The notes under the pieces are model-generated. The model searched no databases, was not told the DNA's origin, and saw nothing but the letters and a program-made list of their open reading frames with translations. Below, piece after piece: positions 1 through 57,600 of a stretch of DNA of 57,600 nt. Both the position numbers and the translations under genes were made by a program. Where the stretch lies: contig JABGPZ010000063.1 of NCBI GenBank assembly GCA_018644725.1, forward strand, positions 1 to 57,600. The letters are read 5' to 3'. The DNA is from Phycisphaerales bacterium (GTDB taxonomy: Bacteria; Planctomycetota; Phycisphaerae; SM23-33). Numbering within the stretch: the stretch's first letter is position 1; each line of letters starts with the position of its first letter.

Positions 1-71
1 GACCGCATTATACAATACTCAAAGTCGAAACGCTATTATTCAAAGAACCCATAAGCAATTTGTGGAAAACG

Positions 72-100
72 TTAAACTCATGCTGTAACATTCCTACAAT
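72..100 (+). promoter_or_regulatory. possible promoter of the first gene
   Basis: A weak -35 (TTAAAC, 72-77) and a -10 (TACAAT, 95-100) are separated by 17 bases, about 30 bases before the start codon at 131. The -35 matches the consensus at only three positions. Confidence 0.35.
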
Positions 101-130
101 ATAACTCCCGGATTGAAAGGCATCTCTACA

Positions 131-652
131 ATGACAGGAGAAGGGACAACAACGAAGACCAAGTATATTCATACACAACACGATGAAGGTTTGGCGATTC
201 TTAACTCTCTTGCCAAAAAGAATATTAAATGTTGTGCGCGCTGCTGCTTTATTCATCTTCCCGATGGAGAAAATAAAAAATATCCTGCAACTGAAATTGA
301 ACGAGCTTTTGCGCTCGGGACTGATAATCTTGCCATTTTATATTGCAGAATGGGCTACAAAGGGCCAGGGGTTTCGAAATTTGGACTTCATGCGTATTCT
401 GTTGTAAACAGAGCTTTTCTTTTGAAAGAGCGCGGCCCAGAGTGCTTCTTCCTTAACTACGATGATGTCGAGCCGGATATTACCTTCAGTCAAGCTGAAG
501 AAATTGAACGACGGCATCGAGAAAATTTTAACAAGAAGAAGGAGATGAAGATTTCGAATAGGGTGACCTGGATTGCTGCTCTTTCTGCTCTTGCTGGCCT
601 TGGGGCGGCTGTGGCTGCCATTGTACAAGCGATTAGGGATTCCGGGAATTAA
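131..652 (+). CDS. hypothetical small protein with C-terminal membrane helix
   Basis: I do not recognise this 173-residue protein. The ATG at 131 is chosen because GAAAGG (115-120) lies about 10 bases upstream; an in-frame TTG at 113 overlaps that site and is less likely. The N-terminal two thirds is soluble and has a cysteine cluster (CCARCC, around residues 34-39). A charged stretch rich in Arg, Lys and Glu follows, then one hydrophobic helix rich in Ala and Gly over the last 25 residues, ending a few residues before the stop. This suggests a tail-anchored or C-terminally anchored protein with its bulk in the cytoplasm. Base composition is clearly more AT-rich than in the genes to the right, which hints at horizontal origin. 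It converges on the next gene with only 18 bases between stops. Confidence 0.6.
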   Translation: MTGEGTTTKTKYIHTQHDEGLAILNSLAKKNIKCCARCCFIHLPDGENKKYPATEIERAFALGTDNLAILYCRMGYKGPGVSKFGLHAYSVVNRAFLLKERGPECFFLNYDDVEPDITFSQAEEIERRHRENFNKKKEMKISNRVTWIAALSALAGLGAAVAAIVQAIRDSGN

Positions 653-670
653 AGGTGACTTGGCTATGTC

Positions 671-2194
671 CTATCCAGCGTTTTCGACGGTGGATTCGTC
701 GATGACGCGGTCGCCGATTTTGGCGGGGACGACTTGACGGCTGAGGGTTCCGTAGGCTTCGTTGTCGGTGACTTTGTCGATCTGGACATAGCCGACGAAG
801 GTCGAGTCGCGGTAGACCACCAGGCGTGTGCCGCGGATCAGGCCCGCGGTGCGGCCAATGTTGAGGATGACCATGTTTTCGCGCAGGTCGGTGATCTTGC
901 CAGCGACGGGCGTATGTTTCATCACGGGCGGTTTTGTGGCTGTGGCCACGGCTGCGGGGGGGGTGATCGTTTCGGTTGCGGCGGGGGGCGTCGCGGCGGC
1001 TTTGGTGATGGCTGCGACGAGGGCGCTCTGGAGAGCCTGGTTTTTCGCGGTCGCTACGGCGAGGCTTTTCCGCATGGTTCGGGCGTCGGCCTCGGCCTTG
1101 GCTGTGCGGGTGGTCAGGGTCTTGATGGCGGCGTCGCGTACGGCGAGCTGCTTATTCAGCGAGAGGACAACCGCGGGATCGACGTTCTGGACCGGCCGGG
1201 GGGTCTTGGCAAGGCGCAACTCCCGCTCGAGCGATTCGACCTTCCCCAGCGAGGCCGCGAGATCAACGCGCGCTTTCTGCAGGGCGATCTTTGTCGTCGC
1301 GGAGGATTGATCCTTGGCCGCAAGCTCGCCCTGGTGTTGCTGGCGAAGCGTCCCGGTGGCCTGTTGATTTGCTTGGGCGGTCGCGTCGGCCGTGGCCAAG
1401 CTGGTCTGAAGTTTGGCGATGTCCAGTTTCTGTTGACGGCAGACATCGGCGATCTGTTGGAGCTTTTCGACCATTGCGGCGGCGCGTTTGTCGGAGTTTT
1501 CGATGGTGGAAAGACGCAGCTGCAATTCGAGCGATTTTATCTTTTCCTCAAGCGCTTTGACGTTCGTGGGCGCGCCGGCGGGTGCGGCTGGCGCGATGGG
1601 GGCCTTGCCCGCCATGCGGTCGATTTCGGACTTCTGGAGTCGATTGAGAATCGTCTGGCGTTCAAGCTCGATCTTGTAGCGCCGCGCGGTAGTGCGCGAA
1701 TCGGTCAGCGCCGTGGTCAGCGCGTCGATGCGGTCCTCAAGTTCGTTGAGCTGCTTGGTGAACAGCGCGACGGCCTCGGGCGGCAGCTTTTTACTGGCGG
1801 GCAATTTGGCCTCGACGGCCTTGGGCGCGGGTACCGCTTTGGGTGTGGGGGAGGGTGCGGGTAGAGGGGTCGGGACCGGCTTGGGAATCGAAACGGGTTT
1901 GGGCGCGGGAATTTCGACGGGCTTGGGCGCAGAGGGCGCTTTGATGGTGGCCGGAATTATGAGAAAATCCTCGATCTTGACCGGGCCGGTGGGGGCCTTG
2001 GGCAATTTGGGTTCGGCCTTGGGCGCGGGCGCGGGCGTTTTCCCGTCGAGCGGTTTGACGGTCCCGGGCAAATCGGCCGTGCCGAGGTGGAGTTTCTTCT
2101 CGGCTTCGCTCTGGGCAAAGATCGTGCTCGTCAGCGCCAGAATCAGGGCGCAGGCGGCGAGGCGACGGGGTATGTGCAATGGAAGATGTCTCAC
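671..2194 (-). CDS. secreted coiled-coil protein, unknown function
   Basis: The protein has 507 residues and begins with GTG (2194), supported by AAAGGA six bases upstream. An N-terminal signal peptide ends near STIFA-Q, so the protein is exported. Next come a Pro/Ala/Lys-rich low-complexity segment (about residues 45-135) and a long Gln/Ala/Lys/Glu-rich region (about 140-390) that reads as coiled coil. A compact C-terminal domain of about 80 residues follows, with a beta-rich pattern (GKITDL, VILNIG, GTRLVVYRD, GYVQIDKV). This end resembles small beta-barrel domains found at the C-terminus of envelope proteins, but I cannot name the family. It may tether or scaffold envelope components. The long reading frame on the opposite strand here is a composition shadow. 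Confidence 0.8.
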   Translation of the reverse strand: MRHLPLHIPRRLAACALILALTSTIFAQSEAEKKLHLGTADLPGTVKPLDGKTPAPAPKAEPKLPKAPTGPVKIEDFLIIPATIKAPSAPKPVEIPAPKPVSIPKPVPTPLPAPSPTPKAVPAPKAVEAKLPASKKLPPEAVALFTKQLNELEDRIDALTTALTDSRTTARRYKIELERQTILNRLQKSEIDRMAGKAPIAPAAPAGAPTNVKALEEKIKSLELQLRLSTIENSDKRAAAMVEKLQQIADVCRQQKLDIAKLQTSLATADATAQANQQATGTLRQQHQGELAAKDQSSATTKIALQKARVDLAASLGKVESLERELRLAKTPRPVQNVDPAVVLSLNKQLAVRDAAIKTLTTRTAKAEADARTMRKSLAVATAKNQALQSALVAAITKAAATPPAATETITPPAAVATATKPPVMKHTPVAGKITDLRENMVILNIGRTAGLIRGTRLVVYRDSTFVGYVQIDKVTDNEAYGTLSRQVVPAKIGDRVIDESTVENAG

Positions 2195-2291
2195 GACATG
2201 TCCTTTCGTCGGAAGAAGTTGGATAGACGGGATTCTTTCGATTTATCGGCCATTTTGCCATCGAAGGTGAAGCAAAATCGCGTCCTTCGCC

Positions 2292-2843
2292 CTACGAAAA
2301 GAGTAAAATTTTGACGCCAATCAGCACCAGAACGATTCCGCCGGCACATTCGGCGATGTGAGCGCGATGCGAGCCGATTGTCCGCCCGAAGCGCACGCCG
2401 ATGATACTCATGATGGCGGCGACGATGCCGATGGCGATGGCGGGCGTGAGGACGTGGCCGTTGAGCAGTGCCATCGAAAGTCCCACGGCCAGCGCGTCGA
2501 GGCTCGTTGCGATGGCCAGCAGGATCAGCGTCGCCCCGCGTGTGGGATCGGCGGGGGGCGCATCGGAGTCGCGCTGGAGGGCTTCGTAGATCATTTTTGC
2601 CCCGACGGCGGTCAGCATCGCGAAGGCGATCCAGTGGGCGCAGCCGGCGAGCGATTCGGCCGCGACTTGCCCGAGGAGATAGCCCGCCACCGGCATGAGG
2701 AACTGGAACAGGCCGAAGTGGAAGCTCAGGCGGAAGACGTGGCGGCCGGTGACTGCGGGCAGAGTGATCCCTGCGGCGATGGAGACGGCGAACGCGTCCA
2801 TCGCGAGTGAAAACGCAACCAGAATGAGTTCCCAACCGTGCAT
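2292..2843 (-). CDS. mntP: putative Mn2+ efflux pump MntP
   Basis: The 183-residue membrane protein matches the MntP (YebN) family in length and in its duplicated layout of six helices. Each half has the Asp-containing signature: SLAMDAFAVSIAAG near the N-terminus and ATSLDALAVGLSMAL in the second half. The family exports manganese across the inner membrane. The start at 2843 has GAAAGGA five bases upstream. A good sigma-70-type promoter lies just before it. Mn-sensing yybP-ykoY riboswitches control mntP in some bacteria; I looked for one in the short leader and saw none. It is probably monocistronic; the next gene on this strand begins about 100 bases further on. Confidence 0.9.
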   Translation of the reverse strand: MHGWELILVAFSLAMDAFAVSIAAGITLPAVTGRHVFRLSFHFGLFQFLMPVAGYLLGQVAAESLAGCAHWIAFAMLTAVGAKMIYEALQRDSDAPPADPTRGATLILLAIATSLDALAVGLSMALLNGHVLTPAIAIGIVAAIMSIIGVRFGRTIGSHRAHIAECAGGIVLVLIGVKILLFS

Positions 2844-2867
2844 GCAGTCCTTTCGGGGGTGGGTGAG

Positions 2868-2896
2868 AGTGTAGGGGAAATACGCGGAAATGTAAA
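2868..2896 (-). promoter_or_regulatory. mntP promoter
   Basis: On the minus strand, TTTACA (2896-2891) and TACACT (2873-2868) are separated by 17 bases. The predicted transcript start is about 18 bases before the mntP start codon. Confidence 0.6.
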
Positions 2897-2940
2897 GTTG
2901 GTTGGCGGGGTCTTTGTTTTTTCTTCTTTTGGATTTTATG

Positions 2941-3150
2941 TGTCATTCCGAGCGAGCGGAGCGACGAGGGACCTCCACGCATGCAGGACCCATTTGGCAC
3001 GATGGAACAGGATGTTCTGAAGGAGCGAGCTCTTCGGATCGATCTATGGATGCGGGTTGTATGTCGTCCAATCTCATCGCGCCTTGTGGGTTCCCTACGT
3101 CGGGAGGTCCTTCGACTGCGCTCGCAAGCTCGCTTCGCTCAGGATGACAT
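2941..3150. repeat. imperfect inverted repeat element of about 210 bp
   Basis: The left arm (2941-2976) begins TGTCATTCCGAGCGAGCGGA and ends GGGACCTCC. The right arm (3103-3150) begins GGAGGTCC and ends CTCAGGATGACAT. The arms are reverse complements with mismatches and a short insertion. The interior (2977-3102) has no gene. The layout, with matching termini and a non-coding core, is that of a small non-autonomous mobile or REP-like element. Very similar terminal phrases occur in intergenic repeats of many bacterial genomes (general knowledge). Confidence 0.65.
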
Positions 3151-3237
3151 ATAAACCAGTAGGAAAGAATACAGAGAACGAAGATGAATGGAGATTCGCC
3201 CTTCATCGGAAAAAGTGAAAAGTTGTGGTGCTGGATA

Positions 3238-3266
3238 TTGACAAGTACTCCCTCTAAGTGCATAAT
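3238..3266 (+). promoter_or_regulatory. guaB promoter
   Basis: A perfect -35 TTGACA (3238-3243) and CATAAT (3261-3266) are separated by 17 bases. This gives a leader of roughly 115 bases before the guaB ATG. Confidence 0.75.
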
Positions 3267-3386
3267 TAGCCATGGATATACACTTGGCCCAACCAATCCG
3301 CACCTCTGCCCTTGCTGGCCCCCGAAATTTCGTTGTGCGGTTGGTTTCTACTCCCACACTGGCCCGAGCCAGGAAGCGAGACTGAC

Positions 3387-4841
3387 ATGGATATTGATAA
3401 GATGATTGATGGCATTACGTTTGACGACGTTCTTTTGATGCCCGCGCTGTCGGATGTACACCCCGACAACGTGGACACTTCTGCACAACTCACCCGCCGC
3501 GTGCGGCTGAATATTCCGTTGGTCTCCGCGCCGATGGATACCGTGACCGAGGCCAAGCTCGCGATTTCCCTCGCCCAGGAAGGCGGATTGGGGATCATCC
3601 ACCGCAACCTCGATATCGAAGCCCAGGCGCGCGAGGTCGAAAAGGTCAAGCGCTCTGCCAATGGCATCATCCTCGACCCGGTGACGCTCGGCCCGGACGA
3701 CTCGACCGCAAAGGTGCGCGAGGCCGGCCGGACCCACGGCGTATCGGGCTTCCCGATCGTCGAGCCTGACGGCACGGTGGTGGGGATTCTCACCAGCCGC
3801 GACATGAGCTTCCTCACCGAGGACTGCCCGATTCGCGACGTGATGACCAAAGACAACCTCGTGACCGCGCCGCTGGCGACATCGCTGGACGAAGCGAAAA
3901 AAATTCTCTCCCACGCCAAAGTCGAAAAACTGCTGCTCGTCGAAGACGGCAAACTCGCCGGGCTGGTGACGATGGCCGACATCGTCAAGACCCAGCAATT
4001 TCCCAAGAGCTGCCGCGACGACCGTGGGCGACTTCGCGTGGGTGCGGCGATTGGCATTTTTGACTATGACCGCGTCGAAGCGCTCGTCGAGAAGGAAGTC
4101 GACGTGATTTGCATCGACACCTCCCACGGCCACAAGGCCGTCGTGCTGGAGACGATTCGCGAAATTAAGAAGCGCTGGGACATTGACGTGATCGCCGGCA
4201 ACATTGCCACGGCTGATGCCGCGCGCGACCTGATCGAAGCCGGTGCCGACAGCCTGCGCATCGGCATTGGTCCGGGTGCGATTTGCACCACCCGCGTCGT
4301 GACCGGCGTGGGCGTGCCGCAGATCACCGCCGTCAGCCAGGCCGTTTCGATTGCCACCCCCCACGGTGTACCAGTGATTGCCGACGGCGGGATTCGCCAC
4401 AGCGGCGACATCACCAAGGCCCTCGCGGCCGGTGCGTCGGTGGCGATGATGGGCAGCCTTTTTGCGGGCATGGACGAATCGCCGGGCGAATTGGTCCTCT
4501 ATCGCGGGCGGCGCTACAAGGCCTACCGCGGCATGGGCTCGATCGAAGCGATGGTCGACGGTTCGGCCGACCGCTATAGCCAGGGCGAAGTGAGCGAGCG
4601 CAACCGACTCGTCCCCGAGGGCGTGTCCGGACGCGTGCCCTATCGCGGCAAACTCGCGGACTACGTCTATCAGCTCGTCGGCGGGATTCGCAGCGGCATG
4701 GACCACGTCGGCGCACACACCATCGAAGAGCTCTGGGAGCGCGCGCGCTTCCTGAAGGTCTCGAGTGCGTCGCTGGCTGAAAATCACCCCCACGACATTT
4801 CCATCACCCAGGAATCGCCGAATTACCTCACCGAGCTGTAG
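3387..4841 (+). CDS. guaB: IMP dehydrogenase
   Basis: The enzyme oxidises IMP to XMP with NAD+, the committed step of GMP synthesis, in the cytosol. At 484 residues it has the usual length. The N-terminus ([10 protein letters not shown]) is typical. Two CBS domains occupy about residues 93-205, inserted in the TIM barrel. The catalytic loop GPGAICTTR places the nucleophilic Cys near residue 300, and the flap Arg-Tyr region (SADRYSQG) is present. The ATG at 3387 is chosen over an upstream in-frame start because AGGAAG lies 10 bases before it and the protein then begins exactly where the family does. coaE follows after only 12 bases, so the two are probably cotranscribed. Confidence 0.97.
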
Positions 4842-4853
4842 CCGCGAGGCATC

Positions 4854-5462
4854 ATGATTTCCGCGAACGAGTCATTTCGGGTAGTTGGCCTTGTCGGCGG
4901 CATTGGCGCGGGCAAGTCTCTCGTCGCCGCCGAGCTGGAGTCGCTGGGCTTGGTCCGCATCGACGCTGATCGCGTCGGCCACGAATTGCTGACGTCCGAG
5001 TCGGTCTGCGCAGCCATCCGCGAACGCTGGGGCGACGATGTGTTCTCTGGCGACGAAGTGAATCGTGCGGCGCTGGGCGCTGTCGTTTTTGCGGAGGAAA
5101 CGCAACTCCGCGAGCTTGAATCGATCCTTCATCCTCTCATGCGCGACGTGTTTGCTGCTCGCATTGCCGAGGCCAAACAGGCCGGAGCGGTGGGGGTGGT
5201 ACTCGATGCGGCGGTGTTGTTCGAGGCGGGCTGGAATGACCTGTGCGACGCGACGATTTTTGTCGCTGCGCCGCGTGAGGTGCGTCTTGCGCGTGTCCTG
5301 GCGGAGCGAGACTGGACCGAGCCGCAATTCGCTGCGCGGGAAAAACGCCAAATTTCTCTTGACACAAAGACGGAATTCTGCTGTTATACACTAGATAACG
5401 GTTCTTCCCCTTCGCGCCTGACCCCTCAGGTGGTTTCACTGTTCCAGACGATTTTCTCTTGA
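4854..5462 (+). CDS. coaE: dephospho-CoA kinase
   Basis: CoaE phosphorylates the 3'-hydroxyl of dephospho-CoA, the last step of coenzyme A synthesis. The 202-residue length is normal. The P-loop GGIGAGKS (residues 13-20), the DADR motif of the CoA-binding region, HPLMR, and [10 protein letters not shown] with the lid segment beyond it all match the family. The start is 12 bases after the guaB stop. The last 30 residues overlap a likely rho promoter and look less conserved, rich in Ser and Thr, so the C-terminus may be lineage-specific. Confidence 0.93.
5359..5387 (+). promoter_or_regulatory. candidate rho promoter inside coaE
   Basis: TTGACA (5359-5364) is followed after 17 bases by TGTTAT (5382-5387), within the last 100 bases of coaE. 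It would give rho a leader of nearly 290 bases. The -10 matches the consensus at four of six positions. Confidence 0.5.
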
Positions 5463-5680
5463 TGCCCTTTGTGCATCATCCTGCGACACCCTGAGACGAG
5501 GACCAACACCCCCGGTAGGATTCCCACGGACGGGCCATCCACCGTTTCAACGCAATAGCTCACACTGTTTCCGAATCGACTTGCTGTTTCCCTGTGCACA
5601 CCAGGCCTGTATGGCCACGCACCGGGCGACCGCACCCGACCCGATGACGAGACCTCCCTGTACCTATGGAGTGCCACCCT
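5463..5680 (+). promoter_or_regulatory. C-rich leader of rho
   Basis: This 218-base stretch has no convincing gene. By hand count, positions 5521-5670 contain about 56 C and 34 G, with many pyrimidine-C steps and little obvious structure. That is the character of a Rho loading (rut) region. Rho controls its own leader by early termination in Escherichia coli; the same here is inference. Confidence 0.35.
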
Positions 5681-7882
5681 ATGGCCGATCCGACGGATGA
5701 TGTAATCCAGAACGCCGACGACGTTGCCAAGCCCGCAAAGGCGAAAAAGGCGACCAAGAAAGCGACCGCCAAGAAAACCGCCGCCAAGAAGACCACGAAG
5801 AAGACGACCAAAAAGGCGACGAAGAAAACCACTGCCAAGAAGACGACGAAGAAGGCAGTGAAGAAGGCGGCCAAGAAGACCACGAAAAAGACCACCAAGG
5901 CCAAGGCCTCGGAGGCGGCTGTGGCTGTGGAGGGGGCGTCGGAAGAAACGACCACCACCAAGACCACCACGAAGAAGGCCACCAAAAAGACGACTAAAAA
6001 GACCACCAAGAAGGCAGCCGCGAAAAAGACCACCAAAAAAGCGACGGCCAAGAAGACGACCAAGAAGACCACCAAAAAAGCGACCAAGAAAACAACGGCT
6101 AAAAAAGCGACTAAGAAAACCACTAAGAAAACCACTAAGAAGACCACCAAAAAAACAACCAAGAAAACGACCATAAAGGCGACCAAGAAAACCGAAGAGG
6201 CTCCCGTCGAAGTTGTTGAAGTTGCGCCCGTGCCCCAAGCACCCGCGGCTGAAGCACCTGTCGCGGTAGAGCCCGCCGCCGAAGTTTTCGAAAAGGCAGG
6301 CGAGGCCGGTGAGCCGGTCAAGAAGGTCAAGCGCTTTAAGAAGGTCAAGAAATTCAAAAAGGTGAAAAAGATCAAGCGCGTTGTGGCCAGCGAAGACGCG
6401 CCCGCAGTGTCGCCCGCACCCGCATCCGCACCCGCAAGTGCTGCTCCATCCGAGCCGACCCAATCCAGGCCAGGCCGGAATAAGTCGCGCAACGCACGGG
6501 CCGAAGAGGCCAACGGTGAGAACGGCAACGGGAATGGCCCGCGCAAAAAGCGCCGCCGCAAACGCAAAAAGAAGAAGAAAAAACTCACCCTCAACGCGAA
6601 GTACGAAGAAGTCAAGCGCGGCTCGCTGCACCTCGAAGCGCTGCAGGAAATGACCGTCGAGCAGCTGCACGAAAAGGCCGAGGAATTCGGCATGGAAGGC
6701 TATGCCGGCCTCGCGCATCAGGACCTCGTGTTTGCGGTGATCAAAGCGCGCGTCAAGCAGAGCGGCCTGCTCTTCGGCGAAGGCGTGCTGGAAATTCTTC
6801 CCGACGGGTTCGGGTTCCTGCGCAGCGCCAAGCATGACTATCAGCCCGGCCCGGATGACATCTATGTCTCGCCCAGCCAAATTCGCAAGCTCGACCTCAA
6901 GGCGGGCACGATGATTACCGGGCAGATTCGTCCGCCCAAGACCGGCGAAAAATTCTTCGCGCTCTTGCGCGTCGAGGCGGTCAATCACGATGCGCCTGAG
7001 GTAGAAGAGACTCGCAAGGACTTCGACTCGCTGACACCGAAATTCCCCGATCGCCGGATCTATCTGGAGACGACGGGCGACGAAGTGTCCACGCGGGTGG
7101 TGAACCTGGTTTCGCCGGTAGGCTTCGGCCAGCGCATGCTGATCGTCGCGCCGCCGCGCACAGGCAAGACCATCCTGCTCAAGAAGATCGCCAACGCGAT
7201 TACCACCAACCACAAAGACGCGCATGTGATCGTGCTGTTGATCGACGAGCGTCCCGAAGAAGTGACCGACATGCGCCGCAATACCTCGGCCGAGGTCGTC
7301 AGCTCGACCTTCGACGAGCCGCCCACGCGCCATGTCCAGATCGCCGAAATGGTCCTCACCAAGGCCAAGCGCATGGTCGAATATGGCAAGGACGTCGTGA
7401 TCCTTCTTGACAGCATCACGCGCCTCGCACGCGCCTACAACGCGCTCGCGCCACGGTCCGACAAAATCATGTCCGGCGGCGTCGGGGCCAGTGCGCTCGC
7501 CGCGCCGCGGAAGTTCTTCGGCACGGCCCGGTCGTGTCTCGAAGGCGGCAGCCTGACGGTGATTGGCACGAGTCTCGTGGAAACCGGAAGCCGCCTCGAC
7601 GAAGTGATCTTCGAAGAATTTAAGGGCACCGGCAACTGCGAACTCCACCTCGACCGCATGCTCTCTGACCGACGGATTTACCCCGCGATCAACATCGCCA
7701 AAACCGGCACGCGCAAAGAAGAAATGCTCCTCGACGAGACCGAGTTGAAGCTCACCACCGCGCTGCGGAAGGTCCTCGGGGCAGTGCCCAACCAGGCCGA
7801 CGCGATGGAGATGCTCATCAAGCGACTCGAGATGTTCGAGTCCAACGCCGAGTTCCTCCTGAGCATGAATCTCACCCAATAG
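5681..7882 (+). CDS. rho: transcription termination factor Rho with long lysine-rich tail
   Basis: Rho is the hexameric RNA-dependent ATPase that ends transcription. The core fills residues about 305-733: an N-terminal helical part and cold-shock-like RNA-binding fold ([24 protein letters not shown]), Walker A APPRTGKT (Lys near 496), Walker [14 protein letters not shown], the Q-loop (SGGVGASAL) and R-loop regions, and the hallmark [19 protein letters not shown]. In front is a tail of about 300 residues: Lys/Thr/Ala repeats of the KKTTKK type (about 20-170), an acidic/Pro/Ala linker, KKVKKFKK clusters, and an Arg/Lys block. The ATG at 5681 has GGAG nine bases upstream; an ATG at 5666 lacks a site. 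E. coli Rho has 419 residues, so this protein is about 1.7 times as long. Insertions of basic or disordered sequence are known in Rho of Actinobacteria and other phyla. Confidence 0.96.
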
Positions 7883-7888
7883 ACAATC

Positions 7889-7912
7889 GCCCGGTTTCGG
7901 CCGGGCTTTTTT
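7889..7912 (+). terminator. rho terminator
   Basis: A GC-rich hairpin (GCCCGG, six-base loop, CCGGGC; 7889-7906) is followed by six T residues, seven bases after the rho stop. Confidence 0.85.
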
Positions 7913-7935
7913 ATGCCCAAAGCGAAGGGATGTTC

Positions 7936-8604
7936 ATGACCTCGAAATTCAAAGCCGCCATCTTCGACCTCGACGGAACCCTCCTCGATACTCTCGCGGA
8001 CCTCGCCAACGCGACCAATGCCGTTCTCACCGGCCGAGGGTATCCCGCCCAGCCCCGCAACGCCTACAAGGCGTTCGTCGGCGGCGGTGCGCGCAATCTG
8101 ATCGTTCGTGCGCTGACGGCCATTGTGGGTACTGCGCCCGCAGACGACCTCGTCGAGGCGATGCTCACAGACTTCAAGGCCGAGTATGGCCAGAACTGGA
8201 ACGTCCAGACGCGGGCGTACGACGGCGTTGCCGAATTGCTCGCCGACGTCGATTCCCTCGGCCTGCGTAGCGCGATTTTGTCCAACAAGCCACACGAATT
8301 TACCTGTCTGTGCGCGGCGGCGCATTTTTCGCCGGAGCAGTTTGACGTAATTTTGGGCGTGAACGATGCCACGCCGCCCAAGCCCGATCTAACGGGGCTA
8401 AACCGCCTTCTTGCTGACTGGGGCGTTGCGCCCGGCGAGGTGGTCTACCTCGGTGACACGGGGACGGACATGAAGACGGCCCGCGCGGCGGGTTGTTTTG
8501 CCGTGGGCGTGACGTGGGGGTTCCGCAGCCGGGATGAACTGGTCGAAAACGGCGCGGATGCGATCATCGATCACCCGCGCGAACTCGCGGCCTTGTTGCG
8601 GTAG
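7936..8604 (+). CDS. gph: HAD-family phosphatase, phosphoglycolate phosphatase-like
   Basis: The 222-residue protein is a HAD hydrolase of the Gph/PGPase type, removing phosphate from 2-phosphoglycolate or a similar small phosphoester in the cytosol. Motif I is DLDGTLLDT (nucleophile Asp10, acid/base Asp12). Motif II is the Ser in AILSNKP, motif III a Lys in TPPKPDLTG, and motif IV GDTGTDMKTA. The helical cap lies between motifs I and II. I place the start at ATG 7936 because AAGGG (7925-7929) lies about six bases upstream; the ATG at 7930 would touch that site. Substrate specificity cannot be read from sequence, so the symbol is tentative. It converges on the next gene with six bases between stops and no clear terminator. 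Confidence 0.8.
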   Translation: MTSKFKAAIFDLDGTLLDTLADLANATNAVLTGRGYPAQPRNAYKAFVGGGARNLIVRALTAIVGTAPADDLVEAMLTDFKAEYGQNWNVQTRAYDGVAELLADVDSLGLRSAILSNKPHEFTCLCAAAHFSPEQFDVILGVNDATPPKPDLTGLNRLLADWGVAPGEVVYLGDTGTDMKTARAAGCFAVGVTWGFRSRDELVENGADAIIDHPRELAALLR

Positions 8605-8610
8605 CGGCGG

Positions 8611-9687
8611 TTACTCGGGTTTGACGAAAAGAAGTTTTGCCGAGTTGAGTCGTTCTTTGAGTTTCGGCTGATTGCGGTTGCAGCGCAGTGAGGTTTGCCA
8701 ATCGTGGATTGCGCGGCCGAGGTGCTCTTTGTCTCCCGTTTCCCCGTACATGCGCAGGTAGACATTGCCTTGTACGCGCCAGGGCTCTGGGGCTTTGCCG
8801 TCATTGCGAAACGCGAGCTTGAGGTTCGCCAGCGCGATGCCATGATGGCCGAACTGGCTCCACAGCTCGGCGATGGCGGTACGGACGGGAGCGGCGGATT
8901 GTTCGGCTTTGGTGGTGAGCTCGAGCACCTGCGCAAACGCGGTCTTGGCGCCGTCTTCATCTTCGAGCATCAGTTCCAGTCGCGCGATTTCCATCCATGT
9001 GCTGGACGGCGGGGTCTTGTCGGTTGCCTGGAGGGTGGCGAGCGTTTTCCAGGCCGTCAGCGCGCCCGAAAGCTTGCCCTGGACGGCGAGGATGTTGGCA
9101 TAGTTTTCCCACGCATGGCGGTTGGTCTGGTCCAGCGTCATGTGTTTGGCGTAGGTGGCCTCGGCGTCGAAAAAGCGCGTGAGGCGCGTCTGGGTGACGG
9201 CGAGGTTGTAGAGGTGTGTCGCGTTGTTCGGCTCGGCCGCGGCGAGAGCGGTATACAGCGTGACGAGGTCGGTAAACTTCTTCTGGGCGGTCAGCGAAAG
9301 GATTAGACCCTCGCGCGCGCGTTGGTTGTCGGGGGCGGTCTGGAGGACCTGGCGATAGAGGACTTCTGCCTTGTCGGGATTGGCTTTGAGTTGCGCTTCG
9401 GCCGAGACGAGCATTTCGTTCAGCGCGGGGGTGTCCGAGTGGACGGGCTGGACAGGCTTTTCAGCGGGGGCCTTGGGCACGGAGGACGCTGGCAATGCAG
9501 AGGCCGTGGGCATGACGGCCGGCAGTTTTGGCGCGGGGTCGGGCACGGTGTTGCCGGCGGTGGGGGTTGGCGCTGGGGGCGCGGGAGTTTCGCCGGAGTC
9601 CATGATCCATGAAAATCCCCAGACCAGGACCAACGCGACGGCCACACCGGCTGCAGCGGAGAGAATCTGTCTGAGTAGCGGTGGCAC
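8611..9687 (-). CDS. membrane-anchored TPR protein
   Basis: The 358-residue protein starts with GTG at 9687, two bases after the stop of the upstream small gene, so translation is probably coupled. One membrane helix follows at once (about residues 9-30, AAAGVAVALVLVWGF), then a Pro/Ala/Thr linker (about 35-85). The remainder is helical, with tetratricopeptide-like repeats such as AEVLYRQVLQTAPDNQRAREG, NNATHLYNLAVT and TNRHAWENYANILAVQGK. The topology suggests a periplasmic repeat domain that holds partner proteins. There is no enzymatic motif. TPR proteins of this kind are common and the partner is unknown. Confidence 0.75.
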   Translation of the reverse strand: MPPLLRQILSAAAGVAVALVLVWGFSWIMDSGETPAPPAPTPTAGNTVPDPAPKLPAVMPTASALPASSVPKAPAEKPVQPVHSDTPALNEMLVSAEAQLKANPDKAEVLYRQVLQTAPDNQRAREGLILSLTAQKKFTDLVTLYTALAAAEPNNATHLYNLAVTQTRLTRFFDAEATYAKHMTLDQTNRHAWENYANILAVQGKLSGALTAWKTLATLQATDKTPPSSTWMEIARLELMLEDEDGAKTAFAQVLELTTKAEQSAAPVRTAIAELWSQFGHHGIALANLKLAFRNDGKAPEPWRVQGNVYLRMYGETGDKEHLGRAIHDWQTSLRCNRNQPKLKERLNSAKLLFVKPE

Positions 9688-9689
9688 GA

Positions 9690-9884
9690 TTAGAGGTTCC
9701 ACGCTTCGGCAAATTTTTCGAAGCTGCGGTCGAACGTTTTTTCCGCGTCCTCGGGGAAGCAGCATCCGGGGAGTTCTTTGTTGGCGAGGTGCTTGGCGAT
9801 GCACTCGCAGCAGATGCCGCGGATTTTGCAGGCCGTGTAGCTACATGTGCAACGTTTGAGGTTTTTTTCTTTCATGCATTCCAT
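9690..9884 (-). CDS. small Cys-rich protein, DUF6485-like
   Basis: This 64-residue gene starts at ATG 9884, with AAGGAG seven bases upstream, and stops at 9690. It has an ordered cysteine pattern: RCTCSYTAC, then GICCECI with a following His (KH), then ELPGCCFP. Nine residues are Cys or lie in C-x-C/CC pairs, which suggests a metal site (zinc or iron-sulfur). The pattern and length match my memory of the DUF6485 family (C-C ... GxCCECI ... ELPxCFFP); function is unknown. It lies between the rpsA terminator and a TPR gene that begins two bases after its stop. Confidence 0.8.
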   Translation of the reverse strand: MECMKEKNLKRCTCSYTACKIRGICCECIAKHLANKELPGCCFPEDAEKTFDRSFEKFAEAWNL

Positions 9885-9947
9885 GATTGGGCTCCTTGTA
9901 ATGGGTGGACTACTATAACGGATTGAACTTGATTGGGCAACGGGAAC

Positions 9948-9983
9948 AAAAAAAGCCTGACGACTCGGGGTGAGTCGCCAGGC
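9948..9983 (-). terminator. rpsA terminator
   Basis: On the minus strand a 12-bp stem (GCCTGGCGACTC with GAGTCGTCAGGC, 9983-9955) is followed by seven T residues (9954-9948). Confidence 0.9.
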
Positions 9984-10014
9984 GTGAGATGATATCTCTT
10001 GGAAGGGCGGTCGA

Positions 10015-11898
10015 TTACTCGGCGGCGTCTTCCTTGGCTTCTTCAGCAGGTGCTTCTTCGGCAGGTGCCTCTTCAGCGGGTGCTTCTTCAGCGGGTGCAG
10101 CTTCTTCCGCAGGTGCGGCTTCGGCGGCAGGTGCTGCTTCTTCGTCTTCGTTGGTGATGGTCTGCATGATCTGGTCGCCGAGGCCACCGAGCATGCCGCC
10201 TTCGGAGGCGAGGCCGCCACGACGGTTGACGGGGAGGTCGTCGGAGGGTGCGCCATCTTCGGCAGCCCACTGAGCGCGTTTGAGGCTCAGGCCGATCTTG
10301 CGGTCTTCGGTATCGACGCGCAGGATCTTGACTTCGATGTCCTGACCGAGTTCGACGATTTCCTTGGGGTCGACCTTTTCATCCGACAGCTCGGAGACGT
10401 GGAGCAGACCTTCGAGGTCGTCTTCCAGCTCGACAAAGACACCGAAGTTGGTGATCTTGGTGATCTTTCCGTGGACGATCTGACCGGGGAGGTAGTGCTC
10501 GGGGATCTGGCGCAACCAGGGGTCTTCGGTGAGTTGCTTGAGGCCGAGGGCCACGCGCATCTTTTCTTCGTCGACTGCGAGAACCACGCACTGGAGTTGT
10601 TCGCCCTTTTTGAGCAGTTCCGAGGGGTGGCCGATTTTGCGGGTCCAGCTCAGGTCGCTGACGTGCAGCAGACCGTCGATGCCTTCTTCGATCTCGACAA
10701 ACGCGCCGAAGTTGGTCATGTTGCGGACCGTACCGGTGATGACGGTTCCGGGGGGGTACTTTTCTTTGACAACGGTCCAGGGGTTCATTTCCGCCTGCTT
10801 CATGCCGAGCGAAATTTCCTGCTTGTCCTTGTCGATGTCAAGCACAACAACGTCGATTTCGTCGGCGATGTTGACCAGTTCGTTGGGGTGATTGATGCGG
10901 CGGGTCCAGGACATCTCGGAGATGTGGACCAGACCTTCGAGGCCTTCTTCGAGCTTGACGAACGCACCATAGCTGGTGACGTTGACGACGGTGCCCTTGA
11001 CGCGATCGCCCACGGGGTACTTGCCGGCGACGTCGTCCCAGGGGCTCTTGGTCTTCTGCTTGAGGCCGAGGGCGATTTTTTCCTTCTCGTAGTCGATCGA
11101 GAGGATCATCACTTCGATCTGGTCGTCGATCTTGACCATTTCGCTCGGGTGGTTGATCCGGCCCCAGCTCATGTCGGTGATGTGCAGCAGGCCGTCGATG
11201 CCGCCGAGGTCAACAAACGCGCCGAAGTCGGCGATGTTCTTGACCGTGCCGGTGCGCAGTTGGCCGACTTCGATGTCTTCCAGCAACTTGGCCTTGTTGG
11301 CGTTGCGGACTTCTTCGATGAGTTTACGACGCGAAACGACGATGTTGCGACGTTCCTGGTCGATCTTGAGAATCTTGGCATCGATCGTTTGACCGATGAA
11401 TTCGCCAATGTCGCTCGGGCGACGGATGTCGACCTGGCTGGCGGGCAGGAATGCGGGGACGCCGATGTCGACGAGCAGGCCACCCTTGATCTTGCGGGTG
11501 ACAGCACCGGAGACGGTGTCGCCTTCGGATTTTTCGCTGAGAAGCTTTTCCCAGCCGCGGATGCGGTCGGCTTTGCGTTTGGACAGTTCGATCATGTCCG
11601 TGGTGGCTTCGATGTCTTCGAGGAAGACTTCAATTTCGTCGCCGGGGGCGGGCAATTCGTCGCCGAATTCTTCGACGGGGATGGCGCCTTCGGACTTGAG
11701 GCCGACTTCGACGACAACGTCGCTGCCAACGATGGCCACAACGTGACCGGTCAGAATGGTGCCGACCTGGTGCTCGCACGTATCTTTCAGAGCGTTGGCC
11801 AGAGCGTCGGCGCTGGCGTCACCGAGGGCCTCAGCAAGCTGGGCTTCGATTTCGTCAGTCGACACATTCAGGGAGTGAATCAGATTATAATCAACCAT
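10015..11898 (-). CDS. rpsA: 30S ribosomal protein S1
   Basis: S1 binds mRNA on the small ribosomal subunit and helps initiation. The 627-residue protein carries six S1 (OB-fold) domains: two divergent ones first (GHVVAIVGSDVVVEVG; GAVTRKIKGGLLVDIG), then four canonical ones with NxxxFGAFVxL and GLLHISDMSW-type signatures, ending near residue 575. The C-terminal tail of about 45 residues is a run of AEEAP-type repeats and is strongly acidic. The start at 11898 (MVDYNLIH) has AGGAGA about 10 bases upstream; the in-frame extension upstream has no site. The gene has its own leader and terminator and stands alone rather than next to cmk as in proteobacteria. Confidence 0.96.
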   Translation of the reverse strand: MVDYNLIHSLNVSTDEIEAQLAEALGDASADALANALKDTCEHQVGTILTGHVVAIVGSDVVVEVGLKSEGAIPVEEFGDELPAPGDEIEVFLEDIEATTDMIELSKRKADRIRGWEKLLSEKSEGDTVSGAVTRKIKGGLLVDIGVPAFLPASQVDIRRPSDIGEFIGQTIDAKILKIDQERRNIVVSRRKLIEEVRNANKAKLLEDIEVGQLRTGTVKNIADFGAFVDLGGIDGLLHITDMSWGRINHPSEMVKIDDQIEVMILSIDYEKEKIALGLKQKTKSPWDDVAGKYPVGDRVKGTVVNVTSYGAFVKLEEGLEGLVHISEMSWTRRINHPNELVNIADEIDVVVLDIDKDKQEISLGMKQAEMNPWTVVKEKYPPGTVITGTVRNMTNFGAFVEIEEGIDGLLHVSDLSWTRKIGHPSELLKKGEQLQCVVLAVDEEKMRVALGLKQLTEDPWLRQIPEHYLPGQIVHGKITKITNFGVFVELEDDLEGLLHVSELSDEKVDPKEIVELGQDIEVKILRVDTEDRKIGLSLKRAQWAAEDGAPSDDLPVNRRGGLASEGGMLGGLGDQIMQTITNEDEEAAPAAEAAPAEEAAPAEEAPAEEAPAEEAPAEEAKEDAAE

Positions 11899-12204
11899 AG
11901 TGTGTGTTTCTCCTGTGATGGTTGTTGGGTTTCTCCTGCGCGATTCCCCGCGCGCGTACGCGGGGCACAGTGCCGGCATTCTCGCCCGCCGGAGGGCTGA
12001 CTGGACCACCCAGTCACAAAGACAAAGATCGTGTGCTTGATCTTTATAGTCTTAGCAAGGTCGAGAATTCTACTCAATTGGGCGAAGAATACAAGGGAAA
12101 TCGTCCATTCTTCCGATTTTTCTTCGCGGAAGCAGGTTTGGCATCAATTTTTGATGGTCCCCATAGGGCACGGCATCTCTTTGCCTTGAAAGGGCAACAG
12201 GATG

Positions 12205-12252
12205 TAGCCGGGGGCTTACGCCCCCGGCTAAACCCTTTCGCGCCTTCGGCGC
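12205..12252. repeat. palindromic repeat pair
   Basis: TAGCCGGGGGC, a four-base loop and GCCCCCGGCTA form a perfect 11-bp stem (12205-12230). A second small hairpin, GCGCC-TTC-GGCGC (12240-12252), follows after nine bases. Such paired GC palindromes are typical of dispersed intergenic repeats. Confidence 0.65.
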
Positions 12253-12357
12253 TTAAACCAATTCCGTCGCATAATAATCAGACCATGCGATTCGTCAATG
12301 CTCTTTTCTTGGCGGAATTGGTGGGAAGAAAACTCACCCGGAAGATTGCACTTTTTC

Positions 12358-12385
12358 TTGACGCACCATGAGGTTATGATATAGT
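12358..12385 (+). promoter_or_regulatory. promoter of the HEAT-like gene
   Basis: TTGACG (12358-12363) and TATAGT (12380-12385) are separated by 16 bases, about 60 bases before the start codon. Confidence 0.75.
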
Positions 12386-12448
12386 ATGCAACTTGACGAT
12401 AGAGACGTATAGCCCCGAAGTTCGGTGCGTACCCATAAAAGGAATCCT

Positions 12449-13765
12449 ATGCCCAATATCCAACGAATTTCACGAACCGTATGTGGACTGCTCCTCTTGC
12501 TGATGGCGTCGGCCGCGATGGCCGAGACCGATGTGCTTAAGCTGTGGCAGGAATTCCGCCGGTATGATCCCGATCCCGGCAAATTCATGCAGACCCAAAA
12601 CAAGCTCAAGGAGTTGGTTGCCAAATTGCCCGAAGCCCAACGTGTCCCCGTCGCAGCAAGTTTGATGCGTCGCGGCGGCAGTGATGCCGAGCATATGGCC
12701 GCGCTGCAGCTCTTCGGCAAGGCCGGGCTGAGTGCCAAGGCTCTCGCGCCGATTCTCGCGAACGTGAACCGGACCTGGCCCGAGCGGATTCTTATTCGCA
12801 CCTACTACCGATTCTGCCTGCCGGAAAATACGACGCTCCTGACCGAAACCTCGCGCCGGGAGATGTTGACGCTTCTCACCGCGCGGATGACGACGCTGGG
12901 CGGTGCCAAGGCCGTCGGCTATGGCGAACAGCGGTTCGCGACGCACATGCTTCAGCCGGTCCTCGCGCGCTATGGCGGCCAGGAAGAAGATTGCCCCGAG
13001 ATGCTCCAGCTTCGCAAGGCGATGCAGGCGTATGTCAATTCCGGCAAGAAGGACATGCTCGCGACAAGCATTGAAGCATGGCTGACGATGATCGTTTCGC
13101 CGAAGATCGACAGTGTCGACGTCGCCGTAAAATATCTCGGCCACTGGGACCCGGTGGTCCGCAACGTCAAGGCCGCGAGCTATCTCGCGATGAAACTCCA
13201 GGCAGACCCCAAGGTCGCACTGACGCTGGAACGGCTGATGGCTGACCCGACCAAGGGCGGCGATATCCGTGACGAAGTGCGCGCGGCGGCCGCGACGGTC
13301 TACAGCTTCATGCCCAGCTACATGCCTCGCAAAGTGATCCCCGAAATGGTGCGTCTGCTTATGCTTGACAAGGGCGTCCTCGTCCAGCAAGCGGCGCGTG
13401 GCACGCTCGTGGCGATGAGTGACGAGGCTCAGGTCGCCATCGATCAGATCATCACCGCGATGGAAGTGCGCACCCCCAAGGCCGGGCCAAAGCGCACCGA
13501 CAACATCCTCGAAACCCTCAGCTATCTCGTGTTCCCCTCGACCCCGCGCAGCCAGAAGGACAAGCTCCTGAATCTCGCGCTGGCGAACATGGACTATGCA
13601 CCGGGCGGCGCGCTGGGCGCACTCGAAGCCCTCGGCTCCCATGCCAAGAGCGCGCTTCCGAAGATCGTTCAATACCGCGACACCAAGGCCGACCGTATGC
13701 TTCGCCAGCGGATCAACCGCCACGTGATTCATGCCATCGACCCCGAATATGATGTCTCGAAATAA
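12449..13765 (+). CDS. secreted HEAT-like repeat protein
   Basis: The 438-residue protein starts at ATG 12449 with AAAAGGA about six bases upstream. The signal peptide (RTVCGLLLLLMASAAMA) ends before ETDV. The rest is almost all helical, with repeated patterns of the HEAT/ARM kind, for example DPVVRNVKAASYLAMKLQ, DEVRAAAATVYSFMPS and AARGTLVAMSDEAQVAI. I see no catalytic motif. Helical solenoids of this kind usually bind other proteins; here that would be in the periplasm or outside the cell. It has its own promoter and terminator, so it is a single-gene unit. I do not recognise a specific family. Confidence 0.8.
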   Translation: MPNIQRISRTVCGLLLLLMASAAMAETDVLKLWQEFRRYDPDPGKFMQTQNKLKELVAKLPEAQRVPVAASLMRRGGSDAEHMAALQLFGKAGLSAKALAPILANVNRTWPERILIRTYYRFCLPENTTLLTETSRREMLTLLTARMTTLGGAKAVGYGEQRFATHMLQPVLARYGGQEEDCPEMLQLRKAMQAYVNSGKKDMLATSIEAWLTMIVSPKIDSVDVAVKYLGHWDPVVRNVKAASYLAMKLQADPKVALTLERLMADPTKGGDIRDEVRAAAATVYSFMPSYMPRKVIPEMVRLLMLDKGVLVQQAARGTLVAMSDEAQVAIDQIITAMEVRTPKAGPKRTDNILETLSYLVFPSTPRSQKDKLLNLALANMDYAPGGALGALEALGSHAKSALPKIVQYRDTKADRMLRQRINRHVIHAIDPEYDVSK

Positions 13766-13782
13766 CCAACCGATGCTTCAAT

Positions 13783-13814
13783 GCCAGTGCCGCTGATGCG
13801 GTGCTGGCTTTTTT
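13783..13814 (+). terminator. terminator after the HEAT-like gene
   Basis: The hairpin GCCAG...GCCGC / GCGG...CTGGC (13783-13808) has a two-base internal mismatch and is followed by six T residues. Confidence 0.8.
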
Positions 13815-13867
13815 GTGGGATGGGGAGTCCCCTGGAAGTAGGCCTTGGCCTCAATCGCATTTTTTTT

Positions 13868-13896
13868 TTGGAGTTTGCACAATAATCGTTTATCAT
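13868..13896 (+). promoter_or_regulatory. promoter of the Sip1-like gene
   Basis: TTGGAG (13868-13873) and TATCAT (13891-13896) are separated by 17 bases, about 45 bases before the ATG at 13941. Confidence 0.6.
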
Positions 13897-13940
13897 CACA
13901 GTTAGACTTAACTCATTTACCACTCACTGGAGAACGAATT

Positions 13941-16094
13941 ATGAAGACTCATTTTTGCATTGCAGCCTTGGCCATTTCGACATTCACCGCGACTGGTTTC
14001 GCCGCAATTCAGCGCCAAGTCGAATCAGCGAAATTTCCCAATCCTGCGGGGAAGTATGACGCGACGCAATGTGTCGCGAAGCTCGCAGAAGGTGTGGCGA
14101 AAGAGATTTCGGTCTCGGCCCCAGACAACAAAAATTCGTTCTACGCGGTGAAATTGAACTTGCCCGAATTTGTTCGTGGCGTGGCGATTAACTGCGACAA
14201 AAATTGGCCATCACTCACCAACCGAGCGCTGCCGTGGACGTTCTCCGCCGGCTTTAAGGGCCTTGAGACCCCGCGCGGTGCGGTGTTGCTTGTTCTCGAA
14301 TTGCCAGACGGAAAGACGATGGTTCTTTTGCCGATTACCACGCCGAAGCAGTTTGCCTATTTTGACATTCAAGGCAAGACGTGCTTTCTCGCATCGGCCA
14401 CGTTTGGCACAGAGAAGGCCACTGGCGTGTCGTGCCTCGCCGCATGCGACAACGACCCGTATCGAGCGTTGTCGCTTGTGTTCGAGAAGGCGTTCACGTT
14501 GCCCGTGTTTGCCGGGCGGTTTCAGGCGCGGCGCACGAAAGTGTATCCCGAAATGTTCAACCATCTGGGCTGGTGCAGCTGGGAGCAGTATCGTCTGAAT
14601 ATCACAAGCAATTCACTGGTCAAGGCCGCCAAAGAGATCAAAGCGTCCGGCCTGCCTGTTCGCTTTTTCCTCGTCGACGACGGTCACCAAGTGAATCGAA
14701 AGAAGAATCGCAAGCTTGCGAGTTTTGATCCGGATCCGAAAACCTTCCCCAAGGGGTGGGGCCCGCTGCTCGACGAGCGCGATCCCAAGACGCTCAAATG
14801 GATGGGGCTGTGGCATGCGTTCCACGGCAACTGGGAGGGGCTGGATCTCAAGAACGATTTTTCGCCTGAGGTCAAACAAGCCCTCTCGACTTTTGGTACT
14901 GAGAAAACAAAAGAGAAAGAGAAAGCGAAAGGGAAAGGGAAAGAGAAAAAGAAAGGGAAGGGAAAGAAGAAAGAGTTGGGAAAAACACTCTTGCCCGGCG
15001 AAACTGATGCTGCCTCCGCGACGTTCTACAACGCGTTTCTCGGTGCGGTCGAGAAGCAGGGGTTTGACTTCGTTAAGATCGATGTTCAGACCGTCACCAT
15101 TGGCCTATATGCGGGATCGAAGAATCCGGTTGCCTCGTCGATTCGCAACCAGAAGAGTCTCAACGCCGCCTGTGTGACCAATGGGCTGGCACTTCTGAAT
15201 TGCATGTCGAGCGGTCCTCAGAACACCTTCTATACCGGCTCCTCGGCTGTGAGTCGCTGTAGCATCGACTACAAACTCAACAACAAGAAAATGGCCGCCG
15301 ACCACATCTGGCAGAGCTTTTTCGCCGCCACCTGGCAAGCTCAGAGCGTCTGGCTGGACCACGATATGTTCCACTCCAACGACCCGATCTGCGGGCAGTT
15401 GATGGCGATTTCCAAGGCGCTCTCTGCCGGGCCAGTCTATCTGTCTGACCCACCGAAAGAGTTCCGCCCCAAGCTCATCATGCCCCTGTGCGACCGCGAG
15501 GGCAAGCTCTTGCGGCCTCTCGCGCCGGGCACCCCGATGCGCGATTCGATCTTTCTGAACCCGATCAAAGAGGCCAAGGCCTACCGCGTGATCGCACCGC
15601 TGAGCAATGGCGTGGCGAGCATCTGCTGCTACAACCTCTGCCTGAAGAAGGATACCGCGTTGAACGCGACGATTTCCGCCGCCGATTACGCCGAGGCCTC
15701 GGCGCTGATCCAGCCCTATCCCGGGCCATGGAAACAGCCCGCCGGTGGGTTGGTCTACTTCGACTGGCATACCCAAAAAGGTGCGCCGCTCACGAAGGAC
15801 TACACCTTTACCTTGGGGCAGATCAAAGATCGCCTCGTGCATGTGCTCCCCGTTCGTAGCGGCTGGGCCGTGGTCGGGCGTGTGGACAAATATCTTTCGC
15901 CCGCAGCCGTGGAGACCATCACTGCGACCGACACCCAACTCACGTTTGCGCTGTGTGAAGCGGGTCCCGTCGTCATCTATTCGGCCACGGGCGCACCGAA
16001 GTCCCAAGGCCTCGCCTGGACCGCAATCGGCGGGGGATTCTATCGCGCCGAAGTGCCCGTTGGCAAGAAAACGACCCTCATCGTCACGCGCTAA
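13941..16094 (+). CDS. secreted Sip1/raffinose-synthase-like glycoside hydrolase
   Basis: This 717-residue enzyme resembles the Sip1/raffinose synthase family (GH36 clan), which acts on alpha-galactosides. A signal peptide (about residues 1-20) sends it out of the cytoplasm. The barrel is marked by NHLGWCSWEQY (near 205-215), VRFFLVDDGHQ, FVKIDVQ (Asp near 381, the expected nucleophile) and SRCSIDYK (Asp near 443, candidate acid/base), then QSVWLDHDMFHSNDP. A Lys/Glu/Gly-rich insert (about residues 323-349), encoded by an almost pure purine run, interrupts the barrel between WHAFHG and the nucleophile strand. The ATG at 13941 is chosen because GGAG lies about eight bases upstream and the signal peptide begins there. 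Plant homologues make or degrade raffinose oligosaccharides; the substrate here is unknown. Confidence 0.82.
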   Translation: MKTHFCIAALAISTFTATGFAAIQRQVESAKFPNPAGKYDATQCVAKLAEGVAKEISVSAPDNKNSFYAVKLNLPEFVRGVAINCDKNWPSLTNRALPWTFSAGFKGLETPRGAVLLVLELPDGKTMVLLPITTPKQFAYFDIQGKTCFLASATFGTEKATGVSCLAACDNDPYRALSLVFEKAFTLPVFAGRFQARRTKVYPEMFNHLGWCSWEQYRLNITSNSLVKAAKEIKASGLPVRFFLVDDGHQVNRKKNRKLASFDPDPKTFPKGWGPLLDERDPKTLKWMGLWHAFHGNWEGLDLKNDFSPEVKQALSTFGTEKTKEKEKAKGKGKEKKKGKGKKKELGKTLLPGETDAASATFYNAFLGAVEKQGFDFVKIDVQTVTIGLYAGSKNPVASSIRNQKSLNAACVTNGLALLNCMSSGPQNTFYTGSSAVSRCSIDYKLNNKKMAADHIWQSFFAATWQAQSVWLDHDMFHSNDPICGQLMAISKALSAGPVYLSDPPKEFRPKLIMPLCDREGKLLRPLAPGTPMRDSIFLNPIKEAKAYRVIAPLSNGVASICCYNLCLKKDTALNATISAADYAEASALIQPYPGPWKQPAGGLVYFDWHTQKGAPLTKDYTFTLGQIKDRLVHVLPVRSGWAVVGRVDKYLSPAAVETITATDTQLTFALCEAGPVVIYSATGAPKSQGLAWTAIGGGFYRAEVPVGKKTTLIVTR

Positions 16095-16116
16095 GATGGA
16101 AATTTCGCGCGGCGAT

Positions 16117-16145
16117 TTGACTTTTGGACCGTGGATTTCTACTAT
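16117..16145 (+). promoter_or_regulatory. trxA promoter
   Basis: TTGACT (16117-16122) and TACTAT (16140-16145) have a 17-base spacer, about 45 bases before the trxA start. Confidence 0.75.
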
Positions 16146-16190
16146 GCAGGGACGTAATCACGACTTTTCCCCTTTGAAAGGAATCAACTT

Positions 16191-16520
16191 ATGGCGGACA
16201 ATCTTATTGAAGTAACGGATGACACCTTCCCCGCAGAAGTCCTCGAAGCCGACGGCCCGGTGCTGGTCGATTTCTGGGCCGAGTGGTGCATGCCCTGCAA
16301 AATGCTCATGCCCGTGATCGAAGAACTCGCGTCGGACTTTGATGGCAAAATCAAATTCGTCAAGGTCAACACCGATATCGGCCAGCGCACGGCGATGCAG
16401 TTCGGCATCAGCTCGATCCCGACGCTTCTGGTTTTCCAGGGCGGCGAAGTCGTCAAGAAGTTTGTCGGCCCTCAGCCCAAGCCCACGTTGACCGAGGCCC
16501 TGACCGAAATCGTCGGCTAA
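16191..16520 (+). CDS. trxA: thioredoxin
   Basis: The 109-residue protein has the length and fold markers of thioredoxin: VLVDFWAEWC, the cis-Pro loop SSIPTLLVF, and VKVNTD. It reduces protein disulfides in the cytosol with electrons from thioredoxin reductase. The active site reads WCMPCK (Cys33, Cys36) instead of the usual WCGPCK; Met at this position can be expected to change redox potential or partner choice. GAAAGGA lies eight bases before the ATG. It has its own promoter and terminator. No thioredoxin reductase gene is in the window. Confidence 0.95.
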   Translation: MADNLIEVTDDTFPAEVLEADGPVLVDFWAEWCMPCKMLMPVIEELASDFDGKIKFVKVNTDIGQRTAMQFGISSIPTLLVFQGGEVVKKFVGPQPKPTLTEALTEIVG

Positions 16521-16540
16521 TCCCACGCCGAAGACAATAC

Positions 16541-16592
16541 AAAACGCCAATGGCCTGATGTCCAACTGACGTCATTGGCCTTGGCGTTTTTT
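16541..16592 (+). terminator. trxA terminator
   Basis: A long imperfect stem (AAACGCCAATGGCC... with ...GGCCTTGGCGTTT) ends in six T residues, about 20 bases after the stop. Confidence 0.75.
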
Positions 16593-16647
16593 GTAGGGGC
16601 GCTGCTTGCTGCGCCCAAAGGACGGGCGAAAAATTTTTCGCCCCTAC
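16593..16647. repeat. pair of 24-bp palindromic modules
   Basis: Two 24-bp modules lie back to back: 16593-16616 starts GTAGGGGCGCTGC and ends GCGCCC, and 16624-16647 starts GGGCGAAAAATT and ends CGCCCCTAC. Each is a 20-bp inverted repeat with a CTAC/GTAG end. Four more copies lie at 22046-22218. They sit directly between the trxA terminator and the nnrE ribosome binding region. Confidence 0.75.
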
Positions 16648-16668
16648 GAAAGAAGAAAAGAGAAAACC

Positions 16669-17424
16669 ATGAACCCGATCCGATTGACGCGCGAAGAAGT
16701 TCGCGATTTGGACATGTTTACGACCGAGGCGCTGGGAATCCCCGCCGCGGTGCTGATGGAGAACGCTGGCCGACAGGCGGCCGAGGCGATTGCCTCGCTG
16801 TTTGCGCGCAAAGATGGAGCCCCGCCAGAGATGGTCGCCATTGTCACCGGCGGCGGCAACAACGGCGGCGACGGCCACGTCATCGCGCGGCACCTCAGCA
16901 ATTGGGGCGTCGAGGCCGTAACGTTCCTCGTGGCCGACCCGCAGAACGTCACGGGCGACGCGCTGATGAACCTTCACGCCAACCTCGCGATGGATATGCC
17001 AGTCTATACGCTGTCGCCGGAATGGGCGGACGATCTCTCTGACGAGCTGGCGAAGTTTGACGTCGTGATCGATGCCATCGGCGGCACGGGCATGACCGGC
17101 GAGCTACGCAAAGAGACGGCCGAAGTTGTCAACCAGATCAACGCGTGCGGCAAACCCGTCGTGGCGATTGACATTCCCACAGGCCTGGACTGTGACACGG
17201 GCGAGCCGCTGGAAAACTCCCCGGCCGTCTATGCCAAGTTTACCATCACCTTCGTCGCCGAAAAGCAGGGCTTCGCCGACAACGCATCGCAGGCCTACAC
17301 CGGCAACGTCATCGTCGCCGACATCGGCATCAATGCCACCCGCGTGCTGGATATCATGGCCCAGGCGGCCGAAGAAGCCCGCGCCGACCTCGACCTGCCC
17401 GCCGCCGAGGAGCCCGAAGAATAA
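16669..17424 (+). CDS. nnrE: NAD(P)H-hydrate epimerase
   Basis: The 251-residue protein is the YjeF N-terminal (epimerase) domain alone. It interconverts the R and S forms of hydrated NAD(P)H so that a dehydratase can repair the cofactor. Recognised motifs are LMENAGRQAAE, the GGGNNGGDG loop, DAIGGTGMTGELR and VVAIDIPTGLDCDTG. Many bacteria fuse this domain to the ADP-dependent dehydratase NnrD; here that half is missing and no nnrD is nearby. The start (MNPIRLTREE) matches family starts; the ribosome binding site is weak (AGAAGAAAAGAG). The in-frame upstream extension is just repeat sequence. An acidic Ala/Glu tail ends the protein. Confidence 0.9.
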   Translation: MNPIRLTREEVRDLDMFTTEALGIPAAVLMENAGRQAAEAIASLFARKDGAPPEMVAIVTGGGNNGGDGHVIARHLSNWGVEAVTFLVADPQNVTGDALMNLHANLAMDMPVYTLSPEWADDLSDELAKFDVVIDAIGGTGMTGELRKETAEVVNQINACGKPVVAIDIPTGLDCDTGEPLENSPAVYAKFTITFVAEKQGFADNASQAYTGNVIVADIGINATRVLDIMAQAAEEARADLDLPAAEEPEE

Positions 17425-17516
17425 GCGCAATCCATAAAACGGCCGAAAGGGGGTGGTTCCCCCCGGTTTTCCTCTTTTGGCTGATAAAAAATACTACCAT
17501 TCAATGCTGAAATCAC

Positions 17517-17522
17517 TATAAT
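17517..17522 (+). promoter_or_regulatory. -10 element for fba
   Basis: A perfect TATAAT stands about 75 bases before the fba ATG; no good -35 is visible at the normal distance. Confidence 0.45.
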
Positions 17523-17597
17523 ACTTTTGCCCTTCGCGGGACCGCGGGAGGCTGAAATCAGACGCCCCATTCACCCTTCTCTATCAGGAGTATAACT

Positions 17598-18617
17598 ATG
17601 CCTCTCATGCCCATGCGTCCGCTGCTGGACCACGCCGCCGAAAACGATTACGGAATCGCGGCCCTCAACGTCAACAACATGGAACAGATCCAGGCCATCA
17701 TGGCTGCAGCCGAAGAGACCGAATCGCCGGTCATCGTCCAGGCGTCCAAGGGCGCTCGTAGCTACGCCGAAGACCTCTACCTTCGCAACCTCATGCAGGC
17801 CGCGTCGGAACTCCACCCCAATATTCCCCTCGTCATGCACCAGGACCACGGCGACAGCGTCGCAACCTGCCAGAGCGCGATGGACATGGCCTTCACGTCG
17901 GTCATGATGGACGGCTCGATTGACGACAAGTCCCAGCCCGCGAGCTACGAATACAACGTCAACATCACCAAGCAGGTCGTTGACATTGCCCACTCCCGCG
18001 GCATCTCGGTCGAAGGCGAAATTGGCGCCCTCGGCGGCGTCGAAGACGGCCACGGTGCTGGCCTGAGCGAAGAAGAAGCTCAGGAACACCTCACCGACCC
18101 CGAAGAAGCAGAACGCTTCGTCGCCGAAACCAACGTTGACGCGTTGGCCGTCGCCATCGGCACCAGCCACGGCGCCTACAAGTTCACCAAGAAGCCTACC
18201 GGCGAAGTTCTCCGCATCAGCCTGATCGAAGAAATTCACCGTCGTCTGCCCAACACCCACCTCGTCATGCACGGCTCGAGCTCGGTTCCCCAGGAACTCC
18301 AGGACCTCGTCAACGAGTTCGGTGGTAACATCAAGCAGACCTACGGCGTTCCCGTCGAAGAAATTCAGCGCGGCATCAAGTCCGGCGTCCGCAAGGTCAA
18401 TGTCGACACCGACAACCGCCTCGCGATCACCGGCGCGATCCGTCGCCTCTTCGCTCAGAGCCCCGAAAAGTTCGACCCGCGCGACTACATGAAGCCCGCC
18501 CGCGCCGAAATGCAGAAGGTTTGCGCCGCTCGCATGGTCGCCTTCGGCCAGGCCGGCTACGCCAGCAAGATCCAACCTTGCACCCTCAAGTGCATGGTCG
18601 ACTTCTACGCCAAGTAG
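17598..18617 (+). CDS. fba: class II fructose-bisphosphate aldolase
   Basis: The zinc-dependent aldolase splits or forms fructose 1,6-bisphosphate in glycolysis and gluconeogenesis. The 339-residue length is normal. Zinc ligands and active-site motifs are present: VMHQDHGDS, VEGEIGALGGVEDG, AIGTSHGAYKF, LVMHGSSSVP and KVNVDTDNRLA. AGGAG lies eight bases before the ATG. Codon use is markedly restricted (mostly C-ending codons), as in highly expressed genes. The gene is monocistronic, with a TATAAT upstream and a strong terminator downstream. Confidence 0.97.
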   Translation: MPLMPMRPLLDHAAENDYGIAALNVNNMEQIQAIMAAAEETESPVIVQASKGARSYAEDLYLRNLMQAASELHPNIPLVMHQDHGDSVATCQSAMDMAFTSVMMDGSIDDKSQPASYEYNVNITKQVVDIAHSRGISVEGEIGALGGVEDGHGAGLSEEEAQEHLTDPEEAERFVAETNVDALAVAIGTSHGAYKFTKKPTGEVLRISLIEEIHRRLPNTHLVMHGSSSVPQELQDLVNEFGGNIKQTYGVPVEEIQRGIKSGVRKVNVDTDNRLAITGAIRRLFAQSPEKFDPRDYMKPARAEMQKVCAARMVAFGQAGYASKIQPCTLKCMVDFYAK

Positions 18618-18655
18618 ACCGACTCGCGATCTTGATCGCACATTAGACAACGCAT

Positions 18656-18713
18656 CAGCCCGGTGGAATTTTCTGAGATACAAACTCAGGAAACCCGCCG
18701 GGCTGTTTTTTTT
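18656..18713 (+). terminator. fba terminator
   Basis: The outer stem CAGCCCGG/CCGGGCTG (18656-18705) encloses a smaller CTGAG/CTCAG hairpin and is followed by eight T residues. Confidence 0.85.
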
Positions 18714-18731
18714 ATGTCCCCCGTGGAAAAA

Positions 18732-18797
18732 GGGGACAGGTATCTGACAACAAAGAGAAAGCGAGAAAATAGAACAGAGCAAAGGGTACCAGTCCCC
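18732..18797. repeat. 66-bp inverted repeat, copy 1
   Basis: It begins GGGGACAGGTATCTGACAAC and ends AGGGTACCAGTCCCC; the ends are partly complementary. A second copy of exactly the same length lies at 22241-22306. By eye the two copies agree at roughly 85 percent of positions. Confidence 0.8.
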
Positions 18798-18835
18798 ATT
18801 TTTCTACCAGGCCCGGTTTTTCCCCCACGAGACGT

Positions 18836-19078
18836 CTTTTGCTGCGCAAAATCCGCAGTGTGTTTGAATCCCGGAATGTGGGTATAAGAAAACGAGTCGA
18901 TGCGTGTGAACACTTCGACTCGTCATTTCGCGGAGTGGGTGGGATTTCGCTTCGCGAGCACCTCGCAAGCTCGGTGTCGCTCCCACGACACGTATTTTGC
19001 TGCGCAAAATCCGCAGTGTGTTCGAATCCGAGTGGACATAAAAAAAAACAGCTGTATACAGCTGTCTTTTTTTCCATA
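18836..19078. repeat. diverged tandem duplication next to tRNA-Ser
   Basis: The string CTTTTGCTGCGCAAAATCCG continuing to CAGTGTGTT is present near 18837 and again near 18995 (as ATTTTGC...). The last 17 bases of the tRNA-Ser region (GCGGAGTGGGTGGGATT, 19079-19095 on the plus strand) occur again at 18930-18946. The spacing between copies is about 150-158 bases. Each copy of the tRNA end is followed, in the tRNA reading direction, by a different hairpin with a T run. Confidence 0.7.
19040..19076. terminator. bidirectional terminator next to tRNA-Ser
   Basis: A perfect 18-base palindrome (ACAGCTGTATACAGCTGT, 19048-19065) is flanked by nine A on the left and seven T, after one C, on the right. 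It would end rpmH/tRNA-Ser transcription on the minus strand. Confidence 0.85.
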
Positions 19079-19079
19079 G

Positions 19080-19164
19080 CGGAGTGGGTGGGATTCGAAC
19101 CCACGGAACCTTTCGGTTCACTGGTTTTCGAGACCAGCACGATCAACCGCTCTGTCACCACTCC
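19080..19164 (-). tRNA. tRNA-Ser(CGA)
   Basis: The 85-base cloverleaf reads 5'-GGAGTGG on the minus strand and ends CCACTCC plus discriminator G. The anticodon arm is CTGGT-CTCGAAA-ACCAG, anticodon CGA (reads UCG). The long variable arm (GAACCGAAAGGTTC) is the class II mark of serine tRNA. The T-arm is GTGGG-TTCGAAT-CCCAC. CCA is not encoded. It lies 30 bases downstream of rpmH on the same strand and is probably cotranscribed. Confidence 0.95.
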
Positions 19165-19194
19165 GGATATTTGATATCCGCAGGCAGCAGGTGC

Positions 19195-19329
19195 TTAGAC
19201 GATCTGAGCTTGCTTGCCGGCGCGGCGCTTGGCGTTGATGATCTTGCGGCCGCCGACGGTCTTCATGCGGGCGCGGAAGCCCTGCTTGCGGGCGCGTTTA
19301 CGTTTTGAGATGCGGTGCGGGTAATGCAT
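19195..19329 (-). CDS. rpmH: 50S ribosomal protein L34
   Basis: The 44-residue, very basic protein has the L34 core (KRKRARKQGFRARMKT, GGRKIINAKRR). The N-terminus MHYPHRIS differs from the usual MKRTYQPS. AGAGGA lies about seven bases before the ATG. In most bacteria rpmH sits beside rnpA and dnaA; here it is followed by tRNA-Ser and diverges from a CYTH gene. A strong promoter precedes it. Confidence 0.95.
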   Translation of the reverse strand: MHYPHRISKRKRARKQGFRARMKTVGGRKIINAKRRAGKQAQIV

Positions 19330-19385
19330 AGTTCGTTCCTCTGTCGATAGAAAGATTCCGTTGATTTGTCCCGATTGGGTTGCGG

Positions 19386-19414
19386 AATATACGAAGTTGA
19401 GGGCCATATGACAA
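19386..19414 (-). promoter_or_regulatory. rpmH promoter
   Basis: On the minus strand TTGTCA (19414-19409) and TATATT (19391-19386) are 17 bases apart, with the predicted start about 50 bases before rpmH. Confidence 0.75.
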
Positions 19415-19476
19415 GTAAAAAATCGAAAATTTTCCATCTCGTCGCAGATCAAGTTCCCCCGCGCGCAAAGATTCGC

Positions 19477-19482
19477 TATAAT
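19477..19482 (+). promoter_or_regulatory. -10 box six bases before the CYTH start codon
   Basis: A perfect TATAAT ends six bases before ATG 19489. Transcription would start at or next to the A of the ATG, so the message may be leaderless. No ribosome binding site is visible. Confidence 0.5.
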
Positions 19483-19488
19483 CACGGC

Positions 19489-20022
19489 ATGACAATCCCC
19501 AAAGAAATTGAAGCGAAGTACGCGCTGGGCGACGCAGAGGCGTTGCGCGAGCGGCTTGTGGCGGCGACGGCTGTACGCGTCGGCGCGGTCGATCAGGTCG
19601 ATGTGTTCTACGATGACGGCAGCGGCCGATACTGCGAAGGCGGCTGCGGCCTGCGGATACGTCGCACCCGTCCTGCAGGCGATCCGGCGGCCGAAGAGGT
19701 CCGTATCACGTTCAAGGGCCCGCTGGAGCAGGCAGGGGGCCTCAAGGTCCGTGACGAGCTGGAAACCACCCTCGGCGACGGCGTTACGGCCGATGGCATT
19801 CTCGCCGCGCTGGGCTTCGCGCCGGTGGTCACCGTTACCAAACATCGCGAAAGCTGGCAGCTCGGCGGATGCCAGATCGAAATTGACGTGGTCGAATCGG
19901 CCGGGCAGTTCGTCGAGGTCGAAGGCCCGACGGCCGAAAGCGTCCGCGCGGTGTGCGACACGCTCGCGCTCTGCGGCGAACCGATCACGACTTCCTATGC
20001 GGCCATGGTCGCGGGGAACTGA
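19489..20022 (+). CDS. CYTH-domain protein (triphosphate tunnel metalloenzyme)
   Basis: The 177-residue protein is a CYTH domain from end to end. The diagnostic EIEAKY (ExExK) is at residues 6-11. Alternating charged strands line the tunnel: GLRIRRTR, VRITFKGPL, DELETTL, IEIDVVE and FVEVEGPT. Family members are class IV adenylate cyclases, thiamine triphosphatases or inorganic triphosphatases; the class IV cyclase group commonly has this length and the HRESW-type strand. Activity cannot be fixed from sequence. The start is read from TATAAT-N6-ATG, a possible leaderless transcript. dnaG follows after 64 bases with its own -10. Confidence 0.88.
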   Translation: MTIPKEIEAKYALGDAEALRERLVAATAVRVGAVDQVDVFYDDGSGRYCEGGCGLRIRRTRPAGDPAAEEVRITFKGPLEQAGGLKVRDELETTLGDGVTADGILAALGFAPVVTVTKHRESWQLGGCQIEIDVVESAGQFVEVEGPTAESVRAVCDTLALCGEPITTSYAAMVAGN

Positions 20023-20071
20023 TTTTCCTCCAGCCTCCCGCCTTCAGCCTATTCTTTTCTTTCCCGCTTTC

Positions 20072-20080
20072 TGCTATACT
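20072..20080 (+). promoter_or_regulatory. extended -10 six bases before dnaG
   Basis: TGCTATACT (extended -10 TGn-TATACT) ends six bases before ATG 20087, the same spacing as at the CYTH gene. The sequence between shows no ribosome binding site. Confidence 0.5.
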
Positions 20081-20086
20081 CTCTCC

Positions 20087-21910
20087 ATGGCGTTTTTCCC
20101 GGACTATTTCGTGCAGCAGGTCCTCACGTCGACGGACATCGTCGACCTGATCGGCCGCTATCTCGCCCTCAAGAAAAAGGGGCGCGAGTTCGTCGGCCTC
20201 TGCCCGTTCCACAACGACAACAAGCCCTCGATGTGCGTCAGCCCCGTCAAGCAGATCTTCAAATGCTTTTCGTGCGGCGCGGGCGGCGACGCGTTCGGCT
20301 TCCTTATGAAGTACGAAAAGCTCAGCTTCCCCGAGGCCGTGCGATTCCTCGCCGAACAGGCCAACATCCCCATTCCTGACGATGCCGACCGGCCTGCACC
20401 CCAGCCGGGCATGAGCAAGAACGACCTCGCCTCGCTCGTCGAGCGCGCACAGACTATTTACGTCAAGCAGCTCGCGTCCGACGCGGGCAAGGGCGCACTG
20501 GAGTACGCGCTCAGCCGCGGGCTCACCGAAGAATCCATCGCCACCTATGGCCTGGGCTATGCGCCGGACCGCTGGGACACCATCGCCGCGGGCGCGACGC
20601 GCCAGGGCATTCCCGCCGAGCGCGTGATCGCCGCGGGCCTGTGCAAGCAGAGCGACAACGGGCGGCTGTACGACTATTTCCGCGAGCGGCTGATGTTCCC
20701 GATCCACGACCAAACCGGCCGAGTCGTCGCTTTTGGCGGCCGCGCAATGAGCGAAGAGGAACGCGCGAAATATCTCAACTCGCCCGAGTCCGCGCTATTC
20801 GACAAATCGTCGCTGGTTTACGGCCTGCACTTTTCCCGCGAGGAAATCGTCAAGCGCAAACAGGCCATCGTCGTCGAGGGCTATCTCGACGTGCTGATCC
20901 CGCACCAGGCGGGCGTGACGAACATCGTCGCTACGCTCGGCACGTCGCTGACCGACCGCCATGTGCGGCTGCTGAGTCGCTATGCCGAGGAAGTCGTCCT
21001 GCTGTTCGACGCCGATGAAGCCGGCGCGAAGGCCGCCGAGCGCGCGCTGGAATTGTTCCTCGCCCAGAAAATCAATGTCCGCGTCGCGACGATCCCCGCC
21101 GGCAAAGACCCGGCCGATTATGTCCTTTCCCACGGCGGGGAGGCCCTGCGCACGCTGATCGACGAAGCGCCCGACGCGCTGGAATATCTCTGGCAGAAGC
21201 GCAGCGCCCAGCTCGCCGACGCCAACCCCGCCCAGCAGCAGCAGATCGTCGATGGGTTCCTCACGACGATTGTCTCCAGCGGGATGTATGGCGCGATTGA
21301 TGAGACGCGCCGGTCGTCGCTCGCCCAGCACATCGCGCACATGATCAACGTGTCGTCGGTCGATTTGCATTCGCGGATGAAACAGCTCGGCCGCAAGATT
21401 CGCCGGCCCGCCGCCCAGGCCGCGCCCGCGCCTACCGCGCCCAATCCTACGCTCGATGCAACGTCCGGCAATCCCGAGCGGCTGATTCTCGAAGTCCTGC
21501 TCAACGAGCCGGACCTGTTCGACGACGTGGTCGAGAAGATCGACCCGGCCGACTTCCGCGACGCAATGCTGCGCGTGCTGGCCGAGCACATCTGGAAACT
21601 CGGCCTCGCCGGCAAGCTTTTTCCCGAATTGCTCCTCGCCGACGAATCGCTCGTGAGTCTCAGCGAAATCGTCACCGGCCTGCTTTTTGCGGGCAGCCAG
21701 CGCGGGAACTTCAAGGAGACCCTCGACGACGCGACGGCGAAGATACTCGACCGCAAACATCGCGAGGAAACCGAGCAGGCCAAACGCGAGTCGATCTCTG
21801 ATGGCAGTGACGAATCGCTTCGTGCGCTGCAGAACCGCCTCCGCGAACGCTCTGGCTCGATGGACGACAAACAAAAACGCGACGTATTCCGTAGACCCAA
21901 AATCCAGTAG
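20087..21910 (+). CDS. dnaG: DNA primase
   Basis: Primase makes RNA primers at the replication fork. The 607-residue protein has the CHC2 zinc ribbon (Cys39, His42, Cys60, Cys63; GLCPFHNDNKPS and KCFSCGAGGD), the RNA-polymerase core with the Toprim motifs VVEGYLDVL (near 262) and LLFDADEAG (near 307), and a helical C-terminus that would bind DnaB. The conserved FGGRAM and KYLNSPES strings are also present. It is not next to rpoD or rpsU as in many bacteria. The region after the stop is filled with repeats. Confidence 0.96.
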   Translation: MAFFPDYFVQQVLTSTDIVDLIGRYLALKKKGREFVGLCPFHNDNKPSMCVSPVKQIFKCFSCGAGGDAFGFLMKYEKLSFPEAVRFLAEQANIPIPDDADRPAPQPGMSKNDLASLVERAQTIYVKQLASDAGKGALEYALSRGLTEESIATYGLGYAPDRWDTIAAGATRQGIPAERVIAAGLCKQSDNGRLYDYFRERLMFPIHDQTGRVVAFGGRAMSEEERAKYLNSPESALFDKSSLVYGLHFSREEIVKRKQAIVVEGYLDVLIPHQAGVTNIVATLGTSLTDRHVRLLSRYAEEVVLLFDADEAGAKAAERALELFLAQKINVRVATIPAGKDPADYVLSHGGEALRTLIDEAPDALEYLWQKRSAQLADANPAQQQQIVDGFLTTIVSSGMYGAIDETRRSSLAQHIAHMINVSSVDLHSRMKQLGRKIRRPAAQAAPAPTAPNPTLDATSGNPERLILEVLLNEPDLFDDVVEKIDPADFRDAMLRVLAEHIWKLGLAGKLFPELLLADESLVSLSEIVTGLLFAGSQRGNFKETLDDATAKILDRKHREETEQAKRESISDGSDESLRALQNRLRERSGSMDDKQKRDVFRRPKIQ

Positions 21911-21965
21911 AGTACTTAAAATAGTCAGGAAGGGTGATTCGATCAAATTTTAATTGAGGGGTGCC

Positions 21966-22000
21966 GTGGCCTGTAGAGCGGTACTCCGCGAGGCAGCCAC
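21966..22000. repeat. 35-bp palindrome
   Basis: GTGGCCT at the left pairs with AGGCAGCCAC at the right, with an inner AGCGG/CCGC pair. It lies just after dnaG and could act as a terminator-like structure, but no T run follows. Confidence 0.5.
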
Positions 22001-22045
22001 GAAGATTGTATCGCGCTTGTGATGAATGTGTATTGTGTCTGTGTC

Positions 22046-22218
22046 GTAGGGGCGAAAAATCTTTCGCCCTTCTTTTATGCTTTTGGATGATTCGATAAAC
22101 AGAACACACGGGCGAAAGATTTTTCGCCCCTACAAAAAGGAGAAAACGAAAGGGCACGGCATGCCGTGCCCCTACGAAAAGAAGAATAATACAAGGGCGC
22201 AGCAAGTAGCGTCCCTAC
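22046..22218. repeat. array of four 24-bp palindromic modules
   Basis: The modules are 22046-22069, 22110-22133, 22152-22175 and 22195-22218. Each has a 20-bp inverted repeat plus GTAG or CTAC. Core sequences differ (CGAAAGATTTTTCG, CACGGCATGCCGTG, CGCAGCAAGTAGCG), but length and ends are constant. The spacers are short purine-rich runs such as GAAAAGAAGAA. Confidence 0.8.
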
Positions 22219-22240
22219 GAAAAGAGGAAATCCGAAAAAC

Positions 22241-22306
22241 GGGGACAGGTACCTGACAACAAACAGGAATCGAGAAAACAGGACAGAATAAAGGGTACCA
22301 GTCCCC
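22241..22306. repeat. 66-bp inverted repeat, copy 2
   Basis: This is the same element as at 18732-18797: GGGGACAGGTACCTGACAAC at one end and AGGGTACCAGTCCCC at the other, with a purine-rich middle. Confidence 0.8.
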
Positions 22307-22338
22307 ATTTTCCCTTTCCCTGTTTTTTCCCTCGGATA

Positions 22339-23394
22339 TTAAAACAGTTTGCAGTCGTCGCAGGGTTGGCGGTCGAAGCGCCGTTCTTTGGCAAGGGCGC
22401 GGATGCGCGGTAGCTGGGTGTGGCTGCGGAGGCGTTCGAGAATAATCGCGACCGATTGCGTGGAATATTTCGTATGCACGCAGCCGCTGGCCTGAAGACG
22501 CCAGTTGAACCGCTCGGCGAATCGCTCCATCATATCCGGGTGTTTGATGAGCAGGTCGGTGGTGACCTTGAACTCGGAATAGGCGACCTTGAGGACCTCG
22601 ATATGCTCCTCGGGCCAGTGGTGCGGCTCGCCGTCGAAGTCGGTCATGGGCTTGGTCTGGGCGAGGCGTTCGCGCGCGCCGCGGGCATAGTCGTCGGAAA
22701 GTTCGGTGCCGATGTAGTGGCGGTTGAGTTTTTTCGCAGCCACCAGCGTCGTGCCGCTGCCGGTAAATGGATCGAGCACGACGTCGCCGGGATTCGAGCT
22801 GATGCGGATGATTCGCGAGAGCAATCCCACGGGCATCTGGCAGGGGTGGAAGCCGCTCCGCTCGCCATTTTTCGCGGAGATGCGCGGGAACTCGTCCCAG
22901 ACATCATCCGGCAGGCGGCCCATGCGGCTGGCGCGTTGGTCGTTGTATTCCTTCTCGCGGTCCGAGAAAATGCGCACGGCTCTGTCGTTGAAGGTGAACT
23001 CTTTCGCGTCGGCGGTGAAGTAGAAAATGTGGGTGTGGCTGCGGGCGAACTTTTTCCGCGCGTGCTGGCCGAACGTGTAGTGCCAGATGATCCAGTTGCG
23101 CAACGTCAGCCCGAGGCGCTGGCCGAGGCGGCGAATTTCGGCGGCGAACTCGGCCGAGATCGCGATCCAAAAACTGCCCGTGGGTTTCAGCACCCGCTTG
23201 CACGCGCGCATCCAGTTCCGCGTCCAGCGCACATAGTCGCCATAGCCCATCTCGTCGTGATGAATGTCATAGCGAAAGCCGGTGTTGAACGGCGGGTCGG
23301 CGAAGACGAGGTCCACCGAATTCTCCGGCATCTGCGGGAGAAGGTCGAGGCAGTCGCCGCACGCGACCTGGTCGATGGAATGCGAAGGAGTCAT
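22339..23394 (-). CDS. DNA methyltransferase (N4/N6 type, beta-class order)
   Basis: This 351-residue S-adenosylmethionine-dependent enzyme methylates adenine N6 or cytosine N4. Motif IV DPPF (33-36) precedes motif I DPFTGSGTT (208-216), the beta-class order. The region between (about 110-190) would be the target recognition domain. A C-terminal extension of about 100 residues follows, ending in CDDCKLF. No restriction enzyme is adjacent, so it is an orphan, possibly regulatory like CcrM. Its ATG overlaps the stop of the upstream gene by one base (TAATG), so the two are translationally coupled and cotranscribed. Confidence 0.9.
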   Translation of the reverse strand: MTPSHSIDQVACGDCLDLLPQMPENSVDLVFADPPFNTGFRYDIHHDEMGYGDYVRWTRNWMRACKRVLKPTGSFWIAISAEFAAEIRRLGQRLGLTLRNWIIWHYTFGQHARKKFARSHTHIFYFTADAKEFTFNDRAVRIFSDREKEYNDQRASRMGRLPDDVWDEFPRISAKNGERSGFHPCQMPVGLLSRIIRISSNPGDVVLDPFTGSGTTLVAAKKLNRHYIGTELSDDYARGARERLAQTKPMTDFDGEPHHWPEEHIEVLKVAYSEFKVTTDLLIKHPDMMERFAERFNWRLQASGCVHTKYSTQSVAIILERLRSHTQLPRIRALAKERRFDRQPCDDCKLF

Positions 23395-24836
23395 TAGCCG
23401 TCGATGCCTTTGGTTGGGTCGCCGAGAGGTTTGGTCGATTCTTTGGGCTTGGGGCTGCCTACACGGGGGATCGTCAGGGGATCAAAGGGGGCGGTGGGCG
23501 CGGAGGGCGCAGAGGGCTTGATGTCGCTCACGCGCGGGATCAGTGAAGGCGTGGGTTTGTCGGGGTCGGCAATTTTGTCGCCATCCACGCGCGGGACAGA
23601 CTCGGGGGCGATTTCGGGGGCTCCCATGACGCGGGGACGGAAAATCAGGACCGACGTGCACAGCGAATCGGCGAGGGTGGTGGCCTGGGCCTGCGTCGAA
23701 TCCAGAAGCGTAATACTCACCAAAACGTGCCGCTGTTGTTTGGGGTCGACGACGGTTTTTCGCTTGAGCGCTCCGTCTACGGTCTTGATCAGGAGGTCTT
23801 TTTCGGCCGGGAGGTTCACACCACGCAGAACCTCGATGACTTCCGCGATGAGGATCGCCTTGGGGGTGTCGGTGGGGGCGATGGCCTCGGGGGTATGGAA
23901 CAGGCGTTTGCGAACAATGAACTCGTAGCCTGGCTTTTTGGCCAGAGTGATCGCGCCTTGTTTGAGGACATCAATGACGAGCCCCTGTTTGCGCTGGGAT
24001 TCGATTCCGCGCAGGAGACACGTTTTGGCATCGATGCCGGGTTCCGTGAGTACCGAAGCGATTTCGACGTTGGGGCTGGGGACGGACTTGAGGCGATAGT
24101 CCGGAACCCAAAGGGTCACGCCCAGCGGCGAAGGCGACCCGCTCCAGCCATTGGGCTTGCGGATGCCCACGCCGTTGGTAATGTTTTTGAGGTAGGCCCC
24201 GCGGAAGGTCCATGGCACTTCCACTGGGCGGCGGAAGTCGGTCATCTCGATGGTCTTCACGAGGTTGTCAAAGGTGCGATGGAGGGACTCGGCATGGGAC
24301 TCGGCGATTTCCAGCGAGAAAATGTAGGCCAGCTGGAAGGGCTTGAGAGGCTGGATTGAAGGGTTGGACCATTTGGGCGGAGTGACTTTGCGGATCAGGC
24401 AGAGTGTGATCGATACGGTTTTGATGCCGGCCTGGGTATAGCTGAGGTGGTGGGCGATTCCATCGGTCCCGGCCACGCGGATGGGGGTTTTCTTGAGGAC
24501 TTTCAGCCGACGGATGGAAAGGTTGTCGGTCAGGTCGTCCATCAGGGACTTCGCGAGCGATTCAGGCGTGAAGGCCTCGCCGAGCGTATAGCACATTACG
24601 GAAAGCGACTGGGTGGCCTTGATCGTTTCCGCGCGGGTTGCGAGCATGACCATGCCGTTACTCAACAGGGTACTCCGCGAAAACCCCTGGGGGATCGCCA
24701 TGCGAAGCCCGGCGTGGGCAATGTCAAACTTGGGCGACATTTGGACGGTGTCGATCTTCTTGGGGGCTTTGATCAGCTCGCCCCAGAGGGGCTGCCCACA
24801 GAGAAGGAGTGCAAAGAGGAATGTTGTTCGGGCCAT
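23394..24836 (-). CDS. secreted protein of unknown function
   Basis: I do not recognise this 480-residue protein. The start at 24836 has AGGAG six bases upstream, and a signal peptide (MARTTFLFALLLCGQPLWG) follows. The sequence has two similar-looking halves: each has an IPQGF- or NGWSG-type segment followed by alpha/beta stretches of about 150 residues. It ends in about 100 residues rich in Pro, Ser, Ile and Lys with repeated TIPRV/SLIPRV-type strings. Its stop overlaps the methyltransferase start, so the genes share one message. A functional link between an exported protein and a DNA methyltransferase is not obvious. Confidence 0.75.
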   Translation of the reverse strand: MARTTFLFALLLCGQPLWGELIKAPKKIDTVQMSPKFDIAHAGLRMAIPQGFSRSTLLSNGMVMLATRAETIKATQSLSVMCYTLGEAFTPESLAKSLMDDLTDNLSIRRLKVLKKTPIRVAGTDGIAHHLSYTQAGIKTVSITLCLIRKVTPPKWSNPSIQPLKPFQLAYIFSLEIAESHAESLHRTFDNLVKTIEMTDFRRPVEVPWTFRGAYLKNITNGVGIRKPNGWSGSPSPLGVTLWVPDYRLKSVPSPNVEIASVLTEPGIDAKTCLLRGIESQRKQGLVIDVLKQGAITLAKKPGYEFIVRKRLFHTPEAIAPTDTPKAILIAEVIEVLRGVNLPAEKDLLIKTVDGALKRKTVVDPKQQRHVLVSITLLDSTQAQATTLADSLCTSVLIFRPRVMGAPEIAPESVPRVDGDKIADPDKPTPSLIPRVSDIKPSAPSAPTAPFDPLTIPRVGSPKPKESTKPLGDPTKGIDG

Positions 24837-24867
24837 GTGAAACTCCTGCGTAGTTGTAGAAAAGCGA

Positions 24868-24896
24868 ATTGTACCAAAACCAACGGATGCTTTCAA
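24868..24896 (-). promoter_or_regulatory. promoter of the secreted-protein/methyltransferase operon
   Basis: On the minus strand TTGAAA (24896-24891) and TACAAT (24873-24868) have a 17-base spacer, about 30 bases before the start codon. Confidence 0.75.
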
Positions 24897-25155
24897 AAGA
24901 GAACTCCTCGTGATTCGAAAATAGATTTCGCCTCTCCCGAGCGAGTGGTGGGGGAGGGAATCCCTGCGGTTTGGGGAGTGACTTTACGATACGTGTCCAG
25001 TATTGAGTGTGTATGGTTTAGGGCGGAAATTCCAAAAGAAGGCAAAAAATGATGATTTCAACATTGTTTTTCGGTCGATCAATCGATATCCTCAAGTTGA
25101 ACATTCACATGGTATTGTGAGAAGAAACGAAATGGGTAAATAAATCCCTGACTCG

Positions 25156-25168
25156 GTCGTTAAACGAC
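25156..25168. promoter_or_regulatory. possible operator palindrome upstream of the Tad locus
   Basis: GTCGTTAAACGAC is a near-perfect palindrome between the AT-rich upstream DNA and the ribosome binding site. The evidence is sequence symmetry only. Confidence 0.3.
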
Positions 25169-25184
25169 GTAGAACAGGACAGAT

Positions 25185-26318
25185 ATGCCTACAGGATCAA
25201 CAAACATTTTTGAGACCACGGTACGACACTTCCTCGCGCCGGTGATGGAGTTTCTTGAGGACCCTCGAGTGACCGAGGTGATGATCAACTCCGCGAGTGA
25301 TATTTATATTGAACGCGAAGGCAAGGTCATCAAGACCGACGCGCAATTTGAGGATGAAGATTCTCTTCGCGCCGCGATTAACAACGTGTTGCAGTATACC
25401 GGAAAGCGCATTCAGGAAGACCATCCGCTCGTCGATGCGCGTCTTCCCGACGGCAGCCGCGTCCACGTCGTTCTTCCGCCGCTGTGTCGCAACGGCAACT
25501 GTATGTCGATTCGAAAATTCTCGAAAGTCTCCCTCGACGCCCAGTTCCTGTTGGACTGCGGCAGCTGGACTCCCGAGGTGATGGACTATATTCGAATGAT
25601 GGTCCTCTCAGAAAAAAACATGCTCGTCGCAGGCGGAACCTCCAGCGGGAAAACCTGTCTGCTGAACGTCATCAGCGGGTTTATCCCCGAGGCGTCCCGC
25701 ATCGTGACGATTGAAGACTCCGCCGAACTGGAACTCCAGCAAACCCACGTCGTGACCCTCGAAGGGCGCGGGGCTGACCGCTGGGGCCGGGGCGAAGTGA
25801 CCATCCGCGAGCTGTTCCGCTCATCGCTGCGCCTGCGTCCCGACCGCATCGTCATCGGCGAAGTGCGCGGTGGGGAAGGCCTGGACATGATTCAGGCGAT
25901 GACCTCTGGCCACGCGGGCTCAATGAGTACGCTTCACGCCAACACCGCGCTGGACACGCTCAGCCGCCTGGAAACCATGGCGCTGATGAGCAAGGTTGAT
26001 ATTCCGCTTCACGCATTGCGCAGTCAGGTCGCCTCGGCGATTGACCTCGTCGTGCTGATGAATCGTCTTCCCGACGGCAACCGTGTGATCACGGAAGTCG
26101 CCGAAGTTTTGCCGCTCGACGAACACGGCCACTATCGCATCCAGCCCATGTTCCGCTATGAACTCTCCGACGGGGACGATGGCAAGCGCGTCGGGCGATT
26201 GGTGTGGTCGGGCTTGAAATCGACGTTCCGCGACGAATCCCGCGTCCAGATCCACCGCGACAGCTGGGGCCTGGCCGAACACATTTTCACCGAACCCTCC
26301 GAGACGGAGGCCAAATGA
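25185..26318 (+). CDS. Tad pilus assembly ATPase, CpaF-type (copy 1)
   Basis: The 377-residue secretion ATPase is of the TadA/CpaF kind. It would hydrolyse ATP at the inner membrane to drive pilin assembly. Walker A GGTSSGKT is at residues 150-157. The Asp/Glu box is [12 protein letters not shown], Walker B IVIGEVRGGEG, and the conserved HAG..STLHAN follows. The N-terminal domain is short and there is no FHA domain, unlike the second copy at 36060. After the ATPase core comes a C-terminal tail of about 60 residues with charged strands. AGGA lies just before the ATG. Its stop overlaps the next start (ATGA). Confidence 0.92.
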   Translation: MPTGSTNIFETTVRHFLAPVMEFLEDPRVTEVMINSASDIYIEREGKVIKTDAQFEDEDSLRAAINNVLQYTGKRIQEDHPLVDARLPDGSRVHVVLPPLCRNGNCMSIRKFSKVSLDAQFLLDCGSWTPEVMDYIRMMVLSEKNMLVAGGTSSGKTCLLNVISGFIPEASRIVTIEDSAELELQQTHVVTLEGRGADRWGRGEVTIRELFRSSLRLRPDRIVIGEVRGGEGLDMIQAMTSGHAGSMSTLHANTALDTLSRLETMALMSKVDIPLHALRSQVASAIDLVVLMNRLPDGNRVITEVAEVLPLDEHGHYRIQPMFRYELSDGDDGKRVGRLVWSGLKSTFRDESRVQIHRDSWGLAEHIFTEPSETEAK

Positions 26319-26482
26319 ACCAACCGATCCATCGTGATGAGCAGGGTGCTTCCAGCATTGAATATATCCTGTTGCTCGCGTTTTTCGGGGTTCCCATGAT
26401 CAGCATCGCGACACTCATTCTGAACCTGATCTCAGGACTCTATCATCAGATCACGTGTCTACATTCTCTTCTGCTTCCCTGA
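26315..26482 (+). CDS. Flp-type pilin (small)
   Basis: The 55-residue prepilin starts at ATG 26315, overlapping the ATPase stop. The leader ends in a class III prepilin site, Gly11|Ala12, with Glu16-Tyr17 (E+5, Y+6), followed by one hydrophobic helix (ILLLAFFGVPMISIATLIL). This is the pattern of Flp/Tad major or minor pilins. GGAGG (26306-26310) supports the start. The sequence after the helix is short and ends in SLLLP. Confidence 0.85.
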   Translation: MNQPIHRDEQGASSIEYILLLAFFGVPMISIATLILNLISGLYHQITCLHSLLLP

Positions 26483-26527
26483 TCGACCCAGGGCGCGAAG
26501 TACAACACAGGTCGAAAGGAGACTCTT

Positions 26528-26716
26528 ATGAAATCATTGTTGAAAAAGTTGCACAAGGACGAGCAAGGCGCAGACCTTCTCGAATACATCCTGATTCTTG
26601 CGCTGATCGCTCTGCCGGTCGTTGCTCTGGTGCTGTTCTTCAAGAGCGAAATCACCACGTGGTTCATGAACCTCTTCAATGACTACAAAGATTCCGGCAG
26701 CGACGGTGTCGAATAA
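26528..26716 (+). CDS. Flp-type pilin, likely major subunit
   Basis: The 62-residue prepilin has a strong ribosome binding site (AAAGGAG seven bases before the ATG), which suggests high expression. The leader MKSLLKKLHKDEQG is cut before ADLLEY (Gly14|Ala15, Glu19 at +5). A hydrophobic helix (ILILALIALPVVALVLFF) and a short acidic, Ser-rich C-terminus follow. It differs from the pilin upstream in leader and tail, so the two may be major and minor subunits. The prepilin peptidase gene follows after 15 bases. Confidence 0.9.
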   Translation: MKSLLKKLHKDEQGADLLEYILILALIALPVVALVLFFKSEITTWFMNLFNDYKDSGSDGVE

Positions 26717-26731
26717 CCGGATCGCTAACTG

Positions 26732-27340
26732 ATGCACTCGTTGTTCGAGACATTGGGTCCCGACGTGTGGTTTTATGCGATCCTTGCGGTGGTGCTTTGC
26801 ATCGCTGCGTGGACGGATCTCCGCACGGAAAAGATCTACAACTGGTTGACCTATCCGGCGATTCTTGTGGGCCTGTTGGGCCACACGGTCGTCGGAGGGT
26901 CGCCCGTGTTCTCTGGCGTGTCTGACCATGCTGGTGTAATGACCCTTTCCGATAGCCTGATGGGCTTGGCGATTGGGTTTTTACCGTTGTTTCTGGCGTG
27001 GCAGGCGGGCGGGATCGGCGGCGGCGACGCCAAGCTGATGGCCGCCGTGGGGGCACTGACCGGTTGGCGATTTGCGGTGACTGCAATATTCTATGGACTT
27101 GGGGTTGCGGTGCTGTACTCGCTTTGGGTGTTGCTGCATCAAAAAATGCTGCGCGACACGCTTGGGCGGGTGTTCCGCTTTATGTGGTTGGCACTGCTGA
27201 AAAATAACCCCGGCGATCCCGCCACGGACCAGAGTCCCAAGGTTGCCTTTGGGACCTGCATGTGCGTGGGGGCAGGCGTGGTTCTGCTGGTGATCCTGAT
27301 TTGGGGTCACAATGCAGAAATGCTCTGGGTGGGCGTATAG
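26732..27340 (+). CDS. prepilin peptidase (CpaA/TadV type)
   Basis: The 202-residue membrane protease belongs to family A24. The catalytic aspartates are Asp29 (WTDLRTEKIYNW) and Asp99 (GIGGGDAKL). About five hydrophobic helices surround them. The short form without the N-methyltransferase domain is typical of Tad systems. It would cleave the Flp and TadE-like leaders encoded around it. The gene follows the major pilin closely. Confidence 0.92.
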   Translation: MHSLFETLGPDVWFYAILAVVLCIAAWTDLRTEKIYNWLTYPAILVGLLGHTVVGGSPVFSGVSDHAGVMTLSDSLMGLAIGFLPLFLAWQAGGIGGGDAKLMAAVGALTGWRFAVTAIFYGLGVAVLYSLWVLLHQKMLRDTLGRVFRFMWLALLKNNPGDPATDQSPKVAFGTCMCVGAGVVLLVILIWGHNAEMLWVGV

Positions 27341-27368
27341 CAACGCCCGAGAGCAAGATGGAGGATCA

Positions 27369-28322
27369 ATGACACAATCGGCACAATCCAAACGAGCCGC
27401 ACACCGAGGACTGGTTGTCTTCGGGATGGTGTTGTCCATTCTCCTGATGCTGTGCGCTGCGCTGGTTTATCTCGGCGCGGGCGGGCCGGCCTCGCGAGGC
27501 ATGCGCCTTGACGGGCTGTTGGGTCATCGCGGATTTGTCCGTACGGCCTGCGTGTGCGCTGGCTGCATGATCCTGCTGAGCTTGATGGGCGTGTGGGTGG
27601 TGCGATTGTCGCGCCGAATCCGCGCCCAGCGCGGCGTGATGGACTCTCAGGGCGGAACGGTTTTGCTGGAGTTTGTGTTCGTGATGTCGTTTGTCTTGCC
27701 GCTGGCATCGTTGATGGTCCAGGCCTCGCTCTTGATGGGGGGCTATCTCAGCGTGAACTACGCAAGCTTTTGCGCGGCGCGTGCGGCGATCGTCTATATC
27801 CCCGTGGATTACAGCGACGAACGGCGCAATCTTCTCAACAGTTATGACCAACCGGGTGATTCGTTCAAGTGCTATCAGGTCTGGAACGCGGCGGTCTGGG
27901 CGGTCATGCCCGTTGGCGATGGCCACGAAGACCAAGCCGAATCGGACCGCACCGGAACGCTCCAGAGCGGGCTGGAAGACTTTTACGGCACCTATGGCCG
28001 AAGCGCGCCCAACTGGGTCTCGAGCCGAATCGGGCGCAAGCTGAACTACGCCGAAGAAAACACCTCCATTCGGATTGAACCCTCTCGCTCGGAAACCGGA
28101 CAATATGGCGAGCACGAGGACATTACAGTCTATCTGACTCACGACATGCTTCTCAATGTGCCCTATGCCGCGAAGCTCATGGCGCTGTTGGACGACACCA
28201 GCGAGAGCATCGGCAATGGCCGCTACACGATTCGTGTCGTGATCCCCACAACCTTACCCAATGAGGGAGCTGACGATCGCATTGACGTCGAAGAGTTCCC
28301 CGATGATGATGAAAACACATAA
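27369..28322 (+). CDS. TadE-like protein with two extra membrane helices
   Basis: The 317-residue protein starts at ATG 27369 with GGAGGA just upstream. Two hydrophobic helices come first (about residues 15-40 and 60-80). A TadE-like prepilin motif follows near residue 95: QGGTVLLEFVF, with Gly before the helix and Glu at +5. The C-terminal 200 residues form the outer domain. TadE is normally a single-helix pseudopilin, so the N-terminal two-helix part is a fusion. Whether the peptidase cuts at an internal site is open. Confidence 0.75.
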   Translation: MTQSAQSKRAAHRGLVVFGMVLSILLMLCAALVYLGAGGPASRGMRLDGLLGHRGFVRTACVCAGCMILLSLMGVWVVRLSRRIRAQRGVMDSQGGTVLLEFVFVMSFVLPLASLMVQASLLMGGYLSVNYASFCAARAAIVYIPVDYSDERRNLLNSYDQPGDSFKCYQVWNAAVWAVMPVGDGHEDQAESDRTGTLQSGLEDFYGTYGRSAPNWVSSRIGRKLNYAEENTSIRIEPSRSETGQYGEHEDITVYLTHDMLLNVPYAAKLMALLDDTSESIGNGRYTIRVVIPTTLPNEGADDRIDVEEFPDDDENT

Positions 28323-28361
28323 CCCACTCCCTGATGGAGTGTGGATGGAAAGAGAGTCATA

Positions 28362-31130
28362 ATGACGGAATCAACAAGCAATGGCGTTCCTGGAACCCTG
28401 ACTCCGGGTCAAACGGTTGGGAAATATGAAATTCGCGACCTGCTGGGCGCGGGCGGACAGTCCGTGGTGTATCGTGCGTGGGATTCCGCTCTTGAGCGGG
28501 AAGTCGCGCTCAAGCAGATGACGCCGAATCTCATCGCGGACCCCAAGTACGCCGACCAGATCCGCAAGACCATTCGCACGATCGCGACGCTCGGAGCAAA
28601 GAACGAAGTGGTCGTGACGATCTATGACCTGATCGAAGAAGAGCGGGGCATGTTCTATGCGATGGAGTATGTCGACGGGCATTCGCTGGAGCTGGTGCTC
28701 CATGACAATCCCGGGCCGGTCGAGGTCAAGGGTGTGCTTTTGATTCTCTTCCGTCTCGCGGCGGCCTTGCACGAAATTCACGGCGCGGGGATTATCCACC
28801 GCGACCTCAAGCCCAGCAACATCATGCTCGCCGAGGGCCTGCGTCCGAAGATCATCGATTTCGGCGTGGCCTCGATTGGCGAATCGGACGTGTCGATGCC
28901 GCTGGTGACGACGAAATATCTCGCGCCGGAACTCTATGAAGGCGGCGCGTGCGACTCGCGTGCGGACATCTATTCCCTCGGCTTTATCATCTATGAGATG
29001 CTGTTGGGGCGTGAAAAATTCAACGAGATTTTCCAGGACATCGTCCGCGACAAACACGCCGAAGCGTTGCGTTGGATGAAGTGGCATGGCAATGCAAAGG
29101 TCTCTGCGCCGCCCGCGCACGAAGTGGTGCCGACGGTCCCGCTCGCGCTAAGCCACATTGTTCAGCGGATGATTGAGAAGGACCCCGAGCAGCGCTTTGC
29201 GAGCACCGAAGAGCTTGGCCGGACGATCAAGCGCAGCTTCTCGGGCAAGAAACGTGGTGCCGGTGCGGTGGCGCCTGCTCCCGCACAAGCCCAGCGCAGT
29301 GCGATGATGGCGCGCCTTGCTGCCGAGCGCGGCCTGGGTCGTCTGGAAGACGAAGTCGACTACACACCTGCTGGCGTTGTTCCCGCCGGTGCCCAGGCCA
29401 TGGGCCCCGCGACCGCGCCCATGCCCAAAGAGCCGATGGGCAAGAAGAAAAAAATCGCCCTTGCCGTGGCCGCCAGCCTGATGTTCGTCGTATTCGCGGG
29501 CTTGGTAATCTATAAGGTCCAGCAGGACAAGCAGCGCCAAATCAGCCTTTCCCAAACCGCCCGAGGTGTTTTGACCAAGGGCTGCACCGCCTTGGAGACT
29601 GGAAAGTATACGGATTCCATTAAGCTCTTTACGACACTCTTGGAGAATCACAAAGGCACCATTGAAGCCAAGCATGCCGAGTACCTCAAGCCACTGGCGG
29701 AGGGGTATGTCGCTCATTCCAAGGGGGATTACACCCGCGCTCGCCAACTCAAGAAAGATGTCATTATCATCACCGAGCGTCTCGTGCCAACATTCCGGAA
29801 TGAAAATGACCGTAAATTTGTTTCCAAGTACATTGAATCTGCAGAAGCACTTTCGAAGCTGGCGGTTACGTCCGACCTGGCAGGCAAGGCCTTCGCCCGC
29901 GCGACCCAGAGCATCAAAGCCGCCACGACGGTCAGCGAACTGGGCCAGTGCGAGCAGCAACTGAAAAATGATTACAGGGATAGTTACAGTGGTGGTGCGC
30001 TCCCCACCAAGGTGGAAGATGATCGGTATCTGGAGCTATTGGATCAAATCAAGCGAGAGAAATGCCTTATCGAGCTCAAGAAGAAGTTCGCCGCTGCGCA
30101 GAAATGGGTCGATCAGGAAGCTTGGCCGGATGCGGAGTTGAGCTATCAGGCAGTGGAAGATTTCCTTGAAAGTGACGCGGCGAAGAGTCTCTCCCAAAAA
30201 GAACGCGACGAGAAGCTTCGCGTGGTGAACCAGAATCGAAAAACCATCGCCGCACGCATGGGCAAGCAGGAGGTTCTTGACCGGATCGAAAAAGCCGAGA
30301 TCAATGGAAATCCCCTGGAGATCAAAGCGGCCTATCGCGCTGCGACCAAGAGCGACAAATTCTCCACAGCGGAGAAGGCCCGCTACACTAAGGGAATCGC
30401 TAAGATCGACCTCGACGCGCTGATCGCTAAGGCCAAGGCCGCACTTGAGGCTGGCGATGCCAGCGCGCGCGACCTGTGCAAGGAAGTCCTGTTGAAGGAT
30501 CCGCAAAACACCATGGCCCTTGAGGCACTGGCGGGCATGGACCAGGCCAAGACAACCGAAGCTCTTCGCGGCGCCGCCAAGCGGGCCGTTCAGGATGGCA
30601 ACTATGCCGATGGGCTTGCGCTCTTGGAAAAACTGTCCCAGTATCGTCAGGATGACGAAGTGCGCACCCTGATGACCCAGTGCCGCTATGAATTGACGAT
30701 GGAGGAGGCTCGCCGTGCCATCCGGACCGGAAACACCGCCGGTGCGCTTCGCCTTCTCGGCGAGGCCGAACAGATCGACCCGACCAAGGCCGCCTTGGTG
30801 GGATCGATGCGCAACACGATTCAGTCCGAGAAGAAATATGCAGAACTGGTGATAGAGATCAAGGCCTCCATGAAAGCGGAAACCACCAAGCGCACCCTGG
30901 AGTTGATCGTCCGTGCCCGCCAGATCAGTGATACGCAGGAACTCACGGACTTTGAGAACCAAGCGAATTACAACGACAAGCTGGCGGCTGGGAAAAAGGC
31001 TCTCAACGAGGGCAACCGGGACACCGCCCGCTGGTATTTCAAGCTGGCCCAGCGTTACATGGACACCAAAGAGATCCAGGGCCTCATTGATCAAGTCAAG
31101 CCCATCACCGAACCCGCAGCCACAGAATAG
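28362..31130 (+). CDS. transmembrane Ser/Thr protein kinase with TPR-like outer domain
   Basis: The 922-residue protein has a complete Hanks-type kinase domain (about residues 20-295): Gly loop LGAGGQSVVY, Lys51 (VALKQM), catalytic HRDLKPSN (146-153), DFG (166-168), a possible activation-loop Thr pair (183-184) and APE (188-190). A flexible Pro/Ala linker leads to one membrane helix (365-386, IALAVAASLMFVVFAGLVIY). The last 530 residues are helical, with TPR-like units (LTKGCTALETGKYTDSIKLF, ARRAIRTGNTAGALRLLGEA) and would lie outside the membrane. The kinase sits in the middle of the Tad operon, between two pilus genes. Likely targets are the Thr-binding FHA proteins encoded nearby or their ligands (inference). 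The start is ATG 28362; the ribosome binding site is weak (GGAAAGAGAG). Confidence 0.92.
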   Translation: MTESTSNGVPGTLTPGQTVGKYEIRDLLGAGGQSVVYRAWDSALEREVALKQMTPNLIADPKYADQIRKTIRTIATLGAKNEVVVTIYDLIEEERGMFYAMEYVDGHSLELVLHDNPGPVEVKGVLLILFRLAAALHEIHGAGIIHRDLKPSNIMLAEGLRPKIIDFGVASIGESDVSMPLVTTKYLAPELYEGGACDSRADIYSLGFIIYEMLLGREKFNEIFQDIVRDKHAEALRWMKWHGNAKVSAPPAHEVVPTVPLALSHIVQRMIEKDPEQRFASTEELGRTIKRSFSGKKRGAGAVAPAPAQAQRSAMMARLAAERGLGRLEDEVDYTPAGVVPAGAQAMGPATAPMPKEPMGKKKKIALAVAASLMFVVFAGLVIYKVQQDKQRQISLSQTARGVLTKGCTALETGKYTDSIKLFTTLLENHKGTIEAKHAEYLKPLAEGYVAHSKGDYTRARQLKKDVIIITERLVPTFRNENDRKFVSKYIESAEALSKLAVTSDLAGKAFARATQSIKAATTVSELGQCEQQLKNDYRDSYSGGALPTKVEDDRYLELLDQIKREKCLIELKKKFAAAQKWVDQEAWPDAELSYQAVEDFLESDAAKSLSQKERDEKLRVVNQNRKTIAARMGKQEVLDRIEKAEINGNPLEIKAAYRAATKSDKFSTAEKARYTKGIAKIDLDALIAKAKAALEAGDASARDLCKEVLLKDPQNTMALEALAGMDQAKTTEALRGAAKRAVQDGNYADGLALLEKLSQYRQDDEVRTLMTQCRYELTMEEARRAIRTGNTAGALRLLGEAEQIDPTKAALVGSMRNTIQSEKKYAELVIEIKASMKAETTKRTLELIVRARQISDTQELTDFENQANYNDKLAAGKKALNEGNRDTARWYFKLAQRYMDTKEIQGLIDQVKPITEPAATE

Positions 31131-31138
31131 GGGTCGCC

Positions 31139-33925
31139 ATGATCCGCCCGAACACATATCGACGAACCGCGCGCCGCTCGGGCGCGGTGCTGCTGATTCT
31201 CATCATCTGCATGTCCTTGCTGATGGGGTTGGTGTTCTTTGTGTTCAATATGGGCGACCAGGTCAATCGCCGCGTGGAAACCCAGTCCGCCGCCGACGCT
31301 GTGGCGATCAGTGGCAGTGGCTGGATGGCGCGCAGCATGAACATTGTCGCGATGAGCAACGTGACGATTCCGCGTCTGATTTCGCTGGCATGTGTGATGG
31401 ATACCTTGCCGGTTGCCGCCGAGATGACCATCGCGGAAATGACCAACCAGCGCAAACTTGTCGAGGCACTCGATCCGTATCAAGATCCCGGCACGCAAGG
31501 CTTTACGCTCTATGAAAAGGATAATTTCTATCGGTTGGGGATTGCCGAAATCTGGCGCGAACTCAACGAGGAGGCCGCGCTGACGACGCAACTGGAACTG
31601 CTGGAAGAGATCGACGCCACGTTCGATCAGATCAATGAAGTGTCCACCGAGGGCGTGTATGACGTTGCCCTCAGTACCGAGTGGGAAGGGCCCAACGGGC
31701 GCGGCTGGATTTGGCGTGCGATTGTCGCGCTGGACGAATTTTCCCGCGTGACGGCCGACATGGCGCCGTTGCTCAGCCAGGACGACGCCAGCCGCATCGG
31801 CGAGGCCAACCACATGAACGTCGCGTTCATCGTGCCGGTCTACCCGAGCTTCCCCGGAAAGATGGGCAAGTTTTCCGATTTCGCGTTTGTCCTCGAAAAT
31901 CGTCTGCGCTATGGCAGAGATCGCAATACCAGGACGCGGATTTGCGAAACGCGCGATTCGAATACCTACAACACGTTCATGAATTCGTCCGACACCGCTC
32001 AGTCCGCTCGCTATCATCGCGTTCGCGGCGGGGCGATTCCCGACTGGGCCGACGCGCATCGCCTTGGCCCGTTCGCGCGGCTGTATCGATGGCGCGATTA
32101 CTGGGACCAATACGAGTACACCGGCGGCTCGCGCCTGTTTGAAGAGCGCTGGGGCTATACGACCTATGGCCCGTTTGAACGGATGCTGCGCACCACGACC
32201 AACGGCTTCGGCAATGCGGGGTGGTGGTGGCACTGGAACCATCACTGGGGCGGCGGCGACGGGATTTTGGACCTCACGCGCTTCATGTTCCACCTTTGCT
32301 CGATTTCGCAGATCAAACTCGGCTATGTGTTGGGTGTGGACAAGACGGTCATGGCCCAGTACGCCGACCAGTGGATCACCGATTATGAAGAAGCCCGCCG
32401 CTATGTCGAGGGCGACAAGCACAACCGCTCTGGCACGAGTAACAACTCGGGCGTGATGGTGACGCGGTGGTATCGTGTTGCGGTGAAATCGACGTTCGAC
32501 CCGACCGTGATGACCGTGGAACTGGGCGAGTATGCCGGCGATGACGTCTATCCGGCGGTGACCTATCCGATGCACACCCTCGGTGGGTGGGACAACTGGA
32601 TGGACCCGGGCTCGTGGGACTCTGGCGCGGCCGAATTGCAGTTCGTCCCGCGCCGATGGTTCAGCTGGCAACTCAGTGGACACGGGCCCTATGACAATCC
32701 CAAGAAGCAACCGCTGCACCGGTGGATTTACGAACAGAGGGGGTGGAACCCCATCAGCGACGACCGTACCACGCCGGCGCAATTCGACATGAGCGGGACG
32801 ATCAATACTGACGGCGATCCTCCGCAAAATCAGAATATCAGCCTTCGCATGAAGCGCACCACCAGCCGCACGGTCAAGACGTTGCTGGAAGACCCTGCCG
32901 CAGACAACCCCGCGACGCCGGAACTCGAGCCGGTGGTCCAGCCCAAGATTATCACCGTGACGCTCCGCGCCGAAGAAGATGGCGAAGGGGAGACGGGCAT
33001 TGTAACCCTCACGCGCCAGGCCAACAACGAGGACTGGCTGATCGACGCCAACGGCCCCCAGGCCATGCGCCCGGACACGTCATACACTTCGCTCATCAAC
33101 GAAGAGGGCGTGACCTATTCACTGACCCTCACGGGCGCAAAGGTTTATAGCCCCGATTCAAGTGCGCCGTACCGCGTGCGATTTATTGTCAGCTTCCGCA
33201 AGGTGGGCGATACGATCCAAATCCGCGTCCGCCCCGAAAAGCGCCTCGAACCCGTCGACGGTGCAACCTCGCCATGGGGCAAGTGGGTCTCGCTCGACGG
33301 CAGCGGCAACGCCTGGTTCAAACGCCGCAAGGGCAAGACGACGCACGATGCCGAACTGGGCCTGCCGCAGATTCAGATTGGCGTGACCGAAGACGGAGAA
33401 CCGATCTACAAGCAGTACAGAACGTTCCACTATGAGTGGCGTATCTTCGGCGGGATTGAACTGCGCAACGAATTCCCGGTTTCGAATCTGATCGCCGGTG
33501 GCCAAGACAGCCTGCCCGCGCCGATCTTGATCGACTATGAAAACTATGGCGATTATGATCCGCAGGACCCCAACGGCGACGAAGGATTGCGCCGGAAAAA
33601 CTTCAGCTTCCTCGGCATCGCCCGCCGCAATGCCCAAGCGCCGGTATGGCGCCAGCAATTCCCCGAGTCCAACCCCTCGGGCTACATCACAGCCATCGCC
33701 CAGGCCGAGTTGTTCAACAACAAGAGCTGGGACCTCTGGACGCAGGATTGGCAGGTCCGCCTCGTTCCGGTGACCGACTATCCCGAATGGTGCGAGCGGT
33801 TGAGCGCGGGCAAGGCCGATGCCTACGAAGTCGAAACGGTAATCACGCCCGAACAGCTCGAGGCGGCCGAAGAATATCTCTACAGCATGAATCAAGCCCT
33901 GGTTGACGCCTTTTTGGCCCATTGA
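31139..33925 (+). CDS. TadG-like large pilus-associated protein
   Basis: The 928-residue protein starts eight bases after the kinase stop. A basic N-terminus (RRTARRSGA) precedes one hydrophobic helix (VLLILIICMSLLMGLVFFVF) of the TadE/TadG prepilin type, though without Glu at +5. Then comes NMGDQVNRRVETQSAADAVA, the hallmark start of TadG-like proteins. The large outer region is rich in Trp, Tyr and Asp and includes likely beta-sandwich segments (about residues 600-740). It may be the pilus tip or an adhesin. It is larger than most TadG proteins, which are around 400-600 residues. Confidence 0.82.
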   Translation: MIRPNTYRRTARRSGAVLLILIICMSLLMGLVFFVFNMGDQVNRRVETQSAADAVAISGSGWMARSMNIVAMSNVTIPRLISLACVMDTLPVAAEMTIAEMTNQRKLVEALDPYQDPGTQGFTLYEKDNFYRLGIAEIWRELNEEAALTTQLELLEEIDATFDQINEVSTEGVYDVALSTEWEGPNGRGWIWRAIVALDEFSRVTADMAPLLSQDDASRIGEANHMNVAFIVPVYPSFPGKMGKFSDFAFVLENRLRYGRDRNTRTRICETRDSNTYNTFMNSSDTAQSARYHRVRGGAIPDWADAHRLGPFARLYRWRDYWDQYEYTGGSRLFEERWGYTTYGPFERMLRTTTNGFGNAGWWWHWNHHWGGGDGILDLTRFMFHLCSISQIKLGYVLGVDKTVMAQYADQWITDYEEARRYVEGDKHNRSGTSNNSGVMVTRWYRVAVKSTFDPTVMTVELGEYAGDDVYPAVTYPMHTLGGWDNWMDPGSWDSGAAELQFVPRRWFSWQLSGHGPYDNPKKQPLHRWIYEQRGWNPISDDRTTPAQFDMSGTINTDGDPPQNQNISLRMKRTTSRTVKTLLEDPAADNPATPELEPVVQPKIITVTLRAEEDGEGETGIVTLTRQANNEDWLIDANGPQAMRPDTSYTSLINEEGVTYSLTLTGAKVYSPDSSAPYRVRFIVSFRKVGDTIQIRVRPEKRLEPVDGATSPWGKWVSLDGSGNAWFKRRKGKTTHDAELGLPQIQIGVTEDGEPIYKQYRTFHYEWRIFGGIELRNEFPVSNLIAGGQDSLPAPILIDYENYGDYDPQDPNGDEGLRRKNFSFLGIARRNAQAPVWRQQFPESNPSGYITAIAQAELFNNKSWDLWTQDWQVRLVPVTDYPEWCERLSAGKADAYEVETVITPEQLEAAEEYLYSMNQALVDAFLAH

Positions 33926-33936
33926 TGGGAGGCACC

Positions 33937-34686
33937 ATGAGAACAACCTATCGACATAATCGACGCGGTGTGGCCTTGCTGGAGTTTGTCTTCTGCTTGC
34001 CATTTTTCCTGCTGATTATCGCGGGGACGTTCATGTTCGGCACGATGATGCGCAACGAGCAGCGTCTGCGCGTGACCGACCGCTATGTGTCGTGGCGCGT
34101 GTCGCACAACAGCGACGCGGGCGTGGATGCCAGCAATCTAGGGGCTGTGAAGTGGGGCGAGCCCAATGAGGGGACCGAGCGTCAAAACTTCATCGACGAG
34201 TATCTGCGGGTCAACAAGGTGACGTTGACGGGGAAACTTCTCAACGAATCGTTCTACGAAAAGCGCGCGAATGAGCCGGCGGTCAAATGGACCCACTCCA
34301 GCCGCACCGGCCCGCGCGAACCCTACGAAGAACTCATTGCCGGCGCGCAAGAGGCCAGCGAGGATACCGGGCGCCTTGCCGAAGAGGCCATGGGCGGTTG
34401 GTCGTATGTGTCTGATGCGCGCGTCTCGGCGACGTTCCCGCGCGAAAACTCACTGGCCGAGACCGTCGAGCAGCACATCACCCGCGATCCCAATGCCGAA
34501 ACGGGCATGACCGACCATGCTCGCCGTCGACACATTCGCTCGAGCGTCCAATGGCGGCGCGGGCAGAATTCGTATCTCGAACCCATCCGGAAACACTTTC
34601 TCGCCGAGTTGGATGACGTCATCCAGGCGATGCAAAATGACCAGCTGCGGAAGAATCTCAGCGATTTGTACATGAATCGATGGTAG
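33937..34686 (+). CDS. TadE-like pseudopilin
   Basis: The 249-residue protein starts at ATG 33937, four bases after GGAGG; an in-frame TTG upstream overlaps that site. The motif RRGVALLEFVFCLPF is a prepilin site (Gly followed by helix, Glu at +5). One helix anchors a soluble, charged domain of about 210 residues. It is the standard single-helix TadE form, unlike the one at 27369. Its last codons overlap a possible start of the next gene. Confidence 0.82.
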   Translation: MRTTYRHNRRGVALLEFVFCLPFFLLIIAGTFMFGTMMRNEQRLRVTDRYVSWRVSHNSDAGVDASNLGAVKWGEPNEGTERQNFIDEYLRVNKVTLTGKLLNESFYEKRANEPAVKWTHSSRTGPREPYEELIAGAQEASEDTGRLAEEAMGGWSYVSDARVSATFPRENSLAETVEQHITRDPNAETGMTDHARRRHIRSSVQWRRGQNSYLEPIRKHFLAELDDVIQAMQNDQLRKNLSDLYMNRW

Positions 34687-35252
34687 CAACTATGCCCGAG
34701 GATACACCGAAGCGATCTCGCCGTTGGACCAATGTGGTGCTGTGGCTGGCGGCGGCAGGGAGCCTGGCGTTTGCCTTCTGGCAGATGTGTGCTTATATGG
34801 ATTCTCGGGGCGCTGACCCTGTGCGACGACTTCCCGACGGGATTCTCGTCGCTCCGGCCGAGGACGATCAGTTCAAGGCGATCAAACTCGCGCTGTTATT
34901 GGTTCCCGATGCGCCGCCCATTGCACCGCCCGAAACGGCGACCCCCACGGGGGCCTGGATGTTGAATCAGGTCAAGAAGGGGCGTGTCGATTTGCATTGG
35001 GGCTTTGATGTGAAGGCGGAGAGGTCCGCGATTGAGGCATATTTTCAATCGGCCTTGACTCGTCTGGGGTATTGCCTCGCCAAGAAATCGGAAGGGAAAT
35101 TTTTCGGCCCGATGGAAGTTTGGCGAAAAAACGAGAACATCATCATCATTTCCTTGCGAAATGAACCGGAAAACGCGAGAATACGACTGATCATTCGACA
35201 GATTCGCCCGGTTGAACCGGCGGACTACAAACGGACATTTTCAAAGCGATAG
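34680..35252 (+). CDS. hypothetical membrane-anchored protein in Tad locus
   Basis: I do not recognise this protein of about 190 residues. Either ATG 34680, overlapping the TadE stop (ATGGTAG), or ATG 34692 could be the start; neither has a clear ribosome binding site, so coupling to the upstream gene is likely. A basic N-terminus precedes one helix (VVLWLAAAGSLAFAFWQM), then an outer domain of about 140 residues with alternating hydrophobic strands (VDLHWGFDVK, IIIISLRNEP, IRLIIRQI). By its place it may be a small assembly factor or pilotin-like part of the Tad machine. Confidence 0.6.
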   Translation: MVATMPEDTPKRSRRWTNVVLWLAAAGSLAFAFWQMCAYMDSRGADPVRRLPDGILVAPAEDDQFKAIKLALLLVPDAPPIAPPETATPTGAWMLNQVKKGRVDLHWGFDVKAERSAIEAYFQSALTRLGYCLAKKSEGKFFGPMEVWRKNENIIIISLRNEPENARIRLIIRQIRPVEPADYKRTFSKR

Positions 35253-35261
35253 GAGCTTTTC

Positions 35262-36041
35262 ATGGCTGAGAAATCAAAAGGCGTTCAAAACCTCTGGCTG
35301 CTTGCCATTGCGATTGTGCTGGGCATGTTGGCGGTTGTGATTTACAACGTCCACATTTCTGCGATTCGCAACGAGAACAAGCAGAAACGGATTGAAGTGA
35401 TTAAGGTCACCAAGGCCCTGAAAATCGGCGCGAATCTCAAAGACAACATCATGGAGAGAGCGATCATCTATACCGATGACGAGGGTGCGGCGGACCATTA
35501 TGTCGCTCATGATCGCCGTCCTGCGCTTATCTCTGGAAAGGGCCAAACGGTCTACTTGCCCATCCAAAAGGGTGAGTTTCTCATGGAGCATCATATTACG
35601 TCTCGCCAATCTGGTGGGGCGGCGAGCGCGATCTCCCCGGATTTGCCGACGAATACGATTAACATCGACGATTCGCCGGGCCAATTGCTCGAGCCGGGCG
35701 GCTTTGTCAATATCAAAGGGCTGTTCCAGATCAAGGAAACCGGCCGGTATGAAACGGTTCGCATCCTGGAGAACATTCGCGTCGTCGGTGTGGGGGGCAA
35801 GCGCCTCGAAGCCAGCACGATGGCTGCGGCACGCAACGCCGGACGCGCCATGACCAATTTTCGGACCATCACCGTGGAGCTTCCGCCGGAGCTGTCTCTC
35901 CAACTGGATAACCTCAAGACGCACTGTATCGGAAACTTTACGGTCGAAGTGTTGGCCCAACCCAAAGAGAATGCCAAAAAGCCTTCGGTGAATCACAAGC
36001 TGAAATCGATGGCGCTCTCGGCCAAGCCTCCCTCACGTTAA
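35262..36041 (+). CDS. cpaB: CpaB/RcpC-like pilus assembly protein
   Basis: The 259-residue protein starts with TAGGAG seven bases upstream of the ATG. It has one N-terminal helix (LWLLAIAIVLGMLAVVIY). A SAF-like module is followed by a CpaB core with DSPGQLLEPGGFVNIKGLF and TITVELPPELSLQL, both typical of CpaB (similar to VTVEVSPEEA-type strings of the family). CpaB sits in the periplasm and links the inner-membrane machine to the secretin; no secretin gene is in this window. It is next to the second ATPase, as in many Tad loci. Confidence 0.82.
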   Translation: MAEKSKGVQNLWLLAIAIVLGMLAVVIYNVHISAIRNENKQKRIEVIKVTKALKIGANLKDNIMERAIIYTDDEGAADHYVAHDRRPALISGKGQTVYLPIQKGEFLMEHHITSRQSGGAASAISPDLPTNTINIDDSPGQLLEPGGFVNIKGLFQIKETGRYETVRILENIRVVGVGGKRLEASTMAAARNAGRAMTNFRTITVELPPELSLQLDNLKTHCIGNFTVEVLAQPKENAKKPSVNHKLKSMALSAKPPSR

Positions 36042-36059
36042 TTCCCACAGGAGATCGAA

Positions 36060-37937
36060 GTGGAAATCTGGATTTGCAATCAATACAACGACGAGCGGAT
36101 CACGCAGAAGGTTCCCGACGAGCGCGTCCTGATCGGGCGCGACGAGTCGTGCGATGTGACTCTGCGGTCGGGATTCGTCTCGCGACAGCACGCCAAAATC
36201 GTCTTCGAGCACGGTAGCTTTTTCATCGAACCCCTCGCAGTGAGCGGGCTGACGGTCGCCAACACCATGCTCTCGATGCACGAGCGGCACAAGTTGGAAT
36301 ACGGTGACGAAATTCGCATCGGTGAGTTCAGCCTCTATATGATGCAGCCGTCGCAGAAGCGGATCGAGGCCGTCGAGCAGGCGACCTCGCCGCGCAAACG
36401 CGTCGTCGCGCTCGAAGAAAAAATGCACGCCGAGCTGCTCGACAATCTCAACCTGCGCGTGACGGGCCAGGAAAGCGTCAGTGATTCCAAGCTCGTGTCG
36501 ATGATCAAGTCCAGCCTCGACGCGATCATTGAAGCACACCTTGGCGAGGTAGACCGCGAAATGCGCGAATATCTCATGGCCGAGTATCTCTGGCGGACAA
36601 TCATCACCGAGCTCAACCGCCGCGCAACGGGCAAGCTGATGTACAGTTATGCCTTTGAGGACACCGGGCATCTCGATCAGAAAAAAGAAGAAACGCTCAG
36701 CCGCATGGTCAGCGATGTCCTCGGCGCGTACCCGCTTCGCATGCGCCTCCACACGCTCAAAGAAGACGTCTCGATGATCGAGGACGACTGGGACAATCAG
36801 CTGCGGATTATGAAAACCCGCATCACTCCCGAGCTTCACGGATACATCGTCCGGCGGATGATCAGCAAGGAAATCGAAGATGTCGTTCTCGGCTATGGCC
36901 CGTTGCAGGACCTGCTGGAAATGCCGAACGTGAACGAAATTATGGTCGTCTCGCGCGACCGGATCTACATCGAAAAAGATGGCGTGCTGCAAAACACCGG
37001 CCGAAGCTTTTTCTCCGACAAGATCGTCGAAAGCATCATCGAGCGCATCATCACGCCCGTCGGCCGCCGGATTGACCGCTCGACGCCGCTGGTCGATGCG
37101 CGCCTGCCAGACGGCAGCCGTGTCAACGCGATTATTCACCCGCTGGCAGTCTCCGGGCCGACGCTGACGATTCGAAAATTTGCGCGCATTCCCTTCACCA
37201 TTGACGACCTCGTTGAACGCGGAACTCTTACGCGCCAATCGGCCAACTTCCTGCGCGCGTGCAGCCTCGGGCGGAAAAACCTGCTGATCTCCGGTGGTAC
37301 GGGCAGCGGGAAAACCACGACGCTGAATGTGTTGAGCAACTTTATTCCCGAAGAAGAACGTATCGTCACGATCGAAGACTCGGCTGAACTTCAGCTCCAT
37401 CAAGAACACCAGGTGCGCCTGGAAACGCGCCCGGCGAACATCGAAGGCAAAGGGGCGTACACGATCCGCGACCTGGTGAAAAACGCACTGCGTATGCGGC
37501 CCGACCGCGTGATTGTCGGCGAATGTCGCGGCCCGGAAGCACTGGACATGCTCCAGGCGATGAACACCGGCCATGACGGTTCGCTCAGCACGATTCACGC
37601 CAACAATCCCGACGACACGATGCTTCGCCTTGAGACGATGGTGCTCATGGCGGTGGACATGCCCGTCAAGGCGATTCGCGAACAGATTTCCGCCGCCATC
37701 GACGTCGTAGTTCAAATTGCGCGTCTTTCGACAGGACGCCGCTGCATCACCCACATCAGCGAAGTCATCGGGATCGACCCCGACACGGGCAAAGTGCTCA
37801 CTGAAGACATTTATCGCCTCAAGAAGGTCCGCGGCGAATTTGATGCCGAAGGAGATCTCATTCATACCGGCTACATTCCGGAGTTTTCCGAAGAGCTTAT
37901 CCATAAGAAGTTTATGGGAGTGGAGGTGTTCACTTGA
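36060..37937 (+). CDS. cpaF: FHA domain fused to CpaF-type Tad ATPase (copy 2)
   Basis: The 625-residue protein starts with GTG 36060, seven bases after AGGAG. Residues 1-95 are an FHA domain with the phosphothreonine-binding residues in place: GRDES (Arg27), SRQHAKI (Ser41, Arg42, His44) and a following Asn. A linker and the CpaF N-terminal helical domain come next (about 120-330). The ATPase core has Walker A GGTGSGKT (412-419), [19 protein letters not shown], Walker [15 protein letters not shown] (about 485-495) and STIHANNP. The fusion places a phosphopeptide reader on the pilus motor itself. It overlaps the TadB start by four bases. Confidence 0.93.
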
Positions 37938-38812
37938 TCGCATCCACATCCATTTTAGTAGCGATGGCCCGTCAGCAGGTTATCGGCAGCGGGTCGATTT
38001 TCTTTCTGATTCTGGCGGCGGTGTTGGTGGGGGCTCGACCGTTGCGCGAATTGATTCGCGTCAAAGAGGTCGAGTGGGATTTCACCCTTCGCTATCGCTT
38101 ACTGCAGAAAAACACAGGCCGCAGCGTCACGGTGATGACCGGGCTTTTGATGGTCTTCTTTGGGGGCATTGCGTTGGCACTGACCCGCGGAAGCCTCTTG
38201 GCGATGTTCATCGGCGCGTCGGTGGCGGTGTTCATTCCGAACTGGTATGTCAATCGCAAATCGATCAAGCGCCGCGAAGAACTCGAATCGCAACTCGTCC
38301 AGGGCGTTCAGATGCTCGCGTCGAGTGTGCGTGCGGGGCTGAATCTCGTCCAGGCGATGCGGACGGTTTCGATTGACGCGCCCGCGCCGCTGCGCGAAGA
38401 ATTTTCCCACATGGTCAGCGAGTACGAATATGGCATGCCGCTTCCCCAGGCGATGGATAATGCGGCCGAGCGGATCGGATCGAGCGATTTCCGTTTGCTG
38501 TTCACCGCGCTCCAGACCCACCGCGAACGTGGCGGGGACCTTGGGGAGACCCTCGACCGGATTGCCGCGAGTATTCGCGAGATCCAGCGCCTTGAAGCGC
38601 GGATCGATTCGCTGACTGCCCAAGGCCGCGCGATGGCGCGTTGGCTGAGCGCGATGCCGGCCGTGGTCATGGGCATCCTCTATCTGATCGACGCAGAAGG
38701 GACCGCGAGGCTCTTTTCTGACGCGATGGGCAACGTGATCCTTCTGTTCGTGGTGATCCTGAATGTCATCGGCTACATTTGGATTCGCAAGATTATGACA
38801 ATTGATATCTAG
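37934..38812 (+). CDS. tadB: Tad platform protein TadB
   Basis: The 292-residue inner-membrane protein has a T2SSF domain. Recognisable parts are QGVQMLASSVRAGLNLVQAM, EEFSHMVSEYEYGMPL, ALQTHRERGGDLGETLDRI and SLTAQGRAMARWLSAMP, all TadB-like. The start is TTG 37934, supported by GGAGG (37922-37926) seven bases upstream; it overlaps the cpaF stop (TTGA). A later in-frame ATG (37964) has no site. Two helices near the N-terminus and two near the C-terminus flank the cytoplasmic domain. Confidence 0.9.
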   Translation: MIASTSILVAMARQQVIGSGSIFFLILAAVLVGARPLRELIRVKEVEWDFTLRYRLLQKNTGRSVTVMTGLLMVFFGGIALALTRGSLLAMFIGASVAVFIPNWYVNRKSIKRREELESQLVQGVQMLASSVRAGLNLVQAMRTVSIDAPAPLREEFSHMVSEYEYGMPLPQAMDNAAERIGSSDFRLLFTALQTHRERGGDLGETLDRIAASIREIQRLEARIDSLTAQGRAMARWLSAMPAVVMGILYLIDAEGTARLFSDAMGNVILLFVVILNVIGYIWIRKIMTIDI

Positions 38813-38838
38813 GCATTGAACGAGAATACGGAGAGACA

Positions 38839-39801
38839 ATGACAGCACTGCTGAACATCCTGGCTGTGACAAACTATGCCGACCCGTGGGTGACGTGGGT
38901 CTCCAGTGGAATGATTTTCACGGTGGTCTTTCTCGTGATTCTCGCCGTCTTTGGCGAACGTGGCGAGGTCCACCTTTCTCCTCAGCGCCAGGCCGCGATT
39001 TTCGCCGGCCACGCCGACCGCAAGACCTTGTTCGAGAATTCCATCGTCGCCCCAATTCTCTGGCTGTGTTTGACGATTGCGACTTCGCTGAACATGCCGC
39101 GCGCCAAAGAATCGTTGCGGAAGACATTGGTATCGGCAGGGAGCCCGAACTTCTTCACGCCCGAAGAATATATCGCGCTGTCGCTGTTCCACGGATTTAC
39201 GGCTGGGGTGCTTTTGAACCTGTTTGCGGCTGTGATGACGGGCTCGTTCAGCATGTTGATCTTCCTGATCGGCGTGGTGATCGGCACGGGGATATCGGTC
39301 TATTCGATTGGCGAACAGGCCACCGTCCGCCTGCGGAGCATCACGCGCCAGATGCCTTATTCGCTCGACCTGATTTCGCTCGCGATGGGCTCGGGCGCGA
39401 CGTTCACCGAAGCCATTGGTGCCGTCGTGCGCGATGCGTCGATGGACACCGACCAGGCCGCCGCGCTGAATACCGAATTCCGTGCGCTGATGTCGGAAAT
39501 GGACCTCGGGCACACCCGCCGCGAAGCGCTCGAAAACCTTGCCCGCCGCGTTCCGCTTTCCTCGGTCCAGGCGATTGTCGCCTCGATCATGCAGGCCGAA
39601 GAGCTGGGCACGCCGCTGGCGGATGTCCTCCACGACCAGGCCACGACGTTGCGTCTGGAACGGTCGGTCCGCGCGGAAAACCTTGCGGCCTCGGCCTCGA
39701 TGAAAATTCTGATCCCGTGTCTTCTTCTGGCGGTGGCTGTGATCCTCACCGTCTTTGGCCCGTCGATCATCAGCATTGCACGAAATGGATTGTTTGGATA
39801 G
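38839..39801 (+). CDS. tadC: Tad platform protein TadC
   Basis: The 320-residue protein is the second T2SSF platform protein. Key segments are RQMPYSLDLISLAMGSGATF, GAVVRDAS, EFRALMSEMDLGHTRREAL and SIMQAEELGTPLADVL, as in TadC. Four helices are predicted: one at the N-terminus, two in the middle and one at the end (ILIPCLLLAVAVILTVF). GGAGAG lies before the ATG. It would form the inner-membrane platform with TadB. Confidence 0.9.
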   Translation: MTALLNILAVTNYADPWVTWVSSGMIFTVVFLVILAVFGERGEVHLSPQRQAAIFAGHADRKTLFENSIVAPILWLCLTIATSLNMPRAKESLRKTLVSAGSPNFFTPEEYIALSLFHGFTAGVLLNLFAAVMTGSFSMLIFLIGVVIGTGISVYSIGEQATVRLRSITRQMPYSLDLISLAMGSGATFTEAIGAVVRDASMDTDQAAALNTEFRALMSEMDLGHTRREALENLARRVPLSSVQAIVASIMQAEELGTPLADVLHDQATTLRLERSVRAENLAASASMKILIPCLLLAVAVILTVFGPSIISIARNGLFG

Positions 39802-39815
39802 GAGATTGATCCGCT

Positions 39816-40928
39816 ATGACTTCAGCACGCCCCGAACTAATTTTTGTCCAAGGTCCTCAGGAAAACCATCGCGTTGTCCTGATGAACAATATTTGCATCG
39901 CCGGGCGAAGCCCCCAGGTCGATGTGGTGATCCGCGAAGAGTTTGTCTCGCGCAATCAGCTTCAGTTTATCTTTACGCATGATGGCTGGATTGTTGAGAA
40001 CCTTGTCAAGGCCCGCAAGATGGAGATCAACGACAAGGTCTACAAGGCCGGCAAGAAGATTCTTCTCGACAGTGGCGATGTGATCAAGATCGGGATGGAG
40101 ACCAAGCTTCTGTTTGTCTCTCCTGAGGACGACCCGGCCGAGGTCCTGATGGCCTATCGCGGCGCGCACCCCACGGCCGTTCCCGTTGAGGCTCCGGCCG
40201 ATGCTCCCGCCCCCACGCCCGTCACAAAACCCGCCAAGCCCTACATCGATCTCGACGCACAGCCGACCGAGTTCATCGAAATTCCCACCGAGCAAACCTC
40301 CGAGACCAAGCCCGAGAAAGAGCTGACCGAGCACGATCAGGCGGCTGCGGCGGCCTCGCGCAAGAAAAAGCTCTACATGATTCTCGGTGGGGCGTGGGTA
40401 GGGATCATTCTCGTCATCGCACTGGCCCTTTCGACGGTGACCAAAAACGGCCCCGCCAAAACTGGGGGACTGAGCGAATGGCCGGCGGAGAAAATTCGCG
40501 CCGCATTCTCCAGCAAGCTGGAAACCTCCCACAAACCCGGTCAGGATCAGATCGAAATTGAGCGTGCAGATTCCCTCTTTGCCATTCGTGGATCCCAGCG
40601 CCAGAACTATTACAAGACCCTGTGTCACTATCGCGCGGCGATGGCCCACCGTGTCGGCCAGGCCGTCCCGCTTCCCTCGCGCCAGGAGCAGCGCTATCGC
40701 ACCGTCCTTCAGGAGCTCACCGACATCATCACCGAGGAATACAAGACGATGATCCAGCGGGAGCGCAACAAGTCCTGGCTGGATGCCAAGTACTCCGCGA
40801 ATCTGATTCTGATGGACTACATCCCGCGTAAGACGGTTTTGGAATTCCGCGATGAGGAGGTCGATAAATTCATCTCGAACATATTCAAACACCTGAATCG
40901 CATTTCAACGAAAATCGGTCCAAAGTAA
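39816..40928 (+). CDS. membrane protein with N-terminal FHA domain
   Basis: The 370-residue protein has an FHA-like domain at residues 1-105 (IAGRSPQVDVVIREEFVSRN). In the binding loop the usual His of SxxH is Gln (Ser45-Arg46-Asn47-Gln48), so binding may be altered. A Pro/Ala/Thr/Glu linker (about 110-180) precedes one membrane helix (about 187-207, ILGGAWVGIILVIALAL). The outer part (about 160 residues) is helical and charged (RNKSWLDAKYSANLILMDY). It is the last gene of the Tad run and ends near the csrA terminator. It could be a membrane partner of the kinase. Confidence 0.85.
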   Translation: MTSARPELIFVQGPQENHRVVLMNNICIAGRSPQVDVVIREEFVSRNQLQFIFTHDGWIVENLVKARKMEINDKVYKAGKKILLDSGDVIKIGMETKLLFVSPEDDPAEVLMAYRGAHPTAVPVEAPADAPAPTPVTKPAKPYIDLDAQPTEFIEIPTEQTSETKPEKELTEHDQAAAAASRKKKLYMILGGAWVGIILVIALALSTVTKNGPAKTGGLSEWPAEKIRAAFSSKLETSHKPGQDQIEIERADSLFAIRGSQRQNYYKTLCHYRAAMAHRVGQAVPLPSRQEQRYRTVLQELTDIITEEYKTMIQRERNKSWLDAKYSANLILMDYIPRKTVLEFRDEEVDKFISNIFKHLNRISTKIGPK

Positions 40929-40943
40929 TCTTGTGATCCGCCC

Positions 40944-40966
40944 AAAAAAAAACGCCCGAAGGCGTT
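40944..40966 (-). terminator. csrA terminator
   Basis: On the minus strand AACGCC-TTCG-GGCGTT (40966-40951) is followed by T residues (to 40944). It lies 16 bases after the last Tad stop but reads in the csrA direction. Confidence 0.85.
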
Positions 40967-40997
40967 GAGATGAATGTCCACCGCGTTGGGTGGGGGA

Positions 40998-41177
40998 TTA
41001 TCCGTCGGATTGTTGTTCGCGTTGAATCGCCTCGTAGACCTCTTTTCGGTGTACGGGGATATGGGCAGGGGCTGTGATCCCCAAGCGAACCTTTTCACCA
41101 CGAATATCAACGACGGTGATTTGTACATCATCGCCGATCATAATCGTCTCATCACGTTGTCGAGAAAGTACCAGCAT
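40998..41177 (-). CDS. csrA: carbon storage regulator CsrA
   Basis: The 59-residue RNA-binding regulator begins MLVLSRQRDETIMIGDD, with the conserved GEKVRLGI and PAHIPVHRKEVY. Dimers bind GGA motifs in mRNA leaders and change translation or stability. ATG 41177 has GGAG six bases upstream. The gene is convergent with the Tad locus. Its own leader contains GGA in the ribosome binding site, so self-repression is possible. CsrA often controls motility and surface attachment. Confidence 0.95.
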   Translation of the reverse strand: MLVLSRQRDETIMIGDDVQITVVDIRGEKVRLGITAPAHIPVHRKEVYEAIQREQQSDG

Positions 41178-41331
41178 AAGATCTCCTTCCATGGAGGCCG
41201 ACTTGTTTGCAGCGCGCCTGACCTTTGTTTCCTTGTCCCAGCAAAGATTTTATCGGCCATGGAAGTCGAGAGAGTTTAGAGCAAATCATTTTTTTTCTGG
41301 ATAATCTTCGCTGGATTCGTAGGATAGGGGC

Positions 41332-42378
41332 ATGACTACTTCATCCCCATCCCTTCGGCCACCGGTCGAGGTCGCCTCTTGGAAGACGACCGACACCGAC
41401 GGAATTCTTCGCCTCCTTGACCAAACCCAACTCCCTGAGGTTGTTGAGTTTAAGGACTGTCCAACCGTCCAGGATACCTATGACGCCATCCAGACGATGG
41501 TGGTCCGCGGTGCGCCGGCGATTGGCGTGGCGGCCGGCTATGGCATGGTCCTCGCGGCGCGGGAAGCGGCGGGGGACTGGGACGAATTTTTGCGCCTGGG
41601 CGAATTTCTTGCGTCTTCGCGTCCCACAGCCGTCAATTTAGCATGGGCAGTGAACAGAATGACGCAAGTCGCTAAAGAGAACGGGCTTACAGAGGATATT
41701 CTTCTGGATCAAGCATGCAAGATTCACGCCGAAGATGAGAAAATGTGCCTGGCGATTGGCCGAAATGCGGCTCCGGTGCTTTCTGGCCGAGGCGGAATTT
41801 TGACTCATTGCAACGCTGGTGCGCTCGCTACGGGCGGCATTGGCACGGCCACCGCTGGCATGTATACGCTGCACGCCAGCGGCGAGGCGATCAAGGTCTA
41901 TTGCGATGAGACGCGCCCGCTGTTGCAGGGTTCGCGCTTGACGGCGTGGGAACTTCAGCAGGCAAGTATTGATGCGACAGTGATTTGCGACAATATGGCC
42001 GGCGCGCTGATGCGCGACGGAAAAATTGGCGTAGTGATTGTCGGGGCCGACCGCATCGCCGCCAATGGGGATGCCGCGAACAAAATCGGGACCTACCCGC
42101 TGGCGATTGTCGCCGCGCACCACAACATCCCGATGTACGTCGCCGCCCCGAGCAGTACATTTGACATGACGCTGGCCTCGGGCGCGGAAATTCCCATCGA
42201 GGAACGCGACGGGGACGAAATCGTCAATGGCTTTGGCCGACGCACAGGCCCAACGGGGATTTCGACCGAGAATCCCGCTTTCGACGTCACTCCCGCATCG
42301 CTTTTGGCTGGAATTGTCACCGAGCGGGGCGTGATTTCGCCCGTGACCACCGAGGCCGTCGCCGCGCATTGGGCCTGA
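41332..42378 (+). CDS. mtnA: S-methyl-5-thioribose-1-phosphate isomerase
   Basis: This enzyme of the methionine salvage pathway converts methylthioribose-1-phosphate to methylthioribulose-1-phosphate. The 348-residue length is normal. Key motifs are VVRGAPAIGVAAGYG, ILTHCNAGALAT (catalytic Cys), ETRPLLQGSRLTAWEL, VIVGADRIAANGDAANKIGTY (catalytic Asp) and FDVTPASLLAGIVTE. A TAGGAT box six bases before the ATG may be the -10 of a leaderless transcript; alternatively AGGGG next to the ATG serves as a poorly spaced binding site. No other salvage gene is in the window. Confidence 0.95.
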   Translation: MTTSSPSLRPPVEVASWKTTDTDGILRLLDQTQLPEVVEFKDCPTVQDTYDAIQTMVVRGAPAIGVAAGYGMVLAAREAAGDWDEFLRLGEFLASSRPTAVNLAWAVNRMTQVAKENGLTEDILLDQACKIHAEDEKMCLAIGRNAAPVLSGRGGILTHCNAGALATGGIGTATAGMYTLHASGEAIKVYCDETRPLLQGSRLTAWELQQASIDATVICDNMAGALMRDGKIGVVIVGADRIAANGDAANKIGTYPLAIVAAHHNIPMYVAAPSSTFDMTLASGAEIPIEERDGDEIVNGFGRRTGPTGISTENPAFDVTPASLLAGIVTERGVISPVTTEAVAAHWA

Positions 42379-42465
42379 GGGCGCGCAGAACTCGAAAAAC
42401 TGTAATGATTGAGGGACAATGTGCCGATACTCCCATAGACCTTTTTCTACACATACGGGAGAATC

Positions 42466-43026
42466 ATGACTACGCCAAATCAAGAGCAACAGCTCGTGAC
42501 ACGCTGTCTCGACGGAGACGCCGACGCACATGAAACACTCTACGCGCGGTATGCGCCTGCAGTGATGATCTATTGCAAGCGTTGTGGATTTACGCCGCAC
42601 GACGTGTCTGACATGCTGCAAATTACGTTCACGAAAGTGTTTAAGTCGCTTCATACCTACAAACCCGCCCGGGCTCGACTCGGAACGTGGATCGGTGCGA
42701 TTGCCCGAAACGCGGCCTATCGCCAGTGGCGAAAACGTCAGCAGCCCGAGAGTTGCGACGAAATGATGGCGGATTACGCCCTCGAATCCCAGGCCACGCC
42801 GGAAGAACTGACCGCTCAGCGGGAAGAATTTTCGGCATTGGATGGGTGTGTGGACGGGCTGGAGATCACGCTGACGCGGATTGTTCGGCTTCGATTTGTC
42901 GAGGGTCTGACCACGCGCGGGATTTCCCGGCGGGTGAACATGGCCGAGTCGACGGTCCGCAAACGCCTCGCCGAAGCGATGGCGCACTTGTCGGTCTGCA
43001 TGAAGGGCAAAGGATTTTTTGCATAA
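42466..43026 (+). CDS. ECF-type RNA polymerase sigma factor
   Basis: The 186-residue protein has sigma region 2 (about 10-95: DAHETLYARYAPAVMIYCKR, DVSDMLQITFTKVFKSL, RARLGTWIGAIARNAAYRQWRKR) and region 4 (about 120-180: IVRLRFVEGLTTRGISRRVN, AESTVRKRLAEAM). It lacks regions 1 and 3 and is therefore an ECF sigma factor. GGGAGA precedes the ATG by five bases. The next gene encodes a membrane protein that could be its anti-sigma partner. The target promoter is unknown. Confidence 0.92.
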   Translation: MTTPNQEQQLVTRCLDGDADAHETLYARYAPAVMIYCKRCGFTPHDVSDMLQITFTKVFKSLHTYKPARARLGTWIGAIARNAAYRQWRKRQQPESCDEMMADYALESQATPEELTAQREEFSALDGCVDGLEITLTRIVRLRFVEGLTTRGISRRVNMAESTVRKRLAEAMAHLSVCMKGKGFFA

Positions 43027-43072
43027 AACCGCGGAATCTGTGCGCAACGCACTCCGCCGAGGATAGAACACT

Positions 43073-45001
43073 ATGGAAATGAATGATACACCTGACCAAC
43101 CCGAAGAACAGCCCAAAACGCCCGAGCAGCAATGCGAAGAGCTCCTGATGGAGTGGGGCCTTGGTGCCCAGTGCGCCGAGGTGGCGGACGAATTGCCGCC
43201 CATGCCGGACGTTCGCGCCAAGCGCTCGCTGTTCCAGTCGCTGCTCCAGTCGCTCCTCAACCGGAAATCGGCTGCACCAGTGGTCGCCAAAGCCCCCAAG
43301 GCTGAAGCGCCCGCCGCGCCCAAGTCGGTTGTTGCTACGCCCAAGGCCGAAGTGCCCGCCGCGCCCAAGCCGGTTGCCGCTACGCCCAAGGCCGAAGTGC
43401 CCGCGTCGCAACCCGTTCCCCAATCTTCCAAATTCGCCGGTCTGTTCCAGCGGTTCGATCTGCAGAACACGTGGGTCAAGGTCGCCTCGGGGGCTGTGGC
43501 CGCGAGCATTGTTCTGCTCGTGGTTCTGGTGCCGATGGTGGGCTCGTCCAAATCGATTTCCTCGCCCGATTCGGCGGGACCAATCGCCAAGTCGGATTCC
43601 ACCATCGCGCTGGAGAAACAACTCGCCGCCCAGGCCAAGTCCGTTGAAGAACTCAACGCGAAGATCGCCATTCGCGACAAGGACCTCGATGCCGAAAGCC
43701 GCAAGGTGGACCTGCTTCAGGGCAATCTCGACGCGACGAAAAAGCGACTCGTCGAGGCAACACAAACCCTCAAGCGCACGGGCGAAACGCTCGAAACGCT
43801 CCGTAAAGATTCTCGCGAAGACCGTTTGGCACTCGCGACCAAGCAACGCGAATTTGACGAATCGATTCGCCAGCGTGACATGTTGAAGACCCAAATCGAA
43901 CAGCTCAAAAAAGTGGGCGACACGATGGTAGCGGCCATGAAAACCCCCGAGGGGACCCAGCCGGTCATGAATATCGACGAAGTGGTTGAATCCAAGCTCG
44001 CTCAGGCGACCAAGGAACTCAATGCCAAAATCGCCGTGCTGACCAAGGCCCATGACGCGCTTGATACCAAGACCAAGACTCAGGAAATGCAGATGCTCGC
44101 TATGGCCAGTGCGCTGCAGGAATCCAACGCCGAGTTGGAGACCGCGGAGAAGGAACTGCAGGTTGCCAAGGCTGCGACCACCACGGCCGACCTGGAGAAG
44201 ACCATCGCCGAGTGGAAAACGAAGCTCGCCGCCGCCGAGAAGTCCAAAGCAACAACGGCCGCAGAGAAACAAGCACTCGAAACCCAACTCGCCCAATCCA
44301 AGTCCTTCCGCACCGAACTCGAGACCGAGATCAATGCGATGGCCGCCGACAAGACAAAGGCCGACACTCGCGAGAAGGCACTTGCGTTGACAACGGCCAG
44401 GCAGAAAACGACGATCACCGATTTGGGGAACGCCTGTTCGGAATTGATGGACAAAATCGAACGCATGGAAGCGGCGAAGCCAGCCGTGAATGCAACCCCA
44501 GAAGAGATCAAAGCGCTCGAAGCGAAATATGCCGCACTGACAACCGACCTGTCCACAAAGACGGCCTCGCTGACCACGGCCCAGGCCAATCTGAAGGAAA
44601 CCCAGTCTGCACTCGCGTCGTCGAAGGCCGCCCGCGTGGCACAGCTTCACCGGATGACACTGTTCTATCTCGGCCCGCCGCGCGCAGGTCAAAGCCGCAT
44701 CGTGCTTCTTCAGCAGGCCATCACGCGCAACAGCCTCGCCGCCCGCGCCACGAGCCTCAAGCGCGAACTGAACCTTCAGCAGGCCAAAGAGGTCGTCGCC
44801 AAGGTCGACGCACTGCTGACGCAATTGACTCTGCTGGACGAGAGCGATCTTCGGTCGGTGACACGGTTCCGCGACTCGCTCGCCAAGAGCGACATCAACG
44901 AACAGGTCGTCGAAGTCGCTTCGGCCAAAACCTCCACGCCCGCATTGGTGGCCTATCTGACCGAAGCGCAGTTGATTTTGACGGCCGCCGCGACGGCCTA
45001 G
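43073..45001 (+). CDS. membrane coiled-coil protein, possible anti-sigma partner
   Basis: The 642-residue protein has a soluble N-terminus (about 1-130). Residues 20-60 are helical, and residues about 68-115 hold three near repeats of the type APK-ATPKAEVPA. One membrane helix follows (about 135-156, VASGAVAASIVLLVVLVPMV). The rest (about 165-640) is outside the membrane and is a long coiled coil rich in Ala, Lys, Glu and Thr. The position directly after an ECF sigma gene and the one-helix layout fit an anti-sigma factor, but no known anti-sigma domain is recognisable. The tail end (LVAYLTEAQLILTAAATA) is hydrophobic. Confidence 0.7.
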   Translation: MEMNDTPDQPEEQPKTPEQQCEELLMEWGLGAQCAEVADELPPMPDVRAKRSLFQSLLQSLLNRKSAAPVVAKAPKAEAPAAPKSVVATPKAEVPAAPKPVAATPKAEVPASQPVPQSSKFAGLFQRFDLQNTWVKVASGAVAASIVLLVVLVPMVGSSKSISSPDSAGPIAKSDSTIALEKQLAAQAKSVEELNAKIAIRDKDLDAESRKVDLLQGNLDATKKRLVEATQTLKRTGETLETLRKDSREDRLALATKQREFDESIRQRDMLKTQIEQLKKVGDTMVAAMKTPEGTQPVMNIDEVVESKLAQATKELNAKIAVLTKAHDALDTKTKTQEMQMLAMASALQESNAELETAEKELQVAKAATTTADLEKTIAEWKTKLAAAEKSKATTAAEKQALETQLAQSKSFRTELETEINAMAADKTKADTREKALALTTARQKTTITDLGNACSELMDKIERMEAAKPAVNATPEEIKALEAKYAALTTDLSTKTASLTTAQANLKETQSALASSKAARVAQLHRMTLFYLGPPRAGQSRIVLLQQAITRNSLAARATSLKRELNLQQAKEVVAKVDALLTQLTLLDESDLRSVTRFRDSLAKSDINEQVVEVASAKTSTPALVAYLTEAQLILTAAATA

Positions 45002-45007
45002 GAGAGT

Positions 45008-45414
45008 ATGAAACACGAGCGCACCCGAGATATTTGTGGCTGTGTGTCCTGTGGGGCGCTGCAGGGTGTGCTGTATTGTCGTTGGGCGGGTGTAGCGTTC
45101 AACAGTCGCCGCATGTTCAAGAGGCGTGGGTGGAGCAGTTTGACGCTGCCGCCGCAGAGTATGACCAAGCGATGGACCTGATCGTCGGCCTGCAATATCC
45201 ATTCGCCCACATGAAACTCGAAAAAGCGTATGAGCAATTTTGCCGTCTTGGGGCTGAGGAGTACATGGCCAAGAGTTTGTTCTGGCTGGGGTATTGCAGT
45301 GAGCAACTCGGCGAATTTGTCCAGGCCCGACAGCGCTATCAAGAGTTAATCATGCGATTCCCACACTCCCGCGAGGCCAACCGAGCCGAAACCGCGCTCG
45401 ACGAAATGGACTGA
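45008..45414 (+). CDS. TPR-like lipoprotein with apparent frameshift near the start
   Basis: ATG 45008 has GGAG (45001-45004) just upstream and begins MKHERTR, but that frame stops after about 58 codons without making sense. The minus-one frame gives, from about 45028, YLWLCVLWGAAGCAVLSLGGC: a hydrophobic stretch and lipobox (LGGC), then 100 residues with TPR-like helices (MAKSLFWLGYCSEQLGEF, ARQRYQELIMRFPHSREANR). Joining the two frames after the seventh codon makes a perfect lipoprotein signal peptide. One missing base near 45027, or a frameshift, would explain this. Otherwise translation would have to begin at TTG 45034, which has no ribosome binding site. The helical repeats resemble BamD/YbgF-type outer-membrane lipoproteins. 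Confidence 0.6.
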
Positions 45415-45449
45415 GTGTGCCAAACACGCTCGAATTTCACGCCCGACAA

Positions 45450-45458
45450 TGGTATACT
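45450..45458 (+). promoter_or_regulatory. extended -10 promoter of the esterase-like lipoprotein gene
   Basis: TGGTATACT is an extended -10 about 20 bases before the ATG at 45479; no -35 is visible. Confidence 0.5.
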
Positions 45459-45478
45459 TTTTTCTTGAGGAGCCTTAC

Positions 45479-46240
45479 ATGAAACACACATGGATTGCAT
45501 TGTTGCTGGTGTCCTGCGGCCTGTTGGGCGGTTGCCCGGTGACCCAGGATCAGGACACGCCCGTCGACTCGGATTCCCGCACCTGCAAAGCGACGTCGCG
45601 GGGATATCGTTTGTATGTCCCGAGCACCTATGACCCGGCGCTGCGCTATCCCGTTGTCGTCACGCTCCACGGGACGTTTCCGTGGGACACCTCCCGCCTG
45701 CAGATGAAAGAGTGGAAGGCCCTCGGCGAAAAGACCGAGTGCATTGTCGTCGCGCCCGTGCTCGACAGCGCCGAAGGAATTTTGCCCGTCGCCTGGTCAC
45801 GCCGCAAGCGGCAACTCGAAGGTGATGACGTGCACATTCTTGCCGTGCTGGACGAGCTGGCGACGACCCATTCCATCGATCCCGAGCGCGTGATGATCAC
45901 AGGATTTTCGGCTGGGGGCTATGCGATGTATTACACCGGCCTGCGCCACCCGGAACGCTTTTCGATGCTCGTGGGACGCGCCTGCAACACGACGAAGGAA
46001 ATCTTCGACGAATATACCCCCACGCCCACTTCGCAGAAAACGCCTGTGATTATCATGGTCGGCAAGTACGACTCGGTCCTGCAAAGTCACAGCTGGATCG
46101 CATTTCGTTGGCTTCGGACCCACGGGTGGACGAATAAACTCGCAATCCGCAAGGAATATGAAGGCGGCCACATTCGCCGTCCCGAAGATGCGTACGATTG
46201 GTGGAACCCCGGCGCCCCGACCCCCAAGGAGGCAAAATGA
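45479..46240 (+). CDS. alpha/beta-hydrolase lipoprotein, esterase-like
   Basis: The 253-residue protein begins with a lipoprotein signal (LLLVSCGLLGGC, Cys19). The hydrolase fold shows LHGTFPW (oxyanion loop), nucleophile GFSAGG (Ser144), a possible acid in GKYDSV and a His in EGGHIRRPED. The length and the order of these motifs resemble bacterial PHB-depolymerase/feruloyl-esterase (LpqC-like) proteins; the substrate is unknown. GAGGAG lies eight bases before the ATG. The stop overlaps the next start (ATGA), so the next gene is coupled. Confidence 0.82.
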   Translation: MKHTWIALLLVSCGLLGGCPVTQDQDTPVDSDSRTCKATSRGYRLYVPSTYDPALRYPVVVTLHGTFPWDTSRLQMKEWKALGEKTECIVVAPVLDSAEGILPVAWSRRKRQLEGDDVHILAVLDELATTHSIDPERVMITGFSAGGYAMYYTGLRHPERFSMLVGRACNTTKEIFDEYTPTPTSQKTPVIIMVGKYDSVLQSHSWIAFRWLRTHGWTNKLAIRKEYEGGHIRRPEDAYDWWNPGAPTPKEAK

Positions 46241-46659
46241 CCGATTGCCCCAACGTGCCCGTCGCCACGCTCCGTGTGCGCTATAGCGAAATTGACCAGA
46301 TGGGAACGTTCTACAATTCCCGCGCGCTGGAGTGGTTCGAAGTCGGCCGCACCGAGTGGCTGCGCGGGACGGGAATGGCCTATACCGACATGGAGTCGCG
46401 CGGCGTGATGCTGCCGCTCGTCGAAAGCCATGTGAACTATCGCTCGCGGGCACGCTATGATGATGAGCTTGCCATTTTCGTGACCGCTTCGATGCAGGGA
46501 CGTGCCCGCATGGAATTTGCCGTCACGATCACCCAGGCCGCCACCGGCGAGGTGGTGTGCGAGGGAACGACGGTCCACGCGATCGTCGCGCCCGGCGGCA
46601 AAGTGATTCGCCCGCCGGCGTGGTTTTTGGACCTCGTCCAAACCGGAAACGAACAATAG
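46237..46659 (+). CDS. hotdog-fold acyl-CoA thioesterase (YbgC-like)
   Basis: The 140-residue protein has the 4HBT signature: VRYSEIDQMGTFYNSRALEW (Asp near residue 20) followed by SRARYDDELAIFV. It would hydrolyse short acyl-CoA thioesters in the cytosol. GGAGG lies five bases before ATG 46237, which overlaps the stop of the upstream esterase gene. YbgC in other bacteria accompanies the tol-pal genes; here it does not. Confidence 0.87.
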   Translation: MTDCPNVPVATLRVRYSEIDQMGTFYNSRALEWFEVGRTEWLRGTGMAYTDMESRGVMLPLVESHVNYRSRARYDDELAIFVTASMQGRARMEFAVTITQAATGEVVCEGTTVHAIVAPGGKVIRPPAWFLDLVQTGNEQ

Positions 46660-46693
46660 ACCGAATTTGAACCGAAGGATGGAAGGACATTTG

Positions 46694-47179
46694 ATGGAAC
46701 TTGAAACAACATTTGTGATGATCAAGCCCGACGGCCTTCAGCGTCGCTTGCTCGGGGAAATTATCAGCCGCTTTGAACGCAAAGGGTTGTACCTTGCGGC
46801 AATGAAGCTGATTCAGGTCTCCGACGACCAGGCCGCACAGCACTACGCCGTCCACGAGGGCAAACCTTTTTATACCCAGCTGGTGAACTTCATCACCGCC
46901 GGGCCGGTCGTGGCGATGCAGTGGCGCGGGAATGATGCGATCCATCTCGTGCGGACGATGGTCGGCTCGACTCATGGCCGCGACGCCGCACCGGGAACGA
47001 TCCGCGGCGACTTCGGCATTAGCCAGTCTGACAACCTGATCCACGCCAGCGATTCCCCCGAGTCGGCCTCGGCCGAAGCGGCAATCTATTTCGCCCCCGA
47101 GGACTGCCTCGACTACACCCCCACATTGCACCCGTGGCACTATGATGTCAAAGAACGCACAGGAGAATACCCATGCTAA
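46694..47179 (+). CDS. ndk: nucleoside diphosphate kinase
   Basis: The enzyme transfers the gamma-phosphate between nucleoside triphosphates and diphosphates. At 161 residues it is about 15-20 longer than most bacterial Ndk. Motifs: MIKPDGLQRRLLGEII, VRTMVGSTHGRDAAPGTIRG and NLIHASDS (phospho-His117). The extra length is at the C-terminus (YDVKERTGEYPC). ATG 46694 has GAAGGA about seven bases upstream. It overlaps the cupin gene by seven bases. Confidence 0.96.
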   Translation: MELETTFVMIKPDGLQRRLLGEIISRFERKGLYLAAMKLIQVSDDQAAQHYAVHEGKPFYTQLVNFITAGPVVAMQWRGNDAIHLVRTMVGSTHGRDAAPGTIRGDFGISQSDNLIHASDSPESASAEAAIYFAPEDCLDYTPTLHPWHYDVKERTGEYPC

Positions 47180-47529
47180 TCAATCAAACCCAAAATGTAG
47201 AAGCCAAGACCATCGACCTCGACGGCGTGAAAGATGCGAAAATCCGCGTCCTGATCGCGGACGAGCAGAAGGCGCCCAATTTTCACATGCGCGAAATGAT
47301 CGTCGCGCCCGGCGGCCACACCCCGCGTCACATCCACGAGTGGGAGCACGAGTGCTACGTCATTGCCGGCGAAGGCACGATGCAAACCGCCGAGGGGCCC
47401 AAACCGATCAAAGCGGGCGACTTTCTTTTCATTGAGCCCAGCGAAGATCACCAATTCCAGAATACCGGCAGCGACGACCTGCGGTTTCTCTGCCTGATTC
47501 CCAAACCCGCGACCTGCTGCTGCAACTAG
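47173..47529 (+). CDS. cupin-domain protein
   Basis: The 118-residue single cupin has the metal-binding motif GGHTPRHIHEWEHECYVI (His residues and Glu) and the second motif with HQFQN. The C-terminus ends PATCCCN, three adjacent cysteines. AGGAG stands eight bases before the ATG, which overlaps the ndk stop. Small stand-alone cupins may be sugar- or thiol-related enzymes or metal-binding sensors; none can be named here. Confidence 0.82.
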   Translation: MLINQTQNVEAKTIDLDGVKDAKIRVLIADEQKAPNFHMREMIVAPGGHTPRHIHEWEHECYVIAGEGTMQTAEGPKPIKAGDFLFIEPSEDHQFQNTGSDDLRFLCLIPKPATCCCN

Positions 47530-47585
47530 CGACAGGATTGCAAAATCACACGCCTCGTTCGCTGGCAAGCGGGCGGGGCGTTTGG

Positions 47586-47591
47586 TATGAT
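47586..47591 (+). promoter_or_regulatory. -10 box six bases before ligA
   Basis: TATGAT, extended by TG-G upstream, ends six bases before ATG 47598: the same geometry as CYTH and dnaG. No -35 or ribosome binding site of normal spacing is visible. Confidence 0.45.
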
Positions 47592-47597
47592 AGGGAC

Positions 47598-50006
47598 ATG
47601 AGCACCGAACCGATTCAACAGGAGATGGCCGCGCTGGCCGAGCAGATCGAGTACCACGAGTATCTCTATCGCGTGAAAGACGCGCCCGAGATTTCGGATG
47701 CGGAGTATGACCGTTTGTTCAACCGCCTGTGCGAGCTCGAAGCTGCGCACCCGACCCTTGCGGATCCCAATTCGCCCACCCAGCGCGTCGGCGATGATTT
47801 GACCGAGGGTTTCGCCAAGGTCGAGCACACCGAGCCGATGCTCAGCGTGGACAACACCTACAGCCAAGAGGAGCTGCTGGAGTTCGACGCCCAGGTTCGT
47901 CGCGGGCTCGGCTGCGGGGAGTTTGCGTATTGGATCGAGCCGAAAATCGACGGCATCGCTGCGGCGGTGCGCTATATCGATGGCGTGCTGGATCGCGTGA
48001 TTACCCGTGGCGACGGCAGCAAGGGCGACGACATTACCAATAATGCGAGGACGATTCGTTCGCTGCCGCTGAAATTGCGTGGGGACGATGTCCCGGCGAC
48101 GTTGGAAGTACGCGGCGAGATTTTTTGGACCCGTAGCAATTTTGCCGCGTGGAACGCAGGGTGCGACGAGGACAAGCGCTTTGCCAATCCGCGGAATGGC
48201 GCGGCCGGGACGATGAAGTCGAAAAATCCGCAAGTCGCCGCCGAGCGGAAGCTGTCATTTTTTGCCCACGGTTTTACGTCGGCCTCGGCCGGGGGCGTCG
48301 CCGAGACGGCCGAAGAAATGATGGACAAATTGCAGCGCTGGGGCATTGTGATCAATCCCTGTTCCCGCCGCTGCAAGACGATGGACGAGGTGTGGACGGC
48401 GATCACCGAATGGCTCGAAACGCGCAACGAGGTGGACTATGAGACCGACGGCATGGTCGTCAAGGTCGACGAGTTGACGTTGCGCGGCGAGCTGGGCGCG
48501 ACGAGCCGATTCCCCAAATGGTGCATCGCGTATAAGTATGATCCCGAGCAGGCCGAGACCGTTCTGCGGAGCGTCGATTTTCAGGTCGGCCGGTCGGGCG
48601 TAATCACCCCCGTGGCGCATTTCGATCCGGTTCAGCTCGCGGGGACGACGGTCTCCAACGCGAGCCTGCACAACTTCGACCAAATCGAGCGGCTGGACGC
48701 GCGCGTGGGCGATACCGTCGTCGTGGAAAAGGCCGGCGAGATCATTCCCCAGGTTGTCAGCGTGCTATTTGACAAGCGGCCGGGGGATGCGAAGGTCATC
48801 GAGACCCCCAAAACGTGTCCCGCATGCGACGGCGCGGTGGAGAGCGAATCCGATCAGGTCGCGCTGCGATGTGGGAACGAAAATTGCCCCGAAAAACGCA
48901 AGCAAAAGCTGATCTATTTCGCCGGGCGCGATCAAATGGACATCGAGGGTCTTGGCCCGGCCGTCGTCGAACAACTTGTCGACGCAGGGCTTGTGAATGT
49001 TTTTGCGGACCTGTATGCGCTGAGTTACGACACGCTCGTCCAGCGCGGCGGCTTTAACGAGAAGGTCTACAAAACCAAGGCCAACGAGCCGTCCATCGCG
49101 GCGCAGAAGCTGATTGCCGCGATCGATGCCAGCCGTTCTCGCGGGCTGGCGCGGGTGCTTGCGGCGTTGGGGATTCCCAAAGTGGGCACGCGGCTGGGCG
49201 ACAAACTGGCCGAGGCGTTTACGACCATCGACGCGCTGGAGTCGGCATCGGCCGACGAAATTCAAATGGCGCTGGAGGACCGCCGACGCGACGCAACGAA
49301 CTGGGCCATCGCCGAGGCCGCACTCCATGCCGCGAACCATGGCACGCAAGAGCAATCCGATTCCGCGTTGCGCTATCCCAGCATCGACGCGTTGTTGTCG
49401 GCGATGACCTATACGACCGCGTCGGGCAAGCGCCGCCAGCTGACCGACCGGATGCTACCCGCGCGCCTCGAAGCGCTCGAATCCCGCTTTGCCACTCCGG
49501 CGAAACTCGCTGCGGCGTCGGTGGAGGTGGTCTATCACGCGATGATGCCCGAGGGGATTATCGCCGAGACGATCTGGCGCTATTTTCATCGCGATGGGGG
49601 CGCGCAGACCGTCGCAGCCCTCGCCGAGGCGGGCGTTTCGATGTCCGCGCTGCAGGCTGCCAATGTCGCGCAGACCCTCGCGGGCAAAACTATTGTGCTG
49701 ACGGGAACGTTGACGACGTTCGGCAAGTCGGCCCGGAAGGCGGCCACCGACGCGGCCAAGGCTGCCGGCGCGAAAGTGACCTCGAGTGTCTCGAAGAATA
49801 CCGACTTTGTCGTCGTGGGGGACAACGCTGGCTCCAAGGCTGACAAGGCCGCCTCGCTCGGCGTAGAACAAATCGACGAAGCTGAGTTCCGCCGCCGCCT
49901 GGGCACTGGCGAGACTCCCTCTGCCGTGGAACCGTCCGAAGTCCCCGCACCCGATCCCGATTCCGCACCCGCGCCCGAGGACACCGCCGGGCCGCTGTTT
50001 GGCTAG
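47598..50006 (+). CDS. ligA: NAD-dependent DNA ligase, enlarged
   Basis: The ligase seals nicks in DNA using NAD+. The N-terminal Ia domain (EYHEYLYRVKDAPEISDAEYD) and adenylation domain with KIDG (Lys116) are typical, as are the OB fold (VDFQVGRSGVITPVAHFDP) and the zinc finger (TCPACDG ... RCGNENCPEK). After the helix-hairpin-helix start the protein carries about 80-100 extra residues (near 555-650, from EDRRRDATNW to RYFHRDGG), before the BRCT domain (KTIVLTGTLTTFGKSARK). A Pro/Glu-rich tail follows. At 802 residues it exceeds the usual 650-700. The ATG at 47598 has no ribosome binding site but sits at N6 from a -10 box. Confidence 0.94.
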   Translation: MSTEPIQQEMAALAEQIEYHEYLYRVKDAPEISDAEYDRLFNRLCELEAAHPTLADPNSPTQRVGDDLTEGFAKVEHTEPMLSVDNTYSQEELLEFDAQVRRGLGCGEFAYWIEPKIDGIAAAVRYIDGVLDRVITRGDGSKGDDITNNARTIRSLPLKLRGDDVPATLEVRGEIFWTRSNFAAWNAGCDEDKRFANPRNGAAGTMKSKNPQVAAERKLSFFAHGFTSASAGGVAETAEEMMDKLQRWGIVINPCSRRCKTMDEVWTAITEWLETRNEVDYETDGMVVKVDELTLRGELGATSRFPKWCIAYKYDPEQAETVLRSVDFQVGRSGVITPVAHFDPVQLAGTTVSNASLHNFDQIERLDARVGDTVVVEKAGEIIPQVVSVLFDKRPGDAKVIETPKTCPACDGAVESESDQVALRCGNENCPEKRKQKLIYFAGRDQMDIEGLGPAVVEQLVDAGLVNVFADLYALSYDTLVQRGGFNEKVYKTKANEPSIAAQKLIAAIDASRSRGLARVLAALGIPKVGTRLGDKLAEAFTTIDALESASADEIQMALEDRRRDATNWAIAEAALHAANHGTQEQSDSALRYPSIDALLSAMTYTTASGKRRQLTDRMLPARLEALESRFATPAKLAAASVEVVYHAMMPEGIIAETIWRYFHRDGGAQTVAALAEAGVSMSALQAANVAQTLAGKTIVLTGTLTTFGKSARKAATDAAKAAGAKVTSSVSKNTDFVVVGDNAGSKADKAASLGVEQIDEAEFRRRLGTGETPSAVEPSEVPAPDPDSAPAPEDTAGPLFG

Positions 50007-50065
50007 TCGCGCCGTGTGACGCGCGGGGAAATCCATTCTCCAACGCCGTCCGGGCAAAAAAGCCC

Positions 50066-50093
50066 TTGTACTCTGTGAAAAATTGGGTATAGT
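50066..50093 (+). promoter_or_regulatory. promoter of the conserved unknown gene
   Basis: TTGTAC (50066-50071) and TATAGT (50088-50093) are 16 bases apart, about 70 bases before ATG 50167. Confidence 0.65.
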
Positions 50094-50166
50094 GGCCGCT
50101 TCTCTGCGGGCCTACAATGGCTTGAGAGAGACTGTCAGAATGCGAAATCCACAGGAGACTCCCCGC

Positions 50167-50910
50167 ATGAGCGTCTATGAAGTATCGGACGATTTTTTCG
50201 TCAACGCCAACATCCAGACCACTTTGCCGCTGCCGGACAACCGGGAGACGGTGTTGCAATTTTTCGAGGCGATTCAGCGCGAATTTCCCACGATGACAAC
50301 GTTTTTGCGCCGTGAGAGCGGCGAATTTGTCCTCGAAGGCGACCGCGAGGAACGCACCTATCCGTGGATCGAAGTCCACCGCGAGCGGATGTGCATGGGC
50401 TATTTCAATCCGCCGGACCTCGACACGGCCTACCAATATCACCACTGGATCCTCAAGCATTGCGTCTACTACATCGGCCTGAGCGGGTTGGACATTGAGC
50501 TTCAGGATCTGATGTACGGCTTCAATCTCGACTACGTCGGCAATCGCGATGAACTCGTGGCGACAGCGTTGATGGGCGATGCACCGCTGGGACGCTTCGC
50601 GGCTGAGCAGGGTGTCAAGAATCTCGAATTCCAGCCCAGCTACACCTTCTCGCTCGACGAGGATTGCTATCAGCAGGCGCGCGTGATGATCGAAACCCGC
50701 TCCACGCACCATCAGGTCCGCACCGGCCGCTATGAGAGCGACCCGATCAGCGTCTTTTTCACGCTCCGCCAATATCCCCAGCCGGGCCGAGTGAGGAATA
50801 TCCTCGAAACGTTCGACGAGCAATCGACTCAGCTCGAAGACTGGACGATCCAGCACCTTCTGCCGCAGGTTCTCCGGCCGATCGCCGAAACGATCACCAC
50901 CCGCCCGTAA
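50167..50910 (+). CDS. hypothetical soluble protein
   Basis: I do not recognise this 247-residue protein. ATG 50167 follows AGGAGA by eight bases. It has no signal peptide or membrane helix. The sequence is mixed alpha/beta with aromatic-rich stretches: RERMCMGYFNPPDLDTAYQYHHWILKH is cut by an acidic patch, and TFSLDEDCYQQARVMIETR follows. Such segments suggest a compact globular domain rather than an enzyme with an obvious motif. It stands alone, with a promoter upstream and a terminator downstream. Confidence 0.75.
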   Translation: MSVYEVSDDFFVNANIQTTLPLPDNRETVLQFFEAIQREFPTMTTFLRRESGEFVLEGDREERTYPWIEVHRERMCMGYFNPPDLDTAYQYHHWILKHCVYYIGLSGLDIELQDLMYGFNLDYVGNRDELVATALMGDAPLGRFAAEQGVKNLEFQPSYTFSLDEDCYQQARVMIETRSTHHQVRTGRYESDPISVFFTLRQYPQPGRVRNILETFDEQSTQLEDWTIQHLLPQVLRPIAETITTRP

Positions 50911-50934
50911 CTGCGGCCAAATCGATCTATACAA

Positions 50935-50970
50935 AAGTCACCCACGAGCAATTCGCGGGTGACTTTTTTT
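50935..50970 (+). terminator. terminator after the conserved unknown gene
   Basis: An 8-bp stem AGTCACCC/GGGTGACT (50936-50964) is followed by T residues. It also lies at the 3' side of the convergent LOG gene and may serve both. Confidence 0.8.
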
Positions 50971-50987
50971 GTGCTGATGGTGGAGGA

Positions 50988-51824
50988 CTATTTTTTCTTC
51001 TTCGTGGACTTTTTCTTGAGGGTGATATTGATCTTGGGTTTCTTTCCGTTCTTCTTGGCCTTGCCATTTTTCTCGTCGAGGTGGCGTTTGGTAATGGCGT
51101 AGGGGGGCAAGCCTTCGAGCGTTCCCTCGGCGGTGTATTTCGGGCAGGGGCCGCCGCTCTGCAACCGCAGGAGATGGTCCGCGTGCGATTCGACGATGAT
51201 GTCCACGGCCTCGCTCAGCGAGTCGGTCAGGTGGAAGCGGTCCATGTCCTCTGGCGAAATCTTCTGGTAGGAGCGCTTGGAGAGCATCGATTTTTGGATC
51301 CAGTCCATCAGCCCGCCCCAGTAGCTTTTGCCGATGAGGATCACGGGGAACGGTTCGGCCTTGCCAGTCTGGATCAGCGTCATCGCGTTGGCGAATTCGT
51401 GCAGCGTCCCAAACCCGCCGGGCATGCAGACAAACGCGTTGGAGTACTTCATGAACATTACCAGGCGCGCGAAGAAATAGCGGAATTCCAGCTGGATGTC
51501 GGCATAGGGGTTGGAGTTCTGCTCGTGCGGCAGCGTGATGTTCAGGCCGACTGACAGGCCGTCGACATCATGTGCGCCGAGGTTGGCCGCTTCCATGATC
51601 CCGCCGCCGCCACCGGTGATGATCGAAAAACGACGGTCGCACAGCATCGCGGCGAGCTTGCGCGTTTTCTTGTACCACGGGTCGGTCTCGGGCGTACGCG
51701 CCGATCCGAAAATACTCACCGCCGGGCCGAGGTCGCTGAGGGACTCGAACCCGTCGACAAATTCGCTCATAATGCGGAAAATCCGCCACGTATCATTTTC
51801 CTGAAAATTCTCTCGGTTGTTCAT
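50988..51824 (-). CDS. LOG-family protein (TIGR00730, lysine decarboxylase-like fold)
   Basis: The 278-residue protein has the LOG motif PGGFGTLHE (residues 135-143) and the preceding IITGGGGGIMEAAN (P-loop-like, 69-82). Family members cut the N-glycosidic bond of nucleoside 5'-monophosphates (cytokinin-activating in plants). After about residue 250 there is a very basic tail (KNGKAKKNGKKP, KKKSTKKKK). ATG 51824 has GGAG about nine bases upstream; an in-frame TTG at 51830 lies too close to it. The basic tail may bind nucleic acid. Confidence 0.88.
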   Translation of the reverse strand: MNNRENFQENDTWRIFRIMSEFVDGFESLSDLGPAVSIFGSARTPETDPWYKKTRKLAAMLCDRRFSIITGGGGGIMEAANLGAHDVDGLSVGLNITLPHEQNSNPYADIQLEFRYFFARLVMFMKYSNAFVCMPGGFGTLHEFANAMTLIQTGKAEPFPVILIGKSYWGGLMDWIQKSMLSKRSYQKISPEDMDRFHLTDSLSEAVDIIVESHADHLLRLQSGGPCPKYTAEGTLEGLPPYAITKRHLDEKNGKAKKNGKKPKINITLKKKSTKKKK

Positions 51825-51851
51825 CTGCAATCTCTCCTTCGCTAGGGTGGG

Positions 51852-52373
51852 TTAGGTTTCGAGGTACGCAATGATCGACTTGATCCAGGCGGGAATGTCG
51901 TCGGGGGTACGCGCGGAAATCAGGTTGCCATCGACGACGGTTTCTTCGTCCAGCCACGTCGCGCCAGCATTGATGACGTCATGTTTGATCGCGACGAAGC
52001 CCGTCGCACGTTTGCCGCGGAACGCATCGGTGCTGCACAGCATCCAGCCGCCGTGGCAGATCGGCGCGAGCAGAATGCCCGCATCGACGCATTCCTGCGT
52101 GAAGCGGTTCATGGTCTCATTGCGTCGCATGAAATCGGGAGCCCAGCCGCCGGGGAAAATGACTGCGTCATAGTTCTCACCGGAGACTTCGGCCGCGGCG
52201 TGGGTTGAGCGGCAGGGGTAGCCGAGCTTGGACGGATAGACCACATCGGCTTTGGGGGCCACGAGGTGGACCGTCGCGCCTGCTTCGAGGAAACGATAGT
52301 AGGGGACCCAGACTTCCATCTCTTGGTATTGTTGATCGAGAAGGATTGCTATTTTTTTGTCGGCCAATGCCAT
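51852..52373 (-). CDS. DJ-1/PfpI-family protein
   Basis: The 173-residue protein has the PfpI fold with nucleophile-elbow Cys106 in LAPICHGGW, followed by His107, and Glu near 18-20 (QYQEMEV). These match intracellular protease/glyoxalase-like members of the family. It would act in the cytosol on stress-damaged molecules, but the activity is not known. AAGGAG lies about seven bases before ATG 52373. It is 27 bases upstream of the LOG gene on the same strand and may share its transcript. Confidence 0.88.
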   Translation of the reverse strand: MALADKKIAILLDQQYQEMEVWVPYYRFLEAGATVHLVAPKADVVYPSKLGYPCRSTHAAAEVSGENYDAVIFPGGWAPDFMRRNETMNRFTQECVDAGILLAPICHGGWMLCSTDAFRGKRATGFVAIKHDVINAGATWLDEETVVDGNLISARTPDDIPAWIKSIIAYLET

Positions 52374-52399
52374 GGGAATCTCCTTGTGTCGGTGAACCA

Positions 52400-52428
52400 T
52401 TGACTATATTCTATCCTATCGCAATAAT
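52400..52428 (+). promoter_or_regulatory. promoter of first PhoD-like gene
   Basis: TTGACT (52400-52405) and AATAAT (52423-52428) have a 17-base spacer, leaving a leader of about 110 bases. Confidence 0.65.
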
Positions 52429-52541
52429 CCACTGCGAGACAACGTTTTTCCTATGAACGCCGATTTTCTATGGCAAATCACTGCCTTGAGAGTCAGGATG
52501 CGCAATCGTGGAACCAAGCTACACCCTTTCAGGAGTTACTG

Positions 52542-54551
52542 ATGACAAAGACCGCTTCAAACCCCCGCCGTGTTTTCTATCCGCTGATGATCATTTCCGT
52601 GGCGATGTTCGCTATGCTCTCCAGCGTGATGGCTGCGCCAGAGCCGACCAAGCCCACCCCCGCCGAACTGCGGAAGCATAAGGCCGCCAAAGCCAAGGCC
52701 GCCACGGCCAAAACCGTCAAGCCTAAAGGAATGAATCCCAAGAGGGCGGGGATTCCCAAGGTTGCCCTGAAGGACAAAATCGGCTTCATCATGTACACGG
52801 TCTCCAACAAGACCCTCAAGCTCACCGCACACCTCTACCCGCTGGCTGCGAAGGATTCGCGCGAGATCAAACTCGAAGCGAAGACCGGCGGCAAGTGGAC
52901 CACCGTCGCGACCAGCACAGTGCGTGAGAACGCATACGGCAACTGCGCGAGATACAGAAAAGTCAAGGCCAATGCCTGGAACACACTGTTCCGCGTAGAG
53001 AAGTGGGACACGACGAAGGACATCGAAGTGCGCGTGGTCGCGCTCGACGGCGTGGCGACGTATGAAGGGTTGATCCGCAAAGACCCGATCGACAAGAACG
53101 AGATCGTCGTCGCGGCCTTCACGGGCAACTCGAACAAAGTCCGCGCCATGCGTCCGGACATAGTCAAGAATGTGCTGGCCCATAAGGCGGACCTGCTGTT
53201 CTTCTCGGGCGACCAGAGTTATGACCACTGTTTTCACTACGAAGCGTGGATGCTCTTTGGCCGTCAATTCGGCGAGCTGACGCGCCAGGCACCCTCGGTC
53301 GCCTTGCCGGATGATCACGACGTCGGCCAAGGGAATATTTGGGGCTCGAATGGCAAGGTGTCCCAAATCTCCGTCGGCAACGATGGCGGATTCTTCATGC
53401 CCCTCTCCTACGTCAATGAGGTCTATTTCGCGCAGACCGCGCACATGCCCGACGCCTATGACCCCACCCCGATCCTCCGCGGCATTGGCGTTTGCTATGG
53501 CAGCTTCGTCATCGGCGGCGTGGACTTCGCGATCATCGAAGACCGCAAGTTCAAGACCGGCCCGGCCGAAGTCATCGTCGGCGATCTGAAGACCTGGGAA
53601 GGGCGCGTCGACCACATCGGCGACCCGAAGATCGACCCGATGACCGTCGACTTTCCCGAGGCCAAGCTTCTTGGTGAGCGCCAGCTGAAGTTCCTCAACG
53701 CATGGTCCAAGGACTGGGCCGGCGCGGAAATGAAGTGTGTCCTCTCGCAAACTGTTCTCGCCAACGCCGCGCACTATCATGGCAAAACCGGGAACTTCGT
53801 CGTCGCGGACATGGACTCCAACGGTTGGCCGCAAACAGGCCGAAACAACGCGCTGAAGGAAATCCGTCGCGGCTACGCATTCATGCTTTGCGGCGACCAG
53901 CACCTCGCGACCGTCTTGCACCACGGCGTGGACGAGTTCAAAGACTCCGGTTGGAGCTTCTGCGTGCCGTCGATCGTAAACTATTACAATCGCTGGTGGC
54001 GCCCGAAGACCAAGGCCGTCAAGCCCCTCGACCGCAAGGCCGTGATGCCCAACCTTGGCAGCTACTACGATGGCTTTACGAACAAGATCACGATCTACGC
54101 CTATGCCAACCCCGGCCAGAATCCCAAGATCAGCAACCACAAATGCGCCGAGCGCGCTGCCGGCCACGGCATCGTCCGATTCGACAAGAATAAGCGCACC
54201 ATTACCATGGAATGCTGGCCGCGTGGCGTGGACGTGACCAAGCCCAACGCTCCGCAGTTCCCCGGCTGGCCGATTACGATCACCCAGCAGGACAACTATG
54301 GCCGCACCGCCAAGGCATGGCTGCCGAAGCTGAACCTCTCCACCGCCGATGCTGTCGTGCAGATCATCGACGAATCCAACAAGGAAAGCGTCTACACGAT
54401 CCGTATCAAGGGCACTACGTTCCAGCCGAAGGTATTCAAGGCCGGAACCTATACCATCGTCGTCGGCGAGGGCGAAACCGCCAAAACACTCACCGGCATC
54501 ACAGCGACCGCCAGCCCCGACGAAGCGGGCACCCAGGCCGTCAAGCTCTAA
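52542..54551 (+). CDS. secreted PhoD-like metallophosphoesterase, copy 1
   Basis: The 669-residue protein starts at ATG 52542, seven bases after AGGAG. A signal peptide (YPLMIISVAMFAMLSSVMA) is followed by a Lys/Ala-rich linker (about 35-65) and a beta-sandwich region (about 70-190). The phosphoesterase domain then shows AFTGNSN, LLFFSGDQSYDH, LPDDHDVGQGN, and later MLCGDQHLATVLHHG. These are metal-binding strings of the PhoD/metallophosphatase type. A C-terminal beta domain (about 560-669) follows. The substrate is unknown; the family includes phosphodiesterases of phospholipids and teichoic acid. The next gene is a paralogue. Confidence 0.87.
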   Translation: MTKTASNPRRVFYPLMIISVAMFAMLSSVMAAPEPTKPTPAELRKHKAAKAKAATAKTVKPKGMNPKRAGIPKVALKDKIGFIMYTVSNKTLKLTAHLYPLAAKDSREIKLEAKTGGKWTTVATSTVRENAYGNCARYRKVKANAWNTLFRVEKWDTTKDIEVRVVALDGVATYEGLIRKDPIDKNEIVVAAFTGNSNKVRAMRPDIVKNVLAHKADLLFFSGDQSYDHCFHYEAWMLFGRQFGELTRQAPSVALPDDHDVGQGNIWGSNGKVSQISVGNDGGFFMPLSYVNEVYFAQTAHMPDAYDPTPILRGIGVCYGSFVIGGVDFAIIEDRKFKTGPAEVIVGDLKTWEGRVDHIGDPKIDPMTVDFPEAKLLGERQLKFLNAWSKDWAGAEMKCVLSQTVLANAAHYHGKTGNFVVADMDSNGWPQTGRNNALKEIRRGYAFMLCGDQHLATVLHHGVDEFKDSGWSFCVPSIVNYYNRWWRPKTKAVKPLDRKAVMPNLGSYYDGFTNKITIYAYANPGQNPKISNHKCAERAAGHGIVRFDKNKRTITMECWPRGVDVTKPNAPQFPGWPITITQQDNYGRTAKAWLPKLNLSTADAVVQIIDESNKESVYTIRIKGTTFQPKVFKAGTYTIVVGEGETAKTLTGITATASPDEAGTQAVKL

Positions 54552-54580
54552 GCGACCAGTCAACTTGAATTGCCCTGATA

Positions 54581-54606
54581 AGCGACTCTTCGGAGTCGCT
54601 TTTTTT
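54581..54606 (+). terminator. terminator after PhoD-like copy 1
   Basis: An 8-bp stem (AGCGACTC/GAGTCGCT) with a TTCG tetraloop is followed by seven T residues. Confidence 0.9.
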
Positions 54607-54643
54607 GTGAGCGTGTGGAATGATGGATTTCCGAATTCGCCCC

Positions 54644-54673
54644 TTGCCATTCCAAAAGCGAACGGGCTATAAT
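54644..54673 (+). promoter_or_regulatory. promoter of second PhoD-like gene
   Basis: TTGCCA (54644-54649) and TATAAT (54668-54673) have an 18-base spacer, about 40 bases before the ATG. Each copy therefore has its own promoter. Confidence 0.8.
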
Positions 54674-54712
54674 ATATGACTACAAACAACCTATTGCCGT
54701 AAGGAGTACGCA

Positions 54713-56719
54713 ATGACCCAGTCCAACTCTCGTCTCTACCGTACCTTCGGGTTCGCCGCCGTCGCGCTTGCCATGTTTGCAATGCTGTCGACATCGTTTG
54801 CCGCGCCGGAAACCGCACCGGAGAAAAAGACCAAGCCCGCCAGGAAGGCTCGGACCCCCAGGAAGGCAAAGCCAGCCCCCAAGCCCATCATCGACCCGCT
54901 GAACCCGCCGCTGTTTTGGAGCCCCAAGCTGACCATCCCCGAGGTTGCGCCCAAGGACAAGATCGGCTTTATCCTCTACACCGTCTCCAAGAAAACGCTC
55001 AAGCTCACCGCGCACCTTTACCCGCTGACCGAGAAAGAGTCCCGCGAGATCAAGCTCGAAGCAAAGCTCGACGGCAAATGGGAAACCATCGCCACCGGAA
55101 CAATCCGCGAGAACGATTACAAAGCCCGCGACAAAACCAAAGCGTGGAACGCGCTGTTCCGCGTGACGAACTGGGACACGACCAAGGACATCGAAGTGCG
55201 CGTGGTTGCCCTTAAGGGCGTCGCGACGTATGAAGGCCTGATTCGCAAGGACCCGATCAACAAGAAAGAGGTCGTCGTCGCCGCGTTCACTGGCAACTCG
55301 AATTCCTATCGCGGCCCGCGCCACGACATCGTCAAGAACGTGCTGGCCCAGAAGGCCGACCTGCTGTTCTTCTCGGGCGACCAGAGCTACGACCACCACT
55401 ATCACTACAAGGCCTGGATGCTGTTCGGCCGCCAATTTGGCGAGTTGACCCGTCAGGCTCCCTCGGTCTGCCTGCCGGATGATCACGATGTCGGCCAGGG
55501 CAACATCTGGGGCTCCAGTGGCAAATACGCCACGACCTCGGCCGGCAATGACGGCGGGTTCCACATGCCCGTCGAATATGTCAACGAGGTTTACTTCGCG
55601 CAGACCGCGCACATGCCCGACGCCTATGACCCCACGCCGATCCAGCGCGATATTGGCGTGTGCTATGGCAGCTTCGTCATCGGCGGCGTGGACTTCGCGA
55701 TCATCGAAGACCGCAAGTTCAAGACCGGCCCGGCCGAAGTCATCGTCGGCGATCTGAAGACCTGGGAAGGGCGCGTCGACCACATCGGCGACCCGAAGAT
55801 TGACCCGATGACCGTCGACTTTCCCGCGGCCAAGCTTCTCGGCGACCGTCAGCTCAAGTTCCTCAACGCATGGTCCAAAGACTGGACCGGCGCGGAAATG
55901 AAATGCGTCCTGTCGCAAACCGTTCTCGCCAACGCCGCGCACTATCATGGCGGCGAGGGGAACTTCGTCGTCGCGGATATGGACTCCAACGGTTGGCCGC
56001 AAACAGGCCGAAACAACGCGCTGAAGGAAATTCGCCGCGGCTATGCGTTCATGCTTTGTGGCGACCAGCACCTCGCGACCGTCCTGCATCACGGCGTGGA
56101 CGAGTTCAAAGATTCCGGCTGGAGCTTCTGCGTCCCGTCGATCATCAACTTTTACAACCGTTGGTGGCGCCCGCAGACCAAGGCCGTCAAGCCCCTCGAC
56201 CGCAAGGCGATCCTGCCGAACCTCGGGAGCTATCTCGACGGCTTTACGAACAAGATCACGATCTACGCCTATGCCAACCCCGGCCAGAATCCCAAGATCA
56301 CCGATTCCCCGTGGGTCAAGCGCGCGGCGGGTCACGGCATCGTCCGCTTCAACAAGCCCAAGCGCACCATCACCATGGAATGCTGGCCTCGCGGGACCGA
56401 CCTGACCAAGCCCAACCCCAAGCAGTACCCCGGCTGGCCGGTCACGATCACCCAGCAGGACAACTATGGCCGCGCCGCCAAGGCATGGCTGCCGAAGCTG
56501 ACGATCTCTACCGCGGACGCTGTCGTCCAGATCGTTGACGAGGCCACCAAGGAAACCGTCTACACCCTGCGCATCAAGGGCAAGACGTTCCAGCCGAAGG
56601 TCTTCAAGACCGGCACCTATACTATCGTCGTCGGCGAAGGCAAAACCGCCAAGGCCTTCACCGGCATCACGGCGACCTGCTGCCCGAGCAAAGCGGGCAC
56701 CAAGGCCGTCAAGCTCTAG
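54713..56719 (+). CDS. secreted PhoD-like metallophosphoesterase, copy 2
   Basis: The 668-residue protein has AAGGAG seven bases before the ATG. It has the same plan as the upstream copy and is close to it throughout (by eye more than 70 percent identity, and nearly identical between VDFAIIEDRKFKTGPAEVI and the HLATVLHHG block). Metal-binding strings are the same: LLFFSGDQSYDH, LPDDHDVGQGN and CGDQHL. The signal peptide ends near STSFA. The linker differs (KKTKPARKARTPRKAKP). The most divergent parts are the linker and the stretch after the first DDHD motif. Confidence 0.87.
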   Translation: MTQSNSRLYRTFGFAAVALAMFAMLSTSFAAPETAPEKKTKPARKARTPRKAKPAPKPIIDPLNPPLFWSPKLTIPEVAPKDKIGFILYTVSKKTLKLTAHLYPLTEKESREIKLEAKLDGKWETIATGTIRENDYKARDKTKAWNALFRVTNWDTTKDIEVRVVALKGVATYEGLIRKDPINKKEVVVAAFTGNSNSYRGPRHDIVKNVLAQKADLLFFSGDQSYDHHYHYKAWMLFGRQFGELTRQAPSVCLPDDHDVGQGNIWGSSGKYATTSAGNDGGFHMPVEYVNEVYFAQTAHMPDAYDPTPIQRDIGVCYGSFVIGGVDFAIIEDRKFKTGPAEVIVGDLKTWEGRVDHIGDPKIDPMTVDFPAAKLLGDRQLKFLNAWSKDWTGAEMKCVLSQTVLANAAHYHGGEGNFVVADMDSNGWPQTGRNNALKEIRRGYAFMLCGDQHLATVLHHGVDEFKDSGWSFCVPSIINFYNRWWRPQTKAVKPLDRKAILPNLGSYLDGFTNKITIYAYANPGQNPKITDSPWVKRAAGHGIVRFNKPKRTITMECWPRGTDLTKPNPKQYPGWPVTITQQDNYGRAAKAWLPKLTISTADAVVQIVDEATKETVYTLRIKGKTFQPKVFKTGTYTIVVGEGKTAKAFTGITATCCPSKAGTKAVKL

Positions 56720-56745
56720 ACCGACTGCTTCACGTAGTTTCAACG

Positions 56746-56778
56746 CCGGGCGACTTTTACGAGTCGTCCGGTTTTTTT
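56746..56778 (+). terminator. terminator after PhoD-like copy 2
   Basis: A 10-bp stem (CCGGGCGACT/AGTCGTCCGG with one G-T pair) is followed by seven T residues. Confidence 0.88.
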
Positions 56779-56794
56779 ATGCCCACCATTCCAT

Positions 56795-56824
56795 AAAAAA
56801 GCCCCGTCCGTGTGGACAGGGCTT
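56795..56824 (-). terminator. tRNA-Gln terminator
   Basis: On the minus strand AAGCCCTGTCC-ACAC-GGACGGGGCTT (56824-56798) with a T run ends the tRNA-Gln transcript. Confidence 0.85.
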
Positions 56825-56827
56825 GCG

Positions 56828-56898
56828 CAGGGGATACAGGATTTGAACCTGTAATAAGCGAGTCAGAGTCGCTTGTGTTACCATTACACTAATCCCCC
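56828..56898 (-). tRNA. tRNA-Gln(CUG)
   Basis: The 71-base cloverleaf starts GGGGGAT and ends ATCCCCT plus discriminator G on the minus strand. The anticodon arm is AGCGA-CTCTGAC-TCGCT, anticodon CUG (reads CAG). The T-arm is TACAGG-TTCAAAT-CCTGTA. The first acceptor pair is G1-U72, a wobble pair; weak first pairs are a known identity mark of tRNA-Gln. CCA is not encoded. Confidence 0.93.
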
Positions 56899-56953
56899 GT
56901 GGGATGCGGCAATGTCGCCGCTTGGGTCCAAACGCGCTGGTTTGGAGGGACGC

Positions 56954-56981
56954 ATTATACGTCTGGCGGGGATTTTTTCAA
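56954..56981 (-). promoter_or_regulatory. tRNA-Gln promoter
   Basis: On the minus strand TTGAAA (56981-56976) and a perfect TATAAT (56959-56954) are separated by 16 bases. Confidence 0.8.
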
Positions 56982-57065
56982 GTCCGATTTGTCTCTGCGG
57001 CGGAAAAATATCGATTGCTCGCTCCTTCTGCGTTTTGGTCAGGCCGACGGTTTTTCAAAGTCCTC

Positions 57066-57094
57066 TTGACTCATTGCACTCAATTTGTTTACAT
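57066..57094 (+). promoter_or_regulatory. possible promoter of the PH-domain gene
   Basis: TTGACT (57066-57071) and a weak TTACAT (57089-57094) have a 17-base spacer, about 20 bases before the ATG. Confidence 0.45.
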
Positions 57095-57112
57095 GGACTC
57101 AAAGGAGCCCCC

Positions 57113-57580
57113 ATGTCCGAATCCAAACTGTACCAATCGCACCCGTCGATGTTCCGCAACCGGCCGTTTTTGTTCCTCTTGCTGGTAGGGCTTCTTCTCG
57201 GTTCTGTCGTCGCGCGGATCGCATGCACACCCACGGCCGTCGGCAATGTCCTGCTGTACCTCGCCATGGCGGTAGGGGCGTTGACGCTGCTGGTGTGGTG
57301 GTTCCGCTGCCTTGGCCAAACCCTGATCGTCACCGACCAGCGCGTGACGCTGCGCACCGGGCTACTGTCGAAGAACACCAACGACCTCTATCACACCGAT
57401 GTGCGCAATGTTCGTGTGAATCAATCGTTCTGGCAGCGCGTGTTGTCCGTGGGCGAAATTGCGATTTCCTCGGCCGGCACGGGGGAAATGGAAATCGTCG
57501 TCGTCGGCCTGCCCAAGCCCGAAAAAATCAAAGAGATCATCGACGCTCACCGCCGTTCGGGGCACTCTTCGGCCGATTGA
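57113..57580 (+). CDS. membrane protein with bacterial PH domain
   Basis: The 155-residue protein has AAAGGAG six bases before ATG 57113. Two hydrophobic helices (about residues 17-38 and 42-65) are followed by a bPH2 domain (TLIVTDQRVTLRTGLLSKNT, DLYHTDVRNVRVNQSFWQRV, GEIAISSAGTGEMEIVVVGL). Proteins of this layout (YdbS/YdbT-like) are of uncertain function at the membrane. The upstream in-frame extension overlaps tRNA-Gln and is not real. Confidence 0.87.
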   Translation: MSESKLYQSHPSMFRNRPFLFLLLVGLLLGSVVARIACTPTAVGNVLLYLAMAVGALTLLVWWFRCLGQTLIVTDQRVTLRTGLLSKNTNDLYHTDVRNVRVNQSFWQRVLSVGEIAISSAGTGEMEIVVVGLPKPEKIKEIIDAHRRSGHSSAD

Positions 57581-57600
57581 TCGTGTCCTGCTTTGTGCTT

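Follow-up and report, generated by a model that had tools for sequence, protein, structure and literature searches.

Our analysis shows that a transmembrane Hanks-type Ser/Thr kinase, a CpaF motor with an N-terminal FHA domain and an FHA membrane protein are inherited together as linked parts of a Tad pilus locus, located at positions 25185-40928 of the window (the whole 57,600-nucleotide stretch of DNA analyzed here). We consider it somewhat more probable than not that the Tad pilus machine encoded here has its own switch based on threonine phosphorylation, in which the TPR rod of the kinase would act as the sensor, the kinase would phosphorylate threonine T351 and an FHA domain would dock there. 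What we infer within this scheme comprises the phosphorylation of T351, the identity of the FHA binder and the on/off direction of the switch.

Composition of the Tad locus and its kinase

The Tad locus comprises 14 genes on the plus strand. Every element named in the preliminary description, that is, the Tad parts, the kinase and the two FHA modules, was recovered on this strand; the continuous run of genes that it reported was also found, with its count raised from 13 to 14 (two pilins and one small protein). The locus opens with a CpaF-type ATPase without an FHA domain (25185..26318; T2SSE, 6e-59), whose stop codon is overlapped by a first Flp pilin (26315..26482; MNQPIHRDEQGASSIEYILLL) that has homologues at the same place in relatives. 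A second Flp pilin, likewise with homologues in relatives (26528..26716; EQGADLLEYILILALIALPVVAL), and a prepilin peptidase of the TadV/CpaA type (26732..27340; Peptidase_A24, 3e-18) are followed by a TadE-like pseudopilin (27312..28322), which had no Pfam match and is conserved, always upstream of the kinase (28362..31130). Downstream of the kinase are genes for a TadG-like protein (31139..33925; Tad PF13400, 4e-05, above the cut-off), TadE (33922..34686; PF07811, 3e-05, above the cut-off), a small membrane protein conserved in only some relatives (34680..35252) and CpaB/RcpC (35262..36041; TIGR03177, 2e-12, below its cut-off; RcpC, 5e-04). The CpaF motor with the N-terminal FHA domain (36060..37937; FHA, 7e-14, at 36126-36323; T2SSE, 3e-62) precedes the platform proteins TadB (37934..38812; T2SSF, 9e-21) and TadC (38839..39801; T2SSF, 5e-14), and the conserved last gene of the locus encodes an FHA protein with one transmembrane helix (39816..40928; FHA, 3e-08, at 39897-40094). 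Membership in the Tad/Flp group is established by the CpaF/TadA ATPase, TadB and TadC, the Flp pilin, the A24 prepilin peptidase and CpaB.

The locus contains neither an outer-membrane secretin (RcpA/CpaC) nor its TadD-like TPR partner; on contig C67 a 650-aa secretin is followed by a TPR protein, and this gene pair may belong to the same Tad system. No TadZ/CpaE ATPase was found in the Tad locus; an AAA_31 search of the genome returned one strong ParA-like match elsewhere, the other matches being weak.

The kinase (922 aa; Pkinase, 9e-43), which belongs to a subfamily with orthologues in relatives, starts at the ATG at 28362, preceded by GGAAAGAGAG, a ribosome-binding-like stretch. Its catalytic domain (28413..29252) is PknB-like and carries in the C-lobe an RWMKWH signature that does not vary in alignments A1 and A3; its G-loop, K51, HRD 146-148, DFG 166-168 and APE 188-190 are all intact. 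The Hanks motifs, one transmembrane helix and an external domain identify it, as predicted from its sequence, as a PknB-type membrane Ser/Thr kinase; it scored 210.8 bits against the NCBIfam cut-off of 450 for the PASTA kinase (PknB/StkP) equivalog, and its ectodomain consists of TPRs, not PASTA repeats. The outer helical domain noticed earlier is a predicted extracytoplasmic TPR solenoid (29520..31127), modelled by AlphaFold as all helix with a mean pLDDT of 93.1; its profile matched TPR proteins down to 3e-25. Foldseek retrieved only TPR superhelices for this ectodomain, with low TM scores and no specific relative. Two other readings of the kinase were considered and set aside: a role of the ectodomain as a stand-in for the TadD pilotin is weakened by the secretin-TPR gene pair on contig C67, and in the case of a defence kinase (PADLOC matches to PD-T4-6 and mad6) the similarity is generic to the kinase domain and the Tad linkage rules against it.

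Inheritance of the kinase with the FHA proteins

The kinase directly follows tadEa in all 20 same-order loci that span the region from the pilin end to the FHA-CpaF gene, and it occupies the slot after tadEa again in other families of the class. Since the genome (2.5 Mb) contains only four clear kinases and three FHA proteins, and the arrangement is conserved across the order, the position of the kinase beside Tad genes is not a matter of chance. Among 150 genomes of the class, FHA-CpaF and the kinase subfamily were both present in 38 and both missing from 110, and the two genomes with one partner alone are fragmented assemblies. The preliminary description had named, as a result that would count against it, relatives in which the Tad genes are never accompanied by the kinase or by FHA genes; gene order revealed the opposite, with the kinase, FHA-CpaF and the FHA membrane protein travelling together. 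Outside the class, a kinase is found in or beside 9 of 23 FHA-CpaF loci by a strict count (11 by a loose one), and six of those kinases stand directly after tadC and its following gene, which represents a second, downstream-type arrangement with a different kinase. In a scan of named genomes with the kinase alignment, the matches listed were generic kinases (HRD pattern; best identity at most 38%) with no orthologues among them, a result that is uninformative on absence.

The distribution of the kinase also bears on whether it is a general envelope-stress kinase that happens to sit in the Tad operon, its co-inheritance reflecting operon transfer and not function. Membrane kinases that combine a Pkinase domain with a TPR ectodomain are common in Planctomycetota (PMC11032199), and operons can be inherited as blocks, but we regard this explanation as improbable, because the kinase is missing where the Tad ATPase has no FHA domain. 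Specifically, the subfamily occurs in none of the 53 class genomes (within the 110) that encode only other CpaF proteins, and no kinase is present in 19 loci whose CpaF lacks FHA (Fisher p 0.002 versus FHA-CpaF loci, a value that ignores kinship). Further points against it are the existence of the second arrangement, with its different kinase, and the retention of both partners in split loci: in G017 the locus falls on two contigs, and the part with the pilins also carries the kinase, whereas in G259 some 70 kb separate the kinase from FHA-CpaF.

A juxtamembrane threonine motif and its putative FHA readers

The kinase linker contains the motif TAPMPK (29412..29429), whose threonine, T351, is a candidate phosphothreonine docking site. 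We determined that T..[LIVM]P is present in 42 of 43 Tad-embedded kinases, and T..[LIVM] in all 43. The family form, T-A-x-[LIV]-P, is placed about 10-13 residues before the membrane at a near-fixed distance; the window kinase has Met at +3, whereas the others have Leu, Ile or Val. Beyond the motif, the linker is variable, unconserved and modelled as disordered (pLDDT <50). T..[LIVM]P was found in only 2 of 22 non-Tad kinases of the same order and in none of the six nearest non-Tad relatives, and shuffled linkers contained the motif in a mean of 2.1 out of 30, versus 30 out of 30 observed. This conserved threonine motif of Tad-embedded kinases is new here. To judge by its residues, it fits the FHA ligand pattern of a phosphothreonine with an aliphatic residue at +3, although FHA selectivity at pThr+3 is disputed (PMC4037201).

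Regarding the possible readers, the contact residues R27 and S41 are retained in 29 of 29 FHA-CpaF proteins, H44 in 27 and Asn at position 62 in 28; in the window CpaF, S62 replaces the conserved Asn. These proteins are putative phosphothreonine readers, with the GR, SRxH and N contact residues conserved in the family. Searched with phmmer, the PDB gave no match to the FHA domain. The kinase-FHA circuit suggested earlier is partly supported, by the co-inheritance of its parts, the TPR solenoid and the conserved FHA contacts; the TadG/TadE tails named earlier as one source of phosphopeptides for a binding check give way to the T351 motif, which appears to be the best candidate docking site between the kinase and an FHA domain.

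In the mechanism that we propose, the kinase would cross the inner membrane once, its TPR rod running on from the membrane helix as one continuous helix, and the rod would sense the state of the pilus machine or of the envelope. The activated kinase would then phosphorylate the Thr of T-A-x-[LIV]-P, a few residues inside the membrane, and this phosphothreonine may serve as a landing site for the FHA domain of the CpaF motor or of the membrane FHA protein. Docking would recruit the motor to the platform or release it, changing pilus extension or retraction. Points against this scheme are the Ser at position 62 of the window CpaF, the Met at +3 of the window motif, the lack of a PP2C match (PF13672) in the genome and the separations seen in G017 and G259. 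More tentatively, we suggest that it is the FHA-tagged pilus motor that the receptor kinase's own membrane-proximal phosphothreonine recruits, a kinase-as-docking-platform switch that could have evolved with FHA-CpaF and been kept through the class.

The substrate read by FHA might instead be another protein (CpaB, the TadB/C loops, CpaF itself or an unlinked protein), with the motif serving kinase activation or a non-FHA partner and the kinase still being a Tad part. This is unlikely in our view, since the motif matches the FHA ligand pattern and is absent from the nearest non-Tad kinases, and no Thr of comparable conservation was found in the linkers of FHA-CpaF and the FHA membrane protein; the linker of the latter was rejected as a phosphosite for this reason. 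Nevertheless, PpkA of the T6SS phosphorylates TssL and does not dock via its own linker (PMC3953482), and five of the six downstream-type kinases beside FHA-CpaF lack the motif. Most of these must therefore use another phosphothreonine, and not every FHA-Tad system has this docking site.

We assign a somewhat lower probability still to the kinase recruiting the membrane FHA protein only, while the FHA domain of CpaF binds something unrelated to the kinase. The anchor of the membrane FHA protein also places it close to the inner membrane, all 24 of these proteins retain the contact residues Arg and Ser, FHA-CpaF occurs in a Moraxella locus without a listed kinase, and the Myxococcus Kil paper names no kinase (PMC8460266). 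However, co-inheritance of the kinase with FHA-CpaF is nearly perfect throughout the class, and the His position has been lost from roughly half of the membrane FHA proteins.

Relation to known FHA and kinase systems

Earlier papers describe FHA domains on the Tad motors KilF (PMC8460266) and class III CpaF (PMC12019362) and name no matching kinase or ligand. The Kil Tad-like apparatus of Myxococcus xanthus resembles the window locus in its ATPase KilF, with an N-terminal FHA domain, and in the further FHA proteins of its cluster; the window locus differs in embedding a kinase co-inherited with FHA-CpaF. The window motor has the N-terminal FHA fusion that characterizes class III CpaF, which has been described mostly from betaproteobacteria and without an assigned kinase. 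For an FHA-tagged motor, the window locus offers a kinase that is inherited with it, together with a single well-defined candidate site, T351, and this turns the question of who phosphorylates what into one of peptide binding. If the switch is real, Tad pili would possess a post-translational on/off control parallel to T6SS licensing, in lineages where pilus-based contact with surfaces or prey has hardly been studied.

By analogy, the window system may be the pilus counterpart of T6SS PpkA-Fha signalling and of PknB-FhaA. In the T6SS, a machine-encoded membrane kinase and an FHA reader similarly license the machine, with Fha binding pThr14 of TssL after PpkA action (PMC3953482). That pathway belongs to a different machine, its kinase acts on TssL and its phosphatase PppA is encoded; the window locus is a Tad locus, and its genome has no PP2C phosphatase match (PF13672, PP2C_2), which sets it apart from the PpkA-Fha-PppA pathway. 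FHA and kinase signalling also bears on a type IV filament in the archaellum, where ArnA (FHA) and ArnB act on expression and, unlike the window proteins, are never encoded in pilus or archaellum loci (PMC4858521). As cited in PMC12077195, the juxtamembrane phosphothreonine of PknB binds FhaA. The PknB-FhaA and StkP systems share with the window kinase a PknB-like catalytic domain and a phosphorylatable juxtamembrane linker, predicted in our case; they have a PASTA ectodomain and a cell-wall role, whereas the window kinase has a TPR ectodomain and is part of a pilus locus.

Inheritance of the kinase with the FHA-bearing motor

The Tad locus spans 25185-40928 as a single series of 14 plus-strand genes, which overlap or are separated by short gaps, arranged as cpaF, two flp pilins, tadV, a TadE-like gene, the kinase gene, a TadG-like gene, tadE, a small unknown gene, cpaB, FHA-cpaF, tadB, tadC, and the gene for a membrane FHA protein (39816-40928). 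The 922-aa transmembrane Hanks-type kinase (28362-31130, plus strand), the FHA domains, and the Tad components were all re-identified, confirming the coordinates and domain calls of the preliminary description. Because the entire 2.5 Mb draft genome (112 contigs) contains just 4 clear kinases and 3 FHA proteins, the occurrence of one kinase and two FHA proteins within a single Tad locus is notable. A DNA methylase gene (N6_N4_Mtase, 5e-58; 22339-23394, minus strand) lies upstream of the locus, and a convergent csrA-like gene (MLVLSRQRDETIMIGDDVQITVVDIRGEKVRLGITAPAHIPVHRKEVYEAI; 40998-41192, minus strand) directly past its final gene.

FHA-CpaF, the CpaF motor with an N-terminal FHA domain, is present almost throughout the order, with a match at E 1e-60 or better in 37 of 38 genomes, full length in 32 of them. 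When the loci of these matches were retrieved and mapped using the window's own proteins, the kinase was located directly after the TadE-like gene in all 20 that extend from the pilin end as far as FHA-CpaF, a gene order that agrees with the earlier proposal of a Tad locus carrying its own kinase and FHA readers. In three of the 20 (L048, L050, and L064), tadG was not recognised after the kinase; in one genome with a split Tad locus (G017), the kinase remains on the pilin half. Identity among the order kinases is 40-66% in the catalytic domain and just 15-24% in the ectodomain.

The kinase occupies the same slot in other families of the class (L071-L075, L244-L253, and L255). Comparing searches for FHA-CpaF and for the kinase subfamily (threshold, at least 280 bits) across 150 class genomes, we found FHA-CpaF of the window's type in 39, the kinase subfamily in 39, and both in 38. 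The two single-partner genomes are fragmented drafts: G344 (87% complete) and G367 (74% complete), whose contig stops after tadE. The kinase subfamily occurs in none of the 53 class genomes with only other CpaF-type ATPases. Since the genomes are not independent, Fisher's p of 3e-33 is read merely as very tight co-inheritance. Genome G259 has both partners, yet its kinase lies ~70 kb from FHA-CpaF, so that here linkage is lost but co-occurrence holds. The kinase, FHA-CpaF, and the membrane FHA protein form one inherited module.

A juxtamembrane threonine and its candidate readers

Across the full-kinase alignment, T351, within the TAPMPK motif (29412-29429), and P355 are invariant and A352 is near-invariant; the remaining linker cannot be aligned. 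The first 30 kinases collected all contain T-x-x-[LIVM]-P (T-A-x-[LIVM]-P in 28), located exactly 13 residues before the linker end in the order or 10 in other class families, versus an average of 2.1 and a maximum of 8 occurrences in shuffled versions of the same linkers. With later loci added, the motif is found in 42 of 43 Tad-embedded kinases, the odd one being TAPLT in L252, and its +3 residue is Leu, Ile, or Val except for a single Met. As controls, 2 of 22 membrane kinases without Tad linkage from order genomes carry the motif, and none of the six closest non-Tad relatives does; these belong to class family f89, and at the threshold used their genomes contain no CpaF other than the non-FHA kind. 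Of these six kinases, all 870-900 aa long, four lie within ~5-8 kb of a divergent 600-aa secretion ATPase (L257, L258, L260, and L261) and may be linked to a type IVa pilus or T2SS.

Residues 297-361 are disordered in the AlphaFold model of the kinase. Being short and conserved, set in a disordered linker and bearing an aliphatic residue at +3, the threonine motif resembles an FHA ligand; the +3 preference of FHA domains is a useful yet disputed rule (PMC4037201). Among 29 FHA-CpaF sequences, the Gly and Arg of GR and the Ser and Arg of SR are invariant contact residues, and the His and Asn are kept in 27 and 28, respectively. The window's FHA-CpaF (36060-37937) alone replaces this Asn with Ser, and no kinase but the window's has Met at +3; the two changes may be coupled, or the interaction may be weaker here. 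Of 24 membrane FHA proteins, all retain the Arg and Ser but just 13 the His.

A possible signalling route through the pilus machine

The co-inherited module is the first step of the mechanism we propose. The kinase, judging from its intact motifs, would be active; the juxtamembrane motif suggests that it phosphorylates T351, where an FHA domain could dock and so recruit either the motor or the membrane FHA protein to the platform; docking might either activate or inhibit extension. Comparable steps are known elsewhere: in the Agrobacterium T6SS, Fha binds pThr14 of TssL following PpkA action (PMC3953482), and FhaA binds the phosphorylated juxtamembrane segment of PknB, as cited in PMC12077195. 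FHA-CpaF was previously known (PMC12019362, PMC8460266); in the open literature that we searched, we came across neither a Tad-embedded kinase nor a docking site for one.

A high-confidence model (mean pLDDT 93.1, pTM 0.55) predicts that the ectodomain is a rod made entirely of helices, its profile matches TPR proteins (3e-25), and in the model the membrane helix and first ectodomain helix form one continuous helix (362-412). Planctomycetota kinases with outer TPR domains have been described (PMC11032199), so this architecture is not new; what is new is its place in a Tad locus. Since CpaF shifts towards the inner membrane and periplasmic width changes in the piliated state of Caulobacter (PMC13170226), the signal sensed could be machine state or envelope spacing.

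The likely RcpA/TadD pair is encoded outside the locus, on another contig (C67), where the gene for a TPR protein follows that for a 650-aa secretin. Genome searches gave no clear match to TadZ/CpaE and no member of the PP2C_2 phosphatase family; we speculate that kinase-FHA docking could take over the motor-positioning role of CpaE.

Downstream-type kinases in other FHA-CpaF loci

In FHA-CpaF loci outside the class, and in second loci of genomes G108 and G207, a different, more distant kinase lies right after tadC and its following gene, which encodes an FHA protein in five of the six loci (L077/L100, L078/L098, L081/L097, L086, L087, and L088). A kinase lies in or adjoins 9 of the 23 FHA-CpaF loci of this comparison set by strict count, or 11 with two looser cases, versus none of 19 Tad loci with an FHA-less CpaF (p 0.002 or 0.0003, ignoring kinship). 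About half of the FHA-CpaF loci outside the class are therefore without a nearby kinase. None is listed for a Moraxella plasmid locus with FHA-CpaF, and none was found near five FHA-CpaF Tad loci that encode two large FHA proteins (~370-730 aa) past tadC (L101-L103, L105, and L109), whose kinase, if any, is located elsewhere. Outside the membrane, the downstream-type kinase of L100 (1452-4703) carries an FGE-sulfatase domain together with Ig-like repeats; it also has TVALP 13 residues ahead of its membrane helix. Two adjacent kinase genes stand beside the FHA-CpaF Tad loci of genomes G112 and G058 (L104, 1-2511; L110, 17245-19001).

Follow-up and report, generated by a model that had tools for sequence, protein, structure and literature searches.

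An N-terminal FHA domain on a Tad pilus motor ATPase of a Phycisphaerales bacterium, and its candidate partner kinase

Does a pilus motor that carries its own phosphopeptide-reading domain also have a kinase to respond to? This question is raised by a Tad locus in a 57,600-nucleotide stretch of a Phycisphaerales genome, hereafter the window. According to the original prediction, an FHA domain is fused there to a CpaF-type ATPase and might allow a kinase to switch or recruit one of two motors. The fusion is confirmed: Pfam places both FHA (PF00498, residues 23-88, 52.5 bits against a cut-off of 20.7) and T2SSE (PF00437, residues 280-555, 211 bits) in a single open frame of 625 residues, which starts with GTG and has AGGAG upstream (Table 1). 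A long antisense frame (36033-37949, minus strand) overlaps it and is likewise open. The closest ATPase in the PDB is the pilus assembly ATPase CpaF (8rkd, residues 270-593, E 1.5e-103). As for the FHA part, an AlphaFold2 model of residues 1-150 has a pLDDT of about 85-93 across it, and its best PDB matches include the FHA domains of GarA, OdhI, EmbR and FhaA. Three helices (111-130, 141-163 and 166-190) separate the FHA domain from the NTD in the full-length model, whose ATPase part is poor and whose core is too weak for domain packing to be read. With an FHA domain at its N-terminus, a linker and helical bundle, and a CpaF-type NTD and core, this Tad pilus motor ATPase is by its sequence a class III CpaF. 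We refer to it as FHA-CpaF.

Such fusions are already known. Class III CpaF proteins of FHA-IDR-3HB-NTD-CAD architecture, as in Achromobacter, have the same linker and helical bundle between the FHA domain and the ATPase (PMC12019362). KilF, from the Tad-like Kil system of Myxococcus xanthus for which a signalling cascade was suggested, is also an ATPase with an N-terminal FHA domain, and more FHA proteins are found in its locus (PMC8460266). Unlike the protein described here, class III members are mostly betaproteobacterial in the sections of PMC12019362 considered, which describe no kinase or docking site. The Kil system has one ATPase, compared with two in the window, and the main text of PMC8460266 mentions no kinase.

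Table 1. Features of the Tad operon in the window (positions in the 57,600-nucleotide stretch)
Feature	Position	Strand	Remark
Second CpaF-type ATPase, without FHA or three-helix bundle	25185..26318	+	T2SSE only; Walker and Arg-finger motifs intact
Small Flp-type pilin	26528..26716	+	Pfam Flp1_like
Prepilin peptidase	26732..27340	+	Peptidase_A24
Membrane protein, three TM-like segments	27312..28322	+	No Pfam match; place kept in related loci
Transmembrane Ser/Thr kinase	28341..31130	+	Kinase domain 29-290, one TM-like segment at about 372, C-terminal TPR-like region
Candidate FHA docking motif T358-A-P-M-P362	29412..29426	+	Kinase juxtamembrane linker
Kinase TM-like segment	29454..29510	+	
TadG-like	31139..33925	+	Pfam Tad
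TadE-like	33922..34686	+	
Small protein, weak TM-like segment	34680..35252	+	No Pfam match; recognisable only in some relatives
CpaB/RcpC-like	35262..36041	+	
FHA-CpaF, Tad pilus motor ATPase	36060..37937	+	FHA (1-98), linker, helical bundle, NTD, ATPase core
FHA domain of FHA-CpaF	36060..36353	+	Residues 1-98; Pfam 23-88 = 36126-36323
Pocket codons of FHA-CpaF	Arg27 36138-36140; Ser41 36180-36182	+	
Ser62 codon	36243..36245	+	AGC (Asn would be AAC); Asn in 28/29 family members
T2SSE/CpaF ATPase core of FHA-CpaF	36897..37724	+	Pfam match
TadB platform protein	37934..38812	+	T2SSF
TadC platform protein	38839..39801	+	T2SSF
FHA2	39816..40928	+	N-terminal FHA, linker, one TM-like segment (residue 188), further domain

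The genes around the motor make up a Tad pilus set, with prepilin peptidase, Flp pilin, TadE/G, CpaB, motor and two T2SSF proteins together at the locus. The operon runs from the second ATPase through the Flp pilin, prepilin peptidase, membrane protein, Ser/Thr kinase, TadG-like, TadE-like, small and CpaB-like proteins to FHA-CpaF, TadB, TadC and a further FHA protein, FHA2. Secretin matches number three elsewhere in the genome and none inside the operon, which holds two of the three FHA matches of that genome and one of its three near-full-length kinase matches. As far as each of them reaches, 28 stretches of the same family keep this gene order, except L054. The kinase is present in 22 of them and FHA2 in 21. 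Five of the six stretches missing the kinase are cut before reaching its gene, and the sixth is L054 (G014:C161), a split locus with the kinase and second ATPase on contig C252 and no Tad gene found within 8.9 kb before CpaB. Two other frames are of note in the window: a second small frame (26204-26482) with a pilin-like EQGASSIEY stretch and a hydrophobic tail, without a Pfam match, and an N6/N4 DNA methyltransferase gene (22339-23394) upstream of the operon on the opposite strand.

The CpaF copy at 25185 has no FHA domain, as the original prediction had it. This second ATPase opens the operon, a position kept in related loci, shares about 45% identity with the core of FHA-CpaF and starts about where the NTD of the latter begins. 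Its Walker, Asp-box and Arg-finger motifs are kept in 18/18 true copies, counted after setting aside 11 of the 29 rows returned by the query, which were FHA-CpaF itself. The published minimum CpaF consists of bundle, NTD and ATPase, and Tad pili are described as driven by a single ATPase (PMC12019362). As the second ATPase lacks an FHA domain, no more than one motor of the pair can be read through such a domain. To that extent the predicted asymmetry between the motors holds.

The original prediction depended on the FHA part being conserved together with the kinase, and this is what we found across the class. Among 198 genomes, 45 have both FHA-CpaF and the operon kinase, 2 have FHA-CpaF only, 2 the kinase only and 149 neither, so that each of the two proteins is present in 47 genomes. 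Presence was called at 124 bits or more for FHA-CpaF and 400 bits or more for the kinase, thresholds chosen after the score gaps were seen. The Fisher p value of about 1e-39 carries no correction for ancestry, and genome and locus counts are not independent because the sequences share ancestry. As for the discordant genomes, the contig of G016 begins inside the kinase gene (L074), G055 has its FHA-CpaF on a 5.3 kb contig, FHA-CpaF is cut by the contig end in G024, and G034 is 69% complete. G021, 91% complete, has neither protein.

The operon kinase keeps its HRD and DFG catalytic motifs and is predicted to span the membrane once, with its C-terminal part on the far side. Although the linker ahead of the membrane segment can hardly be aligned, an alignment of 19 of these kinases has exactly two columns without variation between R285 and A598, namely T358 and P362. 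The final 35 residues of the linker contain T..[ILVM][PT] in 39/39 operon kinases and the narrower TA.[ILVM]P in 35/39, compared with 4.7% and 0.6% of shuffled linkers, respectively. Neither form is found in any of 23 other kinases bearing a TM-like segment (0/23), of which three near genomes supplied 5 and the next-best matches of the class the other 18; two further control kinases with no TM segment were left out. FHA domains prefer pT-x-x-[I/L/V]. We regard T-x-x-[ILVM]-[PT] before the kinase membrane helix as a candidate phosphothreonine site that an FHA domain could bind. Alternatively, the motif might be structural, serving membrane positioning or kinase dimerisation. Its place 13-29 residues ahead of the TM segment, usually followed by Lys/Arg, is consistent with such a role, but its Thr never varies among the operon kinases and the other membrane kinases do without the motif, which makes a purely structural function quite improbable.

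Beyond this arrangement the association loosens. In eight FHA-CpaF loci from other groups, the kinase is a different one and lacks the motif. In L180, L181, L188, L189, L196, L227 and L228, TadC and an FHA gene are followed by a kinase without T-x-x-[ILV]-P, except that L189 showed no FHA gene; L180, L181, L227 and L228 belong to the class of the window. A clear kinase is missing nearby in 11 FHA-CpaF loci in all, including L192, whose sole match is partial and at the stretch edge. Five of these are further loci of the phylum (L190-L194). The other six (L213-L218) are Tad loci with additional FHA proteins and no kinase within 20 kb, and in four of them Lys replaces the key Arg. These six came from 20 control loci picked as FHA-less CpaF by match start and were moved out once they turned out to have FHA; among the truly FHA-less loci, 0/14 have a kinase or any further FHA match within 20 kb. 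Outside Planctomycetota, a plasmid search for FHA-CpaF returned at least 5000 records, and most of the matches listed begin past the FHA part.

How well is the motor equipped to read such a site? The original prediction called its FHA domain intact. Arg27, Ser41, Arg42 and His44 are indeed present in the window, but where the pThr-binding signature (GR, SxxH and an Asn in the beta6-beta7 loop) has its Asn, position 62 is Ser. Across the 29 aligned family sequences, Arg27, Ser41 and Arg42 are found in 29/29, His44 in 27/29 and Asn62 in 28/29, with a mean identity of 73% across the domain, and the family consensus SLGLNGT resembles SLNGT of GarA. Conserved across the family in this way, the fusion is no assembly accident. 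Compared by eye, the +3 residue of the kinase motif and FHA residue 63 showed no co-variation. We also considered an intramolecular phosphosite at the Ser/Thr110-Pro111 that follows the FHA domain, but rejected it: some members have Ser at this position, and L170 and L201 have Asp-Pro. This conserved pair appears better read as a helix N-cap.

The pocket is broken in the f16/f19 sister group of two families (L182-L187, L199, L200), where the motor FHA domain keeps Arg27 and has lost Ser41 in 8/8 loci (7 Ala, 1 Asn) and Asn62 in 8/8 (5 Ser, 3 Ala). The kinase and its motif are kept in all 7 loci whose stretch covers the kinase. Strict co-variation of kinase motif and motor pocket, which we had entertained, thus fails in this group. 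Its FHA2 has a canonical GR..SR.H..NG pocket in 5/5 loci where it was found; it was not found in the stretches of L182 and L184, and L187, cut by its contig, lies outside the comparison. It is conceivable that phosphorylated Thr358 is read by FHA2, the motor FHA domain binding something else or being vestigial, as the f16/f19 loci would suggest. Yet this is unlikely, because in the f12/f3 loci L170, L172, L173, L175 and L201 the FHA pocket of the motor is intact and no FHA2 was found in stretches with enough downstream sequence, and because in the family of the window the motor pocket is better conserved than that of FHA2. By pocket sequence, the fit reader of the kinase phosphothreonine would be the motor FHA domain in most lineages of the class and FHA2 in f16/f19. 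The motor FHA domain, kept in f16/f19 after its pocket was lost, might also be an assembly module that works independently of phosphate, in the manner of the FHA-like cytoplasmic domain found in T3SS inner-membrane proteins. A weak Yop-YscD_cpl match to FHA-CpaF (32.5 bits, under the cut-off of 33.2) points the same way, whereas the invariance of Arg27, Ser41 and Arg42 in the window's family, within a domain of 73% mean identity, renders such a module very unlikely.

Phosphothreonine reading by FHA domains has precedents in other machineries. One is the threonine phosphorylation pathway of T6SS (PpkA-Fha), where pThr14 of TssL is read by Fha and secretion is lost in an FHA R30A/S46A double mutant (PMC3953482). 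As in that pathway, a Ser/Thr kinase and an FHA protein are encoded together and serve one secretion machine; in contrast, the T6SS FHA domain is on a separate protein, while here it is on the motor and the proposed docking site is the kinase itself. The Tad operon may work like the T6SS pathway without being a member of it, as the scanned operon genes are Tad and not T6SS core genes. The precedent also suggests that the motor FHA domain might read another phosphothreonine of the operon, on a platform protein, the FHA2 linker or the kinase activation loop. The same kinase and pocket evidence would fit such a partner, and Thr190 in the activation loop is nearly invariant, but the FHA2 linker showed no other conserved T-x-x-[ILV] site; we hold it to be as unlikely as reading by FHA2. 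A juxtamembrane target is found in mycobacteria, where FhaA binds the phosphorylated juxtamembrane region of PknB, as told in PMC12077195. The likeness to PknB/FhaA and GarA extends to structure, the FHA domains of GarA, OdhI, FhaA and EmbR being among the nearest solved ones. Neither mycobacterial case involves a pilus motor, and PknB has PASTA repeats where the operon kinase has a TPR-like C-terminal region.

The simplest account, we infer, is that a receptor kinase displays a phosphothreonine close to the inner face of the membrane, where one or both operon FHA proteins read it. We tentatively favour, at slightly less than even confidence, a class III CpaF motor that works with the membrane kinase of its own operon through phosphorylated Thr358, read by the motor's FHA domain, by that of FHA2 or by both. 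The TPR region of the kinase, beyond the membrane, would sense the cell surface or periplasm; the kinase would autophosphorylate, including on Thr358, and this residue would be bound by the motor's own FHA domain, by that of the membrane protein FHA2 or by both. Such binding would bring the hexameric motor to the membrane platform, or hold it there, and pilus assembly would therefore depend on kinase state. Having no FHA domain, the second ATPase would escape such holding. It is tempting to go further and imagine a two-motor machine in which the kinase phosphothreonine (T-A-x-[I/L]-P) holds the FHA motor and leaves the FHA-less one free, giving a kinase-controlled choice, with the reader moved to FHA2 in f16/f19; we think this extension rather unlikely. 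The predicted action of the kinase on the motor through FHA is supported in part. Co-occurrence, the family-invariant residues and the kinase motif speak for it. The loss of Ser41 alongside a retained kinase in f16/f19, phylum loci that can lack a nearby kinase and the plausibility of FHA2 as reader speak against a simple form of it.

While the fusion itself is in print as class III CpaF (PMC12019362) and KilF (PMC8460266), its conserved partnership with a kinase appears to be new: we found no description of an FHA-CpaF or Tad pilus paired with a kinase in the literature searched, most subscription journals lying outside the search. In the published sources considered, class III CpaF motors stand without a named kinase or ligand. 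A motor with a built-in phosphothreonine-reading domain, adjacent to a kinase with a near-invariant candidate docking site, makes it probable that the motor is recruited or switched by a sensor kinase. Together, the kinase, the candidate docking residue and naturally intact and broken pockets make phosphorylation control of a type IV-family motor directly testable.
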